The position numbers and the translations under genes are program-made. A stretch of DNA of 64,000 nt. It comes from Diplonema papillatum (taxonomy: Eukaryota; Euglenozoa; Diplonemea; Diplonemida; Diplonemidae). The stretch lies in the NCBI GenBank assembly GCA_030068145.1, contig JAPJBO010000095.1, positions 248,001 through 312,000 of the forward strand, written 5' to 3'. This document shows positions 1 to 64,000 of this stretch, piece by piece (position 1 is the stretch's first letter; every line of letters begins with the position of its first letter). The notes beneath the pieces are model-generated. The model was not told the DNA's origin. It saw only the letters and a program-made list of their open reading frames with translations, and made no database searches.

Positions 1-59
1 TGTCGCGACGCTCCAGGACACACCTGGACTTGAAACCAATGGCGGGTGACAGGTTGGCG

Positions 60-215
60 TACGCAGTGCCAAGTGGCGGCTGATCGCTTTCTCAGTTGTG
101 TGTACCCTCTTTCAGTTTCAGGGTAGGAATTCTAATCAACCACGAAACACGCTGTCTATAGCCTGCGTAACACACATTGAAGGGCACCCCGCAAGATTGC
201 TTAGTACTAGAAAAC
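60..215 (-). repeat. Degenerate copy of the intron-associated composite repeat
   Basis: This stretch carries the 'attctaatcaaccac' segment followed by the 'gcctgc...acattgaagggcaccccgcaagattg' segment. The same order is seen at 26640-26890. The second segment is also the 5' part of intron 1 of the RRM gene (22676-22753). The flanking 1-640 holds no ORF with convincing coding character. Confidence 0.5.
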
Positions 216-639
216 TAGAAAACCGCCAAATCAAATGAGGGAAAGCGAGGTTGGGAACCAAGGAGGGACAGGCTCGATTTGTTGATTCTGAATCGTGAAG
301 CTGTCTAACCGTCCCCAGCTTGTTCTTTGGCCGGACGTTCGTTGCTTTGGCACTCCGTGTCAGTGCTCAGCTCCGCACCCGACGCACCCAACGGTGTTCC
401 AGCAAGGGTGCTAGAGGAAGAGATGTGAAAACGGGAGAGAAAAAGAGAGGGTGCGGGCCAAAAGCCTGGCATCGGCGGTTAACGCAAGAAGTTAGTTGAG
501 TTGCAGCTCTTGAAGGGGGGCATCGAATAATATCACCTGTGTTAATATTCGATTTGTCGAATACTAAAAAAAGTTCCGGGTAGCCGAACAGTAGCAGGAT
601 CAAGTAGTGGTGGTGTTTTTAGGCAACCAGGCGTGTGTC

Positions 640-905
640 GAATAACTGTTATTATTCGACCTCTCCCTTTGACAAAGACAGAGAGAGAGACGAGTTAAAG
701 TGCAGGGAACATCTCTCCGAGGAGTATCCGGTCGCCCCACTACTATCCCGTACTACTACGGCGGGCGTAAGTCGTTGCGCCGTGGGCGCGGAGCGAGCCG
801 TGGCCCAGTCAAAGATGATTGTTGCACCGGTGGTGGTGCAGGCGGGGGCGTTCTGACTGACGGACGAGACCGCCTGGCAGGCGTGTGTTGACACGTTGTT
901 TCGCG
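640..905 (+). repeat. Dispersed GA-rich / CATCTCTCCG repeat, copy 1
   Basis: A GA-rich run is followed by a conserved 'gtgcagggaacatctctccg' block and a GC-rich 'tacggcgggcgtaagtcg' block. The same order recurs at 2577-2760 and 58348-58500. Short ORFs cross it in several frames but none is conserved between copies, so I treat it as repeat DNA. Confidence 0.6.
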
Positions 906-1251
906 GGCTCTCATCCTTTGGCAATAGCCCGCCCTATGGCGGCGGCTAGCATCTTGACGGAGAATCTCAACTCCCACTGAACAAAGGATACGTCGTGCGG
1001 ATATTCAGGCACGGCATCGTTCCAGCTGTTACGGGCGCAAATTGTTTCCAGCTTGCCCAACATCCACTCGGTCTTCCGTCCAGCCGCAAAGCGTGGGTGG
1101 TGTGTACAACCCGGCATAGCCGGCGCACCAAAACAGCGGAGGGAACAGACCCCCTGCCGCCACTTCCCAGGGAAGGAGGCGACTCCTGAGTCGGCGCAGC
1201 ACAGGTCGTTGATGGCTCGCATAAGGTACCCCGACAGACAGATGGAAAAAA

Positions 1252-1403
1252 GAAGGTGCTTTTATTCTTCGCTTATTCTCGCGAACGGGGGGGTCGGTCC
1301 TGCTTTTGGCTTTGTAAGTTCTCTCGACTCCCCAAATTGTGGATAGCACAACTCAAGAGGTTTCGTCAACCATTCCCTGCAGTATTAGCATACTTTCAAA
1401 AGA
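1252..1403 (+). repeat. Dispersed repeat of about 150 bp, copy 1
   Basis: It is closely related to 1783-1946. Shared blocks include 'cttttggctttgta', 'actccccaa' and 'ccctgcag', ending in 'gcatactttcaaaa'. It is non-coding in appearance. Confidence 0.65.
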
Positions 1404-1404
1404 A

Positions 1405-1570
1405 ATACTCAGCGTACCTGCTTTGACTCCGAATGGAACTAGTATTTGTGTGTCTTGTCGTGTAGGTAGACCCGCATGCCCTCACGTCCGTTCAACACGT
1501 GGTTCGGTAGTTACAGCACTTGGGACCCCTTCGGTTATTTTGTCTGGCCACTCCGAACAAGCTTGAAGTG
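1405..1570 (+). repeat. Truncated copy of SINE-like family S1
   Basis: It contains the S1 blocks 'tttgactccgaatgg', 'tgtcgtgtaggtagacccgc' and 'acacgtggttcggtagtta' but lacks the middle of the element. Full-length relatives are at 33161, 44981 and 46611. Confidence 0.6.
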
Positions 1571-1593
1571 AATCAAAAAACCGTACACCGCGA

Positions 1594-1755
1594 GAGCAGG
1601 AGAAAGTAGAAAAGGGAAACAAGAGTTTTCGTTGACCGCACTACCCTGAGCCCAAATCCTGGACGTGGTTTCAGGTGGCAAAGTTGGCAAATGATCATGA
1701 TCAGAAGGTCCTGCTTGGGCGGTTCAGTTCCCTCACACATTGCATGTGGCTAAGA
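1594..1755 (+). repeat. Dispersed repeat of about 160 bp, copy 1
   Basis: Near-identical sequence is found at 33949-34110, and a shorter form at 37500-37630. Shared blocks include 'gagcccaaatcctggacgtg', 'gatcatgatcagaaggtcct' (diverged) and 'ttccctcacacattgcatgt'. Confidence 0.65.
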
Positions 1756-1782
1756 ATAGTTGAGTTGCAGCTCTTGACAAAG

Positions 1783-1946
1783 AAGGTGTATAATATAATA
1801 TTATATTCTTCGCTTTTCTCACGAACGGGGGGGGTCGTCTTGCTTTTGGCTTTGTAGGTTCTCCCGACTCCCCAATTCGTGGTTAGCACAAACTCAAGAG
1901 GTCTAGTCAACTATTCCCTGCAGCGTTGGCATACTTTCAAAAAGAA
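1783..1946 (+). repeat. Dispersed repeat of about 150 bp, copy 2
   Basis: This is the second copy of the 1252-1403 repeat, with an AT-rich insertion near its start. From 1947 to 2570 I see no gene, only unassigned sequence. Confidence 0.65.
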
Positions 1947-2576
1947 AAGCCGAATCGCCGGCTTAACGTTCGCCTCATTCAAGACGACGCGAATACCTGG
2001 TCAGGGCACACCCACTCTTCGCCGGTGCCCGACGCACCCAAAGGTGTCCATATGAGGTTGCTAGAGAAAGAGACAAAACGAGAGAGTGCGGGCCAATGCC
2101 TGGCGTGGGCAGTTAACGCCAAAATAAGAGCTCGTAACCCGCACAATCGCGGCTGATATAAAACTAATGATGGGAAGAGTGTTGTTTCGTTGAACGCAGT
2201 GCCTGATCGTTTTTACGTAAAGCTGGATTCAGGACGCAAGTGAAACGCCACGGTTTGCGGCGACGAGCTTCTCATTTCCTCCAACATTTCGGGTTTGATA
2301 AGAAAGAAAAAAACAAACGAAAGGAAGGCGCCATTAGCGACGTGCTGGTTCCGAGCCCAAATCCGAAAAACTGCCTCATCGCCCGCTTCCGTTCGTCTCT
2401 TTCAAGACGACGCGAATGCCAGGTTGGGGGCACCACCAGCGAATTTTACTCTCGCGGGCGCTTCAATAAAAGTACACGAGCTACTTGTTCTTTGGAGGGA
2501 CGTTCGTTGCTTTGACACTCTTCGCCGGTGGCTCCACACCCGACGCACCCAGAGGTGTGCAAGCGAGGTTGCTAGA

Positions 2577-2760
2577 GACAGAGAGAGAGAGAGAGACAGA
2601 GACAGAGAGAGAGAAAGATACGGGGGCAGAGTGCAGGGACCATCTCTCCGGGGAGTTTTCCGGTCTCCTCGCGTCTCTTCGTTCGCTGCTACGGCGAACG
2701 CAAGTCGCTGCGGAGGCGCGGTTGCAGGGTGTGGCTGTGCCACAGTGGGCGGGACTTCTG
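2577..2760 (+). repeat. (GA)n run plus CATCTCTCCG repeat, copy 2
   Basis: A GA/CAGA simple repeat at 2577-2625 leads into the block shared with 640-905 and 58348-58500, including 'gcagggaccatctctccggg' and 'gtcgctgcggaggcgcg'. Confidence 0.65.
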
Positions 2761-2930
2761 CGTGCCGAAGTTCTTTGAGAGCGACGTGTACGCGCTGACG
2801 CCGGAAACGCGGGCGCCGTTTCCGAAGCATAAGTTTGTCCTGGTCGGCGGGCAGCGAACATGCACCAGGACCATGGGCACCAGCGCTTGGAACACGCTCG
2901 TCGCCGGGCGGAAGCGGTGGCGGCGCCGGA
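2741..2930 (+). CDS. Possible orphan exon fragment, unknown function
   Basis: One plus-strand frame reads through GC3-rich codons and gives a sequence containing 'VPKFFESDVYALTPETRAPF' followed by 'KHKFVLVGG'. It looks more protein-like than its surroundings. A second coding-looking stretch in another frame follows (about 2920-3050), so a frameshift or an unseen intron may separate them. No start codon, splice site or family is recognised. It sits directly downstream of a dispersed repeat, so it may be coding sequence carried by that repeat. Confidence 0.3.
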
Positions 2931-3049
2931 GTGGACGCTGCAGATGGGGTACCCTGGCCGGCGGGGGCCTCTCTTCGGGGGATCGCCGCCTTTGTATCGC
3001 CCGCCCGGAAAGCTACCGGCCCGTAGGTGTGGCCCAGGACAGCGCCTCT

Positions 3050-3172
3050 AAAAACGAAGAGTGAAGGGAATGATCGGTGCATCAATCGGGTCTTTATCTT
3101 GACACGATACAAGCCCTGGTATCGGAGAATCTCTGATTCGTCAGATTTTCCTCGATCCGTCGTCTTGTTTGA
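3050..3172 (-). repeat. Dispersed repeat, inverted copy
   Basis: Its reverse complement matches 31366-31495 and 32938-33068. Shared blocks are 'actggaccgaggaaaa', 'cagagattccccgatacca' and 'attcattcttcagctttc' (diverged). Confidence 0.6.
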
Positions 3173-3249
3173 GTGAAGAAGCCAGGTTGATCCCAGTGCG
3201 CCCGCTAAGAAAAGTGGAGGAACGACGCGTTTCGCTTCGTTTTGTTTGT

Positions 3250-3430
3250 GCGCACCGGTTGAACGGTTTCCCACTTGTACTTGGTCTCAGGTTGGAAATT
3301 CTGGGCATTTATTTTTAGGGTTATAGTAGAATCCGGGATTTTAGAGTCTCCGGGTGACCTACGTCGAATGGGTTCTTCCAAAGCCTGCACAGTACATTGG
3401 AGGACAACCCGCAAGACTGTTGGTACGCAG
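3250..3430 (-). repeat. Compact copy of the intron-associated composite repeat
   Basis: It contains 'ttttagagtctccgggtgac' (3' intron module) next to 'gcctgcacagtacattgg...aacccgcaagactgtt' (5' intron module). On the minus strand the order is 5' then 3', as in RRM intron 1, but with almost no sequence between. No exon is recognisable on either side, so it is either a solitary insertion or an intron of an unrecognised gene. Confidence 0.55.
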
Positions 3431-3620
3431 AAGGAACCCAGCTGAAAAAAGCCCCGGAGGAATTCATCCGGCCTCCCAGCCCGAACGGCAGGACAAAAAA
3501 AAAAAATCAACTTCCTCCGGCATTTCGGAGGTTAGCGCAAGCACTCAGTTGATACCCTCCCCCCCGAAAGAAAAAAGAACTCTAGCTTTTGAGGACGGAT
3601 TTGACGGTATGCGCTCCCGT

Positions 3621-3652
3621 GCATATGTGGCCCGAAACCGGGCCACATATGC
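3621..3652. repeat. Perfect 14-bp inverted repeat
   Basis: The arms 'gcatatgtggcccg' (3621-3634) and its complement (3639-3652) are separated by 4 bases. A weaker inverted pair, 'gaaaagcgggtgt' and 'acacccgcttttc', follows at about 3748-3825. Confidence 0.8.
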
Positions 3653-4509
3653 GCACAGCGAGCATCGGTACTTAACAAGGGGTGGAGGGGGAGTAAGGTG
3701 CACAGTGGAGTCCAGCGTCAGAAGCTGGCGATAAAGCTGGAGTTTGTGAAAAGCGGGTGTCACACCCGCGTTTCGGGCGTGGATTTACTCACGTTTTGGT
3801 TGTAGCACACCCGCTTTTCAACGCGTGGAGTGTGACTCGGGCACATCCTCTTTTAACTCAAGCTTCTGAGGCTCGAACTCACCGTGTAGAGAAGGCGGTA
3901 TTGAATACGGTATCCGGTTGGCCGTAAAGGCTTGGGGTGGGGAGAGGGGAAACCGGGGGTACTACCTCTGAACGCGACCCAAAGAGACACAACTAGTTGT
4001 CTGGTCTTCCGAAGATCCAGTGCGCTACAGTAGCACCTGCTGCATTCCTGCTGCACCACTAGTGTGCACCACCCGGACCTTCAACCTCGCAATCAACGTC
4101 GGCGGACCGGGAAACGCACACGACCGCGGTTGCTTCGCACGCCCTGCGGTTGTCGGAAACCCCCGCAGTCGGCTGTATATAGGGCGCGCAATTTGTGCTG
4201 TCTTTGCACGTGGATTGTCGCGTATGGCCGAGAACGAGCATCGCATATCTTCTGGAGTTGAATCGCAAGGTTCTGAAATTGGATGGTTTTCGGTCAATGG
4301 TCTTCAATGAGAGCGACTGACGATTTCCGAAAAATCGTCTAGTCTCGTGAGGTTCACACTTCGAAGGCATGGATTGTTTTTTTTTTGGAAAAACAGGTCG
4401 TTCGAATGAAACTCTCACCGACCGCAGCTGTTGAAGATCTACGCGCTAAACTTAAGCATATCACTCAGCGCAGAGATGGACACGATAGACCGTGATGCAA
4501 CGTGATATA

Positions 4510-4873
4510 AACTCTACGCAACGGGGGCTGCTTTGAGAGTCCGCAGTCTCTTCGCCTCGACGGAGCGCAGGAACGCAAGCGAGTTGCTGACGACGACCCG
4601 CCAAGCCGGAGAAGAAGAGCTGCGGGACCCCGAAGAACGCGTGCCGGGCGCCCGGGACGAGGTGGAGGCTCGACGCGATGCCTTTTTGCTTGAGGATCCA
4701 GTGCATCCGCGAGTGGGAGTGCACCAGCGGGTCGCGCATGCCGCAGATCAGGTGGGTCGGCGGCATCGCGTCCAGGTCGTCGACCCAGTCCGCCAGCGTC
4801 ACCTTCGGCTCCGCCGCGCGGCTGTATATGGCGATGCAGATGTCGTACAAAAAGGACGTGAACCGGGTCTCCA
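4510..4873 (-). pseudogene. 3'-end copy of the alpha/beta hydrolase gene, frameshifted
   Basis: This is a near-identical copy of 5196-5570, the C-terminal third of the neighbouring hydrolase. It still encodes the catalytic Asp region (GMRDPL) and the His region (GARHAF). An 11-bp deletion just after the 'FFSGLA' codons shifts the frame and replaces the normal C-terminus. The upstream side ends abruptly at about 4873, so the nucleophile and oxyanion motifs are absent and no active enzyme can be made. Flanks share an 'agatggacacgatagaccgt' segment with the real gene's 3' side. Confidence 0.85.
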
Positions 4874-4949
4874 GACTAATTTAGGCAGCAAAGATGGACA
4901 CGATATATGACCGTGATGCACCGTGATAAAGACAGCCGCAATGCAGGAC

Positions 4950-5000
4950 CGGCTCACTCTACGCGATGGGAGCCGCTTCGAGAGTCCGTAGTCTCTTCGC
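4950..5000 (-). pseudogene. Third, very short copy of the hydrolase 3' end
   Basis: 'ctctacgcgatgggagccgc' followed by 'gagagtccgtagtctcttcg' is a diverged match to the last about 40 bp of the hydrolase coding region. It lies between the gene and the larger 3'-end copy, so three copies of this end lie within 0.8 kb. Confidence 0.65.
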
Positions 5001-5079
5001 CTGATAGACCGTGAAATACCAAATAACGTGTGAGCGACGGCATTTTTTTAAGCAGCGCCAGGCGACTGAGATGGACACG

Positions 5080-5195
5080 ATAGACCGTTATGCAACGTGA
5101 TATAAACAGCGGCAAGTCTACACACGGAGTGTGCACAGTGCGTTGCTCAGGGTAGTCGAAGGCCTGACAATCACACCAATGCAACAAATTTACCA
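5080..5195. repeat. Dispersed 'gttgctcagggtagtcgaag' repeat
   Basis: The block 'agtgcgttgctcagggtagt' plus 'cctgacaatcacaccaatgc' recurs in every 637-bp unit near the hydratase (38951, 39588, 40225, 40862). It is inverted at about 43250-43325. Here it lies immediately 3' of the hydrolase stop codon. Confidence 0.65.
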
Positions 5196-5198
5196 ACT

Positions 5199-6260
5199 CT
5201 AGGCAACGGGGGCTGCTTTGAGAGTCCGCAGTCTCTTCGCCTCGACGGAGCGCAGGAACGCAAGCGAGTTGCTGACGACGACCCGCTGCGCCTCCGCCAA
5301 GCCGGAGAAGAAGAGCTGCGGGACCCCGAAGAACGCGTGCCGGGCGCCCGGGACGAGGTGGAGGCTCGACGCGATGCCTTTTTGCTTGAGGATCCAGTGC
5401 ATCCGCGAGTGGGAGTGCACCAGCGGGTCGCGCATGCCGCAGATCAGGTGGGTCGGCGGCATCGCGTCCAGGTCGTCGACCCAGTCCGCCAGCGTCACCT
5501 TCGGCTCCGCCGCGCGGCTGTATATGGCGATGCAGATGTCGTACAAAAAGGACGTGAACCGGGTCTCCAGGCTGCTCACAAACGGGATGGGATGGTTATG
5601 CGACGATTGGTCGAGAATCCCGTAGATGCTCGTCACCGACGCCACCGTCGGAAGTGAGTCGAAACCCGGAATGTCAACCCCGGGACTCACGCTCCGCGCG
5701 AGGGATGAGATAGACGCGTACATGGATGGGTTCGAGCACATGGCGGCGAGCATCGTGGCGAGGTTGCCGCCGGCGGAGTCGCCGATAATGTGGATGGCGG
5801 ACGCGGCGTGCAGCTCGTGCAGGTGCCGCATAGCGCGGAGCAGCGCCACGATCGCTTCCGGGAACCGTTTCTTCGGCGCGAGCGGGTAGTTCGGCACGTA
5901 CACAGTGTAACCCTCCCGAACATACGGCGTCATGCTGTGCATGACGACGTGTGCGTTCGCGCACGCCCAGCCGCCGCCGTGCAGGCTCAGCACGATCCCC
6001 TTCGCGCCTTCGACGGCGCCGGGGGGCCGCAGCCAGTGCGCCTCCTCGCGCCAGCCCTCGCCGTACCTGTCCCGCACGACTTCGACGCCTTCGGCCGTCG
6101 GCTTGCCGTCGCCCGCGACGTTGTCGGTCAGCCACCACAGCCGGACGCCCTTCGCGATCAGCCAGCTGTCCAAAAACTTACGCACGATCGTCATCACGAT
6201 GCCCGCGACGACGATGAAAAGACCGAAGAACCAGCGAACGACTTCAGTGAAAGCGTTCAT
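5199..6260 (-). CDS. Alpha/beta hydrolase, hormone-sensitive lipase / carboxylesterase type
   Basis: This is a complete 353-codon single-exon ORF from ATG to TAG. The expected HSL-family (Abhydrolase_3) landmarks appear in order: oxyanion-hole motif HGGG at residues 94-97, 'YPLAPKKRFPEAI' at about 125-137, nucleophile elbow GDSAG at 160-164 with Ser162, catalytic Asp278 in 'GMRDPL', and His308 in 'GARHAF'. A hydrophobic segment at about residues 10-28 suggests a signal anchor, so the enzyme is probably attached to an endomembrane. The family cleaves carboxyl esters of small or lipid substrates; the substrate here cannot be told. The length is normal for the family. Third codon positions are strongly GC. 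The 3' end is duplicated downstream (4510-4873) and pieces of the 5' end lie upstream at 8117-8453. There are no introns inside the ORF. Confidence 0.92.
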   Translation of the reverse strand: MNAFTEVVRWFFGLFIVVAGIVMTIVRKFLDSWLIAKGVRLWWLTDNVAGDGKPTAEGVEVVRDRYGEGWREEAHWLRPPGAVEGAKGIVLSLHGGGWACANAHVVMHSMTPYVREGYTVYVPNYPLAPKKRFPEAIVALLRAMRHLHELHAASAIHIIGDSAGGNLATMLAAMCSNPSMYASISSLARSVSPGVDIPGFDSLPTVASVTSIYGILDQSSHNHPIPFVSSLETRFTSFLYDICIAIYSRAAEPKVTLADWVDDLDAMPPTHLICGMRDPLVHSHSRMHWILKQKGIASSLHLVPGARHAFFGVPQLFFSGLAEAQRVVVSNSLAFLRSVEAKRLRTLKAAPVA

Positions 6261-6413
6261 CTTCGTGGTTGGGGAGAGAGAGGAAGAGGGGAAGGGAGAT
6301 GTTTTGTTTTTTGTTTTCCCTGTTTATTTTCTGAGATAGCAAAAACCGAGCGTGGCGAGCTTTAAACTCAGCTTTTCATACTTCGCAGTCAGACGAGATT
6401 TCCGGGGTCCGCC

Positions 6414-6545
6414 GCCTGTCTGACTTTTCGTACTTTTCTCGTTTTTTTGAAAAAGTACGAAAAAAGTCAGACGGCCGTCTGACTCGGACCGAGTCAGAAA
6501 AAAGTACGAAAAAAGTACGAAAAAAGTCAGACGGGATTTCCGTTG
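6414..6545. repeat. Short repeats of AAAAAAGTACG and GTCAGACGG
   Basis: Blocks of 'gaaaaaagtacgaaaa' alternate in both orientations with 'gtcagacgg'. A related cluster lies at 7996-8106. The two clusters flank the hydrolase 5' end and its broken copy, and could have mediated that duplication. Confidence 0.65.
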
Positions 6546-7561
6546 GGTATTCCTGGTCCTGGGCTGTGTGAAGGTTCGCCAGGATTCGCCGGCGAGCTCG
6601 CCAAAGATACATGAGCGTTGGCGAAATTTGGCGAACTCTGGCGAACTAAGCCAAAAAACGTTGAGAGTTTGTCGAAAACGATGGAGCACAAGTTTCCGCC
6701 ACACATGCAGCAAATAGACGGCTCCTAATGGTGAGCACCAAAGAAATTCCCGTGTAGTGTCGCGTGTAGAGTCTGCCGTCAACCACTGGTCGACCACTCT
6801 TTTTACAGTGATCGCCTTTGGGAACGCGCACGGCGGGATATCCACCTCTCGAGGGCACAGAGTTACCGCGCGACGACACGAAACCGCAAGAGGGGACAGC
6901 GCCCGGCACCGCTGTACCATTCCCGTGTTATTGAACAAGCTGCACCACCACCACAGCCTTCGGGCGGTAGACAGCTCACTGGGTTTGTGGGTGTTCGTTG
7001 TGGATCCAGTGTGTCTCTCGCGGGGCTGAGTGTGGAACCACAACTGTTCACTTCGTACACGGGTCGAAGTTGCGGCGTGACATAAGCGGTGCACTGCGCT
7101 TTTAAGCCCGCTGTAGCAGCTCGCATCACGAATTTACTACTCCTTTCAGAGCTCCGGACTCTACGGCACTGAGCGACGCCCCTCAGACTCAGAGTCAGAG
7201 CGTCATCGGTGGGTGGTGCTTTACGCGAACTCTCTGATCAAAATAGGTTGGCGCCTTCCCAGGGAACCGATAGCGCACACCGGTGGCGGAGGTCGCCTGA
7301 ACCACTGCGAAACAAGTTTACGAGGGATCAATCCCTTGTACGCAGCCTTCTGTGACCCGGTTTGGAAAGCTTTTTTCCGATAAGTGCGCGTTGGTGTCTG
7401 CAATCTCTGCTTCGTTTTGCTGGTTCCTTCTCTTTTGGAGAGGTGCTACGCTGCCACTTCGGCCGTGCTCCTAAACCGGCGACGGGAAATGTGACGGAAA
7501 AGGTTGTAGAAGCGGGCTCGAGACCCCCAGTACTTTTCTCGAGTTTTAGCCCGTTCCCTGT

Positions 7562-7830
7562 AATTGCTGTTGCTGTTGTCTAATCAGACTTCGCCACTGG
7601 GAGTCGGCCGAAAGTGAATGGGAAAAACCCGGGCTGTTGTTGTTGTTAATTAACGGGGAGAAGGAGAAGCCTGATCTCTTACAGGAGGCGATGCTGAAAC
7701 ACGGCTTCACGAACTATGCTCGGCTGCCGGTTCCGGTTCACCCCCCGTCCATTTCACATCCAGAGCCGCCTGTTGATGTCCCGTCTTCCTCATTGTCCGC
7801 CCACGACTCGGTGCCTGTCGAGGTTTCAGC
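7562..7830. pseudogene. Rearranged copy of the Gln-rich ORF at 17165
   Basis: 7562-7610 is the reverse complement of about 17477-17523, the start of the Gln-rich region. 7644-7830 is a direct, near-identical copy of 17290-17475, encoding 'NGEKEKPDLLQEAMLKHGF'. The two segments face opposite ways, so this copy is scrambled and cannot encode the parent protein. Confidence 0.8.
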
Positions 7831-7995
7831 CCATCCCGTGCCAAAAGTTTTGTGGCCACCCACTGGGCCTAGGCCCGGATGTGGACTCTGGATGAGAACA
7901 GCGCAATGGATGTGCACTGCGCCGGTCACCTCTTCGTTCATCGCCCAAGTGAACCCAGAAAAACAACCGGAAATAACCCACAAAATCAACGGACG

Positions 7996-8106
7996 GCTCG
8001 TCTGACTTTATTCGTACTTTCTCGTCTGACTTTATTCGTACTTTTTTCGTACTTTTTTCCGACTTGATCCGACTTTTTTCTGACTCGGAAAAAAGTACGA
8101 AAACCC
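7996..8106. repeat. Second AAAAAAGTACG / GTCTGACTT cluster
   Basis: It contains repeated 'gtctgactttattcgtac' and 'ttttttcgtactttttt' blocks, matching the cluster at 6414-6545 in both orientations. Confidence 0.65.
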
Positions 8107-8116
8107 CCGGTACGAG

Positions 8117-8453
8117 TCGGTCTGAGTCAGCCCTCGCTGTACCTGTCCCGCTCGACTTCGACGCCTTCGGCCGACGGCTTGCCGTCGCCCGCGACGTTGT
8201 CGGTCAGCCACCGCAGCCGGACGCCCTTCGCGATCAGCTAGCTGTCCAAAAAACTTGCGCACGATCGTCATCACGTCGCGGGCATCACGATGCCCGCGAC
8301 GACGATGAACGAACAGCCGGTTTGAATCGAGAATGTGGCGGTGCAAAGATCACTTTAACCCGATCGATGCTCTGTTTGAAATCCTGGGTCCGAGAACGAG
8401 CATCAGCTGTTGAAGATCTACCGAAGAACCAGCGAACGACTTCAGTGAAAGCG
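8117..8453 (-). pseudogene. Fragments of the hydrolase 5' coding end
   Basis: 8117-8262 aligns with about 6055-6205 of the hydrolase gene (residues about 18-68), with an in-frame stop and a one-base insertion. A 'gcgggcatcacgatgcccgc' hairpin is duplicated at about 8276-8300. A second piece at about 8419-8453 matches the first codons (6222-6258). About 110 bp of unrelated sequence separates the pieces. It is non-functional. Confidence 0.8.
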
Positions 8454-8599
8454 CTGTCCCCTGGGGACTGGCACCGCCGGTGTCCGGAACACCGCACCCA
8501 GTAGCATTCCCGGCCCTGTCTGCTGTACGTACGAAGCCTGTCTTGGCGGGATGCACGAAATGGTACGGGAAGGCGCTGTAAGATGATCAACGAACAAAT

Positions 8600-8625
8600 A
8601 GTAAAGAGAGCAAAAAAAAAAAAAA
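8600..8625. repeat. A-rich homopolymer tract
   Basis: A run of about 17 A residues lies at 8611-8628. The surrounding stretch 8460-9080 contains no gene I can support. Confidence 0.6.
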
Positions 8626-9088
8626 AAATAGCGCAGAAGCGAAAAGAAAAACACGAACAAGGGTTGCCCCTTGTTGTTTTGCTGGTGCGCTGCTCGCTCG
8701 GCTATGGGTACTGCTAAGAAGAACAAGAAGAAGAAGGAGAAGATCGACCACCGGATCGATGACCTGCCTCCATGAACGAAGATCATGGAAACCACGACGT
8801 CATAGATCACGAAGATATTCATGGTCGTCCAAATTCGCTTGAAACTCCAGGTTTCTTCGCAACGCTTTGCTACAGGCACAAGTGCCGGGTGTTTTGGAGT
8901 ACTTTCATCTTGTCGATATGCAAGGTCAGTGATAGTACGCAGAAACTTGAATTTCGTATTCAAACATAGCATAGTGTCCCCCTTGGCACTTCGACAGAAA
9001 AGGGTGCGATGTCTTCTTTGCTTTTTCTCACGGTAGGGTGCGTCGGTTGTCGTCATCAGGAGCACAAACTTGGTCTAGTCTCCCCCAG

Positions 9089-9225
9089 CAGCCGCCGACC
9101 GCGGCGACGAAGCAGAAGGACGCGCCGGCGGTGGAGGCGCCGAAGGCGAACCCCGCGACGGTCGACAAGAAGGTGCTGTACTGCCACGTGGTGTCGCAGC
9201 CGGCGCGCTCGTGCACGTGGCTTGT
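9089..9225 (+). CDS. Orphan exon with acceptor-like upstream sequence, unknown function
   Basis: A plus-strand open frame has the same strong GC3 codon bias as the confirmed genes, reading 'TKQKDAPAVEAPKANPATV' and then 'KKVLYCHVVSQPARSCTW'. It begins right after a pyrimidine-rich 'tctcccccag', a plausible 3' splice site that fits the frame (phase 0). Coding character fades after about 9225. I do not recognise the family. It may be an internal exon of an unseen plus-strand gene or a displaced fragment, like the other gene-end pieces in this window. Confidence 0.4.
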
Positions 9226-9627
9226 CGACTCATGCGGGTCTACCTCAACACGAAAAATCAACACTCTCCTTGCCGGACTCGTGTATTTTCAGGGAGAAAA
9301 TGTGATGTAGCCCAGGTATTCGCAAAGTAGCAGAGGTGCACACTCCACCATCGCGTCGGCAGAGACTAAAGGCCACTGCTTGGTGGAGCGGCCTGGCTTT
9401 GACGAGAGGTCCGCACCTGACACTCTCGGCACGCGGGGCAACGTCACTGTCGGGCCAGCTTGCATCACCACGACCGACCCCCTTCAGCCGAGGCGTCTGC
9501 ATGCGTCCACCACGTAAAACGAGTGGTCGTTGCCCACTGGGCCGCCACTGCAAAAATGAGTTCGGCCACTCGTGTCGCTCACGCAAGCTCGGCGTGTGCA
9601 AGAAGTACAACAGCACCATGCTTAGCG

Positions 9628-9672
9628 CATCGTTAATCCATGTGGGTTCATGCACTCAAAAGAACTCAATGC
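9628..9672 (-). repeat. 'AGCATTGAGTTC' dispersed repeat, inverted copy
   Basis: Its reverse complement reads 'cagcattgagttcttttgag' followed by 'tgcatgaaccc'. This is the same family as 21393, 34308, 34624 and 37408. The stretch 9310-10130 otherwise shows no gene. Confidence 0.6.
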
Positions 9673-10133
9673 TGAGACGGCCCTACCGCGTGTTGTGCGG
9701 ATCAAAGCAAGCTTCGCAGCAGCACTTGGGTTTAGTTTTGTTGCTTTGCGGCACCAAGAACAGCTAGCTCGCAATTAATTCGATGGGTGGCAGACACACA
9801 ACTGACGTTCCGTCTCGCCAAACACTGCGGTTGTTTAGATAGGCGGAAAGCGGCAAACCTCCCTTTGGCGAGGGAAGCGGTGCTTCTGAAACGCTACCGA
9901 AGCCCGTTAGAGCCCGCTCGGTGATCACTTTCGCCGTTTCTTTCGCCTTCTTCGAATTTCGCTGCTGCTTTCCGACGAGCTGTGAGACGTGCGTGTGTTT
10001 TTGTCGAGTTCATGGCTTGGAAAGGTGGGCAAGGGCGCGATTGCAAGAACGTGCTTGATACCTTGGGTCGATTTTTATATCTCGTAACCATCATAAGTGA
10101 CGACTTCTTTCCATATTCTTTTGGATTCTTTTG

Positions 10134-10433
10134 GGTACCAGGGAAAGCCTGCTACACGGGAGCCAAGCTTCACGTGTTCGGCGGTACTGCAGAGCCACGG
10201 GCCTACGGGTCAAGTGGCTACCGATTTCCCAAACTAAAGCATCGAGGCTTGGCGCATCAAGCATCAAGGCTTGGCGCACCTTGGGGCTTGGCGCTCGCGC
10301 TGAACACAAGCTCGTCGAGACGGCCAGCCGCAGGGCAGAGCGGACGGGGTTGTGGCACTGTGCTGCCTCCGACTCAAGTTTTGCAAGCTGTGGTTGACCG
10401 TCACGTTCCTGGACCAGGAGCGGCCTTTTTCTT
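10134..10433 (+). repeat. Dispersed repeat of about 300 bp, copy 1
   Basis: A direct copy is at 45735-46012. Shared blocks include 'cctgctacacgg', 'ctcgtcgagacgg', 'ctgtgctgcctccgactcaag' (in part) and 'gtggttgaccgtcacgttcc'. ORFs across it are not conserved in frame. Confidence 0.7.
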
Positions 10434-10859
10434 TTTCTTCTTTCTTCTTGGGCAGGGGACTTTAGCTCTTTGTCTGACCGAGCAAAAAAGCCGGTTTCAG
10501 CCAAAACCCCGGTTTTGGGGCTCCTGCGGGTGTCTGAGTGCCTGGAACCGTCGCCCCGCGCACGCAAACAAGGGGGCGGAGGGGGGTGGTGAGATATAAG
10601 CTAGCGGTGGTGGTGTGCACGTCTATCGAACTACGGAGATGGTAAGTGAAAAGATTGACACACCGTGACGCGCCATGTAACTGCAGTACTGTACAGGGGG
10701 CACTACAGTACAGTACAGGGGGCAACTTGAAACCATAAGGGTAGGCGTTTTTTTTTTTTTTTTGGCCCATGTCCGCGCGCGCGTAAATTTTTGGGAACCC
10801 CCGGAAAAAAAAAACTTTTGCCAAAAAAGTACGTGCGCTCGGCTAAGGCCGGCGCGTGG

Positions 10860-11796
10860 CGAGACTGGAGGCAGCAGTTAAAGTTCGGGGAACGGTAAAG
10901 TTCGGGCGAAGCGAAGTTCGGGCAATGCTGGTGAAGCTAAGTTCGAGTGATGCTTAGTTCGGGCGTTGCTAAGCGCTCAGGCTGCGCTGGTACTAAAAAA
11001 CAGTTCGGGCACGAAGCGAAGTTCGGCCAGGGTGTAAAGTCCGGGTGAAGCCAAGGTCGGTGCTCGTACCCGGGGGGACACCCCCCCCGGACCCCCCCCG
11101 ACCCACCGAGTGCGGGAAAAGTTTGGCGCTGGTACCCGGGTGGGCGCCCCCCCCGCCGCCCCCCGGCGAAGCAAAAGTTCGGGCGGAGCCAAGTTCTGGT
11201 GAAGCTCAGTTCGGACGATAATGAGTTCGAGTGATCCTAAGTTCGGGCGGAGCTAAGTTCTGGTGAAGCAAAGTTCGGGCGCAGCTGAGTTCGGGCGAAG
11301 CAACGCTCGGGCGAAGTTAAGTTCTGGCGAAGCAAAGTTCGGGCGATGCTAAATTCTGGTACGGGCGCAGCTGAGTTCGGACGAAGCAAAGTTCGCACGA
11401 AGCTGAGTTCTGGTGAAGCAAAGTTCGGTTCTCGTAGCAAGTTTGGCCTGTGATGGCAAGCTCGGCCGCCCGACTCCGTTTCCCGGGGTGACCCAAATAC
11501 CGCGAGATACTGAGAAACCCGCCAAAAACGCAATTTTCGGGCACATTTGACCCCGAAACGCAACAAACCTCGAAAACAATCTTCGACCGGAAAAATGTCA
11601 TGGGCGGGGTTCGAACCCGGACTCACCGGCCTGAAGGCCGGCGCCCGGTCACTCTGCCACCCGCATACCTTCTGCGAGGAAAAAAAAAAGCTTGCCCGGC
11701 TCTTTCCAAAAACAATACACTTTTTTCATGAAGAAAAGCCGGGTTGGCTCGAATAGAGGCTATTCACATTGCATGTTCATAGGACCTCCAGTCTCG
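10860..11796 (-). mobile_element. TIR element carrying tRNA-like sequence, copy 1
   Basis: The ends are a perfect 12-bp inverted repeat: 'cgagactggagg' at 10860-10871 and its complement at 11785-11796. Inside are a degenerate 16-bp tandem array with consensus close to 'gttcgggcgaagcaaa' (about 10880-11440), a C-rich segment at 11080-11165, and a minus-strand tRNA-like block at 11596-11673. Outside the left TIR, 'gtgcgctcggctaa' is conserved in all three copies, so the true left border may lie at about 10831. No transposase is visible, so it is non-autonomous. Other copies are at 16081-17035 and 48610-49236. Confidence 0.8.
11596..11673 (-). ncRNA. tRNA-like region with A- and B-box motifs
   Basis: On the minus strand 'TGGCAGAGTGACCGGGC' resembles a pol III A box, and 'GGTTCGAACCC' is a consensus B box with a T-arm. 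The anticodon arm position has a palindromic 'GGCCTTCAGGCC' that does not form a normal 7-base loop. The 5' acceptor strand does not pair with the 3' strand. I infer a tRNA-derived promoter region of a SINE, not a working tRNA. Confidence 0.6.
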
Positions 11797-13090
11797 AAAA
11801 ACTTTTGGGATCTGTGCATTGGAACCGGTCGTGAGAGCGACTGCAGGCGTAGTCACGAGCGTGTCCGGCTCGCGAAAAGTCGAAAACCTGTTCATCACAC
11901 CGATACTTCACGGCGATGCAAATCGCGTAGACTTTGTTTACCTCAGTGTGTATTGACTTTGAAGCTGACTATGCCCGGTGCTGGGTTGGTGCGCTGGGCA
12001 AGCAATATCGTGCTACTTTGACGTTGGTGTCAATCTAAACAGCAAGATTTGCGTAGCTCCTCCTGCTGGACGCAGTCGAAGCACGCGGGATACAAGCACA
12101 GCCTCAGCCTCGAAAGTGTGCGCGGTTTTACCGGCAAGGCATGTCGGGAGGTTTTGCCACTGTGGTGCGATTATCACACAGAACCAGTCCGGGGCAGTGC
12201 ACGCGTCTATGCCTTCCGACGCCTCAAGCAGCTACTAGTATCTGAGACTCGACTGAGGAGGCATGAAAAGGACGCGGGGCAAGCGATGCGTTCACGGTGC
12301 TTGCGACTTAGTGCACTTGACCGGCGGCAATGCCTTGTGCCGCGGTATATTTGCGAAGAAAACGGCACTCGTCGCCTGACAGTCTAGACCGCACATCCCT
12401 GAGCATAACTGCCTTCGTTGCACACGGCGTCTAACCAATTGCCGTGTGCTAGAAGCACCTGCCCTCCGTGCGGATGTCGAGACATCAATGGTCTCTTTCG
12501 ATGTGGGTGAGGTACATCTTGTGAGTCCGGCGCCGTTTGCTACGCATCAGAAGGTGGCCACTGGCTAAAGCTTGCTGACAGGAGGGTCGGCAGAGTACCG
12601 ACAAACTCCGTTTACACCAAGCAGGGCATCTTTGTGTACTCGGGTAATATTGACAAAGCCACTACACCCGAAGTGACGGTGTCGACGTCCGCCTTTGGGG
12701 GTTTCAACAGCAGACCGCCGCAGAAGCCGCGAGAGCAACCATCCTTGCACAAGGTGGAGGAAAGCAGAAGTTGAAGTTCACCATACTATCTGCGGGTAGC
12801 TGGCGCTTATTCTCGCCGATGGAAATGCCACCGACCAGCCGTCAGTAGGCTCTCGCACGGTGGTTCGGTAGGACCGTGACATCGCAATGGGGCATGTCAG
12901 AAGAGAGATAAGAGATTGACGGACACCCGCGCAATCGACAGTCCTCTGGGTCACTGCTTTATTGTTCGCAGCGTACCCAGCGAACCGCGATCTCGAGTTC
13001 AAACCCGAGTGTTTTTTCTCCTGTGGCATCGTCTATCATCTGCAGCCTCCGACTATGGAAGGTTTTGTCGAAACGCACCCCGCGCGGCGT
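11797..13090. other. Stretch without an assignable gene
   Basis: Open frames exist on the plus strand (for example 12049-12387), but they lack the GC3 bias of the confirmed genes and match nothing I recognise. It could hold decayed mobile-element coding sequence. I see no internal repeats here. Confidence 0.4.
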
Positions 13091-13537
13091 TCAGGACTGT
13101 TGAACTCTAGACTGCCACCGCAACCCCTCGGACAATTCAAGTTCATCTTCACACTCACCTTTGAGCTCATCGTCCAGAAATTCTACCAACAACGGGCACA
13201 AAAGTGCCAACAGCGGACTGGCCAGTAGTATAGCCGGCACATATGGTGTGGCATCCAGCAGCAGAAAGTCTTGTGGCAAAAGTTTTTTTTTTCTGAAAAG
13301 TTTTTTTTTTGCGCGCGCGCGCGTAAATTTCTGGGGGCCGACGGACATGGGCCAAAAAAAAAAACCGCCTACCCTAATTTATAAAATTATTTTTATTGGG
13401 AAAAATAAATTCCCTCTGGTGGAAATGGCTTGAGGAGCGTGACGATAATTTCGTTTATTTTTTGACAGGATTCCGTTGTGTTTACACAGGCCGGACAAAT
13501 AAACGAATTTATTTTTTCCGATCTCGGAATTTATTTT

Positions 13538-13636
13538 GCGCCGCCAGCTATTTTCAGTCGAAACAAATAAATGAAATTTATTGTCCCTAGGGAAATAAAT
13601 TCGTTTATTTTTCCGACTGAAAATAGCTGGCGGCGC
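13538..13636. repeat. 23-bp perfect inverted repeat in an AT-rich foldback
   Basis: Arms 13538-13560 and 13614-13636 are exact complements (core 'ccgccagctattttcagtcg'). The spacer holds further nested 'aaataaatgaaatttatt' palindromes. A neighbouring 'gggaaaaataaattccctct' at about 13398 recurs at 22548. Confidence 0.85.
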
Positions 13637-13979
13637 AGAATAAGGTCGTAGGCAGAAATCTGTAGGGGAGACCCCTCGCAAATTTTTTTTTCTCCCTGTG
13701 GTGAGTGAAATCGCGTGTTTTGAGCTCGGTTTGAGTCTAATTCATCCTTTCTGATCCATATCAAGACCTCGCAGAAAGAAAACCGCAGCACTTGTCCGCA
13801 GCGCTCATCCAACAGTCCTACCCAGCACGACAGCACCTGTGCAGTCCTTCATGCAAGCGCCCATGCAAGCAGCATCGTATGTTGTGAACTACAACGTCAA
13901 CCTGCCGGGACTCCCCCAGTTGCAGCAGAACAACCAGGCACATTGATCTGTGACCCGTCACTTACAACAACTCCACTCC

Positions 13980-14150
13980 TACACAACGTTCTGCTACGCA
14001 ATGTCTCAGACACACAACGTTCTGCTACGCAACGTTCTGCTAAACACCAACGTAACTGCAAAGCAATATGCTCAACGTCTTACACAACGTTCTGCCGTGC
14101 ACATTTGCTACGCAACGTTCTGCTAGACACCAACATAACTGCAAAGCAGT
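13980..14150. repeat. 'acaacgttctgctacgcaa' degenerate minisatellite
   Basis: About six irregular copies of 'caacgttctgctacgcaa' lie here. A longer unit containing 'acaccaacgtaactgcaaag' is repeated twice. Confidence 0.75.
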
Positions 14151-14195
14151 GTGGTTTTCTTTCCATCCTCGGGAATTTAGTTTTCCCAATAAAAT

Positions 14196-14392
14196 CATTT
14201 ATTCGGCAATAATTTCCGCCAATTTTGCCTCGGTGTCGGTTTTAGTCCCTCGGGAGGCCCTCGGGGGGGTTTGCAACCCCTCGCCACTCGCTCCGCTCGT
14301 GGCTCGGGGTTGCAAACCCCCCCTCGGGCCTCCCTCGGGACTAAAACCGACACCTCGGCAAAATAAACGGAAATTATCTTGCCGAATAAATG
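14196..14392. repeat. 197-bp near-perfect foldback palindrome
   Basis: The left arm begins 'catttattcggcaa' and runs through 'cctcggtgtcggttttagtc' into 'ggtttgcaacccc'. The right arm is its complement, ending 'gccgaataaatg'. Each arm is about 95 bp, with a short centre near 14295. A shorter GC-rich palindrome ('accccggtttctgaaaccgg') follows at 14425-14460. It resembles a foldback MITE, without coding capacity. Confidence 0.85.
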
Positions 14393-14599
14393 CATATTAT
14401 TTTTTTGAAAACCCGAAACCGGAAAACCCCGGTTTCTGAAACCGGGAAACCGGGTTTCCAAAGTCCCCTGTTCTTGGGCGCCCCCGCACACATCCTAGGC
14501 ACCAGAGGGAAAACCCCCCCCGAATAACCCGAACCTATATGCCCGCTCGTCGGAATAGGGTTAGGCTTATTTAACAACGACACAAACGTGTGTGTCGTG

Positions 14600-14910
14600 T
14601 GTTTTGTTGAACGCTTACGCCGGCCACTAAACCCAGATTTACTTGTGCTTCGTGTGGGCTACAGCACATTTACCTCCTTCGAGATTTGGAATATTGTTGC
14701 GATAGTGGGGAGTCATCGGCATGCCGATGAGTGCCACACTATGCCTGCCTTTCGCTACGTGACACCGGATGGGTCACTCTTGGCGCGCTTCCGTCGTGGT
14801 GCAACCCGCGACGGCTGCAACTGCTGGTAGCTCGTGACAAAAATCGTTCTCTCCTGCAAGATTTCGCAACTGGCAGTCTCCTCAAGATAATTCCTACAAA
14901 GCAGGTGCTT
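14600..14910 (+). repeat. SINE-like family S2, long copy with internal insertion
   Basis: It shares 'gttgaacgcttacg', 'ccactaaacccag', 'ggcagtctcctcaag' and 'cctacaaagcaggtgctt' with the S2 copy at 14975. An extra about 170 bp ('agtcatcggcatgccgatga' and following) is also present in the inverted copy at about 55985-56250. Confidence 0.6.
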
Positions 14911-14974
14911 CGTTTGTGCGTACGTGTGAAACCCCTGTTGTAAGTGGTTATCGACAAGCAAGTATATACCATAA

Positions 14975-15177
14975 GAAATACTCGAGGGACTGCCTTGTGC
15001 TCATTTCGAAGGAGGCTAGAGGGGGAGAAAACAATACAACTACAAAGTGGGTCTTTTTTGTTGAACGCTTACGCCCGCCACTAAACCCAGGGTTACCTGT
15101 GTTTCGTTACCTCCTTTGATCTATCGCAACTGGCAGTCTCCTCAAGCATTTCCTACAAAGCAGGTGCTTATACAAAA
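14975..15177 (+). repeat. SINE-like family S2
   Basis: It runs from 'aaatactcgaggg' to 'aggtgcttatacaaaa'. It is nearly the same as 25989-26207. The end lies inside the 3' end of the ORF at 15168, supplying its last codons and stop. Confidence 0.7.
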
Positions 15178-15747
15178 ATAGAACACGGGGAGCTGTACCT
15201 GCTGTCGCTGCTGCTCGAGCTTTTGTCCTTGACTGCGACGGCGCGGTCGGGCTTCGCCGCTCGCTTCTCCGCCTTGTCGGCCAGGCGGTAGGCCGCCTTG
15301 AGCTGGCTGATTTCCGCTTCGCTCTTGATGAACGCGTTGATCCCGAGGAACTCTTCTTCGGTGATCGCCTTCACCTCGACCGCGCGGGAGAAAACGTCCG
15401 CGATGTACTGCGCAGCCTGCGTCGGCTGCATCCAGCAGAATATCTGGCACAGCCGGCCGGTGAACCCACCCTTCGTGATCAGCCGGAACACGTCCTCGTA
15501 CTCCTTGTCCTCGTGGCATGCTATCAGCAGCATGAAGTAGAAGTAGCACGCCTGCAACCGCTTGCCCACGTCTTGCAAGTAGTAGTCCATCAGCCGCAGC
15601 TCGAACACGCGGAGGGTGTCCTTGATCAAGTGGTCCCTCTCGAGGACCCAGTGGACCGCTGCCTTCATCTTCTGCACGTCGTAAGTCTTCAGGGCGCGCA
15701 TGTGGTCGAGCAGCTCTTCCACCTCCTCTTCTGACAACGCGTCAGGC
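15168..15747 (-). CDS. Exon of a helical protein of unknown function
   Basis: A GC3-rich open frame of about 190 codons begins after a clear 3' splice site (pyrimidine run then CACAG, exon from 15747, phase 2). There is no upstream ATG in frame, so the 5' exon(s) lie at higher coordinates and were not identified. The protein is mostly alpha-helical by eye, contains 'HWVLERDHLIKDTLRVFELR' and 'FRLITKGGFTGRLCQIFCWM', and ends in a basic, Ser-rich tail. I do not recognise the family. The stop falls in the S2 repeat, giving a tail 'CSIFV'. Alternatively a good donor 'GCAG/GTACAG' at 15199/15198 ends the exon earlier and puts S2 in an intron. Upstream, at 15780-15850, lies the same module that precedes both RRM-gene acceptors. 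Confidence 0.7.
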
Positions 15748-15777
15748 CTGTGGGGGGTGGTCGTTATTGGTGCTGGT

Positions 15778-15860
15778 TTTAGAGTTAAAGTTCGCTGGAG
15801 ATTCCGGGGGTTTTAGGGTCTCCGTGTGACTGGTGTGAAATGGGGTTTCTTAGAGCAAGA
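15778..15860 (-). repeat. Intron 3' module upstream of the 15747 acceptor
   Basis: 'ttttagagttaaagttcgct', 'ttttagggtctccgtgtgac' and 'cttagagcaagaaacggcta' match RRM intron 1 at 22052-22135. On the minus strand the module ends about 30 bp before the splice acceptor. It contains 'ctttaactctaaaa', which could hold the branch point. Confidence 0.7.
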
Positions 15861-16080
15861 AACGGCTACATAGTTGGTTTTGAGAGATAAGGAAAGCCTT
15901 TCCGAAAGGTAAGAAAATCTTTTGGCGGTGGTCTCCAGCTGGTCCGGTATTTTTGCTCCTCCGTTCGTTTACACTCGGTACTCTCGTACGAACAACACAG
16001 GTAGTGGGTTGCTTCTCCTAGCTATCCGTTGGAAAATTGAAAATTTAAATTAAGTGCGCTCGGCTAAGGCCGGCGCGTGG

Positions 16081-17035
16081 CGAGACTGGAGGCAGCAGTT
16101 AAAGTTCGGGGAACAGTAAAGTTCGGGCGAAGCTAAGTTCGGGCAATGCTGGTGAAGCTAAGTTCGAGTGATGCTAAGTTCGGGCGTTGCTAAGCGCTCA
16201 GGCTGCGCTGGTACTAAAAAACAGTTCGGGCACGAAGCGAAGTTCGGCCAGGGTGGTAAAGTCCGGGTGAAGCCAAGGTCGGTGCTCGTGCCCGGGGGGG
16301 GACACCCCCCCCGGACCCCCCCCGACCCACCGAGTGCGGGAAAAGTTTGGCGCTGGTACCCGGGTGGGCGCCCCCCCCGCCGCCCCCCGGCGAAGCAAAA
16401 GTTCGGGCGCAGCTAAGTTCTGGTGAAGCTCAGTTCAGACGATAATAAGTTCGAGTGATGCTAAGTTCGGGCGGAGCTAAGTTCTGGTGAAGCAAAGTTC
16501 GGGCGCAGCTGAGTTCGGGCGAAGCAACGCTCGGGCGAAGCAACGCTCGGGCGAAGCTAAGTTCTGGCGAAGCAAAGTTCGGGCGCTGCAAAGTTCGGGC
16601 GATGCTAAATTCTGGTACGGGGGCAGCTGAGTTCGGACGAAGCAAAAATCGCGCGAAGCTGAGTTCTGGTGAAGCAAAGTTCGGTTCTCGTAGCAAGTTT
16701 GGCCTGTGATGGCAAGCTCAAATACCGCGAGATACTGAGAAACTCCGGCAAAAACGCAATTTTCGGGCACATTTGACCCCGAAACGCAACAAACCTCGAA
16801 AACAATCTTCGACCGGAAAAATGTCAAGGGCGGGATTCGAACCCAGGCCTACTGGCCTGAAGGCCGTCACCCGCTCACTCTGCCACGCCCCTGCCTACTG
16901 GCAGGCGGGAGAAAAGTTATATCCGCGATATTATCCAGTCCAAAAACAATACGGTTTCATAATTGTTGCAAGAAAAGCCGGGTTGGCTCGAATAGAGGCT
17001 ATTCACATTGCATGTTCATAGGACCTCCAGTCTCG
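16081..17035 (-). mobile_element. TIR element carrying tRNA-like sequence, copy 2
   Basis: The 12-bp TIRs are 16081-16092 and 17024-17035. The internal order matches copy 1: 16-bp tandem array, C-rich block at 16300-16390, and tRNA-like block at 16822-16890. It differs by a loss of about 30 bp after 'ggcaagctc' and small indels in the array. It ends 10 bp before the ATG of a short reading frame at 17046. Confidence 0.8.
16822..16890 (-). ncRNA. tRNA-like region, copy 2
   Basis: The minus strand has 'TGGCAGAGTGAGCGGG' (A box-like) and 'GGTTCGAATCCCGCCCTTGA' (B box and 3' acceptor-like). The 3' end is reminiscent of eukaryotic tRNA-Leu, but the matching 5' acceptor strand is missing. Confidence 0.55.
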
Positions 17036-17164
17036 AAAAATTACAATGTCGTCTCCTTCGCCTGACCAGGAGAAACATGAGGAGCGATTTCCTGCAGCTT
17101 TGCGGGATGCGTGGCTTCAGGTAGTTGGCAAAGAAGCTGGCACGAAGTTGAGTGGACCGACGAG

Positions 17165-18145
17165 ATGACAAGATGGTGCACGCAAAATTTTGGTGCATGT
17201 CATGAAGGGACCGTCGAAGGTGAGCGCCGTGTCGCCGTGGAAACTCTGAAGGTTTCATTTCCGGCATTGGCTTCCGTAGACATGGGTAAGATGTTTTTGT
17301 TGTTAACTAACGGGGAGAAGGAGAAGCCTGATCTCTTACAGGAGGCGATGCTGAAACACGGCTTCACGAACTATGTTCGGCCGCCGGTTCCGGTTCACCC
17401 CCCGTCCATTTCACATCCAGTGCCGCCTGTTGATGTCCCGTCTTCCTCATTGTCCGCCCACGACTCGGTGCCGGCTGACTCCCAGTGGCGAAGTCTGATT
17501 GAGCAACAGCAACAGCAATTACAGCTGCAGCAGCAGATGGTTCTGCTGCTTCAAAAGCTCCAGACGGATGTTCAGGGTCTCAAAGGCTCGAAAGCGAGTG
17601 GTGGAGCCCCGGTTTCAGGCGAGCAACCGGATGTCGTGACTCCACGGGTTTTTCCTTTCAACCAACCACACCCTGAATGCTGTGTGAAGGAGGCTGTGTC
17701 TCTTATCGCTACAGATTCTTTGCGTTCTAACCCAAAACTCTTTTCGCCATTGGTGCATCAAGATGACGACACGACGCTCAGTCCAAAACCTTACCCATTG
17801 CCTGAATGTGGGACCGCTGTGACAACGAGACCACAAAGAGCAGCCAAGCTGGTGTTGACGCCTGCAGCCCATAGGCATTCGTTGCGTTGTAGTCGACACC
17901 TGCTCGTACCCCTGCGAAGTTTGTGCGCCTCTTCTCAAGGTCCCCTAGTCGCCAGCCGTGAATCACCTTTCTCAGGGTGTGCCCTCGCTCCCCCTTGCTT
18001 CCGTCGCACCAGCCTCAGCACATTCCCTGCATCATCCTCGGCGTCGTCGAAATCTTCCGTCCCCGGTGTGATCAATCCAAGTTTTGCCGGGTTCTCGCTG
18101 GGTTCTGTGAAATGTACGAGTCACACCACAGATGATAAATACTAA
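17165..18145 (+). CDS. Gln-rich coiled-coil ORF, unknown function
   Basis: The first ATG in the long frame is at 17165 (326 codons). The N-terminal part contains 'NGEKEKPDLLQEAMLKHGF', then a Pro/Ser-rich linker ('VPVHPPSISHPVPPVDVP'), then a Gln-rich heptad-like segment ('SLIEQQQQQLQLQQQMVLLL'). This could be the N-terminal part of a retroelement gag-like or other coiled-coil protein; I do not recognise it. Another frame opens at ATG 17046 (MSSPSPDQEKHEERF...) and stops at about 17169, so a frameshift may have split one gene. From about 17683 the ORF runs into a dispersed repeat (the 27.2-28-kb family), so the C-terminal half may not be genuine. It is on the opposite strand to the other genes. 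A scrambled copy lies at 7562-7830. Confidence 0.45.
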   Translation: MTRWCTQNFGACHEGTVEGERRVAVETLKVSFPALASVDMGKMFLLLTNGEKEKPDLLQEAMLKHGFTNYVRPPVPVHPPSISHPVPPVDVPSSSLSAHDSVPADSQWRSLIEQQQQQLQLQQQMVLLLQKLQTDVQGLKGSKASGGAPVSGEQPDVVTPRVFPFNQPHPECCVKEAVSLIATDSLRSNPKLFSPLVHQDDDTTLSPKPYPLPECGTAVTTRPQRAAKLVLTPAAHRHSLRCSRHLLVPLRSLCASSQGPLVASRESPFSGCALAPPCFRRTSLSTFPASSSASSKSSVPGVINPSFAGFSLGSVKCTSHTTDDKY

Positions 18146-18284
18146 AACCCAAACCCCCTAGTGCTTTCTGAAGACGCGTGGAACTGGCAGCCGGGCAAAA
18201 TACTTGTCGGCGAGACAGGACACATGCCCCGTCGATTGCGGTAGCGGGGACAATCTCTGTCGCGGGAGCAGAAAGTCAGCCGAA

Positions 18285-19690
18285 AATGAACAAGAGATAA
18301 GGGTTTGTCGTCAAAACAGAGCTCAGGCAACTGATTAAAATTATTTGATCATCACGTGGCTTCCCACTGAGGCGGAAGAAGAAGCAGAGAGACGAGCCGC
18401 GCAGTACGTCACGCAGTCACGCAGTCACGCAGTCACGCAGTACCGTCTCTCCTTGAGCCGCTCACTACGATGTGCCCTTCAAAATGTGTCCCCCATCCCA
18501 CCGAAGACGACCATCTCACGCCCAGGGCTGAAGAACGGAAAGGGTTTTCGTCAAGGCGCACGGCTCGGGCAACTGATTAAATTTATTGGATCATCACGTC
18601 GCTTTGTCCATAGACCGGGCCTGGAGAAGTGGAACAGAGACGAGGAGGGATGCAGGGACCATCACTCCACCACGAGCCAGGTTTCATTTTCCCACAAGTG
18701 TCTCAGGGTGTCTTGGGAGACACCGCCCGCTGAGGACAGGTGTTTGCACCAGCCCCGGGCTTGAGAAACCTGACGATCAGCAAGTTATGAACAAGAGATA
18801 AAGGATTTTCGTCACGGCACACGACTCGGGCAACTGATTAAATTTACTTGATCATCACGTAGCTTGCTCAGACCGAAGACTAAAGAAGTAACGGCGGCGA
18901 GTAAGAGTGCACACTTCTCTCCAGAAGTTTCCCCCCCCCCCCCCTACGAACCATGCTTGGTCCGCTGATTTCTCACAAAATGTGTTTTAGGACAACTTTC
19001 CACCGAAGTCGTTTGGCTGACCGTACGCCCACAGGCTTGAAGAACCCAGAATCATCAGCAGGTAATGAACAAGAGATAAAGGGTTTTCGTCAAGGCACAC
19101 GGCTCGGGCAACTGATTAAATTTATTCGATCATCACGTAGCTTGTCGAGATCGGGGCCAAAGAAGTAGAAGCAGGGACGAGTGGACCATCTCCGGGCAGC
19201 TTCCGGTCACCTCACTAAGAACCATGCTTGGTTCGTTGCGCCTAAATATTAGGATGCCTTAGGAGACACCGCCAACAACGTTTGCATCAGGGGCTTGAAG
19301 CCGGAGACTATGTGTGGGTCAGCAAGTAATGAACAAGAGATAAAGGGTTTTCGTCAAGGCACACGACTCGGGCGACTGATTAAATTTATTGGATCATCAC
19401 GTAGCTTGTCCAGACTGGGTCTGAAGAAGTGGAACATCAGGGTGCAGAGGATCGTCTCTCCGAGAAGTTTACGGTCACCCCAACGAACAAAGCTTTTGTT
19501 GCCTCTCAAAGGGGACAGTGTGTCACAAGACGCTGGCTTGGCCACCTAGCAGCCAGGGGCTTGAGAGTTGACATTGTCGGTCAGCAGGTAATGAACAAGA
19601 GATAAAAGGGTTTCGTCAAGGCACACGGCTCGGGCAACTGATTAAATTTATTTGATCATCACGTCGATTGTCCAGACCGGGTCTGAAGCA
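18285..19690 (+). repeat. Satellite array, unit about 250-280 bp, six copies
   Basis: The conserved block 'aacaagagataaagggtttt' plus 'caactgattaaatttatt' plus 'gatcatcacgtagcttg' recurs at about 18287, 18535, 18788, 19068, 19329 and 19591. Between the blocks sequences diverge, including a 'gcagggaccatcactcc' stretch. A short 10-bp repeat of 'cgcagtcacg' is at 18410-18440, and a run of 14 or more C lies at about 18931. Confidence 0.85.
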
Positions 19691-19799
19691 GGTACATGCG
19701 CGAGGCGGTCACTTCGACAAGGTGGCAGCTACTGGACGACGACACTCAGAGGACAACGTATAGAATAGAAGAGCAGCCAGATGATAGCACTCGGACCCA

Positions 19800-20235
19800 C
19801 AAGTAGAGGACGCAGTGGATTGCAAGATCAAAATGCAGCCTGGCGACAACACCCAAAGCCCACCCCTGTTTGAAAGTGTGGACAAGGAGACTACAGCCAC
19901 CACTCAGACCCAAACTCCCACTGTCAGAAGACGGATCCAATGGACGAAGTGGACTGCAAGATCAAAATGCAGCCTGGCGACAACACCCAAAGCCCACCCC
20001 TGGTTGAAAGTGTGGCCAAGGAGACGACAGCCTGACCACTCAGACCCAAACTCCCACTGTCAGAAGACGGATTCAATGGACGAAGTGGACTGCAAGATAA
20101 AATGCAGCCTGGCGACAACACCCAAAGCCCACCCCTGTTTGAAAAAGTGGACAAGGAGACTACAGCCTGACCACTCAGACCCAAACTCCCACTTTCAGAA
20201 GACGGATCCAATGGGGACGAAATCGGATACAGCCA
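19800..20235 (+). repeat. 135-bp tandem repeat, about three copies
   Basis: 'acccaaagcc' recurs at 19851, 19985 and 20120 with flanking 'gaagtggactgcaagat' and 'agacccaaactccc'. ORFs of 130-150 codons on both strands arise from the repeat and are not genes. Confidence 0.85.
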
Positions 20236-20717
20236 GGCGACAACGCCACCTTCCCGCCAACTGAAAGCGGAAACTGAAAGCGCAACTGCGTTGAGGAGAG
20301 AGCAAGAGCAGCCAGATGGCAAAATTCAGACCCAACCTCTGAAAGAAAAGATTCCCAAAAATTCTGAGAACCGGCAGATTGTATCACCTCGACCCGCGAT
20401 TTGAAGGCAGCGTATAGATAGTTGGTGTAGAATAATTCGGACGATGTACAGACAAAAAAAGCACGCGTCTTATGATAGCCGTGTCGCAAACACATTGTAC
20501 GAAGCAACCGGAAAAGGTTGCAGAGCAGTGAGAAAGAATTCAGAAAATGCCATACTGGTCGACTCCTCCGTAGTAATCGACCGGCTGAGGTATCGATGGG
20601 AGCGGGTACTGTGCTGGGCTGTCTGGGTAGCCAATTAAGCGGTTCTGCGTTGTTAATTGTGTTCGTGCTTCCCCTTTTGGCATATCATGAAGAAAGAGAG
20701 GAGAGGGTTGGTTTGGA

Positions 20718-20800
20718 TGAGGATGCAAAGCTGTGGCGATAATCTGCATCGCCGGCGTCGCGGTTATCTCTTCTTCGCACGTGATGTGGCATGATTTCGC
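20718..20800 (+). repeat. Partial copy of the 27.2-kb repeat family
   Basis: 'gatgcaaagctgtggcgata' plus 'atctgcatcgccggcgtcgc' and 'gcacgtgatgtggcatg' closely match 27890-27960. Confidence 0.65.
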
Positions 20801-20934
20801 CTTTTCAGCTCGTCTTGATCGTCGCGTTCAGGCGCGCGTTTGATGCTTCGCTTCTACTTCGACTGCTCGTCCAGGTTCATCGGTTGCGCGTCGACAGTTG
20901 CTTCCTTACGGCGCTTGAACGATGGCCGTGTTGT

Positions 20935-23378
20935 CTATTGTGGAGTTGCTGAGGTGGATCGTCGCTTCTTCGTCTTCGCTCTCGAGACCGGGTTTCGCAC
21001 TTCGCCCTCTGCTTTCGGAGGTACCAGCACCACGTTGGCGCGCTTCGCTTGCTAGTTTTGTTTTATTCTAGTGTTGTTTGTGGATTAGAAGGTCGGCATT
21101 TTAAAGTCTCCGGTAGACCGTGGATTGAGAGGGTTGAGAAACGTGAGAGGGTGCAGCTCGTTTCGGGCTCCGTTGTGAAACCTTGTGAGGTCCCCTAACG
21201 CGTTTAGGGGGTGTTTGGATTGGGTAGGGTGTGGTCGTTCTGCTACGGCTCGTCAGGAAGATCCCGGTGTCTGGCTTTTCTTCTGGGTGGTTTCGTGTTG
21301 CTCTTATTATTTTACTTTTTGTTTGTTGTTGACAACATATTGTGGTTGAGGTGTCATGTACATCTAAAGCCGCCCACGTCAAATTTTATGTTAAGCATTG
21401 AGTTCTGTAAAGTGCAAGTGCCATGAAGGCAGGCGAGCACCACTGTAGGCACCCAAAGCATTGAGTTCTGTAAAGTGCAAGTGCCATGAAGGCAGGCGAG
21501 CACCACTGTAGGCACCCAAAGCATTGAGTTCTGTAAAGTGCAAGTGCCATGAAGGCAGGGAGCACCACTGCAGGCACCCAAAGCATTGAGTTCTGTAAAG
21601 TGCAAGTGCCATGAAGGCAGGCGAGCACTGTCAAGCACTGGGAACTTTTGTGGGCTTGAACCACGCGGATTAGCATGCACTTGTGAAGCAGGCTTCGGAG
21701 GAGACGACGCTGCCGCAGGAGAGAGGGCTAGAGAAAGAGGGGTCCATACCGCAGGAGCCCCAGCCCCCGGAGGTTTGCCGTAGAGAACCTTGATCGGGAT
21801 CCCCGCAAGCGGTTTACCGATGAGCGAGTTCCGGACGGCGGTGGCGTAAGGGATGCCCGTGAAGTTGACGAACGCGATCTTCTTGTCCTCGTACACGACG
21901 ACGTTCACGAGCCCGGGGCAGTCCGCGAAGAGGTCGTTCATGAACTTCTCGTTGAGGGGAGGCATCTGTAAGCCGCCGATCCACACGATGCTCGACGGCG
22001 ACTCATGCTCGCCCAGCGAAAACTTCCCTGTCACAGTGTGTGCATTTTTTTAGAGTTAAAGTTCGCTTGAAATTCCGGGGTTTTAGGGTCTCCGTGTGAC
22101 GGTTCATGAATGGGTTCTCTTAGAGCAAGAAAGGGCTATGTGGTTACGGGTTGCATATTTAGTGCACGCTTTCGTTATGGGTTCTGGCTAGCCATGTCCG
22201 GGACTGTTTGTGACCGACACCAAGTACATTCCTTCGTGGCGCGTTTTTGTGTCGCGTTCGGAACAAGAGGAGGAATCCTTTGTGAAAGCGTCGCTCGCAG
22301 ACATCGCGCGCTCGGGTAAACTGTCGCATATCTTAAAAAGCGCAACAACGCACGCTATACACATGCTTTAGCGTACTGTAAGCCTGGTGTGCGACCATCG
22401 TGGACGTGTTGCTGCTTCGCCACTTTGTTGTAGACCCCACTTGTGGGTCTTGCGGGTCCTCTAGCCTCCGTGACACTGGCCTTGCAGCCAATGCAGGCAC
22501 AAAAAAGTTTTCACCAGAAACTCCCGTTAAAAAACCCTTTTTTATTGGGAAAAATAAATTCCCTCTGGTGCTAAAGTGCAAGTGCCATGAAGGCAGGCGA
22601 GCACCACTGTAGGCACCCAAAGCATTGAGTTCTGTAAAGTGCAAGTGCCATGAAGGCAGGCGAGCGCTGGACGTCTTTTTTAGCCTGCACAATACATTGA
22701 AGGGCAACCCGCAAGATTGTTAGCACTAAAGAAATCGACAATCGGTGCTATACCTGTTGGGACGGGAGGAGGAGCTGTGTGCTTGGCGAAGCCGGGCTGC
22801 ACCTTCGACCCGCAGATCATCTCTTCCATCGCCGCGTTTTTCGCCGCCACGGCCCCGGGGATGCCCATGAAGTTCACGAACGCGATTCCCTTCGAGTACA
22901 GCACCTTGATGCAGTCGAGGGGGCCGAACCTCTGAAAGTAGGTCCACAAGCTGTCCTCCGTGTGCGCTGCCGACAAACCGCCGAGCCACAGGGTCCGGCT
23001 GGGCGGGTTGTCCACCAGGCCTTCTTCCAAACCTTTAAACCCGCCTTTGTCGCCGCCTTTGTCGCCGCCTTTAAAACCGCCACCCTTGAAGCCTTTGTCG
23101 CCCTTGTCCCCTTTGAAGCCCTTCTGGCCCTTCTCGAACCCCCCGTCGCCTCGGAACCCCTTTTCGGCGCCTTTGAACCCGCCCCAGTCGCCTTTGCCGC
23201 CGCGGTTGAAGAAGTTGCCGGCGTCGGGCATCTTGCCGCCTTTGAACCCGAGCTCGCCCTTGATCCCTTTGCCCACCAGCGCCAGCGCTTCCATCGACAG
23301 GCCGGGAGGCAGCGGCGGGCCCCCGTTGTCCATGGGCGGGGGGCCCAGGGGCATCGGCGGCATGTCGATGGGCATCAT
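20935..23378 (-). CDS. Two-RRM RNA-binding protein, three exons
   Basis: Exons: 23378-22754, 22027-21750 and 21051-20935 (1020 nt, 339 residues). The ATG is at 23378. Exon 1 ends CAACAG/GTATAG in phase 1, and exon 2 starts after GTGACAG, restoring the frame. Exon 2 ends GCG/GTATGG in phase 0, and exon 3 starts after AACTAG and ends in TAG at 20935. Residues 1-40 are Pro/Met-rich and 41-120 are Gly/Lys/Phe-rich (FKGG, KGFKGD repeats), a low-complexity RNA-binding region. RRM1 is about 128-198 (RNP2 'LWLGGL', RNP1 'KGIAFVNF'). RRM2 is about 221-293 (RNP2 'VWIGGL', RNP1 'KKIAFVNF'). The tail is basic (AKTKKRRS). It probably binds RNA, perhaps in splicing or mRNP assembly; the exact role is unknown. 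Exon 3 is short, so its assignment is less certain than exons 1 and 2. Confidence 0.8.
21052..21749 (-). other. Intron 2 of the two-RRM gene
   Basis: 698 bp, GTATGG...AACTAG. Its 3' part (21075-21130) has the intron module 'ttttaaagtctccggtagac'. A 'cttctaatcc' on the minus strand about 40 nt before the acceptor resembles a branch point. The middle holds a 63-bp tandem repeat. Confidence 0.65.
21393..21650. repeat. 63-bp tandem repeat within the intron
   Basis: 'aagcattgagttctgtaaag' starts copies at 21393, 21456, 21519 and 21581. Each is followed by 'tgcaagtgccatgaaggcag' and 'gagcaccactg'. Further single copies are in intron 1 (22573-22665) and at 34362-34412. Confidence 0.9.
22028..22753 (-). 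other. Intron 1 of the two-RRM gene
   Basis: 726 bp, GTATAG...TGACAG, phase 1. The 5' part (22676-22753) holds 'aacaatcttgcgggttgccc' (minus strand). The 3' part (22052-22260) holds the module with 'ccctaaaaccccggaatttc' and 'ctttaactctaaa'. Both ends recur elsewhere in the window, so the intron is largely made of dispersed-repeat sequence. It also carries one and a half copies of the 63-bp unit. Confidence 0.75.
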
Positions 23379-23689
23379 CTTCGCTCCTCTTTTCTTCTAC
23401 CCCCCGAACACCCCCTACCCCTTACCAACCCGAGCTCTTTTGCCTGCTTGGAGGCGAAGAGTCGAGCTAGCCCATCCTGTTTGATTTGAAGTGAAGCAAG
23501 GGTGGTGGGAGAGAGAAAAGTCCTGTACCACAGGATGCAGTAGTAGTAGTAGTAGTAGTCGGCTAGCAATACTAATCTTCTGAGACTAGTGTATGTAATC
23601 TAGACAAAGCCTCCTTGGGTGCAAATTTTTCCTACATGACTATTTTGGTGTTTTGGAGCGTGGAAACACCCCCCCGTCGTCTCGGAACC

Positions 23690-23913
23690 CCTTTTCGGCG
23701 CCTTCGAGCCTGCCCCAGTCGCCTTTGCTGCCGCGGCTGTGTATTAGTTGCCGGCGTCGGGTATCTTGCCGCCTTTGAACCCGAGCTCGCGCCCTTGATC
23801 CCTTTGCCCACCAGTGCCAGCGCTTCCATCGACAGGCCGGGAGGCAGCGGCGGGCCCCCGTTGTCCATGGGCGGGGGGCCCAAGGGCATCGGCGGCATGT
23901 CGATGGGCATCAT
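23690..23913 (-). pseudogene. Decayed 5'-end copy of the RRM gene, copy A
   Basis: It starts with the same ATG context and first about 40 codons as the real gene. An insertion after 'KGIKG' then shifts the frame, and much of the Gly/Lys region is missing. It carries the same 5' flank (to about 24150), including a (TAG)n run. Offset from the functional ATG is 535 bp. Confidence 0.85.
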
Positions 23914-24184
23914 CTTCGCTCCTCTTTTCTTCTACCCCCCGAACACCCCCTACCCTTTACCAACCCGAGCTCTTTTGCCTGCTTGAGGCGAAGAGTCGAG
24001 CTAGCCCATCCTGTTTGATTTGAAGTGAAGCAAGGGTGGTGTGGGGAGAGAGAAAAGTCCTGTTCCACAGGATGCAGTAGTAGTAGTAGTAGTCGGCTAG
24101 CAATACTAATCTTCTGAGACTAGTGGATGTAATCTAGACAAAGCCTCCTTGGGTGCAAATGTTTACCACATGACTATTTTGGTC

Positions 24185-24419
24185 CGTCGTGGAACCCCTT
24201 TTGGGCGCCTTCGAGCCCGCCCCAGTCGCCTTTGCTGCCGCGGCTGTGTATTAGTTGCCGGCGTCGGGCATCTTGCCGCCTTTGAACCCGAGCTCGCGCC
24301 CTTGATCCCTTTGCCCACCAGCGCCAGCGCTTCCATCGACAGGCCGTGAGGCAGCGGGGGGCCCCCGTTGTCCATGGGCGGGGGCCCAAGGGCATCGGCG
24401 GCATGTCGATGGGCATCAT
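24185..24419 (-). pseudogene. Decayed 5'-end copy of the RRM gene, copy B
   Basis: This is the second upstream copy, offset 506 bp from copy A. It has the same frameshifting insertion ('gcgcc'), so A and B descend from one truncated duplicate. A one-base loss in the 'gggcgggggccc' stretch breaks the frame again. Confidence 0.85.
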
Positions 24420-24651
24420 CTTCGCTCCTCTTTTCTTCTACCCCCCGAACACCCCCTACCTTTTACCAACCCGAGCTCTTTTGCCTGCTTGAGGCGAAGA
24501 GTCGAGCTAGCCCATCCTGTTTGATTTCAAGAATTGGAGTGAACCAAGAGCGTGAGCGGTGGTCCTCAAACAAGCACACTGCTTTCCATCGAGACAACAC
24601 TTCTATTCTACACCTCTCGTGTCACTGCACAAAGTCAGACTAGAGTCAAAC

Positions 24652-25059
24652 TCAAAACGGGTCTTCTTTCCCCGCTGACAGTTTCAAGTCCGTTCCCTTG
24701 ACTGTTGCTGTTCCGCCAGATAGATAGGGACAGAAGGAATCGCATTGGTGACGATTGGTCCATTCACGCGTCTTTAATTGGAAGACGAGGCATTCGGCTA
24801 CTTTACGAGAGCCATGGTTACTCTCGCCGTTTCCCCGCGCTTGACCTGATCTCTCAGCGTTGAACTGGCAGAAGGCACATTCCTCGCCGCCGCTGTGATG
24901 AAGCAAAATGCGGCAGCTTAAACAACCAGTTGGATTCTTCTCGTTCTTAACAGCTCCGAGCTGACGTTTCATTGCAGGCGCAACATGCAAGAAGGCGCGG
25001 AAGAAACCGCCGCGGCTCTTGCGCCGGATGAGGCTCCACGCGTTTTGTTGTTCCTCCAT
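24652..25059 (-). CDS. Possible small protein with CxxC-x11-CxxC, unknown function
   Basis: 135 codons from ATG at 25059. The sequence contains 'CLSCRILLHHSGGEECAFCQ', a pair of CxxC motifs spaced 11 residues apart with two His between, which could bind zinc. A third C-rich stretch, 'HQCDSFCPYL', follows. Codon use is less GC3-biased than the confirmed genes, so it may be a decayed or mobile-element-derived reading frame. It lies directly upstream of the RRM pseudogene copies, on the same strand. Confidence 0.4.
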   Translation of the reverse strand: MEEQQNAWSLIRRKSRGGFFRAFLHVAPAMKRQLGAVKNEKNPTGCLSCRILLHHSGGEECAFCQFNAERSGQARGNGESNHGSRKVAECLVFQLKTREWTNRHQCDSFCPYLSGGTATVKGTDLKLSAGKEDPF

Positions 25060-25476
25060 CGTGATCTTGCGTGTGAAGTTTCGTTGGAACACTCAAGAGT
25101 CATCTGTTTGCACAGTCTCCAAGGCGAGTGCACACCTTCGGCGCAACCTTATCAAGAGAGATCGCACCTCTTTGCACAGGCTGAATTCAGTATGTGCGTT
25201 TCCAATTACATGTATTCGAGTTTCGTAGCAATGCTCAACAATCGTCGTTGTTGGTTGCTTTCTAGTTTGCACTTTCCACTTTCGCCCATGAAGTTTCGTT
25301 TGGCAACATTCAAGGGTCGTCTGTTTGCACAGTCGACTCCGTCGTCGACGAGCTGTCTGGTCAGCGGTGGTTTGACTGAAGGATACCAAACGAAGAAGGA
25401 TTGAGCACGCCTATAATACACGGGAACGAAGTTCCGGTTTCGTTCCGCAATTCACCCAGAAAGGGTGGGGAAATAA

Positions 25477-25600
25477 GAACGTGCTTTGAATGGTGTCCTA
25501 TTTGCACCTTGTTTCGGTCCCCTCATACTTACTCAGGCGGACGCGTCATCAGCGCGGAACCTGAGTGCTTGCAGACATCGAGCACACGCGAAAGAGCTCA
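25477..25600 (+). repeat. Dispersed repeat S3, diverged copy
   Basis: 'aacgtgctttgaatgg', 'gtttcggtcc' and 'cagcgcggaacctgagtg' match 52685-52842 and 57007-57190. Confidence 0.6.
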
Positions 25601-25849
25601 GGCACCCTGCTATTGGTTGCGACACGCTGAAACGCACTTACTCGTCTTCTGTATACGGTGGCGATCTGCGAAGTAAACTCCGCAGAGCACAGTGGACATG
25701 AAGTGGTAAGGAGGAGGGCGCTCAAAGAAGAGGAGAGAGGGAGCAATAAATATTCACGAGTGCGCAAAAAAAAAAAAAGGTCCGTAATAAAGCGCAGCAG
25801 AGCACCCCTCGACCCTGAGAACAGAGGAAGGGCGTTTGCAGAAAAGGAG

Positions 25850-25972
25850 GGGGGAACATTTCCGGAGTTGGGGCTTGCACTGATAGATGTGATGACAAAA
25901 GTTTCTTGTTCTTCGCGCGTTCAGGACAAACCTCTCTTGGGGGGACTGGTGTTCCGGAAATGTTCCCGTCAG
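25850..25972. repeat. Inverted repeat, 15-bp arms
   Basis: 'gggaacatttccgga' (about 25852-25866) and its complement 'tccggaaatgttccc' (about 25954-25968) flank about 90 bp. An A-rich run (13 A) is at about 25767. Confidence 0.75.
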
Positions 25973-25988
25973 TACAAATGTACTCAAG

Positions 25989-26207
25989 AAATACCCGAGG
26001 AACTGCCTTGTGCTCATTTCGAAGGAGGCTAGAGGGGGAGAAAACAATACCACTACAAAGTGGGTCTTTTTTGTTGAACGCTTACGCCCGCCACTAAACC
26101 CAGATTCACCTGTGTTTCGTGTGGGCCACAGCACATTTACCTCCTTTGATCTATCGCAACTGGCAGTCTCCTCACGCATTTCCTACAATGCAGGTGCTTA
26201 TACAAAA
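25989..26207 (+). repeat. SINE-like family S2
   Basis: This is a full-length copy from 'aaatacccgaggaactgcct' to 'gcaggtgcttatacaaaa'. It is close to 14975-15177 and retains about 20 bp that copy lacks. Confidence 0.7.
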
Positions 26208-26389
26208 TAAGAAACCCCGTCACGCTTTCTTAGCACCAGCTACCCCACGGTGCAAGGAAACCCCGCCACCATCCACATGATGATTTGCTAGGCACCTTTC
26301 CCTCTCGAAACACTATTTGTATTCGACATGAGCAAGCACCTGCACGGCGTGCATACGACCTCGCTTTTTAGCATTTATTGTGGTTTAGA

Positions 26390-26520
26390 GGTTCGGTGTT
26401 TTAGGGTCTCCGGTTGACCATTGGGGCTGTGAGGCGGGTAGTATGAGGGAAGTAGGTATGATTGTACACTTTAACTACGGCTAGCGAAGTTTGTAAGTGT
26501 TGCGACCGACACCAAGAAGA
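26390..26520 (-). repeat. Diverged intron 3' module, solitary
   Basis: 'ttttagggtctccggttgac' and 'gcgaccgacaccaagaag' correspond in order to blocks at 22080-22225. There is no recognisable exon on the minus-strand downstream side. Confidence 0.5.
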
Positions 26521-26639
26521 AATTCGCTTTGAATTTAATCTTTTTTTCTTTTTTTTTTTTTTTTCCGACGACGTGCGTTGGTATGCGGGCTTGCGACCTT
26601 GTTATTGTTTGTCTTTGTTGTCGTGTGCCTCCGCTTGTG

Positions 26640-26890
26640 CGTGCCGGTTGATCGTTTTTTTCCCACTTGGGGATGTACCCTGTGCCATTTTCAGGTCGGG
26701 GATTCTGATCAACCACCAAACCACGCTGCCCGCGTCTTTTAGAGTACAAGTTCGCCTAGGGAGCCGGGGTTTTAGAGTACCGTAGTCGTAAAGGTTCCTT
26801 TTAAGGTATAGTATGTTTGTGTGGGTGTGTCATTGCTGCCTGTTGCCGACTATTCGACTTTTTTTAGCCTGCACAACACATTTGAAGGGG
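26640..26890 (-). repeat. Intron-associated composite repeat, nearly complete
   Basis: In plus-strand order: 'ccggttgatcg...cccacttggggatgtaccc', 'gattctgatcaaccacca', 'cttttagagtacaagttcgc', 'ggttttagagtacc', and 'gcctgcacaacacatttgaa'. This joins segments found separately elsewhere and gives the best view of the whole family. Confidence 0.6.
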
Positions 26891-27184
26891 GGCGAAGACG
26901 CCGACCGGCAAAAGCAGCGGCGCCTTTTTTCGGCTGCAAGGCCCCAGTTGAACGCCATTTGCTGATGCATGTCCGGAGAACTCAGCTAGCGATTCAACCT
27001 CGATAGCCTTCAAGCCGAGGTGCCGAGGTGGATGCAGTTGACCCGCGAACGAAGCAATAAGGATGGACACATCAATGCAATCGGAACATGTCAATCAACG
27101 GACGGCACAAAATTTCATGTGCGGAAGTCAGTGCGAGCCGGCAAGACAGTGAGCCGGTTCACTCACCCCCGGCTGATATACTGT

Positions 27185-27935
27185 GAATGACTATCATTGT
27201 TTTGGGTTAGAATGCAAAGAATCTGGGCGATAATCTGCACTAGCCACCGGATGACTACCTCTTCGATCGTACCGTGTCGTGCTTTTGGCGTTTGCACTCA
27301 TTCGAATCGTCGTCCTCGCGCGGTGGCTTTGCGAGTCTTCCCTTCCTTGCCGGTTCACTCCCCGGCTGATATACTGTGAATGACTATAACTGCTGAGGTT
27401 AGAATGCAGAATATCTGTAGCGATGGCCTGCATGCGTCACTAGGTGGCCACCTCTTCCATGGGCCCGCGTCAAGCTTCTCGCGTTCGCACTCATCCGAAT
27501 CATCGCCTTCGCCGGTCGCTTTGCGTCCTTTTCTCTTCCTCGCCGGTGTGCATGCTTCGAGACAATAATTGCCTGCGACAGCCTACGCATAGCCTGTGTG
27601 TGGCCTGTGACAGACTGCTGGTAGACTGTTGTAGTTTGGGTCAGATTGCAAAGAATCTGCGGCGATAATCTGCACTAGCTACTGGATGACTACCTCTTCG
27701 ATCGTACCGTGTCGTGCTTCTGGCGTTTGCACCCATTCGAATCGTCGTCCTCGCGCGGTCGCTTTGCGTCCTTTCTCTTCTTCGCCGGTGTGCATGCTTC
27801 GAGGCAATAATTGCCTGCGACAGCCTACGCATAGCCTGTGTGTGGCCTGTGACAGACTGCTGGTAGACTGTTGTAGTTTGGGTCAGAATGCAAAGAATCT
27901 GTGGCGATAATCTGCATCGCCGGCGTCGCGTTTAT
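27185..27935 (+). repeat. Tandem repeat, unit about 196-243 bp, four copies
   Basis: 'gttagaatgcaaagaatctg' and variants occur at about 27205, 27398, 27645 and 27886, each followed by 'gataatctgca'. Between them are 'cctcttcgatcgtaccgtgt' and 'cgtcctcgcgcggt' blocks. A further unit starts at 28555, and an inverted copy is at 32640-32810. Confidence 0.8.
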
Positions 27936-28368
27936 CTCTTCGCACGTGATGTGTCATGTTTTCGCCTTTTGGTAGACTGTGATAGACAGCGGCAGGCAGT
28001 CCGATGCACTTCCAGGTGATAGGGGTAGACTGGCTCAGAGACTGAGTCGGACACGGCAGACGTGCGAGTTCCAACTCAGAGGGTAAGCTGGGAGCAAAGG
28101 GGGGGGTGTGTTCCGCCGAACGCCGTCGGCCCGACACCAGGCAGCCGGGTCGAACGCTGCGTTTTTTGCTGCGTCTTCACGCACTCTCGCATTCCTTGGC
28201 GGTGGTGCAGTGCGCTTTGAACTCGTCGATGAGGTACGGAATCGGGTCCCCCGGCATTTTCTCCAGCATCTTCGAAACGATCTGTGTGTTTGTTGCGCGG
28301 TGCTATATTGAGGGGTAACTCACCAGCCAAACCTACTAGATACTCGACCCAACGAGATACCACACGAC

Positions 28369-28443
28369 GCGTGCAAAGAGGTAGTCTGCAGCGGCTTGTG
28401 CAGTCTACCGTCACAGACTGTTGCTGCCTTCTTAAGTTCAAAC
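28369..28443 (+). repeat. Repeat related to the flank of the CTA array
   Basis: 'acgcgtgcaaagaggtagtc' and 'ggcttgtgcagtctaccgtc' match 29250-29325, but with no CTA array on its right side. Confidence 0.7.
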
Positions 28444-28739
28444 CTGGGTGGACATCTGGCGCTTGGGTATCTGGTTGGGCATCGTACTGCATGCTTCGTG
28501 CTGCATTACTGGGTCACTGAGGGAGTTGATGCACCACGAAGGTCGATTAGAGTTTTGGGTGAGAATGCAAAGAATCTGTATAGCGATAATCTGCATCGAT
28601 TAGAGAACTTCACGCAGCCCTTCAGGGTCTGGTTGGTGCAAAGAAACAGTCAAGTTTTTCCCACCCTCCCTGACCCCCGGTGACCTCGCCCAAGCTCGTT
28701 TCCCCGGGTTAAGGCAGTCACTCAACATTCCCTGCGGTT

Positions 28740-28805
28740 CAGAGTACCAAACAGCTGCGAGTAGTCGCCGCATTTTAGTCTTACCCGCAGCTGTTTGGTA
28801 CTCTG
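28740..28805. repeat. Perfect 20-bp inverted repeat
   Basis: Arm 'cagagtaccaaacagctgcg' (28740-28759) and its complement (28786-28805) enclose a 26-base loop. It lies just downstream (minus strand) of the RIIa-like exon. Confidence 0.9.
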
Positions 28806-28904
28806 ATCCGCAATTGTGGCGACTGGCTGCTGATATTTCCCACTAGCGTAGTGAACTGCGGTGGCTGGAAGCCTGAAGCCCTTTCCGTTACTCCGATTGA
28901 GACA

Positions 28905-28982
28905 AGAAGAAAGCAGCACCTCTTCCATGACCGTGGGGATGTCGTGGGCCTTCAAGTACGTGATGTCGTCGTCGGTGGACAT
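28905..28982 (-). CDS. Putative first exon with RIIa/Dpy-30-like N-terminus
   Basis: The ATG at 28982 opens a frame with 'YLKAHDIPTVMEEVL', which resembles the N-terminal half of the RIIa dimerisation/docking fold (typical pattern YL-x2-H-x-IP-x2-hEEhh). That domain opens many cilium-associated proteins. Codons are GC3-rich only for about 25 residues. A possible donor is GAG/GTGCTG. The rest of the domain (usually ERP-D) is absent in the window, so this is either a true short first exon or a truncated 5'-end fragment. The frame without splicing runs on to 28722 through repeat-like sequence. Confidence 0.45.
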
Positions 28983-29327
28983 GCTTCCTCCTTCCTTTTT
29001 TTGAAAGTGAGAGTGTTTTTTCCTGGGGTTTTGGAGTTTTGTGTTTCCGAAGATCCCGAAGGGGCGTACAGATTGGTGTCTTTCGACCTTTTGTGTGTTT
29101 GTGAAGTTCAGCTTAGTGCGTGCTTGTGGTGATCGGTTCCCACGGTCACGGCTTGACAATTTCTGCTGCCACCGCACAATCGTTTGAATGCAAACACTGC
29201 TCCGTTTTACTCCCGTTTCTGCGGGGGTGAGACGACAACTACTACTACGACGCGTGCAAAGAGGTAGTCTAGCGGTAGCGGCTTGTGCAGTCTATCGTCA
29301 CAGATTGTTGCTGCATAACAAGGTCAA

Positions 29328-30031
<704 letters not shown>

Positions 30032-31365
30032 AGGAATTTCGCAGGGGAACCTTGTCCGAGCGCATTTATTCACTAATGCGTGTGGGGGGGGATGGCTCGC
30101 AGGAATGCGCACCCCTCAGTATCTCATTCTTCATGAAGAGTGTCCGGATCACAATGCAGGGTCAAGCTCGAGGCGGGAAAACAACAGACAACCCCAATGC
30201 ACCGGTTCCGAAATAGATGGTTTTCAAGCGATCCCCCCATAGTTGGCCGCGTACTGGTATCACACAGCCGGGCGTGCGTAGGAGTGCGTGGTCCACCCCG
30301 CGAAGTCGTTGGCGTGAGCCTCGATGGAGCGTGGATGAGTGCAGATCTTGGATGTAGTAGCGAATATTCAATGGAGAACATTGAAGGCCGAAGTGGAAAA
30401 GGTTGCCGTGTCAATGGGTCAGTCGGTCCTGAGGCGAGGTGGAGTGGCTCGCCTCAAAGCTGCCACTGACCTTGCTCGGACGTGCAGGATTGCCGAAAGG
30501 GAATGCGTGAACATTTCGCAACCCGGACGCAGGAACCCGAAGTGGTGACACATTGTCCACAGGCCCCGGATGATGCAGTCGTCTCTTTTGAAGAAAGGTT
30601 GACCCTTGAAACGCTTCACGCGGAGACAAGATTGCTGTAGGAACGATCCTGGAAAGCTGCACTTTCTTCGTGTGTAGTGGGATGTCTTGTGGATGTGCAT
30701 GGAAAAAAACAGGAGACCCACCGATCCCTGTCTTCCATCCCATCATGGTGTGTCGGGCAACGGAGTGCCAGCTTACACGTTCAGTTTCGTCTTTCAGTCT
30801 CACATACAACTTGGGGCTTCCCGGGTACGGACCCCGAACTTGCCATCACACGCCGAACTCACACTGTTTCTCCTCGAGACTCGCAAGGGGCGCCCTAACG
30901 CCCAATTTAATTTGAAAGTTATGCGAATCCTGCAGGGACGAGTTGGCTAGACCTCTCGAGTTTGCTGAGTCGGGAGTGCGGAGCCGAAATCCTTATTCCG
31001 CAACTGTTACGAGCAAGAGGAAACCCAAGGTCTACCGCCGACAGACTCTCCCAAGAGCTATCCTACGGTAGCAACGACGTTTGCTTTCTTTTCTGTGTGT
31101 TTCCGACGATCCCGTACGGGCGTGCAGAGTTGGTGTCTTTCGACCTTTTTTTGTTGTTGCTTTCCAACAAAGCAAGGTGTCGTATCCGAAGAAGAAAAAG
31201 GGAAAAGAAGGCGCACGACGTTCGGCGAGGAGCCTCTTAACAGTGTGGGGCTGGCTGGCTCCGGGGCCAGGCGGGAGTGGGCCTACTGGGAAAACAGTAG
31301 AAAGTGTCCCCTCTGAGACTTGCAATGGCTTAATCCTTGAAACAAGCATGTGACTGCTGGCAGAT
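30032..31365. other. Stretch without an assignable gene
   Basis: Only short frames without GC3 bias. A 'tgtttccgacgatcccgtac' plus 'ttggtgtctttcgacctttt' block at about 31097-31147 recurs at 29040-29090 and 51899. It therefore belongs to another dispersed family that happens to precede the RIIa-like exon. Confidence 0.4.
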
Positions 31366-31495
31366 CAAACCAGACTGGACCGAGGAAAAATGTGACGAAT
31401 CAGAGATTCCCCGATACCAGAGAGGCTGTCTCGTGTCGATTCTAGATGAATGCATTGATCGTTCCATTCATTCTTCAGCTTTCAAAGGGGCCGTC
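31366..31495 (+). repeat. Dispersed repeat related to 32938 and 3050
   Basis: It contains 'accagactggaccgaggaaa', 'cagagattccccgataccag' and 'ttcattcttcagctttcaaa'. Confidence 0.7.
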
Positions 31496-32639
31496 CTGGA
31501 TCGGGTCTGTTGTTTCAATAGGTCCGCTCCCAGCTCCGGAGAGCCTCGGCCACGCAGCCGGGGCCTGGGAATGGATCCACTGCACGGTGAACTCCAGCAA
31601 CTTTTGCTCGAGTGAAACCAGACTCTCCAAAAGCGGTGTGCCACACCCGCAAGCAGGGTGTGAAGCAGAAAGCGTCCCCTGCTGTTCCCAGTAGGTCCAC
31701 TCCCAGCCCCGGATTCCGACCAGCCCCCACACTGCTCTGAGCAGCAGCGAACTGCTGACGCTCATCGAGGCTGCGTAAACTCAGGTCTGTGCTACGTGAA
31801 CGGCAACCAGCCAGCTAGAGTATCCGGACCGGGGTGGGGGGGGGGAGGTGCTTTTTTCATTATGCCAACCAACTATCGACCCCAGCTACGCGTTTAAGCG
31901 TAGACAGTGCAGACGAAATGTGAAAACGGGTTTTTTGCCTAGAGGCTTTTCGTGTTATTCTGCAGATGCTTTGAGCTATCTTTGTGTCTATTTTCAGTCG
32001 TCTTCTTAACAAAGGCGCCAGCGGGCGCCCCTGAGGCTGCGTGGGGGACAGTGTTCTTGGCATGTCGTTTTGATTTGAGGCCACTGGCGCAAGAGAGCAG
32101 TAGGGCTTCCCGTCAGGCGAGAATCAGAAGAAGGTCGTCAGCAACCCGAGCTATCGTCGGTAAAGGGTTAAGCCTTGTCTACGATAGGGGCGATGAGAGG
32201 CTTGGATGTGAACAGTGGTTGCCCAGGTGGTATGGTCCTCTGACAGAGTGAGCCGATTAACTCGCCTTTAAACACGGCTGAGTCACGCATGCTCTTGACA
32301 GACGCTAGCGTCCGACATTTCGCACGTGCGTCGCAGTCGTTGGGTGGTATTGACACCTACCTAGCTACCCAGTGACGTGTGCAGCAGACCGTATGAGCTG
32401 GTCTATCTACTTCTTTCCCTCGGGACTACTTCCCGTTACCTGCGGCTGTCTGTCGCCGTGTGCACCACGTTACAACACCACCGGCTCATCCCTCTCCCCC
32501 GGTGCTGCGTCTAGAGTCGCCTGGTCCTGTGCTTCACTCCAAGCGACCGCGAAGACGATGATGTGGAGTGCGAGTGCCGCCGGAAGCACGACACGAAGAG
32601 GTAGTCAGTGAGAGTGACCAATGCAGGCCCTCGCCGCAG

Positions 32640-32810
32640 AAGAATTCTGCTTTCTAACTTCAAACGTGCGCGAAGACGATGATTCGAATGAGTGCAAACG
32701 CCCGAAGCGCGACACGGTACGAATCGAAGAGGTAGGCATCCAGTGGCTAGTGTAGACTATCGCCCCAGATTCTTTGCATTCCAACCCAAAACTAACTTCA
32801 ATCTTCACGG
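32640..32810 (-). repeat. Inverted copy of the 27.2-kb tandem repeat unit
   Basis: Its reverse complement matches about 27205-27330, including 'cattcgaatcatcgtctt' and 'tgcaaagaatctg'. Confidence 0.7.
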
Positions 32811-32898
32811 TACTTCGCGACGGACGGACCGGCGTTGCTGTGCATCGGGGGACGGCATTTCGAAACGAGCGGCCGCCGCATTTCGCTGGATTTGCGAG

Positions 32899-32929
32899 AT
32901 ATGACTATTCTGGCAGGATCAACCAGGTT
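32899..32929 (-). rRNA. Fragment matching the 5' end of 18S rRNA
   Basis: On the minus strand it begins 'AACCTGGTTGATCCTGCCAG' and continues with 'AATAGTCATAT'. This is the near-universal start of eukaryotic small-subunit rRNA apart from one or two bases. Similarity stops after about 30 bases, so it is a fragment and not an rRNA gene. Confidence 0.7.
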
Positions 32930-32937
32930 TCTTGTCA

Positions 32938-33068
32938 CTCAAACCAGACTGGACCGAGGAAAATCTGACGGATCAGAGATTCCCCGATACCAGAGATTGT
33001 ATCGATTGTATCGTGTCAAGCCTAGATGCATTGATCATTCCATTCATTCTTCAGCTTTCAAAGGGGCA
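32938..33068 (+). repeat. Dispersed repeat beside the 18S fragment
   Basis: It matches 31366-31495 closely from 'accagactggaccgaggaaa' onwards. It abuts the rRNA-like fragment. Confidence 0.7.
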
Positions 33069-33160
33069 GTCGTTGTCATTCAAACCCGAACGACTCGATC
33101 GAGAAACGGTCAACCAGTCGAAGCCGAACCGAGAGTCGATAACGCAGTCGGGGAAAAGCA

Positions 33161-33456
33161 AAAATACTCGACGTAGCTGCTTCGACTCCGAATGGAAGGG
33201 GGGAAATATAGAGGTAAGGGGCTAATACAATACAAACACAATCTGATTTGTTCTTCGCTTACACCACCGTGTGTTGTTTTCTCACTCAGGATTTTTTGAC
33301 CTGTTGTGTTTGTGTGATTTGTCGTGTAGGGGTAGACCCGCATGACCTCACGCCCGTTCAACACGTGGTTCGGTAGTTACAGCACTTGGGATCCCTTCTG
33401 TTCTTTGTCGGGCAGCATCGTCGAGCATTTCCTTTCAAGCTGGCGCTTATGTAAAA
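33161..33456 (+). repeat. SINE-like family S1, full length
   Basis: About 295 bp from 'aaaatactcgacgtagctgc' to 'aagctggcgcttatgtaaaa'. Near-identical copies are at 44981-45276 and 46611-46904, and an interrupted copy at 52249-53374. There is no ORF and no clear pol III box. Confidence 0.8.
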
Positions 33457-33948
33457 GAATTTGCCAGGCGGACTCCCAACGGCTCGATACCCGGCAGGGG
33501 GTCCCATCCGTCACCCGGGCGCCTTCACATTTTCGGTGCCTCTCCAACTTCGCAGGACACCTCGACAACAGTATCAGGCGCTGTGTGAAGTGGGTGATAG
33601 ACAGCTGCTAAAGGTGCTTTCTAAAAGCCTCTGACCCCAGGAACGGTGTCTGTTCACCATGAAACGAAGCAGCCTAGTTGAGTCTCAGCTCATGACATGC
33701 GCTCGGATTGGCGCCGCACAAGCGGCCACCTTAAGTCACTCGTTTGTTTGTAAAGATTGCTCCAGAACATAGAATAGTGCTCAGGCAGAATCCTGCTCGC
33801 ATGCATGGTTTATGCGAGCGGAGGGAAGCCTTAGTTTCGTGTTTTAGACAGAACACTGCCTCTCGTGAATGGCATGTTTAGGGTAACCTCGAGTATTCTG
33901 GGCCGTAGTAAGTTCGTTTTACTGTTACGAGGGGCATGGCGCCAACTG

Positions 33949-34110
33949 CGAGAGTAGGAGAAAATATCAAGGGAAACTAGAGTTTTCGTTGACCACTACC
34001 CTGAGCCCAAATCCTGGACGTGGGTGCAGGTGGCAAATTGGCAAATGGTCATGATCAGAAGGTCCTACTTGGGGCGGTTCAGTTCCCTCACACATTGCAT
34101 GTGGCTAAAA
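33949..34110 (+). repeat. Dispersed repeat of about 160 bp, copy 2
   Basis: Close match to 1594-1755. Confidence 0.7.
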
Positions 34111-34307
34111 ACAAAAGAAATGGCATACTCTTCGGGTGTTGGTAGACTACCGAGACCTTGTCGCCAGCGCAGAGACCGGGCTTCTGTGTGTCGGATCGGT
34201 TTTGACTGTGCTAGAAGTTCACCTCTGACGCGTGTATGGACGACCCCAGCAGTCTCTATTAATCCAGACGAAACTCAAAAGGGAACCGCTAAATAGCGTT
34301 TCTCGCG

Positions 34308-34412
34308 AGCATTGAGTTCTTTTGAGTACATGAACCACATGGACTAGCATGCACTGCTGAGCATTGAGTGCTGTACAGTGCAAGCGCCATGAAGGCAAGC
34401 GAGCACTGTTGT
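34308..34412 (+). repeat. 'AGCATTGAGTTC' family, two forms in tandem
   Basis: The first form ('gagcattgagttcttttgag', then 'catgaaccacatgg') is followed directly by the form used in the RRM introns ('agtgcaagcgccatgaaggc'). The two sub-families are therefore related. Confidence 0.65.
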
Positions 34413-34623
34413 TTAAGCAGCAGCTCCCAAAACTTGCCGTGACATATATTTGATGCGAGGTAAAGGAGAGGTTCGGGGGGTTTGTTCCCCCTTTTTGAAG
34501 GGGGGGGGGGAGAAAGAAGTGCGTAGGTTTTGCTTTATTCTTTTACTTGTTAGTTGTCGACAACTTGTTTTGTGTTGAGGTGTCATTCAGATGTAGATCT
34601 AAAGCCGCCCACGTCAAAGTTTG

Positions 34624-34675
34624 TTAAGCATTGAGTTCTTTTAAGTACATGAACCACATGGATTAGCATGCACTG
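34624..34675 (+). repeat. Left flanking copy of the 50-bp repeat around the retrotransposon
   Basis: 'ttaagcattgagttctttta' plus 'catgaaccacatgg' plus 'tagcatgcact'. The same sequence stands at the other end of the retroelement (37408-37457). Confidence 0.8.
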
Positions 34676-34690
34676 TGTCGCCGCTTAAGG

Positions 34691-36535
34691 TTACTTTATG
34701 ACGTCGTCACCTGTCATTGCGTCGTCAAGGTCGAGTACTTGTGGCGCCAGGGGCGCTGGGCTTTCTTGCGGTTCTGGAGATTGCGTGGAGGGGCACAGGT
34801 GCGGACAATCTTGCACGTTTTTCACTCTCGAGGGCACTGGAGTGCTTGGGGACGTCGAACGTTTCTGGTAGCTGTTTGCTTTAAGGGCCATCCTCTTCCT
34901 TCGTTGCACCCCTGACTCGGGTGTGGTCGCCTTCGCCTTCTTCCGCTTGCGGCCGGCGATCGGGCTCTCCTTCGGGGTGCCGAGCACCCTCTTTTTCAAC
35001 GCTGGTCGTTCGCCGGTGCCTGGCGTTGGTGGCGGCCTCTTGGCTGCCCGTCCGGTCGTCGCCGTCTTCTGCTTCGCTACGGCGGGCGGCGCCTGCGCCG
35101 CGCGCTTTCCCGCCGGCGTTTCACGTTGTACGCCCCCCTGGGTGGGTGAGAGGGGTCTCTTCTTTTTGCTGTGTCCGGGGGTTGCCGGGGCGTTAGGTTC
35201 GTTTGGTTGGTGGTGGCCGCGGCGGCAGCACGCTGCCGGTCTCCTCTGCGTCAACGTAGGGAGCCTCCTGCATTCTTGGCAGGTTCCTCTGCCATGCGTG
35301 CGGCAGGCATGATGCCCGCTGCGGCAGCACGCCGCCGCCGTCTTGCACTCGCCGCACTTCGTCGTGCTGTGCTCCACGCACACGGCGATCGGCTGCCCAT
35401 CGTCAGCGTGGTGATGGTGCCGACAGCACATCTCTACCGTGGGTACGTCCCTTCGGACGAGTGCTCGGCACGCCTCACACTTCCCCTTGTGGTGGGTCGC
35501 GCAGGTGACGAGTGCTTTCTCTACTCCGACACCCGGCATATGTACGGGGTCGGGGTGCAGCTGTGGTGGGACAGGCAGGGCCCACCTCGCCGCTCTCTCG
35601 GCCGTCCAGTCCGGGTACGTCGGGCACTGCGTCCCTATATCGCTTCCCTTCACCTGCTCTTCGAGGATCGTCCCCGTGTGTGCCTCGCGAAAGCGGGGCC
35701 TGGGCCGCACCCCCGATATCCCCGTGATGCCCATGAACGACAGCGACGTCGTCGGGCATACTCTCTCGCCTCTCTCGCAACTCCCCAGCCCTTGCTGTGT
35801 CGCCAGCTTGTCCAAAGCGCTGATCATGCAGCGCAGGACGTTTCCTCGCTCCCTCACCCCCTTCGGTGTATTCTCGTGCAGCGGTATGCTGAGGCCTGAA
35901 AAGAGTTCAAAGTCGATGGCAAGCTCTAGCATTGACGCCTGCCCGTTCTCGGTCCACTCCATGTCTGATAGCCACGCCACCAACGCATAAAACGTCGGTA
36001 GTCCCCAGGCCTTGTTCCGCTCCCACGCCCATGCCGGGGCAATCCGCGCAAAGGGGTGGTCGAGCTTCTTGGCAGGCATCGCATCCGCTCTCGACCAGGG
36101 GGTCGTGGGGTTCCTGGCTACCCAGCCTCGTGCTTCGAGCCCTGCCCGTTCCGCTAGGATTTCAGCCATCATCTCCTGGAGCCGCCTTGAGAAGTGGGCA
36201 TTCTCGGGTACTACCACTCCGTGTTCCAGCGTGCATCTGGGCCAGTCGGCGCGGTTGGCCGCCATCAGCCCGGCATGTGCCTCTCGTCGCCGTATGTGCG
36301 AGTACGCTCCGCAGTCCCAAAATACGTGTTTCTCGTCCTCGGTATCGCCGCTTCCACAGTGCTTGCAGCTGGGCGCCTGCGGCTCAGCTCCGGCCTGCCT
36401 CATCCGCGACGTGAACTCAGCCGTGTTCACTCCTCCCGCCAACGCTACACGTATAAGCCTCGCGGTGTGCGCGGGACATTCTCGCATCTTCCAGAAGGAG
36501 TTCGTCCGCTCCAGGTCAGCCCTCGAATCCCGGCC
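34691..36535 (-). pseudogene. LINE ORF2 C-terminal part with zinc-binding motifs
   Basis: A long open frame (598 codons from ATG 36487) continues the retrotransposon. Near the start 'CKHCGSGDTEDEKHVFWDC' is the zf-RVT type knuckle found after RT domains. In the middle (about 35205-35515) three Cys/His repeats follow each other, each like C-x2-H-x5-C-x2-C and then 'CC-x3-HH'. The last 150 residues are Lys/Pro/Thr-rich and could bind nucleic acid. The ORF is intact to its stop at 34691. Confidence 0.75.
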
Positions 36536-37403
36536 GCCTCGCTACTAGACGGGACAGACAGGGGCCCTGGTCCCCATACGTGTCCACACTCCTCCATGCT
36601 CCTCATCGCCAGCCCAACTGGCCCCAGGGGTAGGTCCCCCTCGGCGTACCTTCCCCGGATGCTCTCCATCAGAGGCAGAAGTCGTGGCAACCTCTCGCAC
36701 GCCGCGTAGAACGCCGTCGTCACCCTATATGCTAGGCATGTACTGGGGTCCGTCAGGTGGCCCTTCTCCTGAAAATTTAGGACCATCTCCCTCGAGCGCT
36801 TTGGGTTGGATCCACCCCAGATCAGTCCCATCACCGACGTCGTCAGCCGTTTCATTGCCACCTTCGACACCGGCGCGAAAGAGCAGCCTGACAGCGCCGC
36901 CGGTAGCACATTCGACTGTACAATTCGGACCCGCTTCTCGTGCCGGAACGGCGCATGGCGGAGGCCTTCCGCCAGGGCAGCCGCCTTCTCCACCTTCTCC
37001 GAGTCGGACCTTTCTGTCCTATTCTTTGCCGTCGAGACTAGGACCCCCAGGCACGTGACAGATTTGCCAAACCGCAGCAGCGCATCCACGCTGCGGAGTC
37101 TGAGCGTCGACTGATGCCTACGTCTCGTCGAGAAGGCGACCGTTTTCTGGAGGTTTAGCTCCATTCCGGTGAGCGTGCAGAACTCGTCTACTACGTCCAC
37201 CCCCTTTTGCAGGGCGGCCTCCGACAGCCTGGATAGCAGCGTGGCATCGTCTGCGTACGACTTTGGGCTCACCCCCTCCGCTTCTTTCTTGACCGCCTTC
37301 ATCACTACCGACAGCAGGGCATTGATGAGGATGACGGACACAGGGCACCCTTGAAGGATACCATTGGTCACACTAAACTCCCTGCCCACCCCTAGAGGCA
37401 GCT
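36500..37403 (-). pseudogene. Reverse transcriptase domain (partial)
   Basis: The frame contains 'NGILQGCPVS' (RT motif 4/B region) and the catalytic 'SYADDATLL' (motif 5/C, near 37250), followed by thumb-like sequence with 'CLGVLVS' and 'LIWGG'. Motifs 0-3, including the first catalytic Asp, are absent. Coding sense passes to another frame around 36500-36540, where the RT frame soon meets a stop (36445). A single-base indel is the simplest explanation. Not functional as it stands. Confidence 0.85.
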
Positions 37404-37407
37404 TTGT

Positions 37408-37457
37408 TAAGCATTGAGTTCTTTTAAGTACATGAACCACATGGGACTAGCATGCAC
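37408..37457 (+). repeat. Right flanking copy of the 50-bp repeat
   Basis: Nearly identical to 34624-34675, differing by one inserted g ('catgggactagcatgcac'). Confidence 0.8.
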
Positions 37458-37499
37458 TTCATAAGCAGCGGCTGCCAAAACTTGCCGTGACGCCCACGA

Positions 37500-37630
37500 T
37501 CAAAGTAAGTAGGAAAGAAGAAAAGTTTCGTTGGCCGCACTATCCTGAGCCAAATCCTGGACGTGGCAAATGATCATGATCAGAAGGTCCTACTTGGGCG
37601 GTTCAGTTTCCTAACACACGTGTGTGGCTA
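37500..37630 (+). repeat. Dispersed repeat of about 160 bp, copy 3 (shortened)
   Basis: It matches 33949-34110, missing about 20 bp between 'ggacgtgg' and 'caaatgatcatgatcaga'. Confidence 0.65.
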
Positions 37631-37989
37631 ATACTCTCCTCGCCCGTCTCGCTGCTCCGTACTCGCTGCTCTCGTCCTTGCTGCTGCGTGATGTCAGATT
37701 GATGGTGCGTAACAAACGTAGAAAGGTCATGCAGAGATTATCGTGTGTATGCCACGAACTTCTTCGTGACGCCTCAGGACACTGGACTTGAAGATAAAAA
37801 TGGGCAAGGGTGGGTGGGCAAGCGAGGGGTAAAATTACGGTGTTCTTCTCGAGAGCGACGGGGTGATAACCTTTGTACAAGTGTTCGTTCTCGTCGGAAT
37901 AGTATTAATCTTCTAAGATCTTCGATCTTATACGACTAAAAAAAAAAAGAAATGGGGGGGGGGGGGAAGGTTCTAAAAAGACGGTATAC

Positions 37990-38706
37990 CTTGACGACGG
38001 CGCCCGTGATGATGAGGTCGCCTTCTTCGACGCTGAACCCGTGGCTGTGCAGCAGCCGGATCGCGCGGTGCAGCTCGGCGACGCAGTTCAGCTTCGCGGC
38101 GGGGCCGACGGGCGTTCCGTTGATGGACATGCACACGTCGCGCTCGCACAGCTTGTCCAGCGCATTCCCCAGGTCCCCGGCGGCGCAGATGGGTCGGAAG
38201 ACTACCGAGTGGCACAGGCCGAAGTCGGCGATTTTCTGCACGAGCCCTGCACCCGGGCCCTTCCGCACGCAGCTAGCCGCGATTTCGATCGCGACGCCGA
38301 CCTGGGCGACCGCCTTCTTCACGGCCTCTACGGGCATGGAGGGGTCCGCGTCTTTGCAGGGGAGCGCCTGCCCCATGATGAAGGCCCATTCTCCCTCCGC
38401 CACGCCCACCGTATCGATCCGGAGGGGGTCCAGCGTGCAGCCTGACTCGCGGATGAAGTCCTTCATCAGCGGTGCCACGAACGGCTCGGACATGCCGAAC
38501 GCCTTGAAGGCGCCGTCGGGGTTGTTGACGCCCACCTTCCACCCCACCCGGGGGCCGAGCGCCGGAGAGGCCAGCAGCTCGCGGTGGACGCAGTACGCGT
38601 CCTCCAAGCTCTGGACGGGCGCCACGTCCTCCACCTCCACCCACGTCCCGTCGAGCCGGGCGGTCGTGATCTTCCGCGCGATCGCTGCCGCGTCCATCGT
38701 CGGCAT
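37990..38706 (-). CDS. FAH-superfamily hydratase/hydrolase, first exon
   Basis: 239 GC3-rich codons from ATG (38706) to a clear donor AAG/GTATAC at 37990/37989, phase 0. The sequence follows 2-keto-4-pentenoate hydratase-like enzymes: 'GWKVGVNNPDGAFKAFGMSE' at 55-74, metal-ligand pair E104-x-E106 in 'EGEWAF', third ligand E141 in 'VAIEIA', and 'GDLIITGAVVK' at the exon end. The last 25-30 residues expected for the fold should be in a second exon that I could not find, so the gene may be truncated. Without splicing the frame reads on only to 37936 through a poly-C tract. Such enzymes act on 2-oxo acids in catabolism with Mg or Mn. Three copies of the 5' end lie upstream. Confidence 0.82.
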
Positions 38707-38862
38707 TTTGTGGCGCGAACGGGGGGGTGGGGGACCTGGATTACAGATAAAACAGTGGTGTCACCTGAGGAGGGGAATCTCAGGGCCGCCTACGTGATAA
38801 AGAAAGCCGGCTGCCGGCTTGTTCCGTGACACCTTTTATTACAGAGATCCTATTGTGTAGTT

Positions 38863-38935
38863 GGTTTTGAGCGGAACCTTGCTTGAGAATCTGGGGTTCC
38901 AGAGTCTCCGGAGACCCTGGTACTGTATACTTGGT
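38863..38935 (-). repeat. Intron 3' module in the hydratase upstream region
   Basis: 'ttttgagcggaaccttgctt' and 'ccagagtctccggagaccc' match the module seen before splice acceptors. The minus-strand ATG is about 160 bp downstream. An untranslated first exon with an intron ending near 'tgtaatccag' (38737-38746) is possible. Confidence 0.5.
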
Positions 38936-39113
38936 ATACTTAGTGTCGTAGTGCGTTGCTCAGGGTAGTCGAAGGCCTGACAATCACACTAATGCAACAA
39001 ATGTACACTTAGTGTCAGTGCATGTTCGTGTGGGTGTCTTGATTGACTGTTGCCACGGTCAATCCCTATCCCCTGGAACTGCATCGAATTGCCTGCCGCC
39101 GTTTAAGTTTAAA

Positions 39114-39343
39114 GTCTGGATGAAGTCCTTCATCAACGCCTTGAACGCGCCGTCGGGGTTGTTGACGCCCACCTTCCACCCCACCCGGGGGCCGAGCGCC
39201 GGAGAGGCCAGCAGCTCGCGGTGGACGCAGTACGCGTCCTCCAAGCTCTGGACGGGCGCCACGTCCTCCACTTCCACCCACGTCCCGTCGAGCCGGGCAA
39301 TCGTGATCTTCCGCGCGATCGCTGCCGCGTCCATCGTCGGCAT
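39114..39343 (-). pseudogene. Hydratase 5'-end copy 1
   Basis: ATG plus about 76 matching codons, with a 30-bp in-frame deletion removing 'FGMSEPFVAP'. The sequence then runs into unrelated intron-module sequence and stops at 39059. Residues 12-16 read 'KITIA' where the gene has 'KITTA'. Confidence 0.9.
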
Positions 39344-39750
39344 TTTGTGGCGCGAACGGGGGGGTGGGGGACCTGGATTAAAGATAAAACAGTGGTGTCA
39401 CCTGAGGAGGGGAATCTCAGGGCCGCCTACGTGATAAAGAAAGCCGGCTGCCGGCTTGTTCCGTGACACCTTTTATTACAGAGATCCTATTGTGTAGTTG
39501 GTTTTGAGCGGAACCTTGCTTGAGAATCTGGGGTTCTAGAGTCTCCGGAGACCCTGGTACTGTATACTTGGTATACTTAGTGTCGTAGTGCGTTGCTCAG
39601 GGTAGTCGAAGGCCTGACAATCACACTAATGCAACAAATGTACACTTAGTGTCAGTGCATGTTCGTGTGGGTGTCTTGATTGACTGTTGCCACGGTCAAT
39701 CCCTATCCCCTGGAACTGCATCGAATTGCCTGCCGCCGTTTAAGTTTAAA

Positions 39751-39980
39751 GTCTGGATGAAGTCCTTCATCAACGCCTTGAACGCGCCGTCGGGGTTGTT
39801 GACGCCCACCTTCCACCCCACCCGGGGGCCGAGCGCCGGAGAGGCCAGCAGCTCGCGGTGGACGCAGTACGCGTCCTCCAAGCTCTGGACGGGCGCCACG
39901 TCCTCCACTTCCACCCACGTCCCGTCGAGCCGGGCAATCGTGATCTTCCGCGCGATCGCTGCCGCGTCCATCGTCGGCAT
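39751..39980 (-). pseudogene. Hydratase 5'-end copy 2
   Basis: Apparently identical to copy 1 over the coding part, including the 30-bp deletion and the 'KITIA' variant. Confidence 0.9.
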
Positions 39981-40387
39981 TTTGTGGCGCGAACGGGGGG
40001 GTGGGGGACCTGGATTAAAGATAAAACAGTGGTGTCACCTGAGGAGGGGAATCTCAGGGCCGCCTACGTGATAAAGAAAGCCGGCTGCCGGCTTGTTCCG
40101 TGACACCTTTTATTACAGAGATCCTATTGTGTAGTTGGTTTTGAGCGGAACCTTGCTTGAGAATCTGGGGTTCTAGAGTCTCCGGAGACCCTGGTACTGT
40201 ATACTTGGTATACTTAGTGTCGTAGTGCGTTGCTCAGGGTAGTCGAAGGCCTGACAATCACACTAATGCAACAAATGTACACTTAGTGTCAGTGCATGTT
40301 CGTGTGGGTGTCTTGATTGACTGTTGCCACGGTCAATCCCTATCCCCTGGAACTGCATCGAATTGCCTGCCGCCGTTTAAGTTTAAA

Positions 40388-40617
40388 GTCTGGATGAAGT
40401 CCTTCATCAATGCCTTGAACGCGCCGTCGGGGTTGTTGACGCCCACCTTCCACCCCACCCGGGGGCCGAGCGCCGGAGAGGCCAGCAGCTCGCGGTGGAC
40501 GCAGTACGCGTCCTCCAAGCTCTGGACGGGCGCCACGTCCTCCACCTCCACCCACGTCCCGTCGAGCCGGGCGGTCGTGATCTTCCGCGCGATCGCTGCC
40601 GCGTCCATCGTCGGCAT
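40388..40617 (-). pseudogene. Hydratase 5'-end copy 3
   Basis: Same deletion as copies 1 and 2 but with 'KITTA', as in the intact gene. Confidence 0.9.
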
Positions 40618-40949
40618 TTTGTGGCGCGAACGGGGGGGTGGGGGACCTGGATTAAAGATAAAACAGTGGTGTCACCTGAGGAGGGGAATCTCAGGGCCGC
40701 CTACGTGATAAAGAAAGCCGGCTGCCGGCTTGTTCCGTGACACCTTTTATTACAGAGATCCTATTGTGTAGTTGGTTTTGAGCGGAACCTTGCTTGAGAA
40801 TCTGGGGTTCTAGAGTCTCCGGAGACCCTGGTACTGTATACTTGGTATACTTAGTGTCGTAGTGCGTTGCTCAGGGTAGTCGAAGGCCTGACAACCACAC
40901 TAATGCAACAAATTACACTTAGTGTCAGTGCATGTACGTGTGGGTGTCT

Positions 40950-41316
40950 TGATTGACTGTTGCCACGGTCGATCCCTATCCCCTGGAACTGCATCGAATT
41001 GCCTGCCGCTGTTTAAGTTTAAAGTCTCCGGGTGACCATCGTCGAAACGGTTTTTTCACGGCCATCGTTCCTGGGATGCATATTTTACTTACTGCGCTAG
41101 TGGCAATGCGCATTGCGTGTGTGGGTCTTTGTTGCCTGTTGCCGCGGTCGATCCATCCCCTGGAGCTGCATCGAATCGCCTGCCGCTGTTTAAGTTTGAA
41201 GTCTCCGGGTGACCATCGTCGAAACGGTTTTTTTTTTCACGGCCATCGTTTCCTGGGGAGCATATTTTACTTACTGCGCTAGCGGCAATACGCATTGCGA
41301 GTGTGGGTCTTTGTTG
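40950..41316. repeat. 183-bp tandem repeat, two copies
   Basis: 'gtctccgggtgaccatcgtc' plus 'catattttacttactgcgct' occur twice (about 41027 and 41204), with 'cccctggaactgcatcgaat' or 'cccctggagctgcatcgaat' in each. It continues the hydratase flank repeats. Confidence 0.8.
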
Positions 41317-41329
41317 CCTGTTGCCGCGG

Positions 41330-41441
41330 CGCCCGGGTGGGGTGGAAGGTGGGCGTGAACAACCCCGACGGCGCCTTCAAGGCGTTCGGCATGTCTGCAT
41401 GTCTGGGTGGTTTGTGGCACCGGTGATGAAGGACTTCATCC
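41330..41441 (+). pseudogene. Inverted internal fragment of the hydratase exon
   Basis: A plus-strand copy of codons about 52-86 ('GWKVGVNNPDGAFKAFGMS'). It keeps part of the segment deleted in the tandem copies, so it came from the intact form. It is scrambled after 'GMS'. Confidence 0.8.
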
Positions 41442-42419
41442 TCGACGGGACTTGATAGACTGACGTACCGTGATGCATGGCGTTCAACAGCGGCAGGCAA
41501 TTCGATGCCGTTCAACTGTGTCGCTGGTTTCACGCGAAGGGAAGAACAAAAAGGTGCCGCGGTTGCTTTGTATTCTCGGCCGGTGGTAGTGTTCGCCGCT
41601 TGTTTGCGAAAAACAGTTCTTTCTGATGCGTGACGGATGCTGGTCTTCTTCAAAGAAAGACAGTGAGAGAGAGTGAGAGAGCACATCAAAACAAGTCAAA
41701 GGGTAGTCGCGCCTTAGCAGTCCCGAGGCCTCTCCCCACCCACCTGCATGTGTTCTCGTGGTCATCGCTACCGCGCTAACCTTTCCCGAGAAAGAGAGAG
41801 AGGGAGAAAAGGGCTGCAAGACTCCGTAAGCGAGGAATGGAACCATGCACACAGGACACGGCTGAACGCGTCACATCCCAAGCACGTTCTTGCATACTCT
41901 CCCCACTCCTCTTCCTCTCGGGAGGCCAAAAACATGCTCCTGCGTGTCGTACGCTTTGTGCTGCGATCGGCCAGGTCTCAGTGCCGCTGCGGAAAAGGTC
42001 AAGTAGTAGCTGAGTAGGAGCTGACTGTCAATGATCGTCGTGCGTTTGCCACATTTCCTTCCAGCAATAGAGCGAGATTGTGTGAGGGAGCGAGAAGTCC
42101 TGTACCCAGTATGGTGGTTAATAGCATTCACCTAAGACTGGCGTCCTACAGGAGGTCGTGACGTGTGTTTTGCCGAGGGAGGGAGGTATAGGCTGTTTGC
42201 TGATGGTCGGTAAGCCAGCCACCTCCCCAACACGCAGCCCGTTTCTGTTGGAGTACGCAGAACCATCGGGAAAGCAGGATCTAGTGTTGCCTTCTTTCCT
42301 TTCACAAGCTTTCAAACGCGACGAGCAAAGACGTGCCTCCGAAATAGTCGATTTAGAGAGCCCGGCAGAGGCTTTTTTTCTGCTGCAAAGCTTTGAGCTA
42401 TATTAGTGTCCAGGTTTTC

Positions 42420-42500
42420 GTACGTAGTAGTAGTAGTAGTTTGAACTTGTTATGCAGCAACAATCTGTGTCGATAGCCTGCACGTAGTAGTAGTATGTGT
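42420..42500 (-). repeat. Inverted relative of the CTA-array locus
   Basis: Its reverse complement reads 'cagattgttgctgcataaca' then 'agttcaaactactacta', like 29300-29340, but with only about five trinucleotides. Other short (TAG)n runs are at 42491 and 42676. Confidence 0.75.
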
Positions 42501-43239
42501 CGCCCTAATCCGGGAACAAGTCAGGGAGAAGAGCGGAGCAATCTTTACAAACAAACGAGTGACTTAAGGTGGCCGCTTGAGCGGCGCCAATCCGAGCGCA
42601 CACAGCAGCAGTGACGCGTCGGCAGTATTTGCACTTCAGGATGGGGCTGCCGTCATGAGCAAAGCTTTTCGTACGTAGTAGTAGTAGTATGTGTCGTCTG
42701 CCGAAGCAGCCGGAGACAGCAGGCGCAGGGGGCAGGTCTTGCTTTACAATTCTCTTCTACATGGACACCCGCCCCCGGCAATCCCGACTGTCCAATCACT
42801 GTCGAGAAAGGTTTGTGCCCTATAGTGATGAGGTGGTTGACCAGGCCCCCACGAAGCCTTATACACAACACGGCTACAACACGAGGATGCAACCCTGCTT
42901 TGGTGTGCACTCAGCCATCACAGGGCCTCAGATCTCGCTACTTGACCTGACACAGCTGCCACCCAGAAGGCCGCAGCAGTAACCTTCGCAATGAAGGCAC
43001 GCGCGGCTGAGTATGTAGGCGATCCATACAACAGCTGCATCAGACGCAGCTTGATCCGAGAGCTCGCTAGGGGAGGTGACGCTGCTCACCTGCCAGTCTC
43101 ACAACTGACTGCTGCCCACACGGTTTTCGTACGAAAAAAAGACTTTCGCTCGTTGGTGTGTGCGGTTGATCGGTTTCCCACTTTTGTTTTTACCGTGAAT
43201 ATTCTTCAGGTTAGGAACCATCAGAACGCACTGGCTACG

Positions 43240-43560
43240 TCGTTTAAGCCGTCGCATATTATAAATTTGTTGCATGAGTGTGATTGTCACTACCCTGAGC
43301 AACGCACGATGCACACTCCGTGTCTGCGTTACAGCAGATGGAACGCGTTTGTTGCGCCGCCGCGGGGGCGGCCTACGAGTGGATGTCGCTGTGGCCTTCG
43401 GGCCGGAGCCATCGTCGGGTGACTCCTCGCTCGTTTCTTCGCGGTTGCGTCGGTTCGCACACCGGGTGGACGCAGCCAGGGACTGCGTTGCATTGGGTGG
43501 CGTTCGCCGGGCGGATGCTGGCCCGGAGTTGCGGCGTCGGCGGTAGAGTGCGCCATGTAT
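43240..43560. other. GC-rich stretch with open frames on both strands
   Basis: 43320-43555 is GC-rich and open in several frames, but none matches a family I know. Its left part (43250-43325) is an inverted copy of the 'gttgctcagggtagtcgaag' repeat. A coding fragment is possible but not demonstrated. The remainder of 41450-44970 shows no supportable gene. Confidence 0.3.
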
Positions 43561-44980
43561 GTGCGTCGCAACCCGCAGAATGGTTAGTACCAAACAAGCA
43601 CGACGCGAAACGCGGGAGCTGCAAATGAGTCGAAACCCCCCAGGCATCTTGTTAAGAACCATCCATCCATCCATCAGCCGGCTGACCCCCTCCCCCCCCA
43701 TAGGCTACTTTCACTGTGGAGGGAGGAGACGCTACCTGTCACACTCTAAGGTGGTCACCACGGTGGGCGGTCAGAAAACAAAAAAAAAAAAACTGTTTTG
43801 CCCCAAATACCCCAAATACCACGGGGGGTCTGGTTTATCCGGCCATCCGGCCAAAGTGGCTGATCCTTAACAAGAGCGCTGAAAACCCCCCTGTTTCGGA
43901 TCCACGCATCCGCCTAGAGTGCAGCCTCCAGGTCTTGCAGGCGTAGCGATTTCCCTAAGCCCCTTTCGGCCCTCTGCGACACCCTGTGCGCCACGGTACT
44001 CGTGGAGACGGGTGTGCAGGCCGGCTTGCTGCAATGTGCGGCTGTGGCTGGGCGGGATTCTTTTGTTGGTGGACACCAGGCTTGGCCGCGACTACCATCA
44101 GCACAGGACCTGCAGACAGGACAGCAGGGTGAGTCTAGTATGTCAGGCGGCTGATCGTAGCTGGGGCAAAAGCTTAGTTTTAATATTTAGGCAGGACAAT
44201 GTGGACCTGAGTGGCAACCTCCTTGTGACTTGTACGATGTCGAGTAGGAATTGTTGCTGGCTTCGTCTGGCATCTTCGCACCCGTTCTGAGCCGGGGGTC
44301 TACAGCAGAGGCAGGCGCTACTCTCTCCACTCTTTCTCGGCCGGGGCTCTTACCTACCCTTGGGTCTTAGGGTGGGTCTCTCCCAGTGCTCGGGATCGTC
44401 AACGTCGCAAGGATTGAGCCATTGTCAGCACTGACACACCCCCCCTCTCAGCTTTGTTACTGTGTTTTGCTTGGTACTAAAATATAGCAGTCGGCAGTTT
44501 TAGGGTACACTGCATGCAAACTTACCGAAAAACAGGTGAGTTCCACTGGTGCGCGCTAGGCTACAGTACGACTTTTTGTCCGGAAGCCGGGTTTCAACAT
44601 TTCAATGAAATTGGGAGCGATTTCACCCTCCGAACCGTTAGCAATCGCTTCAAAACGGTTTTAGGGGGTATTTCACGACGTTTGGCGTGGTTTCCACCAC
44701 TTCCACTATTACACGAAAACAGGTGTTTAGCATACTTTCGTAAACGGCGTGCACCCTCGTCATCAAATATCACTTTACGCGAACAAGAAAGCGCCGTGCT
44801 CATCTTGTACGGCACCGGGGACAGGTGGTTGATTCTTTCGGGTAGGTTTTCACTGCCGGCGGAGGTTGCCGGTGTCCGCTTTTTGGGCGAGGGAATTTTT
44901 TGATTGGGCTGATGTTTGGAGAACTCTGCCTCTCACGCATGTTTGATGCCGGCATCAAGTCTTCTTCGAAGAACAGGAGA

Positions 44981-45276
44981 AAAATACTCGACGTAGCTGC
45001 TTTGACTCCGAATGGAAGGGAGGAAATATAGAGGTAGAGGGGAAAATACAATACGAACACAATCTGATTTGTTCTTCGCTTACAACCACCGTGTGTTGTT
45101 TTCTCACTCAGGACTTTGACCTGTTGTGTTTGTGTGATTTGTCGTGTTGGGGTAGACCCATGACCTGTCCGTTCACACGACACGTGGTTCGGTAGTTAGC
45201 ACTTGGGATCCCTTCAGTTCTTTGTCTGGCAGTTATTGTCGAGCATTTTCTTCCAAGCTGGCGCTTATGTAAAAAA
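44981..45276 (+). repeat. SINE-like family S1, full length
   Basis: Same ends as 33161-33456, with small indels. Confidence 0.8.
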
Positions 45277-45372
45277 TAAGGAAGATAGTTACAAGACTTC
45301 CGTAGAAATTGGAATGAGACTACGAAGGACTGGCGCGCTCTGTATTGTCTTTTTAGCGTTATTTGTGGATTT

Positions 45373-45570
45373 TTAGAGTTAAAGTTCGCTTGAAATTCCG
45401 GGGGTTAGGGTCTCCGTCTGACCTATCATTAATGGGTTCTCTTAGAGCAAGAAAGGGCTAAATGGTTACGCGTTGTATATTTGGTGCACGCTTTCGTTTT
45501 GGGTTATGGCTAGCCATGTCCGGGAATTTTTGTGACCGAAACAAAGTACATTCCTTCGTGGCGTGTAGTC
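45373..45570 (-). repeat. Solitary intron 3' module, long form
   Basis: About 190 bp closely matching 22052-22250 of RRM intron 1, including 'cttagagcaagaaagggcta', 'ggctagccatgtccggga' and 'aagtacattccttcgtggcg'. No exon is recognised downstream on the minus strand. Confidence 0.7.
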
Positions 45571-45734
45571 TTGGGGTTCAGGCGCTACTTGCCTCTCATG
45601 TGTTTGATGCTAGCATCAAGTCTTCTTCGCGGAATGCAGAGTCTTCTTTTCTGTTCTTTTCTTTCTTTCGTTGTCGACAACTTCTTTTTTCTCCGGGGGG
45701 AAAATCTTAGTTTCGGGGGGGGGGGGGGTTCTCT

Positions 45735-46012
45735 GTGTTGTACCGGAACCAGGGAAGGCCTGCTACACGGAAGCCAAAGTTCACGTGTTGGCGGTACGGC
45801 AGACGACGGGTCAAGAGGCTACCGATTTCCCGAACTAAAGCATCAAGACGTGGCGGACCTTGGGGCTTGGCTCTTGCGCTGAACACAAGCTCGTCGAGAC
45901 GGTCAGCCGCAGGGGCAGAGCGGACGGGGTCGTAACACTGTGCTGCCTCCGACTCAAGCTTTGTGAGCTGTGGTTGACCGTCACGTTCCTGGACCCGGTG
46001 CGGCCTTTTTCT
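45735..46012 (+). repeat. Dispersed repeat of about 300 bp, copy 2
   Basis: Match to 10134-10433 with small deletions. Confidence 0.7.
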
Positions 46013-46474
46013 CCATTTTCTCTTTTTCTCTCGAGTTTCGCCCGCCGATCAGTCCAAAGTTAGAGCTCATTGGTGAGTCCTCGGATGGGACGTTCAATTG
46101 GGCCCGGTATGAACACAACTTTTTGGTTTCATTGGGTACGCTTTGGTTGCGACGCGTAACCACATAGAAACCAATGACCATGACATTCTTCCCAAAGAGG
46201 AGGAACACGCACACACACCCAGTCGTCTTTCAACACGGTGCAATAGTGTCCCGTGGATAATGGACGCAGTTACCGTGTACGTGTCTTTTCGAACGCGATG
46301 GTTGGCTGGAGACTTTTAGACTGGTTCTTGTACCTTTTACCTTTATTTGCTTGCTTGTCCTTGCGCTTACCTTTTATTTGCTTGCCTCTGCCCCTTGCCG
46401 GGCCGGGTCCAGTGTCACATCCATCACATTTGGAAAGACGCAGATCTCTTTGGAGGAGACTTCGGTCTTTTTTT

Positions 46475-46530
46475 TAGAGTGAATCCTCGCATGGAACTCC
46501 GGGGTTTCGAAGTGTCCGGGTGACTCTCGG
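46475..46530 (-). repeat. Diverged intron 3' module
   Basis: 'tttttagagtgaatcctcgc' and 'gaagtgtccgggtgactctc' keep the two blocks of the module. Confidence 0.5.
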
Positions 46531-46610
46531 CAGGTAGAGCCTATTTTTATTCGCAACGTCTGTCTTTGGCTCGTTTCAGGGAAGGGGAACTCGGGCTATA
46601 GTACTAACTA

Positions 46611-46904
46611 AAAATACTCGACGTAGCTGCTTCGACTCCAAATGGAAGGGAGGAAATATAGAGGTAAGGGGCAAATACAATACAAACACAATCTGATTTG
46701 TTCTTCGCTTACACCACCGTGTGCTGGTTTCTCACTCAGGACTTTGACCTGTTGTGTTTGTGTGATTTGTCGTGTAGGGGTAGACCCGCATGACCTCACG
46801 TCCGTTCAACACGGGGTTCGGTAGTTACAGCACTTGGGATCCCTTCTGTTCTTTGTCGGGCAGCATCGTCGAGCATTTCCTTTCAAGCTGGCGCTAATGT
46901 AAAA
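46611..46904 (+). repeat. SINE-like family S1, full length
   Basis: Nearly identical to 33161-33456. The stretch 46905-48500 has no supportable gene. Confidence 0.8.
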
Positions 46905-48514
46905 TATCAACGAAAGAGACTGGTATTCATACGGCAAGAACGCTAATCACTAGAGTGAGTCAATCACAGTCTGAAAATGGGGCCCGCGCTCCGCTCTAGT
47001 GACATAGCTAATCTGCATGATCTAGCCTCGATAATCGCCGGAAAGAATTGGTAATCGTGGTAAACTTTCTTCGCGATTCAAGAGGGATGCCGATTAGAGT
47101 GAGTATGAATGCCGTACAGTATGAATGCCGTAAACAAACTGACACTTTCTGGTCCGATGCCACTGTCGCGTGCCCCGCATTTCGCGATTGATTCTGTTGA
47201 TATTTCAGTGAGAAAACGTGTCAGTTAGACTTTGGCGGACACGTGCCGGCATAGCGGAGAACCCCCCCTCCCCCACTTTTATATTTTTTGACGGACAGAT
47301 GACGGCATGGCAAACCATGACTTTGTCCTATAGGCTACTATGGCCGACGCCCCTCCCCTCCCCCCCCCTTTTTATCCCGGTGGCGGACATATGGCGGCAC
47401 GGCAAACCATTAATGTTCTCCTCCTTGGTGTGCGTCTCGTGCTGCAATCAGCTCCAGTCTCAGTGCCGCTGCGTAAAAGGGTAAGTAGAAAACGAACCAA
47501 CTGTTAATGATCTTCGTGTGTTTGCCACATTTCCATCGTGGCTCCGCAGGACACGGAAAGCTAGGCATGTGCTCTCTAAGGAGGCAGTTACTGGTTATCG
47601 CAAAATCAAAATAAGACGCGTCGCTGGCTAACCACGGTTGAAACCGGAAAATGATGAGAGGAGGGAACTGTTTTTTCAGAGTGCAAGTTCACTCAGAGAT
47701 CCTTGCCGGCTGCCTCAGTTTTGCTCGGATCGACCAGGATAGGAATGAGTTGAGGAGGTGACCCGCGGCATCGTCAGCGAAGGGTAAGTGTCGGTGTCTT
47801 CGGACAACGTCCTTGCTCCCGCTGGCCTGACGTGGTTAAGCTCGCAGGCTCATGTCAGACACAGCGATCTTCTACTACCCGTCTGGAAACACGGACCAAG
47901 TAGTCTAACACGTGTGCGAGGCTAGGGTGTCAAACCCACTAGCCTTCGTTGAACGCTTTGCCCTGGACGTTTGTTTCTTGGTACAGGGCGCAAGGAGACG
48001 CCGTGGATGGCCTGTGACGCGTTCGTACTTCCTCCAACATTGCATGTTTGGACTAAAAAAGAAACGGCGGGGGGTGGGGGGGTAGGAGACAAATAATTAT
48101 GGCGCTGTCGAACTAGTGTTTGTTGAGATGGTTGGTCTCCCCTGAGGACACGTTCCTCGCTGCCGGGGATTCATTGACGTTTTTGTTTTCCCTTCTTTAT
48201 TTCTTTTTTTTTGTGTTTTTTCTTTTTTTTTCCCCAACGACAGCGAGTGTCGGACTAGGCCCGAAGGCGGATTGTTTCCTTTTCTGGCAGGTTTTCCTCT
48301 GCCAGCGGGAGTTGCTTGCGGGTGGTTTTCTTTTGTGCGGATGTCAAGTACACACGACGAAGGGCTTTTACGTATTGTAACACACACACGTGCCTTTCGG
48401 CCGCGGACCTTCTCGCAAAAACATGTTCACCGATGCGGAATCTTTCTACGACGATGCAACATTGCAAATTAAATAGATATCCCCGGAGGATATCAAATAG
48501 GTATCCTGGGGGGT

Positions 48515-48590
48515 TTTAGAGTTAACGTTCGCTTGAAATTCCGGGGTTTTAGGGTCTCGTGTGACCGTTCATGAACGGGTTCTTAGAAGT
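48515..48590 (-). repeat. Intron 3' module adjoining TIR element copy 3
   Basis: 'ttttagagttaacgttcgct' and 'ttttagggtctcgtgtgacc' followed by 'atgaacgggttcttaga', where the TIR element's conserved left flank begins. The element appears to have inserted into this module. Confidence 0.65.
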
Positions 48591-48609
48591 ACGTGCGCTC
48601 GGCTAAAGG

Positions 48610-49236
48610 CGAGACTGGAGGCAGCTGTTAAAGTTCGCGAAACAGTAGAGTTCGGGCGCAGCTAAGTTTGGGTGATGCAAATTTCTGGTGAAAGCTGAGT
48701 TCGGGCGAAGCAAACGGGTGAAGCTAAGTTCCAGTGAACCAAAGGGTGCAGCTGAGTTCGGGCGAAGCTAAGTTCTGGTGAAGCAAAGCAAAGTTCGGGC
48801 GAAGCAAAGTTCGGGTTCTGGTGACGCTGAGTTCGGCGTGTGGTAGCAAGTTTAGCCTGTGTTGGCAAGCTCGGCGCCAGTACCCCCCGGACCCCCCCCG
48901 ACTCCGTTTCCCGTGGTGACCCAAATACCGCGAGATACTGAGAAACTCCGCAAAAAACGCAAATTTCGGGCACATTGGCGCATTGGACCCCGAAACGCAA
49001 CAAACCTCGAAAACAATCTTCGACGGAAAAAGTGTGATAGGCGGGGTTCGAACCCGGGCCTACCGGCCTGAAGGCCGACGCCCGATCACTCTGCCACCAT
49101 GCATTTCGGCAGGGGAAAAAAAAGCTTGCTCCACACGATTATCTAGTCCAAAAACTATACACTTTCGCAACATGAAAAGCCGGGTTGGCTCGAATAGAGG
49201 CTATTCACATTGCATGTTATAGGACCTCCAGTCTCG
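48610..49236 (-). mobile_element. TIR element carrying tRNA-like sequence, copy 3
   Basis: TIRs at 48610-48621 and 49225-49236. The 16-bp array is shorter and the C-rich block reduced. The tRNA-like block is at 49033-49100. Immediately right of the element 'aacaagaaagggctatatgg' resumes the intron module interrupted on its left. Confidence 0.8.
49033..49100 (-). ncRNA. tRNA-like region, copy 3
   Basis: 'TGGCAGAGTGATCGGGCG' and 'GGTTCGAACCCCGCC' on the minus strand. The anticodon arm is again a 'GGCCTTCAGGCC' palindrome and the acceptor stem does not pair fully. Confidence 0.55.
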
Positions 49237-49289
49237 AACAAGAAAGGGCTATATGGTTACGTAGCCCATACCGGTCTGTTTTCCGCGTT

Positions 49290-49490
49290 TTTAGAGTTAA
49301 AGTTCGCTTGAAATTCCGGGGGTTTAGGGTCTCCGTCTGACCGGGTTCTCTTAGAGCAAGAAAGGGCTATATGGTTACGGGTTGCATATATGGTGCACGC
49401 TGTATGTACAATATGGGTTATGGCTAGCCATGTCCGGGACTGTGACTGACACCAAGTACATTCCTTCGTGGAGTGTAGTCTTGGGCCCAC
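49290..49490 (-). repeat. Solitary intron 3' module, long form
   Basis: It matches 45373-45570 and 22052-22250. Confidence 0.7.
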
Positions 49491-50410
49491 AAGGCAAGTG
49501 CTAATTACTTCCGTCTGTCGGGTGCAGTTTCTTTCTTCGTGGGATCGAGACTTTGGCTCCGTTTCAATTCCTCTTCTTTTTCTTGTGTTATTTATAATAT
49601 TTCGTTTCTGTGGGTCGCAGGCGCATGCGGTTCTAATTTCTAGAAGAAGTTGGCTACGAGACCCTGGGTGCATAGCGTTTCAGAGGCTTTGAGATCCGGT
49701 ATTTTCGAGTTGCCGGTTGGCTATTGAGGCTGGTGAATATTCTCGACGGCACCAGGTGAGGCCTGTGGATGTGGCCTGCCTTCGGGGCTTGTTTCTTTCT
49801 GAGTCGTTCAGCACTGAGCCTTTTTGAGCACAAGTACATGAGCCAAGTGGATTATCATTCACTTCCTAGCATCGAGAGCGGCACAAGTGCCGGAAACGCA
49901 GGTGTACTGCTTCTTCGGCCAACGTTACTTGGTGACATCGTCGGCTCGGAGGTGTCTGTGCCGATGAAGATGAGGTCAAGGTGATTGCTATCTCCGCTCG
50001 CTTCCGCAGCGCGGACTCCTTTGGTCGTTTCGGTATATTTTTGTCTGCTCATCTTCGCCGAGTGTGCCAACCGTGGGGTTTCCTGCTGGGTCCTCGTTTA
50101 GCATCAAGGAAAAGTGGTGCCCTGACGCAGGACCCGCTTTGTGCGGAGTCAAACAATTTGCTGCACTGCTGAGGACGTTCGTCCATCTCTCGGTCCAGGA
50201 CACATGGATATGTCAAAGGCTTCGGGTGCGTAAGAAGAAACATCCCATCGCACGTGGGGCTCGGTCGGGTTGACGGTTTCAAACAGCCGAGGATTAGAAT
50301 GCGAGAATTAAAGCCTTTGGCTTGATTGGGTGGGAGGGAGCGGCGCACAGGACTAAGAAACAACCTGGACAACGAAAGCCATTTGCCCTTGGCGTGTTGT
50401 ATGTGTGTGC

Positions 50411-50825
50411 TGTGTTGTGTTGTGTGTTGTGTGTTGTGTGTTGTGTGTTGTGTGTTGTGTGTTGTGTGTTGTGTGTTGTGTGTTGTGTGTTGTATGTTGT
50501 GTGTTGTGTGTTGTGTGTTGTGTGTTGTGTGTTGTGTGTTGTGTGTTGTGTGTTGTGTGTTGTGTGTTGTGTGTTGTGTGTTGTGTGTTGTGTGTTGTGT
50601 GTTGTGTGTTGTGTGTTGTGTGTTGTGTGTTGTGTGTTGTGTGTTGTGTGTTGTGTGTTGTGTGTTGTGTGTGTGTGTGTGTTGTGTGTTGTGTGTTGTG
50701 TGTTGTGTGTTGTGTGTTGTGTGTTGTGTGTTGTGTGTTGTGTGTTGTGTGTTGTGTGTTGTGTGTTGTGTGTTGTGTGTTGTGTGTTGTGTGTTGTGTG
50801 TTGTGTGTTGTGTGTTGTGTGTTGT
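50411..50825. repeat. 7-bp microsatellite (TGTGTTG)n, about 415 bp
   Basis: About 58 units, with one 'tgtatgttg' variant near 50490 and a TG expansion at about 50668-50682. The Cys/Val-rich and His/Asn/Thr-rich ORFs across it are artefacts of the 7-bp period. Confidence 0.97.
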
Positions 50826-51416
50826 TGCGAGTTGTGTTGTGTGGCGTGTGTGTACTGTCCCGATACTTGATTGAAAAGTGAGGATTTGTTTGCTACTTAG
50901 GCCGTGTGTGCAGATACGCGTGGTTTCTGCGTTTTGTCTTGAAACGCTCTTTTGGCACGAGACAGGCCGCGGTTTGAAGTGCGTGGTACTGACCCCGCCC
51001 GCCGTCGTTGTAGTACGAGCTCCCCCCACCAGGTTTGCAGGGATCTGCACGTCGCAGAGGACCCCCCAAGCACTGACCCTGAGGACCTCAGCAGGGCTCC
51101 GCTCAGCGGCCTTGTTGGGCCCGGAATTCGCACGAAACTCCGTTTTTCCTCCTCTCCTCCCAGACGATACGTTGTGCCAGACTGCCGGCGGCATTCCCAG
51201 CCAAATTAAGCACCGTTACTACTGTGCAGCCCTACTCGTGTAGGCACACTGCGGGGAGCCGGGGGGGCAGCAACCAGGATTCGCACCGCCCAGCGGGTCT
51301 TGGTGTGTGTGTGGCGACACCTCCCCATAAGCGAGCAAACCCAGGCGTTTGAAATCAACCGGTCGGTAGCCCGCCCAAGTGCTACATGACTACAAACTCA
51401 ACGCTGAGATAACCCG

Positions 51417-51465
51417 TGGCCTAGCAGGGTGGTGGCAGGTCTGCCGCCACCACCCTGCTAGGCCA
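51417..51465. repeat. Perfect 20-bp inverted repeat, 9-base loop
   Basis: 'tggcctagcagggtggtggc' at 51417-51436 pairs with 51446-51465. Confidence 0.95.
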
Positions 51466-52324
51466 ACAGGGTGAAATCCAAGAGCACGACTGATGATGCC
51501 TGGTATTGGATTAGTCTCATATACCGGGCGAAACTAAGGCGGCGGGTCTGTCACTTGGGCAACAACCAGGAACACACTGGTAGGTGAGCAGCGACACCTC
51601 CCGAAAGTGAGCCAAGGGCGAAGGACGTATCTGCGGCTGCTGCGGCAGTTGCCCGGTGGCAACCCCACACGCAGAACGCGGGGAAGGGGAACGTCTTTTC
51701 CCGACTACATTGAGGTGCAAACATGGAGGGTGCTACGGTAGCCATGCACGGGTCTTGGGCGCGTGCCTCGTGCAGGGCGGGTGCTTTGTGATCCGACGCG
51801 AAGACCTGGTGCAATCACACGCTAGACACAATCTATCTTAAAAAGGACCACACTCTGTTTTGGAGCCGGTCCCCCCTCCGGGAAGAATGATACATTTGTG
51901 TTTCCGACGATCCCAGATTTTTTATTGGTGGCTTTTGTTTGTTTCGTGAGGTTCGGCTTGGTGCATACTGTGTGGGCGGGGGCTAGGATAGAAAGCTTTT
52001 CTGTATCGGGCTAGACTTTAACTCATCTTTGTATCGCACGATCTACTGGTTCTGAGGTTCATGTTGTCGAGGCATGTGTCGTATGTGATCATACGATAAT
52101 ATAGTTCAAAGACATGTCATCACAATGTGCTGTTCCACGCTATCAACATCACACGTGAAGTCACTTGTAATCTGCATAACAAGTCGTTCGTGCACGACCA
52201 GATTACCCCCTTCCTCTCCCAAGTACTGTGCCGTGGTGGTCTGGTTGCAAAATACTCGACGTAGCTGCTGCGACTCCGAATGGAAAGGAGGAAATATAGA
52301 GGTACCTACCCCCCCCCAGGGGTG

Positions 52325-52396
52325 GTCAGATTCTGCCAACGACTCCGCAATCTGGCCCTAAGCGGCCAGATTGCGGAGTCGTTGGCAGAATCTGAC
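52325..52396. repeat. Perfect 33-bp inverted repeat, 6-base loop
   Basis: Left arm 52325-52357 (starts 'gtcagattctgcc', ends 'caatctggcc') and right arm 52364-52396 are exact complements around 'ctaagc'. Both sides are followed by C-rich runs. Confidence 0.95.
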
Positions 52397-52684
52397 CTGA
52401 CCCCCCCCCCTATAGATAGATATACAGGTGTGGAGGGGGGACGCTACCTGTCACTCTCAAAGGTGGTCACCACGGTGGGTGGTCAGAAAAAAAAATTTTT
52501 TTGGCCCAAATAAACCACACTTTGAAAATAGTTTGTGGGCCCACTTTTGCCAGGGAATTTTGACCATTTCACCTTAGAGAATTCGACCACCCAGCCTCCA
52601 AGGCAACTGCACTGTGGAAGGGGGGGGGGGGGGGGGATGTTTCTTGGGTTTGAAGAGCGCGTGGTGCTTGGGGGGGGGGGGTTT

Positions 52685-52842
52685 GCAAGAACGTGCTTGG
52701 AATGGTATGTGCTCAACACCGCACTGGTCCCGTCTGCGCCGTGTTTCGGTCCTCTAAGCCACGGACACAGAAGGCGGACCATCATCAGCGTGGAACCTGA
52801 GTGTCTGCAGACAGGACTGCGGTGTGAGTCTGGTTTGTTCTT
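52685..52842 (+). repeat. Dispersed repeat S3
   Basis: 'gcaagaacgtgcttggaatg', 'ctcaacaccgcactgg', 'gtctgcgccgtgtttcg' and 'gtgtctgcagacaggac' match 57007-57160. Confidence 0.8.
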
Positions 52843-53192
52843 AAACACGGGGGGGGGGGAAATCTTAGTTTCGTGTTCAGGCGCTACTTGCCTCCCCCCC
52901 CCCCCGTGTTTAAGATCGCGTTTTTCCGTGTTTAAGATCGCCCCCCAAAAAAACCGATCTTATACACGGGGGGGGACGATCTTAAACACGGGAGGGGACA
53001 AAAAACACCGCAAATTTTTTTTCCCGCTGCGCGAGGCCCTGAACCCCCCCCCACAGTAAAAACGCCCAAAAAAAACTTTCCCGCTGCGCGGGACCCCACC
53101 CCACTCCCCCCCCGTGTATAAGATCGCCCTCATTTCACAAAAAAACCGATCTTGTACACGGGGGGGAGGGCGCGATCTTAAACACGGGGGGT
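52837..53192. repeat. Array of CGATCTTAAACACGGGGG motifs in both orientations
   Basis: Eight copies of a 'cgatcttaaacacgggggg'-like motif or its complement at about 52832, 52907, 52928, 52952, 52976, 53109, 53143 and 53172. A 'tttcccgctgcgcg' block occurs twice between them. Several copies pair head to head, giving foldbacks with G-tracts on one side. Confidence 0.85.
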
Positions 53193-53760
53193 GGTAGGTA
53201 GGGTAAAAATTCTTCTTCACTTCGCTTACACCACCGTGTGTTGTTTTCTCACTCGGGGCTTCCCTCACGTCCGTTCAACACGTGGTTCGGTAGTTACGGC
53301 ACTTGAGATTCCTTCTGTTCTTTGTCGGGCAGCATCGTCGAGCATTTCCTTTCAAGCTGGCGCTTATGTAAAAAAACTCTGCGTGATCAGGTTGTTTTGA
53401 ACAAACGTGCGTTTTTCGCAAATGGAGTTCTTCTTGCAGGGCTTGTGTGCTGCGGGCAGAGAGTCCGTGCGCACCTGTCACCATTCTTCCAATCCAATCG
53501 CTTCCCCATCCCCCCAACTCTGCTCCGAGCGGGGGTGCGCGTCAAACGAATGAAACTTTCCTTTTTTGTGGGTGTGGGTTGTTGTGTTGTCGTCGCACTT
53601 GGTGTTGAGTGTAAGGGTTTTGATTTGCAAGAAAGAAGAGCAGGAGAAGAGGGGGGGAGACAGTGTTGTTGGCCAATCTGATAACACAAAAAAATAAAAA
53701 GAACGCAATCCGACCATCCCCCAAGCTTCCAGTCTCACCATCCTCATTATTCCACATAGG

Positions 53761-54040
53761 ACCGGCTTACCATCTACCGGGACACGGTTGCACCCGGTCG
53801 TGTCCTCTGTCCCAGGACCGGCTTACCATCTGCCGGGACACGGTTGCTCCCAGTCGTGTCCTCTGGCCCAGGACCGGCTTACCATCTACCCGGACACGGT
53901 TGCTCCCAGTCGTGTCCTCTGGCCCAGGACCGGCTTACCATCTACCCGGACACGGTTGCTCCCAGTCGTGTCCTCTGGCCCAGGACCGGCTTACCATCTA
54001 CCCGGACACGGTTGCTCCCAGTCGTGTCCTCTGGCCCACT
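53761..54040. repeat. 56-bp minisatellite, five copies
   Basis: 'accggcttaccatct' starts each unit at 53761, 53817, 53873, 53929 and 53985. Units 3-5 appear identical. Confidence 0.97.
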
Positions 54041-54146
54041 CCTCTAGCCGGGCGGCTGGCCGGATATAGTACGACTGGGATGGTACGTTCGGTAGGTCCA
54101 TTTGTTCTAGGGTAGGCACAGTGCCGCACAGCCGGCATATTTTTTT

Positions 54147-54248
54147 GTTTGTGCGTACGTGTGTAAACCCTGTTTTGAGTGATTTAACACAGCACGCTGC
54201 CATCCGACACTTTTTGATATAGACAAGCAAGCTTGTTACCATAAAAAA
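54147..54248 (+). repeat. 102-bp direct repeat, copy 1
   Basis: Nearly identical to 54361-54463: 'gcgtacgtgtgtaaaccctg', 'cagcacgctgccatccgaca', 'caagcaagcttgttaccata'. A diverged relative is at 14905-14975. Confidence 0.85.
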
Positions 54249-54360
54249 GAGTCTCACTACCTGGACTTGTGGGCCCAGACTCCCCTGCATGTGGACCCCA
54301 CCTGTGGCAAGCACATGCGGGCGCTTAAGGTTCGAGGGTATCCCCCTATGTGCGGGGTTT

Positions 54361-54463
54361 GTTTGAGCGTACGTGTGTAAACCCTGTTTTGAGTGATTTA
54401 ACACAGCACGCTGCCATCCGACACTTTTTGATATAGACAAGCAAGCTTGTTACCATAAAAAAC
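54361..54463 (+). repeat. 102-bp direct repeat, copy 2
   Basis: See 54147-54248. Differs by single bases. Confidence 0.85.
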
Positions 54464-54609
54464 AACGGAACCCCGGCACAAAGCGCAAGGACGTGTTTGC
54501 AAGCTTTATTTGTGGTTTTAGAAGGCCTGGCGGTTCAACTCACCGGTTCGTAGAGGCTTGGGGCTGGCGGGGCGGAGCGGGGAATGGAGGGGAGCAGAGA
54601 GAGAAGGCA

Positions 54610-54990
54610 GGGTTTGTTCTTCGCAGCAATGTGGCACGTACCCGGTTCCCAGCCTCAACGGCCAACCCTTGTGGCGTCCGGGGGAAATGTTAACCGAAAA
54701 CAAATTATCGGCGCCGGTGAAGATGATCACAAGAGGCAAGAAGCAAAAAGTATCTTGCTCTTCGCAGCAATGTGGCACGCACCCTACTCCCGGCGCGATG
54801 GTCAACCGGGAAACCCCTTGTGGGAATGGTTGACCCGAAACAAAATGATCGCTGGTGGAGCTGATCATGATGGGGAGCAAAAAAGTATCCTGTTCTTCGC
54901 GAGTACAGGGGAGGACACCTGCATCAGCAGTTTTCGGCTTCTCATGTGCAGCCGTCGTTCCGGGAAACGTTCCCTTTCCTGGTGGGGACG
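54610..54990 (+). repeat. Tandem repeat of about 140 bp, nearly three copies
   Basis: 'tcttcgcagcaatgtggcac' at about 54618 and 54759, with a shortened third at about 54894. Each is followed by a 'cttgtgg' and 'gaaaacaaa' segment. Confidence 0.75.
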
Positions 54991-55029
54991 TATACAGTTC
55001 AGTAGGCACACTTTCACTTTGGCGCCATT

Positions 55030-55690
55030 ATAGTAGTCTCTAGTACTGGCTCGAGTTGGAGGGCGAATCGATGCCGCAGGGTCATGACAACACTTCACCT
55101 TTTGTGTATTCCGCTTGTGTGGTCTCGGCCATTAGCTACTTTAGTCCCGGCTCGAGTTGGAAGGGAATCGCCCGTAGATTTTTTGGCAACATGACACTTT
55201 TGTTGGATTCCGCTTGTGGAAGTTTCCGACGGTAGCTATTCTAGTCCTGGCTCGAGTTGGGATGCCGCGGGGTCTCCGCCGTATGTTGGAGGGCAGGAGG
55301 TGTCCATCGACAAGCCGATGGGATTCGCACACTGCCAAACACAACCCAGAAACCCCGCAACACGACACCGTTGTTGTGGTCTGCTTGTGTGGTTTCGGCC
55401 AGTAGATTTTCTACTCCTGACTCAACTGGTAGGTGAATCGATGCTGCAGGGTCTTCGCCATATGGCGTTGGAAGCCAGGGAGAGGTGACCACCGGCAAGC
55501 CGATGGGCCCCGCACCCTGTTAAGCACAACACAGAGAGCCCGCAACATGATACCTTTGTTGTAGTCTTGTTGTATGGTTTCGGCAATTAGCTTTTTCCAG
55601 TATGGCTCGAGTTGTGCGGTGGTAATCGATGATGCAGGGTCTCCGCCGTATGACATCCGAGACGGGTCAAGGCGGCGACAACTCATAGCT
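55030..55690 (+). repeat. Irregular tandem repeat with 'ggctcgagttg' blocks
   Basis: 'ctggctcgagttgg'-like blocks lie near 55045, 55148, 55248, 55420 and 55604. Each is followed by 'atcgatgc.gcagggtc' and a 'caacatgacacttttgttg' segment. Units are 100-185 bp and diverged. Confidence 0.7.
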
Positions 55691-55984
55691 AGCATCTGCG
55701 GTACGTTTGTAGTTTAGCCCGAGGATGTAAGAAACCAGGGTCTCTGGGTGACAGTTGACGTGGGTGGTGTTACTCAAGTAAGGTTGCCTGTGATCAACCC
55801 GGAGACGACAGGTTGTGTGTCAGTTTGTTGAATTGACGATTCCCCTATCGCCGAGTCTCAACAGAGAGGTGCACACACTTCGAAGGTGTGGACTGAAACT
55901 CTCGCCCGACCTCAGCCGTTGAAGACTTGCGCCAAACCTTTTTTTTTTTGTACTACTGTTTCGAGTTTTAAGGACCCGTGTTTA

Positions 55985-56250
55985 CTCGAGGAGACTGCCA
56001 GTGTTGCGAAATCTCAAAGAGTGACCCATCCGGTGTCACGTAGCGAGAGGCTGGCATAGTAGGGACTCATTAGCACGCCGATGACTTATCGCAATAGGAG
56101 TCCTCTCAAAGGAGGTAAATGTGCAGTACAGGTATAGGTGGCGGCTGTAAGCGTTCAGCAAAAATGGCCCACTTTGTAGTTGGATTGGTTTCTCCCCCCT
56201 CTAGCCTCCTTCGAAATAAGCACAAGGCAGTCCCTTGAGTATTCGTTAAA
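55985..56250 (-). repeat. SINE-like family S2, inverted long copy
   Basis: Its reverse complement matches the long S2 form at 14600-14910 and the start of S2 ('aatactc', then 'gggactgccttgtgctt'). Confidence 0.65.
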
Positions 56251-57006
56251 GCCCAGCACGCAGGAGAAGAAGGCAGACCATTTATCATAACACACCGCAT
56301 TTTTGATGCATCATTTCGTTCGGTCGGTATTTGCTTGTGTAGATAGACGCGTTGGTATGTATCCGGCGATCTTCTTGCTTTCCGACGACGGTTAGTGGGG
56401 GGCTGCGGTGTTGAGCACATACCCTTTCGAAGCAAGTTTTGCAATCCCTCAACGGTCACGATTGCGCAGATCATAGTGTTCACTGCCTTCATGGCACTTC
56501 CACTTTACAGAACTCAAAGCTCGGACACGGTTGTAGATGCCTTCTTTCTGTGACGAATTTTTTCTCTGCTCTAGACTAGAGCCTAGTAGCACCGGGGGTC
56601 CTAGCTGCGACGAGCTGCGTGACATGCAGAATCCAACCCGCTGTCCTGTCTGCTTTAGTGTGTTGTGCGTCGGCTTGAAGGACCGAAAACATGGCGCAGA
56701 GTGCGGTGTTGAGCGCATATATAGTGCTCGACACCGCACTGTTCCCCGTAGTCATAGCTTCGATCCCCCTCCTTGTGTGTGAGGAACTTATCCCAGCCCT
56801 TCTGCCGACGACGCGCCCCAATTTGTTAGATATCACAAGTGATTTCGCATGGTACGTTGATGACCTGTCACCTAACGTATGTGTGAACCACTGTGATTCC
56901 AGTGTGATCGCATGTTTTTTTTTTAGCTGTATAATCATGCGATCACACATGCTATGTCGCATGCTAGACGGCATGCGAAATCACATAACAAATCGGGGAG
57001 GGAGAT

Positions 57007-57190
57007 TGCAAGAACGTGCTTGGAGTGGGTATGCGCTCAACACCGCACTGGACCCGTCTGCGCCGTGTTTCGTTCTTTTCAGCCACGGACACATAAGGCG
57101 GACCTTCATCAGCGCGGAACCTGAGTGTCTGCAGACAGGACAGCGGTGTGAGTCTGGTTTGCCAGGCGGCTGTTCGTAGCTCGTCACAGC
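57007..57190 (+). repeat. Dispersed repeat S3
   Basis: Matches 52685-52842 and extends about 25 bp further ('aggcggctgttcgtagct'), a tail also present at 44140-44165. Confidence 0.8.
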
Positions 57191-57309
57191 CAGGACCACC
57201 CGTGCTACCAGAGCACAGGCGAATACGTCACAGGGAGGAGGCCCCTACAACCGTGTCTGAGCAATCATCAGTAAAAAACTCGGGCCCTCGCCCTGATTGT
57301 GACTGCGAC

Positions 57310-57311
<2 letters not shown>

Positions 57312-57342
<31 letters not shown>
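57312..57342. repeat. 31-base poly-G tract
   Basis: An uninterrupted run of G. Its length may be imprecise, because homopolymers are error-prone in sequencing. Confidence 0.9.
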
Positions 57343-57344
<2 letters not shown>

Positions 57345-57504
57345 ACCTGTCCTTCTTTGGTACGGTCTCTGCCGTTTTTGGTTGTCGCTCGGAATCTGAT
57401 GTTGTTGCGAGAGGCTGGCATAGTGTGGTACTCAGCATGCCGATGACTCGTCGCTACCGCAACAAGAGCCCGGTGGCGTTTTGTTGGTGTTATTTGGAAA
57501 CTAC

Positions 57505-57535
<31 letters not shown>

Positions 57536-58347
57536 TGTGTTCACCGTCCATCCCCCTTGGGACGACCGGTTTGGTGTCGTGTGGCCGTTGTTTGTTTGCA
57601 AAAGAGTTTTTGATGACGCGCTAACAGCTTCCCTCCACCCCCCGGACGACAGCTTGTGTCAGACAAGTGCTGATGAGCCAGACAGCATTCGTTGTGAAAT
57701 CGGCATTTTCAAAGACCGCCCAGTCTGGGATCTGCAGCGAGCGTGCAGTTCGAGGAGACAGTCGGCCGGACATTCAATCAGGCAGTTCCGTGCACCCACA
57801 ACTTTCCCACAGTGTGGTCAGAATAGCCGCAACATTTACCCACAATGCACTGTGGCTCCCAATGACATTCGTGCACCGCCACCCAACGGTTTTCCCCAGG
57901 TTGTCCCTTTGTCCCCGGGTTGTCCCTGGTGATTGGATCACACCAGTCTTCTTTTCTTCCCGTTTTTTTTTTTTCCCCCGACGACAACTCGTGTCAGACT
58001 AGCCTACCCGAAGGCAGTTGATTTCTTTAGGCAAGGTTTCTCTGCCGGCGGAAGTTGTTTGGGTTAGCGTTTTTTTTTTTTTTTTCTTCTTTTTCTCTTT
58101 CATTTTGATTTTGTGCGTTTTGCGTGATTTCTGCTTTTGTTGGTTGTTGTGGCATTTGGTTGTGTCGAACGAAGCGAAACCCTCAGCTGGTCGGCTTCGA
58201 CGACTCTCTCGCTGTGGGAGGGCAACCTTGTGACGAGAAGGTAAGGTATCCTAAAAGGTGCACGCCTCCCCCGCCGTGTGTACGGCGCGGTTCGTTGCAT
58301 TTGTCAAAAAAAGGGGTCGGCATCAACGAAGAAGCCCAAGCTAAACA

Positions 58348-58500
58348 AAGAGAGAGAGAGAGAGAGAGAGACGAGTTAGAGTGCAGGGACCATCTCTCCG
58401 GGGAGTTTCCGGTCTCCTCACTTCTCTTCGCGCTGCTACGGCGGGCGTAAGTCGCTCCGGAGGCGCGCTGCAGGTTGCGGCTCTGCTACAGTGAGTGGCG
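58348..58500 (+). repeat. (GA)n run plus CATCTCTCCG repeat, copy 3
   Basis: Matches 2577-2760. The GA run is pure (about 20 bp). Confidence 0.65.
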
Positions 58501-58737
58501 GCACCGGAGTTGGTGCTGCAGCGGGCGCTCGGCGGGTGAGCTCGTCTCGCGGGGGATCGCCGCCTTGTAACGCTGCGGGCCCTCTTCTTCGACTGCGCAG
58601 CCTACGGCGGCGGCTAACACCTATTCCCCTGGAGCTGCAGTCGACGGCCTATCAGGACGAGATGGACCAGCTGTTGTCTGGACGGCGTCCGGAGAAAACG
58701 CAAAAGACGGACTCAGAGCGCACCCTCTTCGAAATCG

Positions 58738-59030
58738 GATCCCCGGCTGCTGCGCGGGCAGAGGCAGCCGACTGCCGGCCAGCCGCTTGGGTGGCGAGCC
58801 CGCCATTCGATGCGCATTGCGAGCTTTCGGAGACGAGGGGTGCACTCCAGCAGTGTGCCCCCACTGGATGCTGAGGGTGTCCGGAGACGTGGTCGGGTCG
58901 GACGGGGACCCCGTGGGCCACGACGTCGTGGCAGCGAAGGCGAGGTCGTCCTCGTCCGGAGCGCTGACCAAAGCCCAGCTGCAGGTCGCTTGGGGGGAGC
59001 AGATCCGCAGCGCTGGACTCGCGGCGGAAT
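58738..59030 (-). pseudogene. Copy of the C-terminal coding end of the LamG/mucin gene
   Basis: 58738-58970 is almost identical to 59235-59465, the last about 80 codons of the large gene. It diverges beyond about 58975, has lost bases in the 'LQLG' region, and differs at the stop-codon end. It lies directly downstream of the real 3' end and cannot encode the protein. Confidence 0.85.
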
Positions 59031-59227
59031 CAGCTGTTGAAGCCAGCCCGTCCCTATCCCCTGGAACTGTGTCGAATTGCCTGCCTGCCGGCTGTGTGAC
59101 ACGCTGCACCTCCTCGTAGCAGGCCATCCCTGTTCCCCTGGAGCTGCAGTTGCCACGGCCTATCATGTGGACGGCGTCCGGAAAAAACACAAAAGACGGA
59201 CTCAGAGCAGAATCACCTTCTTCGAAA

Positions 59228-62200
59228 TCAGCTCTCCGGCTGCTGCGCGGGCAGAGGCAGCCGACTGCCGGCCAGCCGCTTGGGTGGCGAGCCCGCCATT
59301 CGATGCGCATTGCGAGCTTTCGGAGACGAGGGGTGCACTCCAGCAGTGTGCCCCCGCTGGATGCTGAGGGTGTCCGGAGACGTGGTCGGGTCGGACGGGG
59401 ACCCCGTGGGCCACGACGTCGTGGCAGCGAACGCGAGGTCGTCATCGTCCGGAGCGCTGGCCAAGCCCAGCTGCAGGTGCCGGCGCCGCTTCGGGGAGAG
59501 CGGCGAAGAGCAGATCCGGAGCACCGGGCTCGCGGCGGTGTGGACGGCATCCGACACGCTCCGCACGCTGCCTCTGCTGGGGGAATACGCGAACGACGCG
59601 TTTCGCAGCAGCGGGCTCAGGACAGAATCATCGCCGTCAGGCCCGACGTCAGACTGCCTTCGCATGCTTCCCCGACTCGGAGACAGCGCGAACGACGAGT
59701 TACGCAGCAAAGGACTCAGCACGGAGTCTCTGCCGTTAGCGTCGTCGTCGGGCGCGGTGTCCAGCCGCCTGCGCATGCTGACCGAAAGCGCGGAGGACGC
59801 GTTCCTCTGCATCGGGCTCTGGATCGAGCTCATGTCCTTCGCGTCCTCGTCGGTCGCGCCGGTCAGGTCGGAATCTTGCTGCGAGAACGACCCGCGTCGG
59901 CCGCACTGCTCTTGAGGCAGGGTTGATTCGAGCCCGCCGGATACCATCAGCACGAGGGACTTCGGCGTCATGTCCGTGGCCAGAGAAGACGGGCGCTTGC
60001 GGTCTGCCCGGGGATTGGCGGACAACGGCACCAGGTTGCGCGGAGAGCTGGCGGCGGCGTTCGCGCTCGACAGGACCGACGAGCGCCGCCGCATCATCCG
60101 GCTGTTGTTGAAGCTCCCCGACAAGGCCATCGCGGGGGGGTGCAGCGGCGAATCGTCGACGCTCGAGTCGCATCGCGTCGCGGTTTCCTCGCGCAGGCGG
60201 GTGACCGCTAGGCTCCGGCGGCGCGACGGCTCGCTCCTGGGTGAGGCGTCGGAGTCCCGCTCGAAGCCCTCTGACAGGGGCTGGACCGAGCTTGAATACG
60301 CCCGGCGCCAGTCACCCCCCAGGGACTGCTGGACGTACGTGGCGTCGTTGATGAGGAGCGTGTTGCGGCGCGCGCTTCGGAACGGCGACGACGGCTGGTC
60401 CAAAAACGGGTCCAGAATGCTCCCCGGTCGCGCGCCGGTTTGCGACGGGGGCGAAAACGGCGGCTTCGCGAGGAAGAGGCGGGAGGAGGACGACGAGTTC
60501 ACCGTCAGGTCGAGCCTTTGCGAGACGGTGCGGCCGGTCGTGTTGGACGAGGCCTCGTCCGCCGGAAGGGAGACCATTCCGAATGGATCGTCCACGAAGA
60601 CGTACGGCAGCACCGACGTTTCGGTCAGCTCCTCGGCGTCGAACCACGAAGACGTCGAACTGGTCACGTCCACTTTCAACGCCCATTTGCCCTGTTTTTT
60701 AGCCTCCGATTCGCCTTCGGTCTGCAGGTCCGCGAGCGGCTTGGTGTTGTTGCTGCAGAACGCTGCTGCTTGCAGCCTCGCGCGGCGGCCGGTGAGCATC
60801 ACGCAGCACTCGCCGACGAGGTCGAGAATCGCTTGTGCGAGCAGCACATACACGGCGGCGGAGACGCAGATCTCCGCGAACGTGAACCATCCGTCGTGGT
60901 GCAGGTAGAAGGACACCGCGAGGCAGAACATGCCGAGCGCTTGCACGAAAAGAACGAACAGGATGCAGATCTGGTTCGCGGGCTTGCACCGGGGCCGGTT
61001 CCACAGCTCGACGAAGAAGACGGTCAGGAAGACGCACCCGCACGCTATTCGAACGTGCCCGCACCCCACGAGGCTTTCGGGTTCGAGGCACATCGCGAAC
61101 GACAGCGCAGCGGACGCCGTGCTCTCCATAAACGAGTGCCACGCGAACTCCGTCTTGAAGCTTCGGGTCGCGGCGCCGAATCTGCGGACCCAGTCGTTGC
61201 TCGCGCGCGCGCTGACCCACTCGCCGGGGCCCGCGAAAAACGCGAACAGCCGCGCCGCCGGCGCCGCGGCCGGCGCGTCCAGCATGTAGGCCGCCCGCCG
61301 CGGGATATCGGCCTGCACCTTCCGGGCGACCGCAACGGGGAGTGCGAGGCACAGGATGGCCACCGCGCAGCCCAGCACCGTGGCCCCGGGGAACGGCGGG
61401 TAGAACGCCAGCCGCGCCGCGCCGAACGTGGTGCCCAGGTGGAGGACCTGTGCGGTGAAGAGCGGCACCGACGGGAAGTACAGAAACCCTTCGGGGTCCG
61501 CCAAGTGCTCTTTGGCGTATTTGGTTGACTTTAGGCACAGCACCGCGATCGCGGAGACCATGTACAGCAAAGCGACGATCAAGCAGTTGATGACGACGAC
61601 GCCGAGGTCGAGGGACCCGGCTATCCGCAGCTGCGTGGGGTGCATGGCGATCGGGTAGTTGTCCCCGTTGAGGACGGTGGCGGCGTTGCCCCCGTGGCAC
61701 GTCCGCATCACGAGCGTCAGCTGAGTCGCGAGGATCCCAGATCCCGCGGTGATGGCGACGCCGGTTGTCACGGTTCCCACAGTGCCCGTGTCCGTGCTTT
61801 GCCCCGAAGGTGCGACTGTACTCGGCGCTTCGGTACCAGGCGTCGCGCCCACGGTGTCAGATGCTGTCGTAGATGGTGGTTCAGTGCCAGCTGCTGTGGG
61901 CGGTGACACGGTGGCAGGTGCTGTTGTCAGTGGTGACACGGTGGCAGGTGCTGTTGTGGATGTTGTGGATGGTGCCACAGTGTCAGGTGCTGCTGTCAGT
62001 GGTGACACGGTGTCAGGTGCTGCTGTCAGTGGTGACACGGTGGCAGGTGCTGTTGTGGATGTTGTGGATGGTGCCACAGTGTCAGGTGCTGCTGTCAGTG
62101 GTGACACGGTGTCAGGTGCTGCTGTCAGTGGTGACACGGTGGCAGGTGCTGTTGTGGATGTTGTGGATGGTGCCACAGTGTCAGGTGCTGCTGTCAGTGG

Positions 62201-64000
62201 TGACACGGTGTCAGGTGATGTTGTTGGTGGTGATTCAGTGTCAGGTGTTGTGGATGGTGACTGAGAGTCAGATGCTGCTGTCAGTGGTGTCACAGTGTCA
62301 GGTGCTGTTGTGGGTGGTGATGCAGTGTCAGGTGATTTTGCTGGCGGTGACACGGTGTCACGTCCTGTCGAGGATGGTGACGTAGTGTCAGGTGCTGCTG
62401 TCAGTGGTGACACGGTGTCAGGTGCTGTTGTGAGCGGTGCTGCAGTGTCAGGGACTGTTGTGGTTGGTGAAACAGTGTCAGGTGCTGTTGTGGGCGGTGC
62501 TTGAGTGTCAGGTGCTCTTGTGGATGGTGACACAGTGTCAGGTGCTGTTGTGGGTGGAGCTATTGTTGCAGGCGCTGCAGTGAGCGGTGACATGGTGTCA
62601 GGCGCTGTTGTGGGTGGTGATTCCGTCTCCGGCGCCGCTGTGGCTGGTGCTGCCGTGGCAAGGGCCGCAGTGGGCGGTGATTCAGTGTCAGGCGCTGTCG
62701 TCGTGGGCGGTGATTCAGTCTCCGGCACCGCTGTGGCTGGTGCTGCCGTCGCAGGGGCCGCAGTGGGCGGTGATTCAGTGTCAGGCGCTGTCGTGGGCGG
62801 TGACCTTGTGTCAGGTGCTGTTGTGGGTGGAGCTACCGTTGCAGGCGCAGCAGTGGGCGGTGATTCAGTGTCAGGCGCTGTTGTGGGCGGCGATTCAGTG
62901 TCAGGCGCTGTTGTGGGCGGTGATTCAGTGTCAGGCGCTGTTGTGGGCGGTGATTCAGTGTCAGGCGCTGTTGTGGGCGGTGATTCAGTGTCAGGCGCTG
63001 TTGTGGGCGGTGATTCAGTGTCAGGCGCTGTTGTGGGCGGTGATTCAGTGTCAGGCGCTGTTGTGGGCGGTGATTCAGTGTCAGGCGCTGTTGTGGGCGG
63101 CGATTCAGTGTCAGGCGCTGTTGTGGGCGGTGATTCAGTGTCAGGCGCTGTTGTGGGCGGTGATTCAGTGTCAGGCGCTGTTGTGGGCGGCGATTCAGTG
63201 TCAGGCGCTGTTGTGGGCGGTGATTCAGTGTCAGGCGCTGTTGTGGGCGGTGATTCAGTGTCAGGCGCTGTTGTGGGCGGTGATTCAGTGTCAGGCGCTG
63301 TTGTGGGCGGTGATTCAGTGTCAGGCGCTGTTGTGGGCGGTGATTCAGTGTCAGGCGCTGTTGTGGGCGGCGATTCAGTGTCAGGCGCTGTTGTGGGCGG
63401 TGATTCAGTGTCAGGCGCTGTTGTGGGCGGTGATTCAGTGTCAGGCGCTGTTGTGGGCGGTGATTCAGTGTCAGGCGCTGTTGTGGGCGGTGATTCAGTG
63501 TCAGGCGCTGTTGTGGGCGGTGATTCAGTGTCAGGCGCTGTTGTGGGCGGCGATTCAGTGTCAGGCGCTGTTGTGGGCGGTGATTCAGTCTCCGGCGCCG
63601 CTGTGGCTGGTGCTGCCGTCGGCGGTGATACGGTATCGGGCGCTGCCGTGGGCGGCGACCCGGTTTTGGGTGCCACAGTGGGTGCCACAGTGGGTGCCAC
63701 AGTGGGTGCCACAGTGGGTGCCACAGTGGCGGGAGCTTCCGTCTCCGGCGCGTCCGTGTCCGGTGCTACCATCGCGCAGCTGAGAATCTCCGAAGGGGCC
63801 ATGAACCGGTCGTGGAACTTAACCTCGTCCAGCATCACCGCAGCCGCTGGCTCGTCGCTGTCAACCCTCCCGACCGTCATGTCGCTGCCCAATGAGACCT
63901 GAGGCGACACGGCGAAGGTGGCGAAACTCGCGAAGTTGTAGGTCGCGACGACACTCTGTCCGTTACAGGCCACCACCAGCTGACCCCAGGAGTCTAAGGG
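59228..64000 (-). CDS. LamG, Thr/Pro-rich stalk and multi-TM surface protein (5' partial)
   Basis: The open frame enters at the right edge and ends at 59228 (about 1590 codons seen; the N-terminus is outside). The start resembles the end of a LamG/concanavalin-like domain ('WGQLVVACNGQ', 'MLDEVKFHDRFMAPSEI'). Then comes about 670 residues of Thr/Pro-rich repeats, dominated by APDTESPPTT units, likely an O-glycosylated stalk. Next, about 61620-60800 encodes roughly seven hydrophobic helices ('VVVINCLIVALLYMVSAIAV', 'VFLTVFFVEL', 'ILFVLFVQALGMFCLAVSFY' and others); an extra one just before them is possible. The tail of about 500 residues is Ser/Arg-rich with several RRxS sites ('RRRSLAV', 'RRGSFS', 'RRQSDV') and a threefold 'SVLSPLLRNxSFA' repeat. 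It is presumably a plasma-membrane adhesion or receptor protein; the ligand is unknown. Confidence 0.85.
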   Translation of the reverse strand, partial: PLDSWGQLVVACNGQSVVATYNFASFATFAVSPQVSLGSDMTVGRVDSDEPAAAVMLDEVKFHDRFMAPSEILSCAMVAPDTDAPETEAPATVAPTVAPTVAPTVAPTVAPKTGSPPTAAPDTVSPPTAAPATAAPETESPPTTAPDTESPPTTAPDTESPPTTAPDTESPPTTAPDTESPPTTAPDTESPPTTAPDTESPPTTAPDTESPPTTAPDTESPPTTAPDTESPPTTAPDTESPPTTAPDTESPPTTAPDTESPPTTAPDTESPPTTAPDTESPPTTAPDTESPPTTAPDTESPPTTAPDTESPPTTAPDTESPPTTAPDTESPPTTAPDTESPPTTAPDTESPPTTAPDTESPPTTAPDTESPPTTAPDTESPPTAAPATVAPPTTAPDTRSPPTTAPDTESPPTAAPATAAPATAVPETESPPTTTAPDTESPPTAALATAAPATAAPETESPPTTAPDTMSPLTAAPATIAPPTTAPDTVSPSTRAPDTQAPPTTAPDTVSPTTTVPDTAAPLTTAPDTVSPLTAAPDTTSPSSTGRDTVSPPAKSPDTASPPTTAPDTVTPLTAASDSQSPSTTPDTESPPTTSPDTVSPLTAAPDTVAPSTTSTTAPATVSPLTAAPDTVSPLTAAPDTVAPSTTSTTAPATVSPLTAAPDTVSPLTAAPDTVAPSTTSTTAPATVSPLTTAPATVSPPTAAGTEPPSTTASDTVGATPGTEAPSTVAPSGQSTDTGTVGTVTTGVAITAGSGILATQLTLVMRTCHGGNAATVLNGDNYPIAMHPTQLRIAGSLDLGVVVINCLIVALLYMVSAIAVLCLKSTKYAKEHLADPEGFLYFPSVPLFTAQVLHLGTTFGAARLAFYPPFPGATVLGCAVAILCLALPVAVARKVQADIPRRAAYMLDAPAAAPAARLFAFFAGPGEWVSARASNDWVRRFGAATRSFKTEFAWHSFMESTASAALSFAMCLEPESLVGCGHVRIACGCVFLTVFFVELWNRPRCKPANQICILFVLFVQALGMFCLAVSFYLHHDGWFTFAEICVSAAVYVLLAQAILDLVGECCVMLTGRRARLQAAAFCSNNTKPLADLQTEGESEAKKQGKWALKVDVTSSTSSWFDAEELTETSVLPYVFVDDPFGMVSLPADEASSNTTGRTVSQRLDLTVNSSSSSRLFLAKPPFSPPSQTGARPGSILDPFLDQPSSPFRSARRNTLLINDATYVQQSLGGDWRRAYSSSVQPLSEGFERDSDASPRSEPSRRRSLAVTRLREETATRCDSSVDDSPLHPPAMALSGSFNNSRMMRRRSSVLSSANAAASSPRNLVPLSANPRADRKRPSSLATDMTPKSLVLMVSGGLESTLPQEQCGRRGSFSQQDSDLTGATDEDAKDMSSIQSPMQRNASSALSVSMRRRLDTAPDDDANGRDSVLSPLLRNSSFALSPSRGSMRRQSDVGPDGDDSVLSPLLRNASFAYSPSRGSVRSVSDAVHTAASPVLRICSSPLSPKRRRHLQLGLASAPDDDDLAFAATTSWPTGSPSDPTTSPDTLSIQRGHTAGVHPSSPKARNAHRMAGSPPKRLAGSRLPLPAQQPES
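61950..62250 (-). repeat. 99-bp coding repeat, three copies
   Basis: 'gtggatgttgtggatggtgc' recurs at about 61953, 62052 and 62151. Each unit encodes 33 residues including 'APSTTSTTAPATVSPLTAAP'. It stays in frame with the stalk. Confidence 0.9.
62866..63595 (-). repeat. 30-bp coding repeat, about 24 copies
   Basis: Each unit encodes APDTESPPTT. Units are identical except for a silent T/C variant ('ggcggcgattc') at units starting near 62881, 63091, 63181, 63361 and 63541. The last three are 180 bp apart. Confidence 0.95.

Follow-up and report, generated by a model that had tools for sequence, protein, structure and literature searches.

A repeat-filled intron in a two-RRM gene of Diplonema papillatum and a retroposon-like element that appears to lie mostly in the sense direction

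A gene for an RNA-binding protein in the Diplonema papillatum genome, with dispersed repeats between its proposed exons, raises the question of whether its introns were created by a mobile sequence, as introners are, or whether introns that already existed were taken over by one. A sequence-only reading had put forward both possibilities for a gene of three exons and two introns. The window, the whole stretch of 64,000 nucleotides that was analysed (C95:248001-312000), was examined together with searches over the assembly of 271 Mb in 2,910 contigs, and the features concerned are given in Table 1. The explanation that we regard as highly probable is an ordinary spliceosomal intron, intron 1, that was invaded by mobile elements, the main one a sense non-LTR-type retroposon (here called el) whose antisense copies were selected out, together with a third exon that is false.

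Table 1. Features of the RRM locus and related repeats, with positions in the window
Feature	Position	Strand	Remark
RRM gene exon 1	22754..23378	-	ATG start, in frame; N-terminal Gly/Lys-rich part and first RRM; coding score
RRM gene exon 2	21750..22027	-	second RRM; profile match and coding score
Intron 1	22028..22753	-	726 nt, GTATAG...GACAG, phase 1
Repeat module M5 near donor	22671..22724	-	TACTAAC-like motif in other copies, then GTGCAG|G
63-bp repeat units in intron 1	22572..22665	-	common to the array in proposed intron 2
Main retroposon-like copy, el	22045..22251	-	3' end CTCTAAAAAAA, 17 nt before the acceptor
Proposed intron 2	21052..21749	-	donor plausible; acceptor unsupported
Tandem array of 63-bp unit in proposed intron 2	21393..21628	-	3.8 copies, 98% matches
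Repeat E3, contains rejected exon 3 (20935-21051)	20705..21053	-	nucleotide and protein genome searches
Partial el copy	15777..15868	-	34 nt upstream of the coding segment below
Coding segment downstream	15201..15743	-	101.6 bits; CACAG|G just upstream
Another el copy	45370..45566	-	same strand as the intron 1 copy
Another el copy	49288..49471	-	same strand as the intron 1 copy

Exons 1 and 2 of the two-RRM gene and the intron between them look real from profile, codon and splice-site evidence, and the in-frame join that had been proposed for them held. The Pfam profile search with the spliced product of both exons gave RRM_1 at E 2.5e-12 in two stretches, and its best matches among solved sequences were SPEN and hnRNP-type RRM proteins. 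The codon score was +0.34 bits per codon for exon 1 and +0.46 for exon 2, each exon being left out of a training set that consisted of kinesin exon pieces found by homology and three stretches of the window. A leave-one-out check of this codon model placed 3 of 36 training pieces below zero; an earlier self-trained model had drifted onto non-coding features and was dropped. The donor of intron 1 is near (G)/GTATG, the donor consensus reported for several diplonemids (PMC12621601). The genome protein search (best 119 of 218 candidates) matched the RRM part of the protein elsewhere only at its own tandem 5' pieces and at C629 (residues 67-147, 47%). The 5' region of the gene is present in three tandem copies (23139-23600, 23670-24134 and 24191-24531; 94% identical to the first), which resembles the repeat-bounded genes with tandemly repeated 5' ends described for D. 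papillatum (PMC10161547).

The third exon, which had been read as coding, was not upheld. It is the first 117 nt (the first third) of E3, a dispersed repeat of about 349 bp. The nucleotide search (query window 21200-20600, minus strand; 46 matches, from the best 40 of 3,321 candidates) showed that, among the matches listed, 24 of the 45 non-self ones start exactly at query position 148 (21053), the proposed AG|exon junction, and none starts earlier; they extend to query position ~496, i.e. ~20705. A large proportion of the protein-search matches (92 of 99, from the best 119 of 218 candidates) cover only the end that belongs to exon 3, at other places in the genome. The codon score of exon 3 was neutral (-3.6 bits over 38 codons), a value that is weak alone, as the three low-scoring training pieces also lie below zero, and at least 12 of the 137 AG sites between the exon-2 donor and position 19000 outscore its acceptor. 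Judged from the shared repeat boundary, exon 3 is a false exon, obtained by reading into a second repeat. Reading into a repeat can yield a false exon in this way.

Because the proposed acceptor is the 5' end of E3, the proposed intron 2 is not a defined intron. Some second intron after exon 2 is likely, since codons read past the exon-2 donor score as strongly non-coding (-76 bits for 131 codons); the donor is plausible and the acceptor at 21051 unsupported. No convincing coding exon was found behind any AG site from the donor to position 19000, the best reaching 8.6 bits. The downstream coding segment in Table 1 is in a frame that does not continue exon 2 (GCC TGA).

Intron 1 is a mosaic of at least three repeat families, one of them with retroposon anatomy. 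M5 begins at intron position 30 and el occupies positions ~503-709 of 726, while the middle holds the 63-bp units and sequence largely without match in what was searched. For M5, 15 matches of at least 25 nt were found in 315 kb, or 13 when its own copy and the duplicate locus L001 are excluded. The presence of dispersed repeats in both introns had been described correctly, and the idea of a takeover by mobile sequence is supported by the composition of intron 1. A 3' module with CGGAGAC was said to precede the acceptors, and it does so, by 54 and 48 nt; the copy in intron 2 has 3 mismatches to the consensus that had been stated for it. With 3 mismatches allowed, this consensus matched the window 8 times, always on the same strand, and three shuffles 0 times. 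A short isoform through an inner AG of M5 (GTGCAG|G, intron position 69) is possible; splicing to it would put a stop directly after the first RRM, and TACTAAC stands just upstream of this inner GTGCAG|G in other M5 copies.

The other half of the earlier proposal, that the introns were created by a mobile sequence in an introner-like manner, was not supported for intron 1. Under the published rule, similarity in an introner must come as close as 5 exonic or 10 intronic nt to the splice sites at both ends (PMC9860276). Intron 1 is not an introner by this rule, because similarity spans positions 30-709 of 726 only; the comparison of match ends with splice sites that had been suggested showed it to start 29 nt from the donor and to stop 17 nt before the acceptor, so that the end-to-end rule failed at both ends. 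It could still be supposed that a unit of about 680 nt, from M5 to el, was inserted into an exon and created the intron, with splice sites recruited at or near its ends. The span of M5 and el over most of the intron, the same order and orientation of the two at C26 and C507, and a kinesin intron (L035) with M5 near its donor and the end of another repeat near its acceptor speak for such an origin. We consider it very improbable, as both margins exceed the 10-nt limit, the middle differs (63-bp units and largely unmatched sequence), the 5' side of el is ragged, and 27 of 40 el copies have no sense coding sequence detected within 400 nt downstream (short exons can escape the scan). The co-occurrence at C26 and C507 and the kinesin intron L035 make it possible that intron 1 is mostly one longer composite element of M5 and el. 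In another kinesin intron (L040), a variant el-like 3' end (80% identical) abuts the acceptor.

The copies of el share with introners (Gozashti et al. 2022, PMC9860276) the occurrence of a repeated sequence in introns of unrelated genes. They differ from the introners reported there in that they are not end-to-end with the intron, have ragged 5' ends, often stand without a detected coding neighbour, and carry signs of retroposons, whereas those introners carry signs of DNA transposons. The sequence-only reading had named ragged copies mostly outside introns as the observation that would speak against it; the 5' ends are indeed ragged, but the same 27 copies do not prove a location mostly outside introns.

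The 23-nt right end of el demonstrated 796 + 801 = 1,597 exact copies genome-wide, and the reversed pattern 0. Among 38 alignments of at least 150 bp, chosen by similarity, 37 keep one right end with an A-run, GAACTTTAACTCTAAAAA or near it, and then diverge, and their left ends vary; the exception without the fixed 3' end is L027:3469. A sample of el copies was formed by the first 40 of 100 listed places, in order, some of which have related flanks (L059/L071, L078/L079). Internal starts were seen in 26 of these 40 alignments, spread over 24 points of el, of which a few (e.g. L085) reflect divergence and not truncation; the other 14 extend leftwards past the part present in intron 1. The fixed A-tailed 3' end and the variable 5' start are retroposon-like and agree with what 5' truncation of a non-LTR retroposon would leave.

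Flanking repeats of 18 nt (L066) and ~20 nt (L075) are possible target-site duplications, both in repetitive surroundings: L066 is flanked by another el end and L075 lies among local repeats. The other copies viewed by eye showed a shared A-run at most. The window contains the reverse-transcriptase ORF of a broken mobile element (36448-37440, minus strand) together with a further ORF (34694-36487, minus strand). An autonomous partner of el was sought at the reverse-transcriptase ORF only, and the 821 nt downstream of it showed no el tail; repeats in common with proposed intron 2 were present downstream of this region.

The favoured explanation, an existing intron invaded by mobile elements, would run as follows. 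Intron 1 of the RNA-binding-protein gene would have taken several mobile-element insertions, among them el, which, to judge from the anatomy of its copies, would be a short retroposon of non-LTR type, its copies being made at an A-run through target-primed reverse transcription. This copy would have been inserted in sense, 17 nt upstream of an acceptor that presumably existed before it. Sense copies would be tolerated in long co-transcribed gene arrays, while an antisense el would add T5-7AG to the pre-mRNA, where it could serve directly as a cis or trans splice acceptor, and would probably be removed by selection.

What appears to be new here is the orientation of the el copies, most of which point the way that transcription runs. 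The window has 8 tail motifs, and every one is on the strand with most of the coding sequence. Over the 18 of 29 loci that have a dominant strand (the 11 others were omitted, as was L014, a duplicate of L010), 43 of 46 tail motifs were sense to the local coding strand, and 18 of 18 loci had a sense majority. The sense:antisense counts at the same loci were 9:1 for M5, 3:0 for K and 30:2 for the 63-bp units, the last in tandem arrays.

A comparison of genes with el, which used homology only, covered 242 genes (113 of 132 kinesin rows and 129 of 133 kinase rows, further exons of one gene being omitted), 58 of which have a listed el copy within 400 kb. With the nearest listed el taken up to 60, 200 and 400 kb away, it lay on the strand of the kinesin or kinase gene in 31 of 33, 44 of 47 and 55 of 58 cases, respectively; the pairs are partly dependent, one el copy accounting for two of the three disagreements. 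This test used 298 el places, and the comparison of el copies with one another 299, of at least 1,597. In the latter, the nearest listed el was on the same strand in 33 of 36 cases (10 kb), 65 of 74 (30 kb) and only 120 of 153 (200 kb). The polarity of el would accordingly be placed at about 87-95%, the lower value being that obtained from the agreement between el copies if the arrays stay unidirectional over 200 kb; this agreement speaks for a figure closer to 87% than to 95%. Each kinesin or kinase gene that has another such gene up to 400 kb away was on the strand of the nearest one, in 69 of 69 cases (reciprocal pairs counted twice), which matches the unidirectional gene arrays published for D. 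papillatum (PMC10161547).

The reverse-transcriptase ORFs (77 of 150 rows, those omitted being mostly on small contigs) were on the same strand as el in 8 cases and opposite in 6, and 0:7 to genes. For E3, with the reading direction of exon 3 taken as forward, the count was 4:1 sense to the coding strand in the fetched loci. In the genome lists E3 departed from the polarity of el and tended to be opposite to kinesin genes, its same:opposite counts within 200 kb being 1:10 to kinesin genes and 14:19 to el, from a list that merges the nucleotide and protein search results and counts some places twice. The supply of A-runs was rejected as a cause of the polarity, since it is nearly balanced between strands (406 vs 342). 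No report of such polarity in diplonemids was listed by literature searches on introners, on retroposons and SINEs, on trans-splicing branch points or on orientation bias in trypanosomes, and the main text of PMC10161547 uses the word 'orientation' once, of genes.

As regards position, sense coding sequence was present within 400 nt downstream of 13 of the 40 sampled el copies and antisense coding sequence of 0, compared with 4.4% sense and 4.5% antisense for random non-coding points; a control with other A-runs had sense coding nearby in 6.1%. A second set, which omits the window's own intron-1 copy, L005 and L014, showed 8 of 46 with sense and 3 of 46 with antisense coding over the same distance. 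On the upstream side, 2 of the 26 copies whose alignment starts inside el had sense coding sequence. A first test of closeness to coding starts, which used random points that could fall inside genes, gave 6 of 51 vs 3.6-4.9 expected at its two lower thresholds and was not significant. Strong docking of el at acceptors was also rejected: CAGG was found 2-24 nt past the el end at 202 of 1,597 places (12.6%; a few counted twice) vs 9.4% after other A-runs, only ~1.3x, and the control word GGAC at 131 of 1,597 (8.2%) vs 7.9% expected.

The strong polarity (55:3) and the one-sided coding neighbourhood in the first sample could also arise if the retroposon machinery inserted along transcription, e.g. 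at R-loops or template-strand nicks, near the 5' sides of genes and without later selection. Such targeting is rather unlikely in our judgement, as the second set was weaker near coding sequence and the reverse-transcriptase ORFs, possibly parts of another element, show no common polarity with el. It is doubtful, though conceivable, that the 3' ends of the retroposons, CTTTAACTCTAAAAA and similar ones in CTAAAAA, also act as mobile branch sites. A sense copy that lands shortly before an AG would then help to form a working cis or trans acceptor, and an antisense copy would bring a harmful TTTTTAG. If this were true, splicing would sort the elements by strand, and introns and gene starts would gain new acceptors from them.

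The closest parallel is found in the SIDERs of Leishmania, so that the polarity of el is a phenomenon of known kind, here stronger and differently placed. Sense SIDERs are typically 4-fold more abundant in Leishmania gene clusters (PMC2689281), and 82% of the SIDER2 in 3'UTRs of L. infantum are in sense (PMC11520807). Both el and the SIDERs, which are truncated and ingi-related, are short truncated retroposons of Euglenozoa with long same-strand gene arrays. The SIDERs are reported mostly from 3'UTRs, with antisense copies enriched more than 3-fold in the spacers that separate poly(A) from trans-splice sites, whereas el, at the higher polarity given above, is found in introns and upstream of coding sequence. 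The sense polarity and the similar bias of the SIDERs (PMC2689281, PMC11520807) would also suit repeats that are working parts of transcripts, such as untranslated-region elements or signals for processing, whose function would keep them in sense, as has been proposed for SIDERs. For el this is distinctly unlikely, given its high copy number, its scattered start points and the 27 of 40 copies without detected sense coding downstream.

In D. papillatum itself, transposable elements are reported to reside within introns, repeat regions to make up 52% of the assembly and the commonest dispersed repeat to occur ~6,000 times (PMC10161547); those passages, on the same genome, do not describe el, its ends or its orientation. 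A genome of which half is repeats can load its introns with mobile DNA without introners. The strong polarity of el in a polycistronic, trans-splicing genome, absent in the reverse-transcriptase ORFs examined, makes it a testable question whether splicing or transcription decides the survival of retroposons.

Several further features of the window and genome were observed. The spliced-leader core of dinoflagellates was not found in 315 kb; as a test of a dinoflagellate origin this is weak, since 0.04 chance hits were expected and the leader genes may be located elsewhere. Diverged pieces of nuclear LSU rRNA lie on opposite strands at 24500-25289 (minus, 133.8 bits) and ~30354-30759 (plus, 68.2 bits), which fits the ~3,600 scattered 28S pieces published for the D. 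papillatum genome (PMC10161547). A perfect ACT triplet repeat of 704 bp occupies 29328-30031, and four tandem units of 637 bp (38498-41027; 98-99% identical) contain coding-like stretches. An open frame of 1,582 aa (59228-63976, minus strand), extensin-like by Pfam, lies over a long array of a 30-bp repeat. Elsewhere, U2 snRNA was found 27 times on contig C1335 (27 of the best 46 of 2,120 candidates), at a spacing of ~1.24 kb with two gaps; U2 snRNA has been reported up to 27 times in a row in D. papillatum (PMC10161547).
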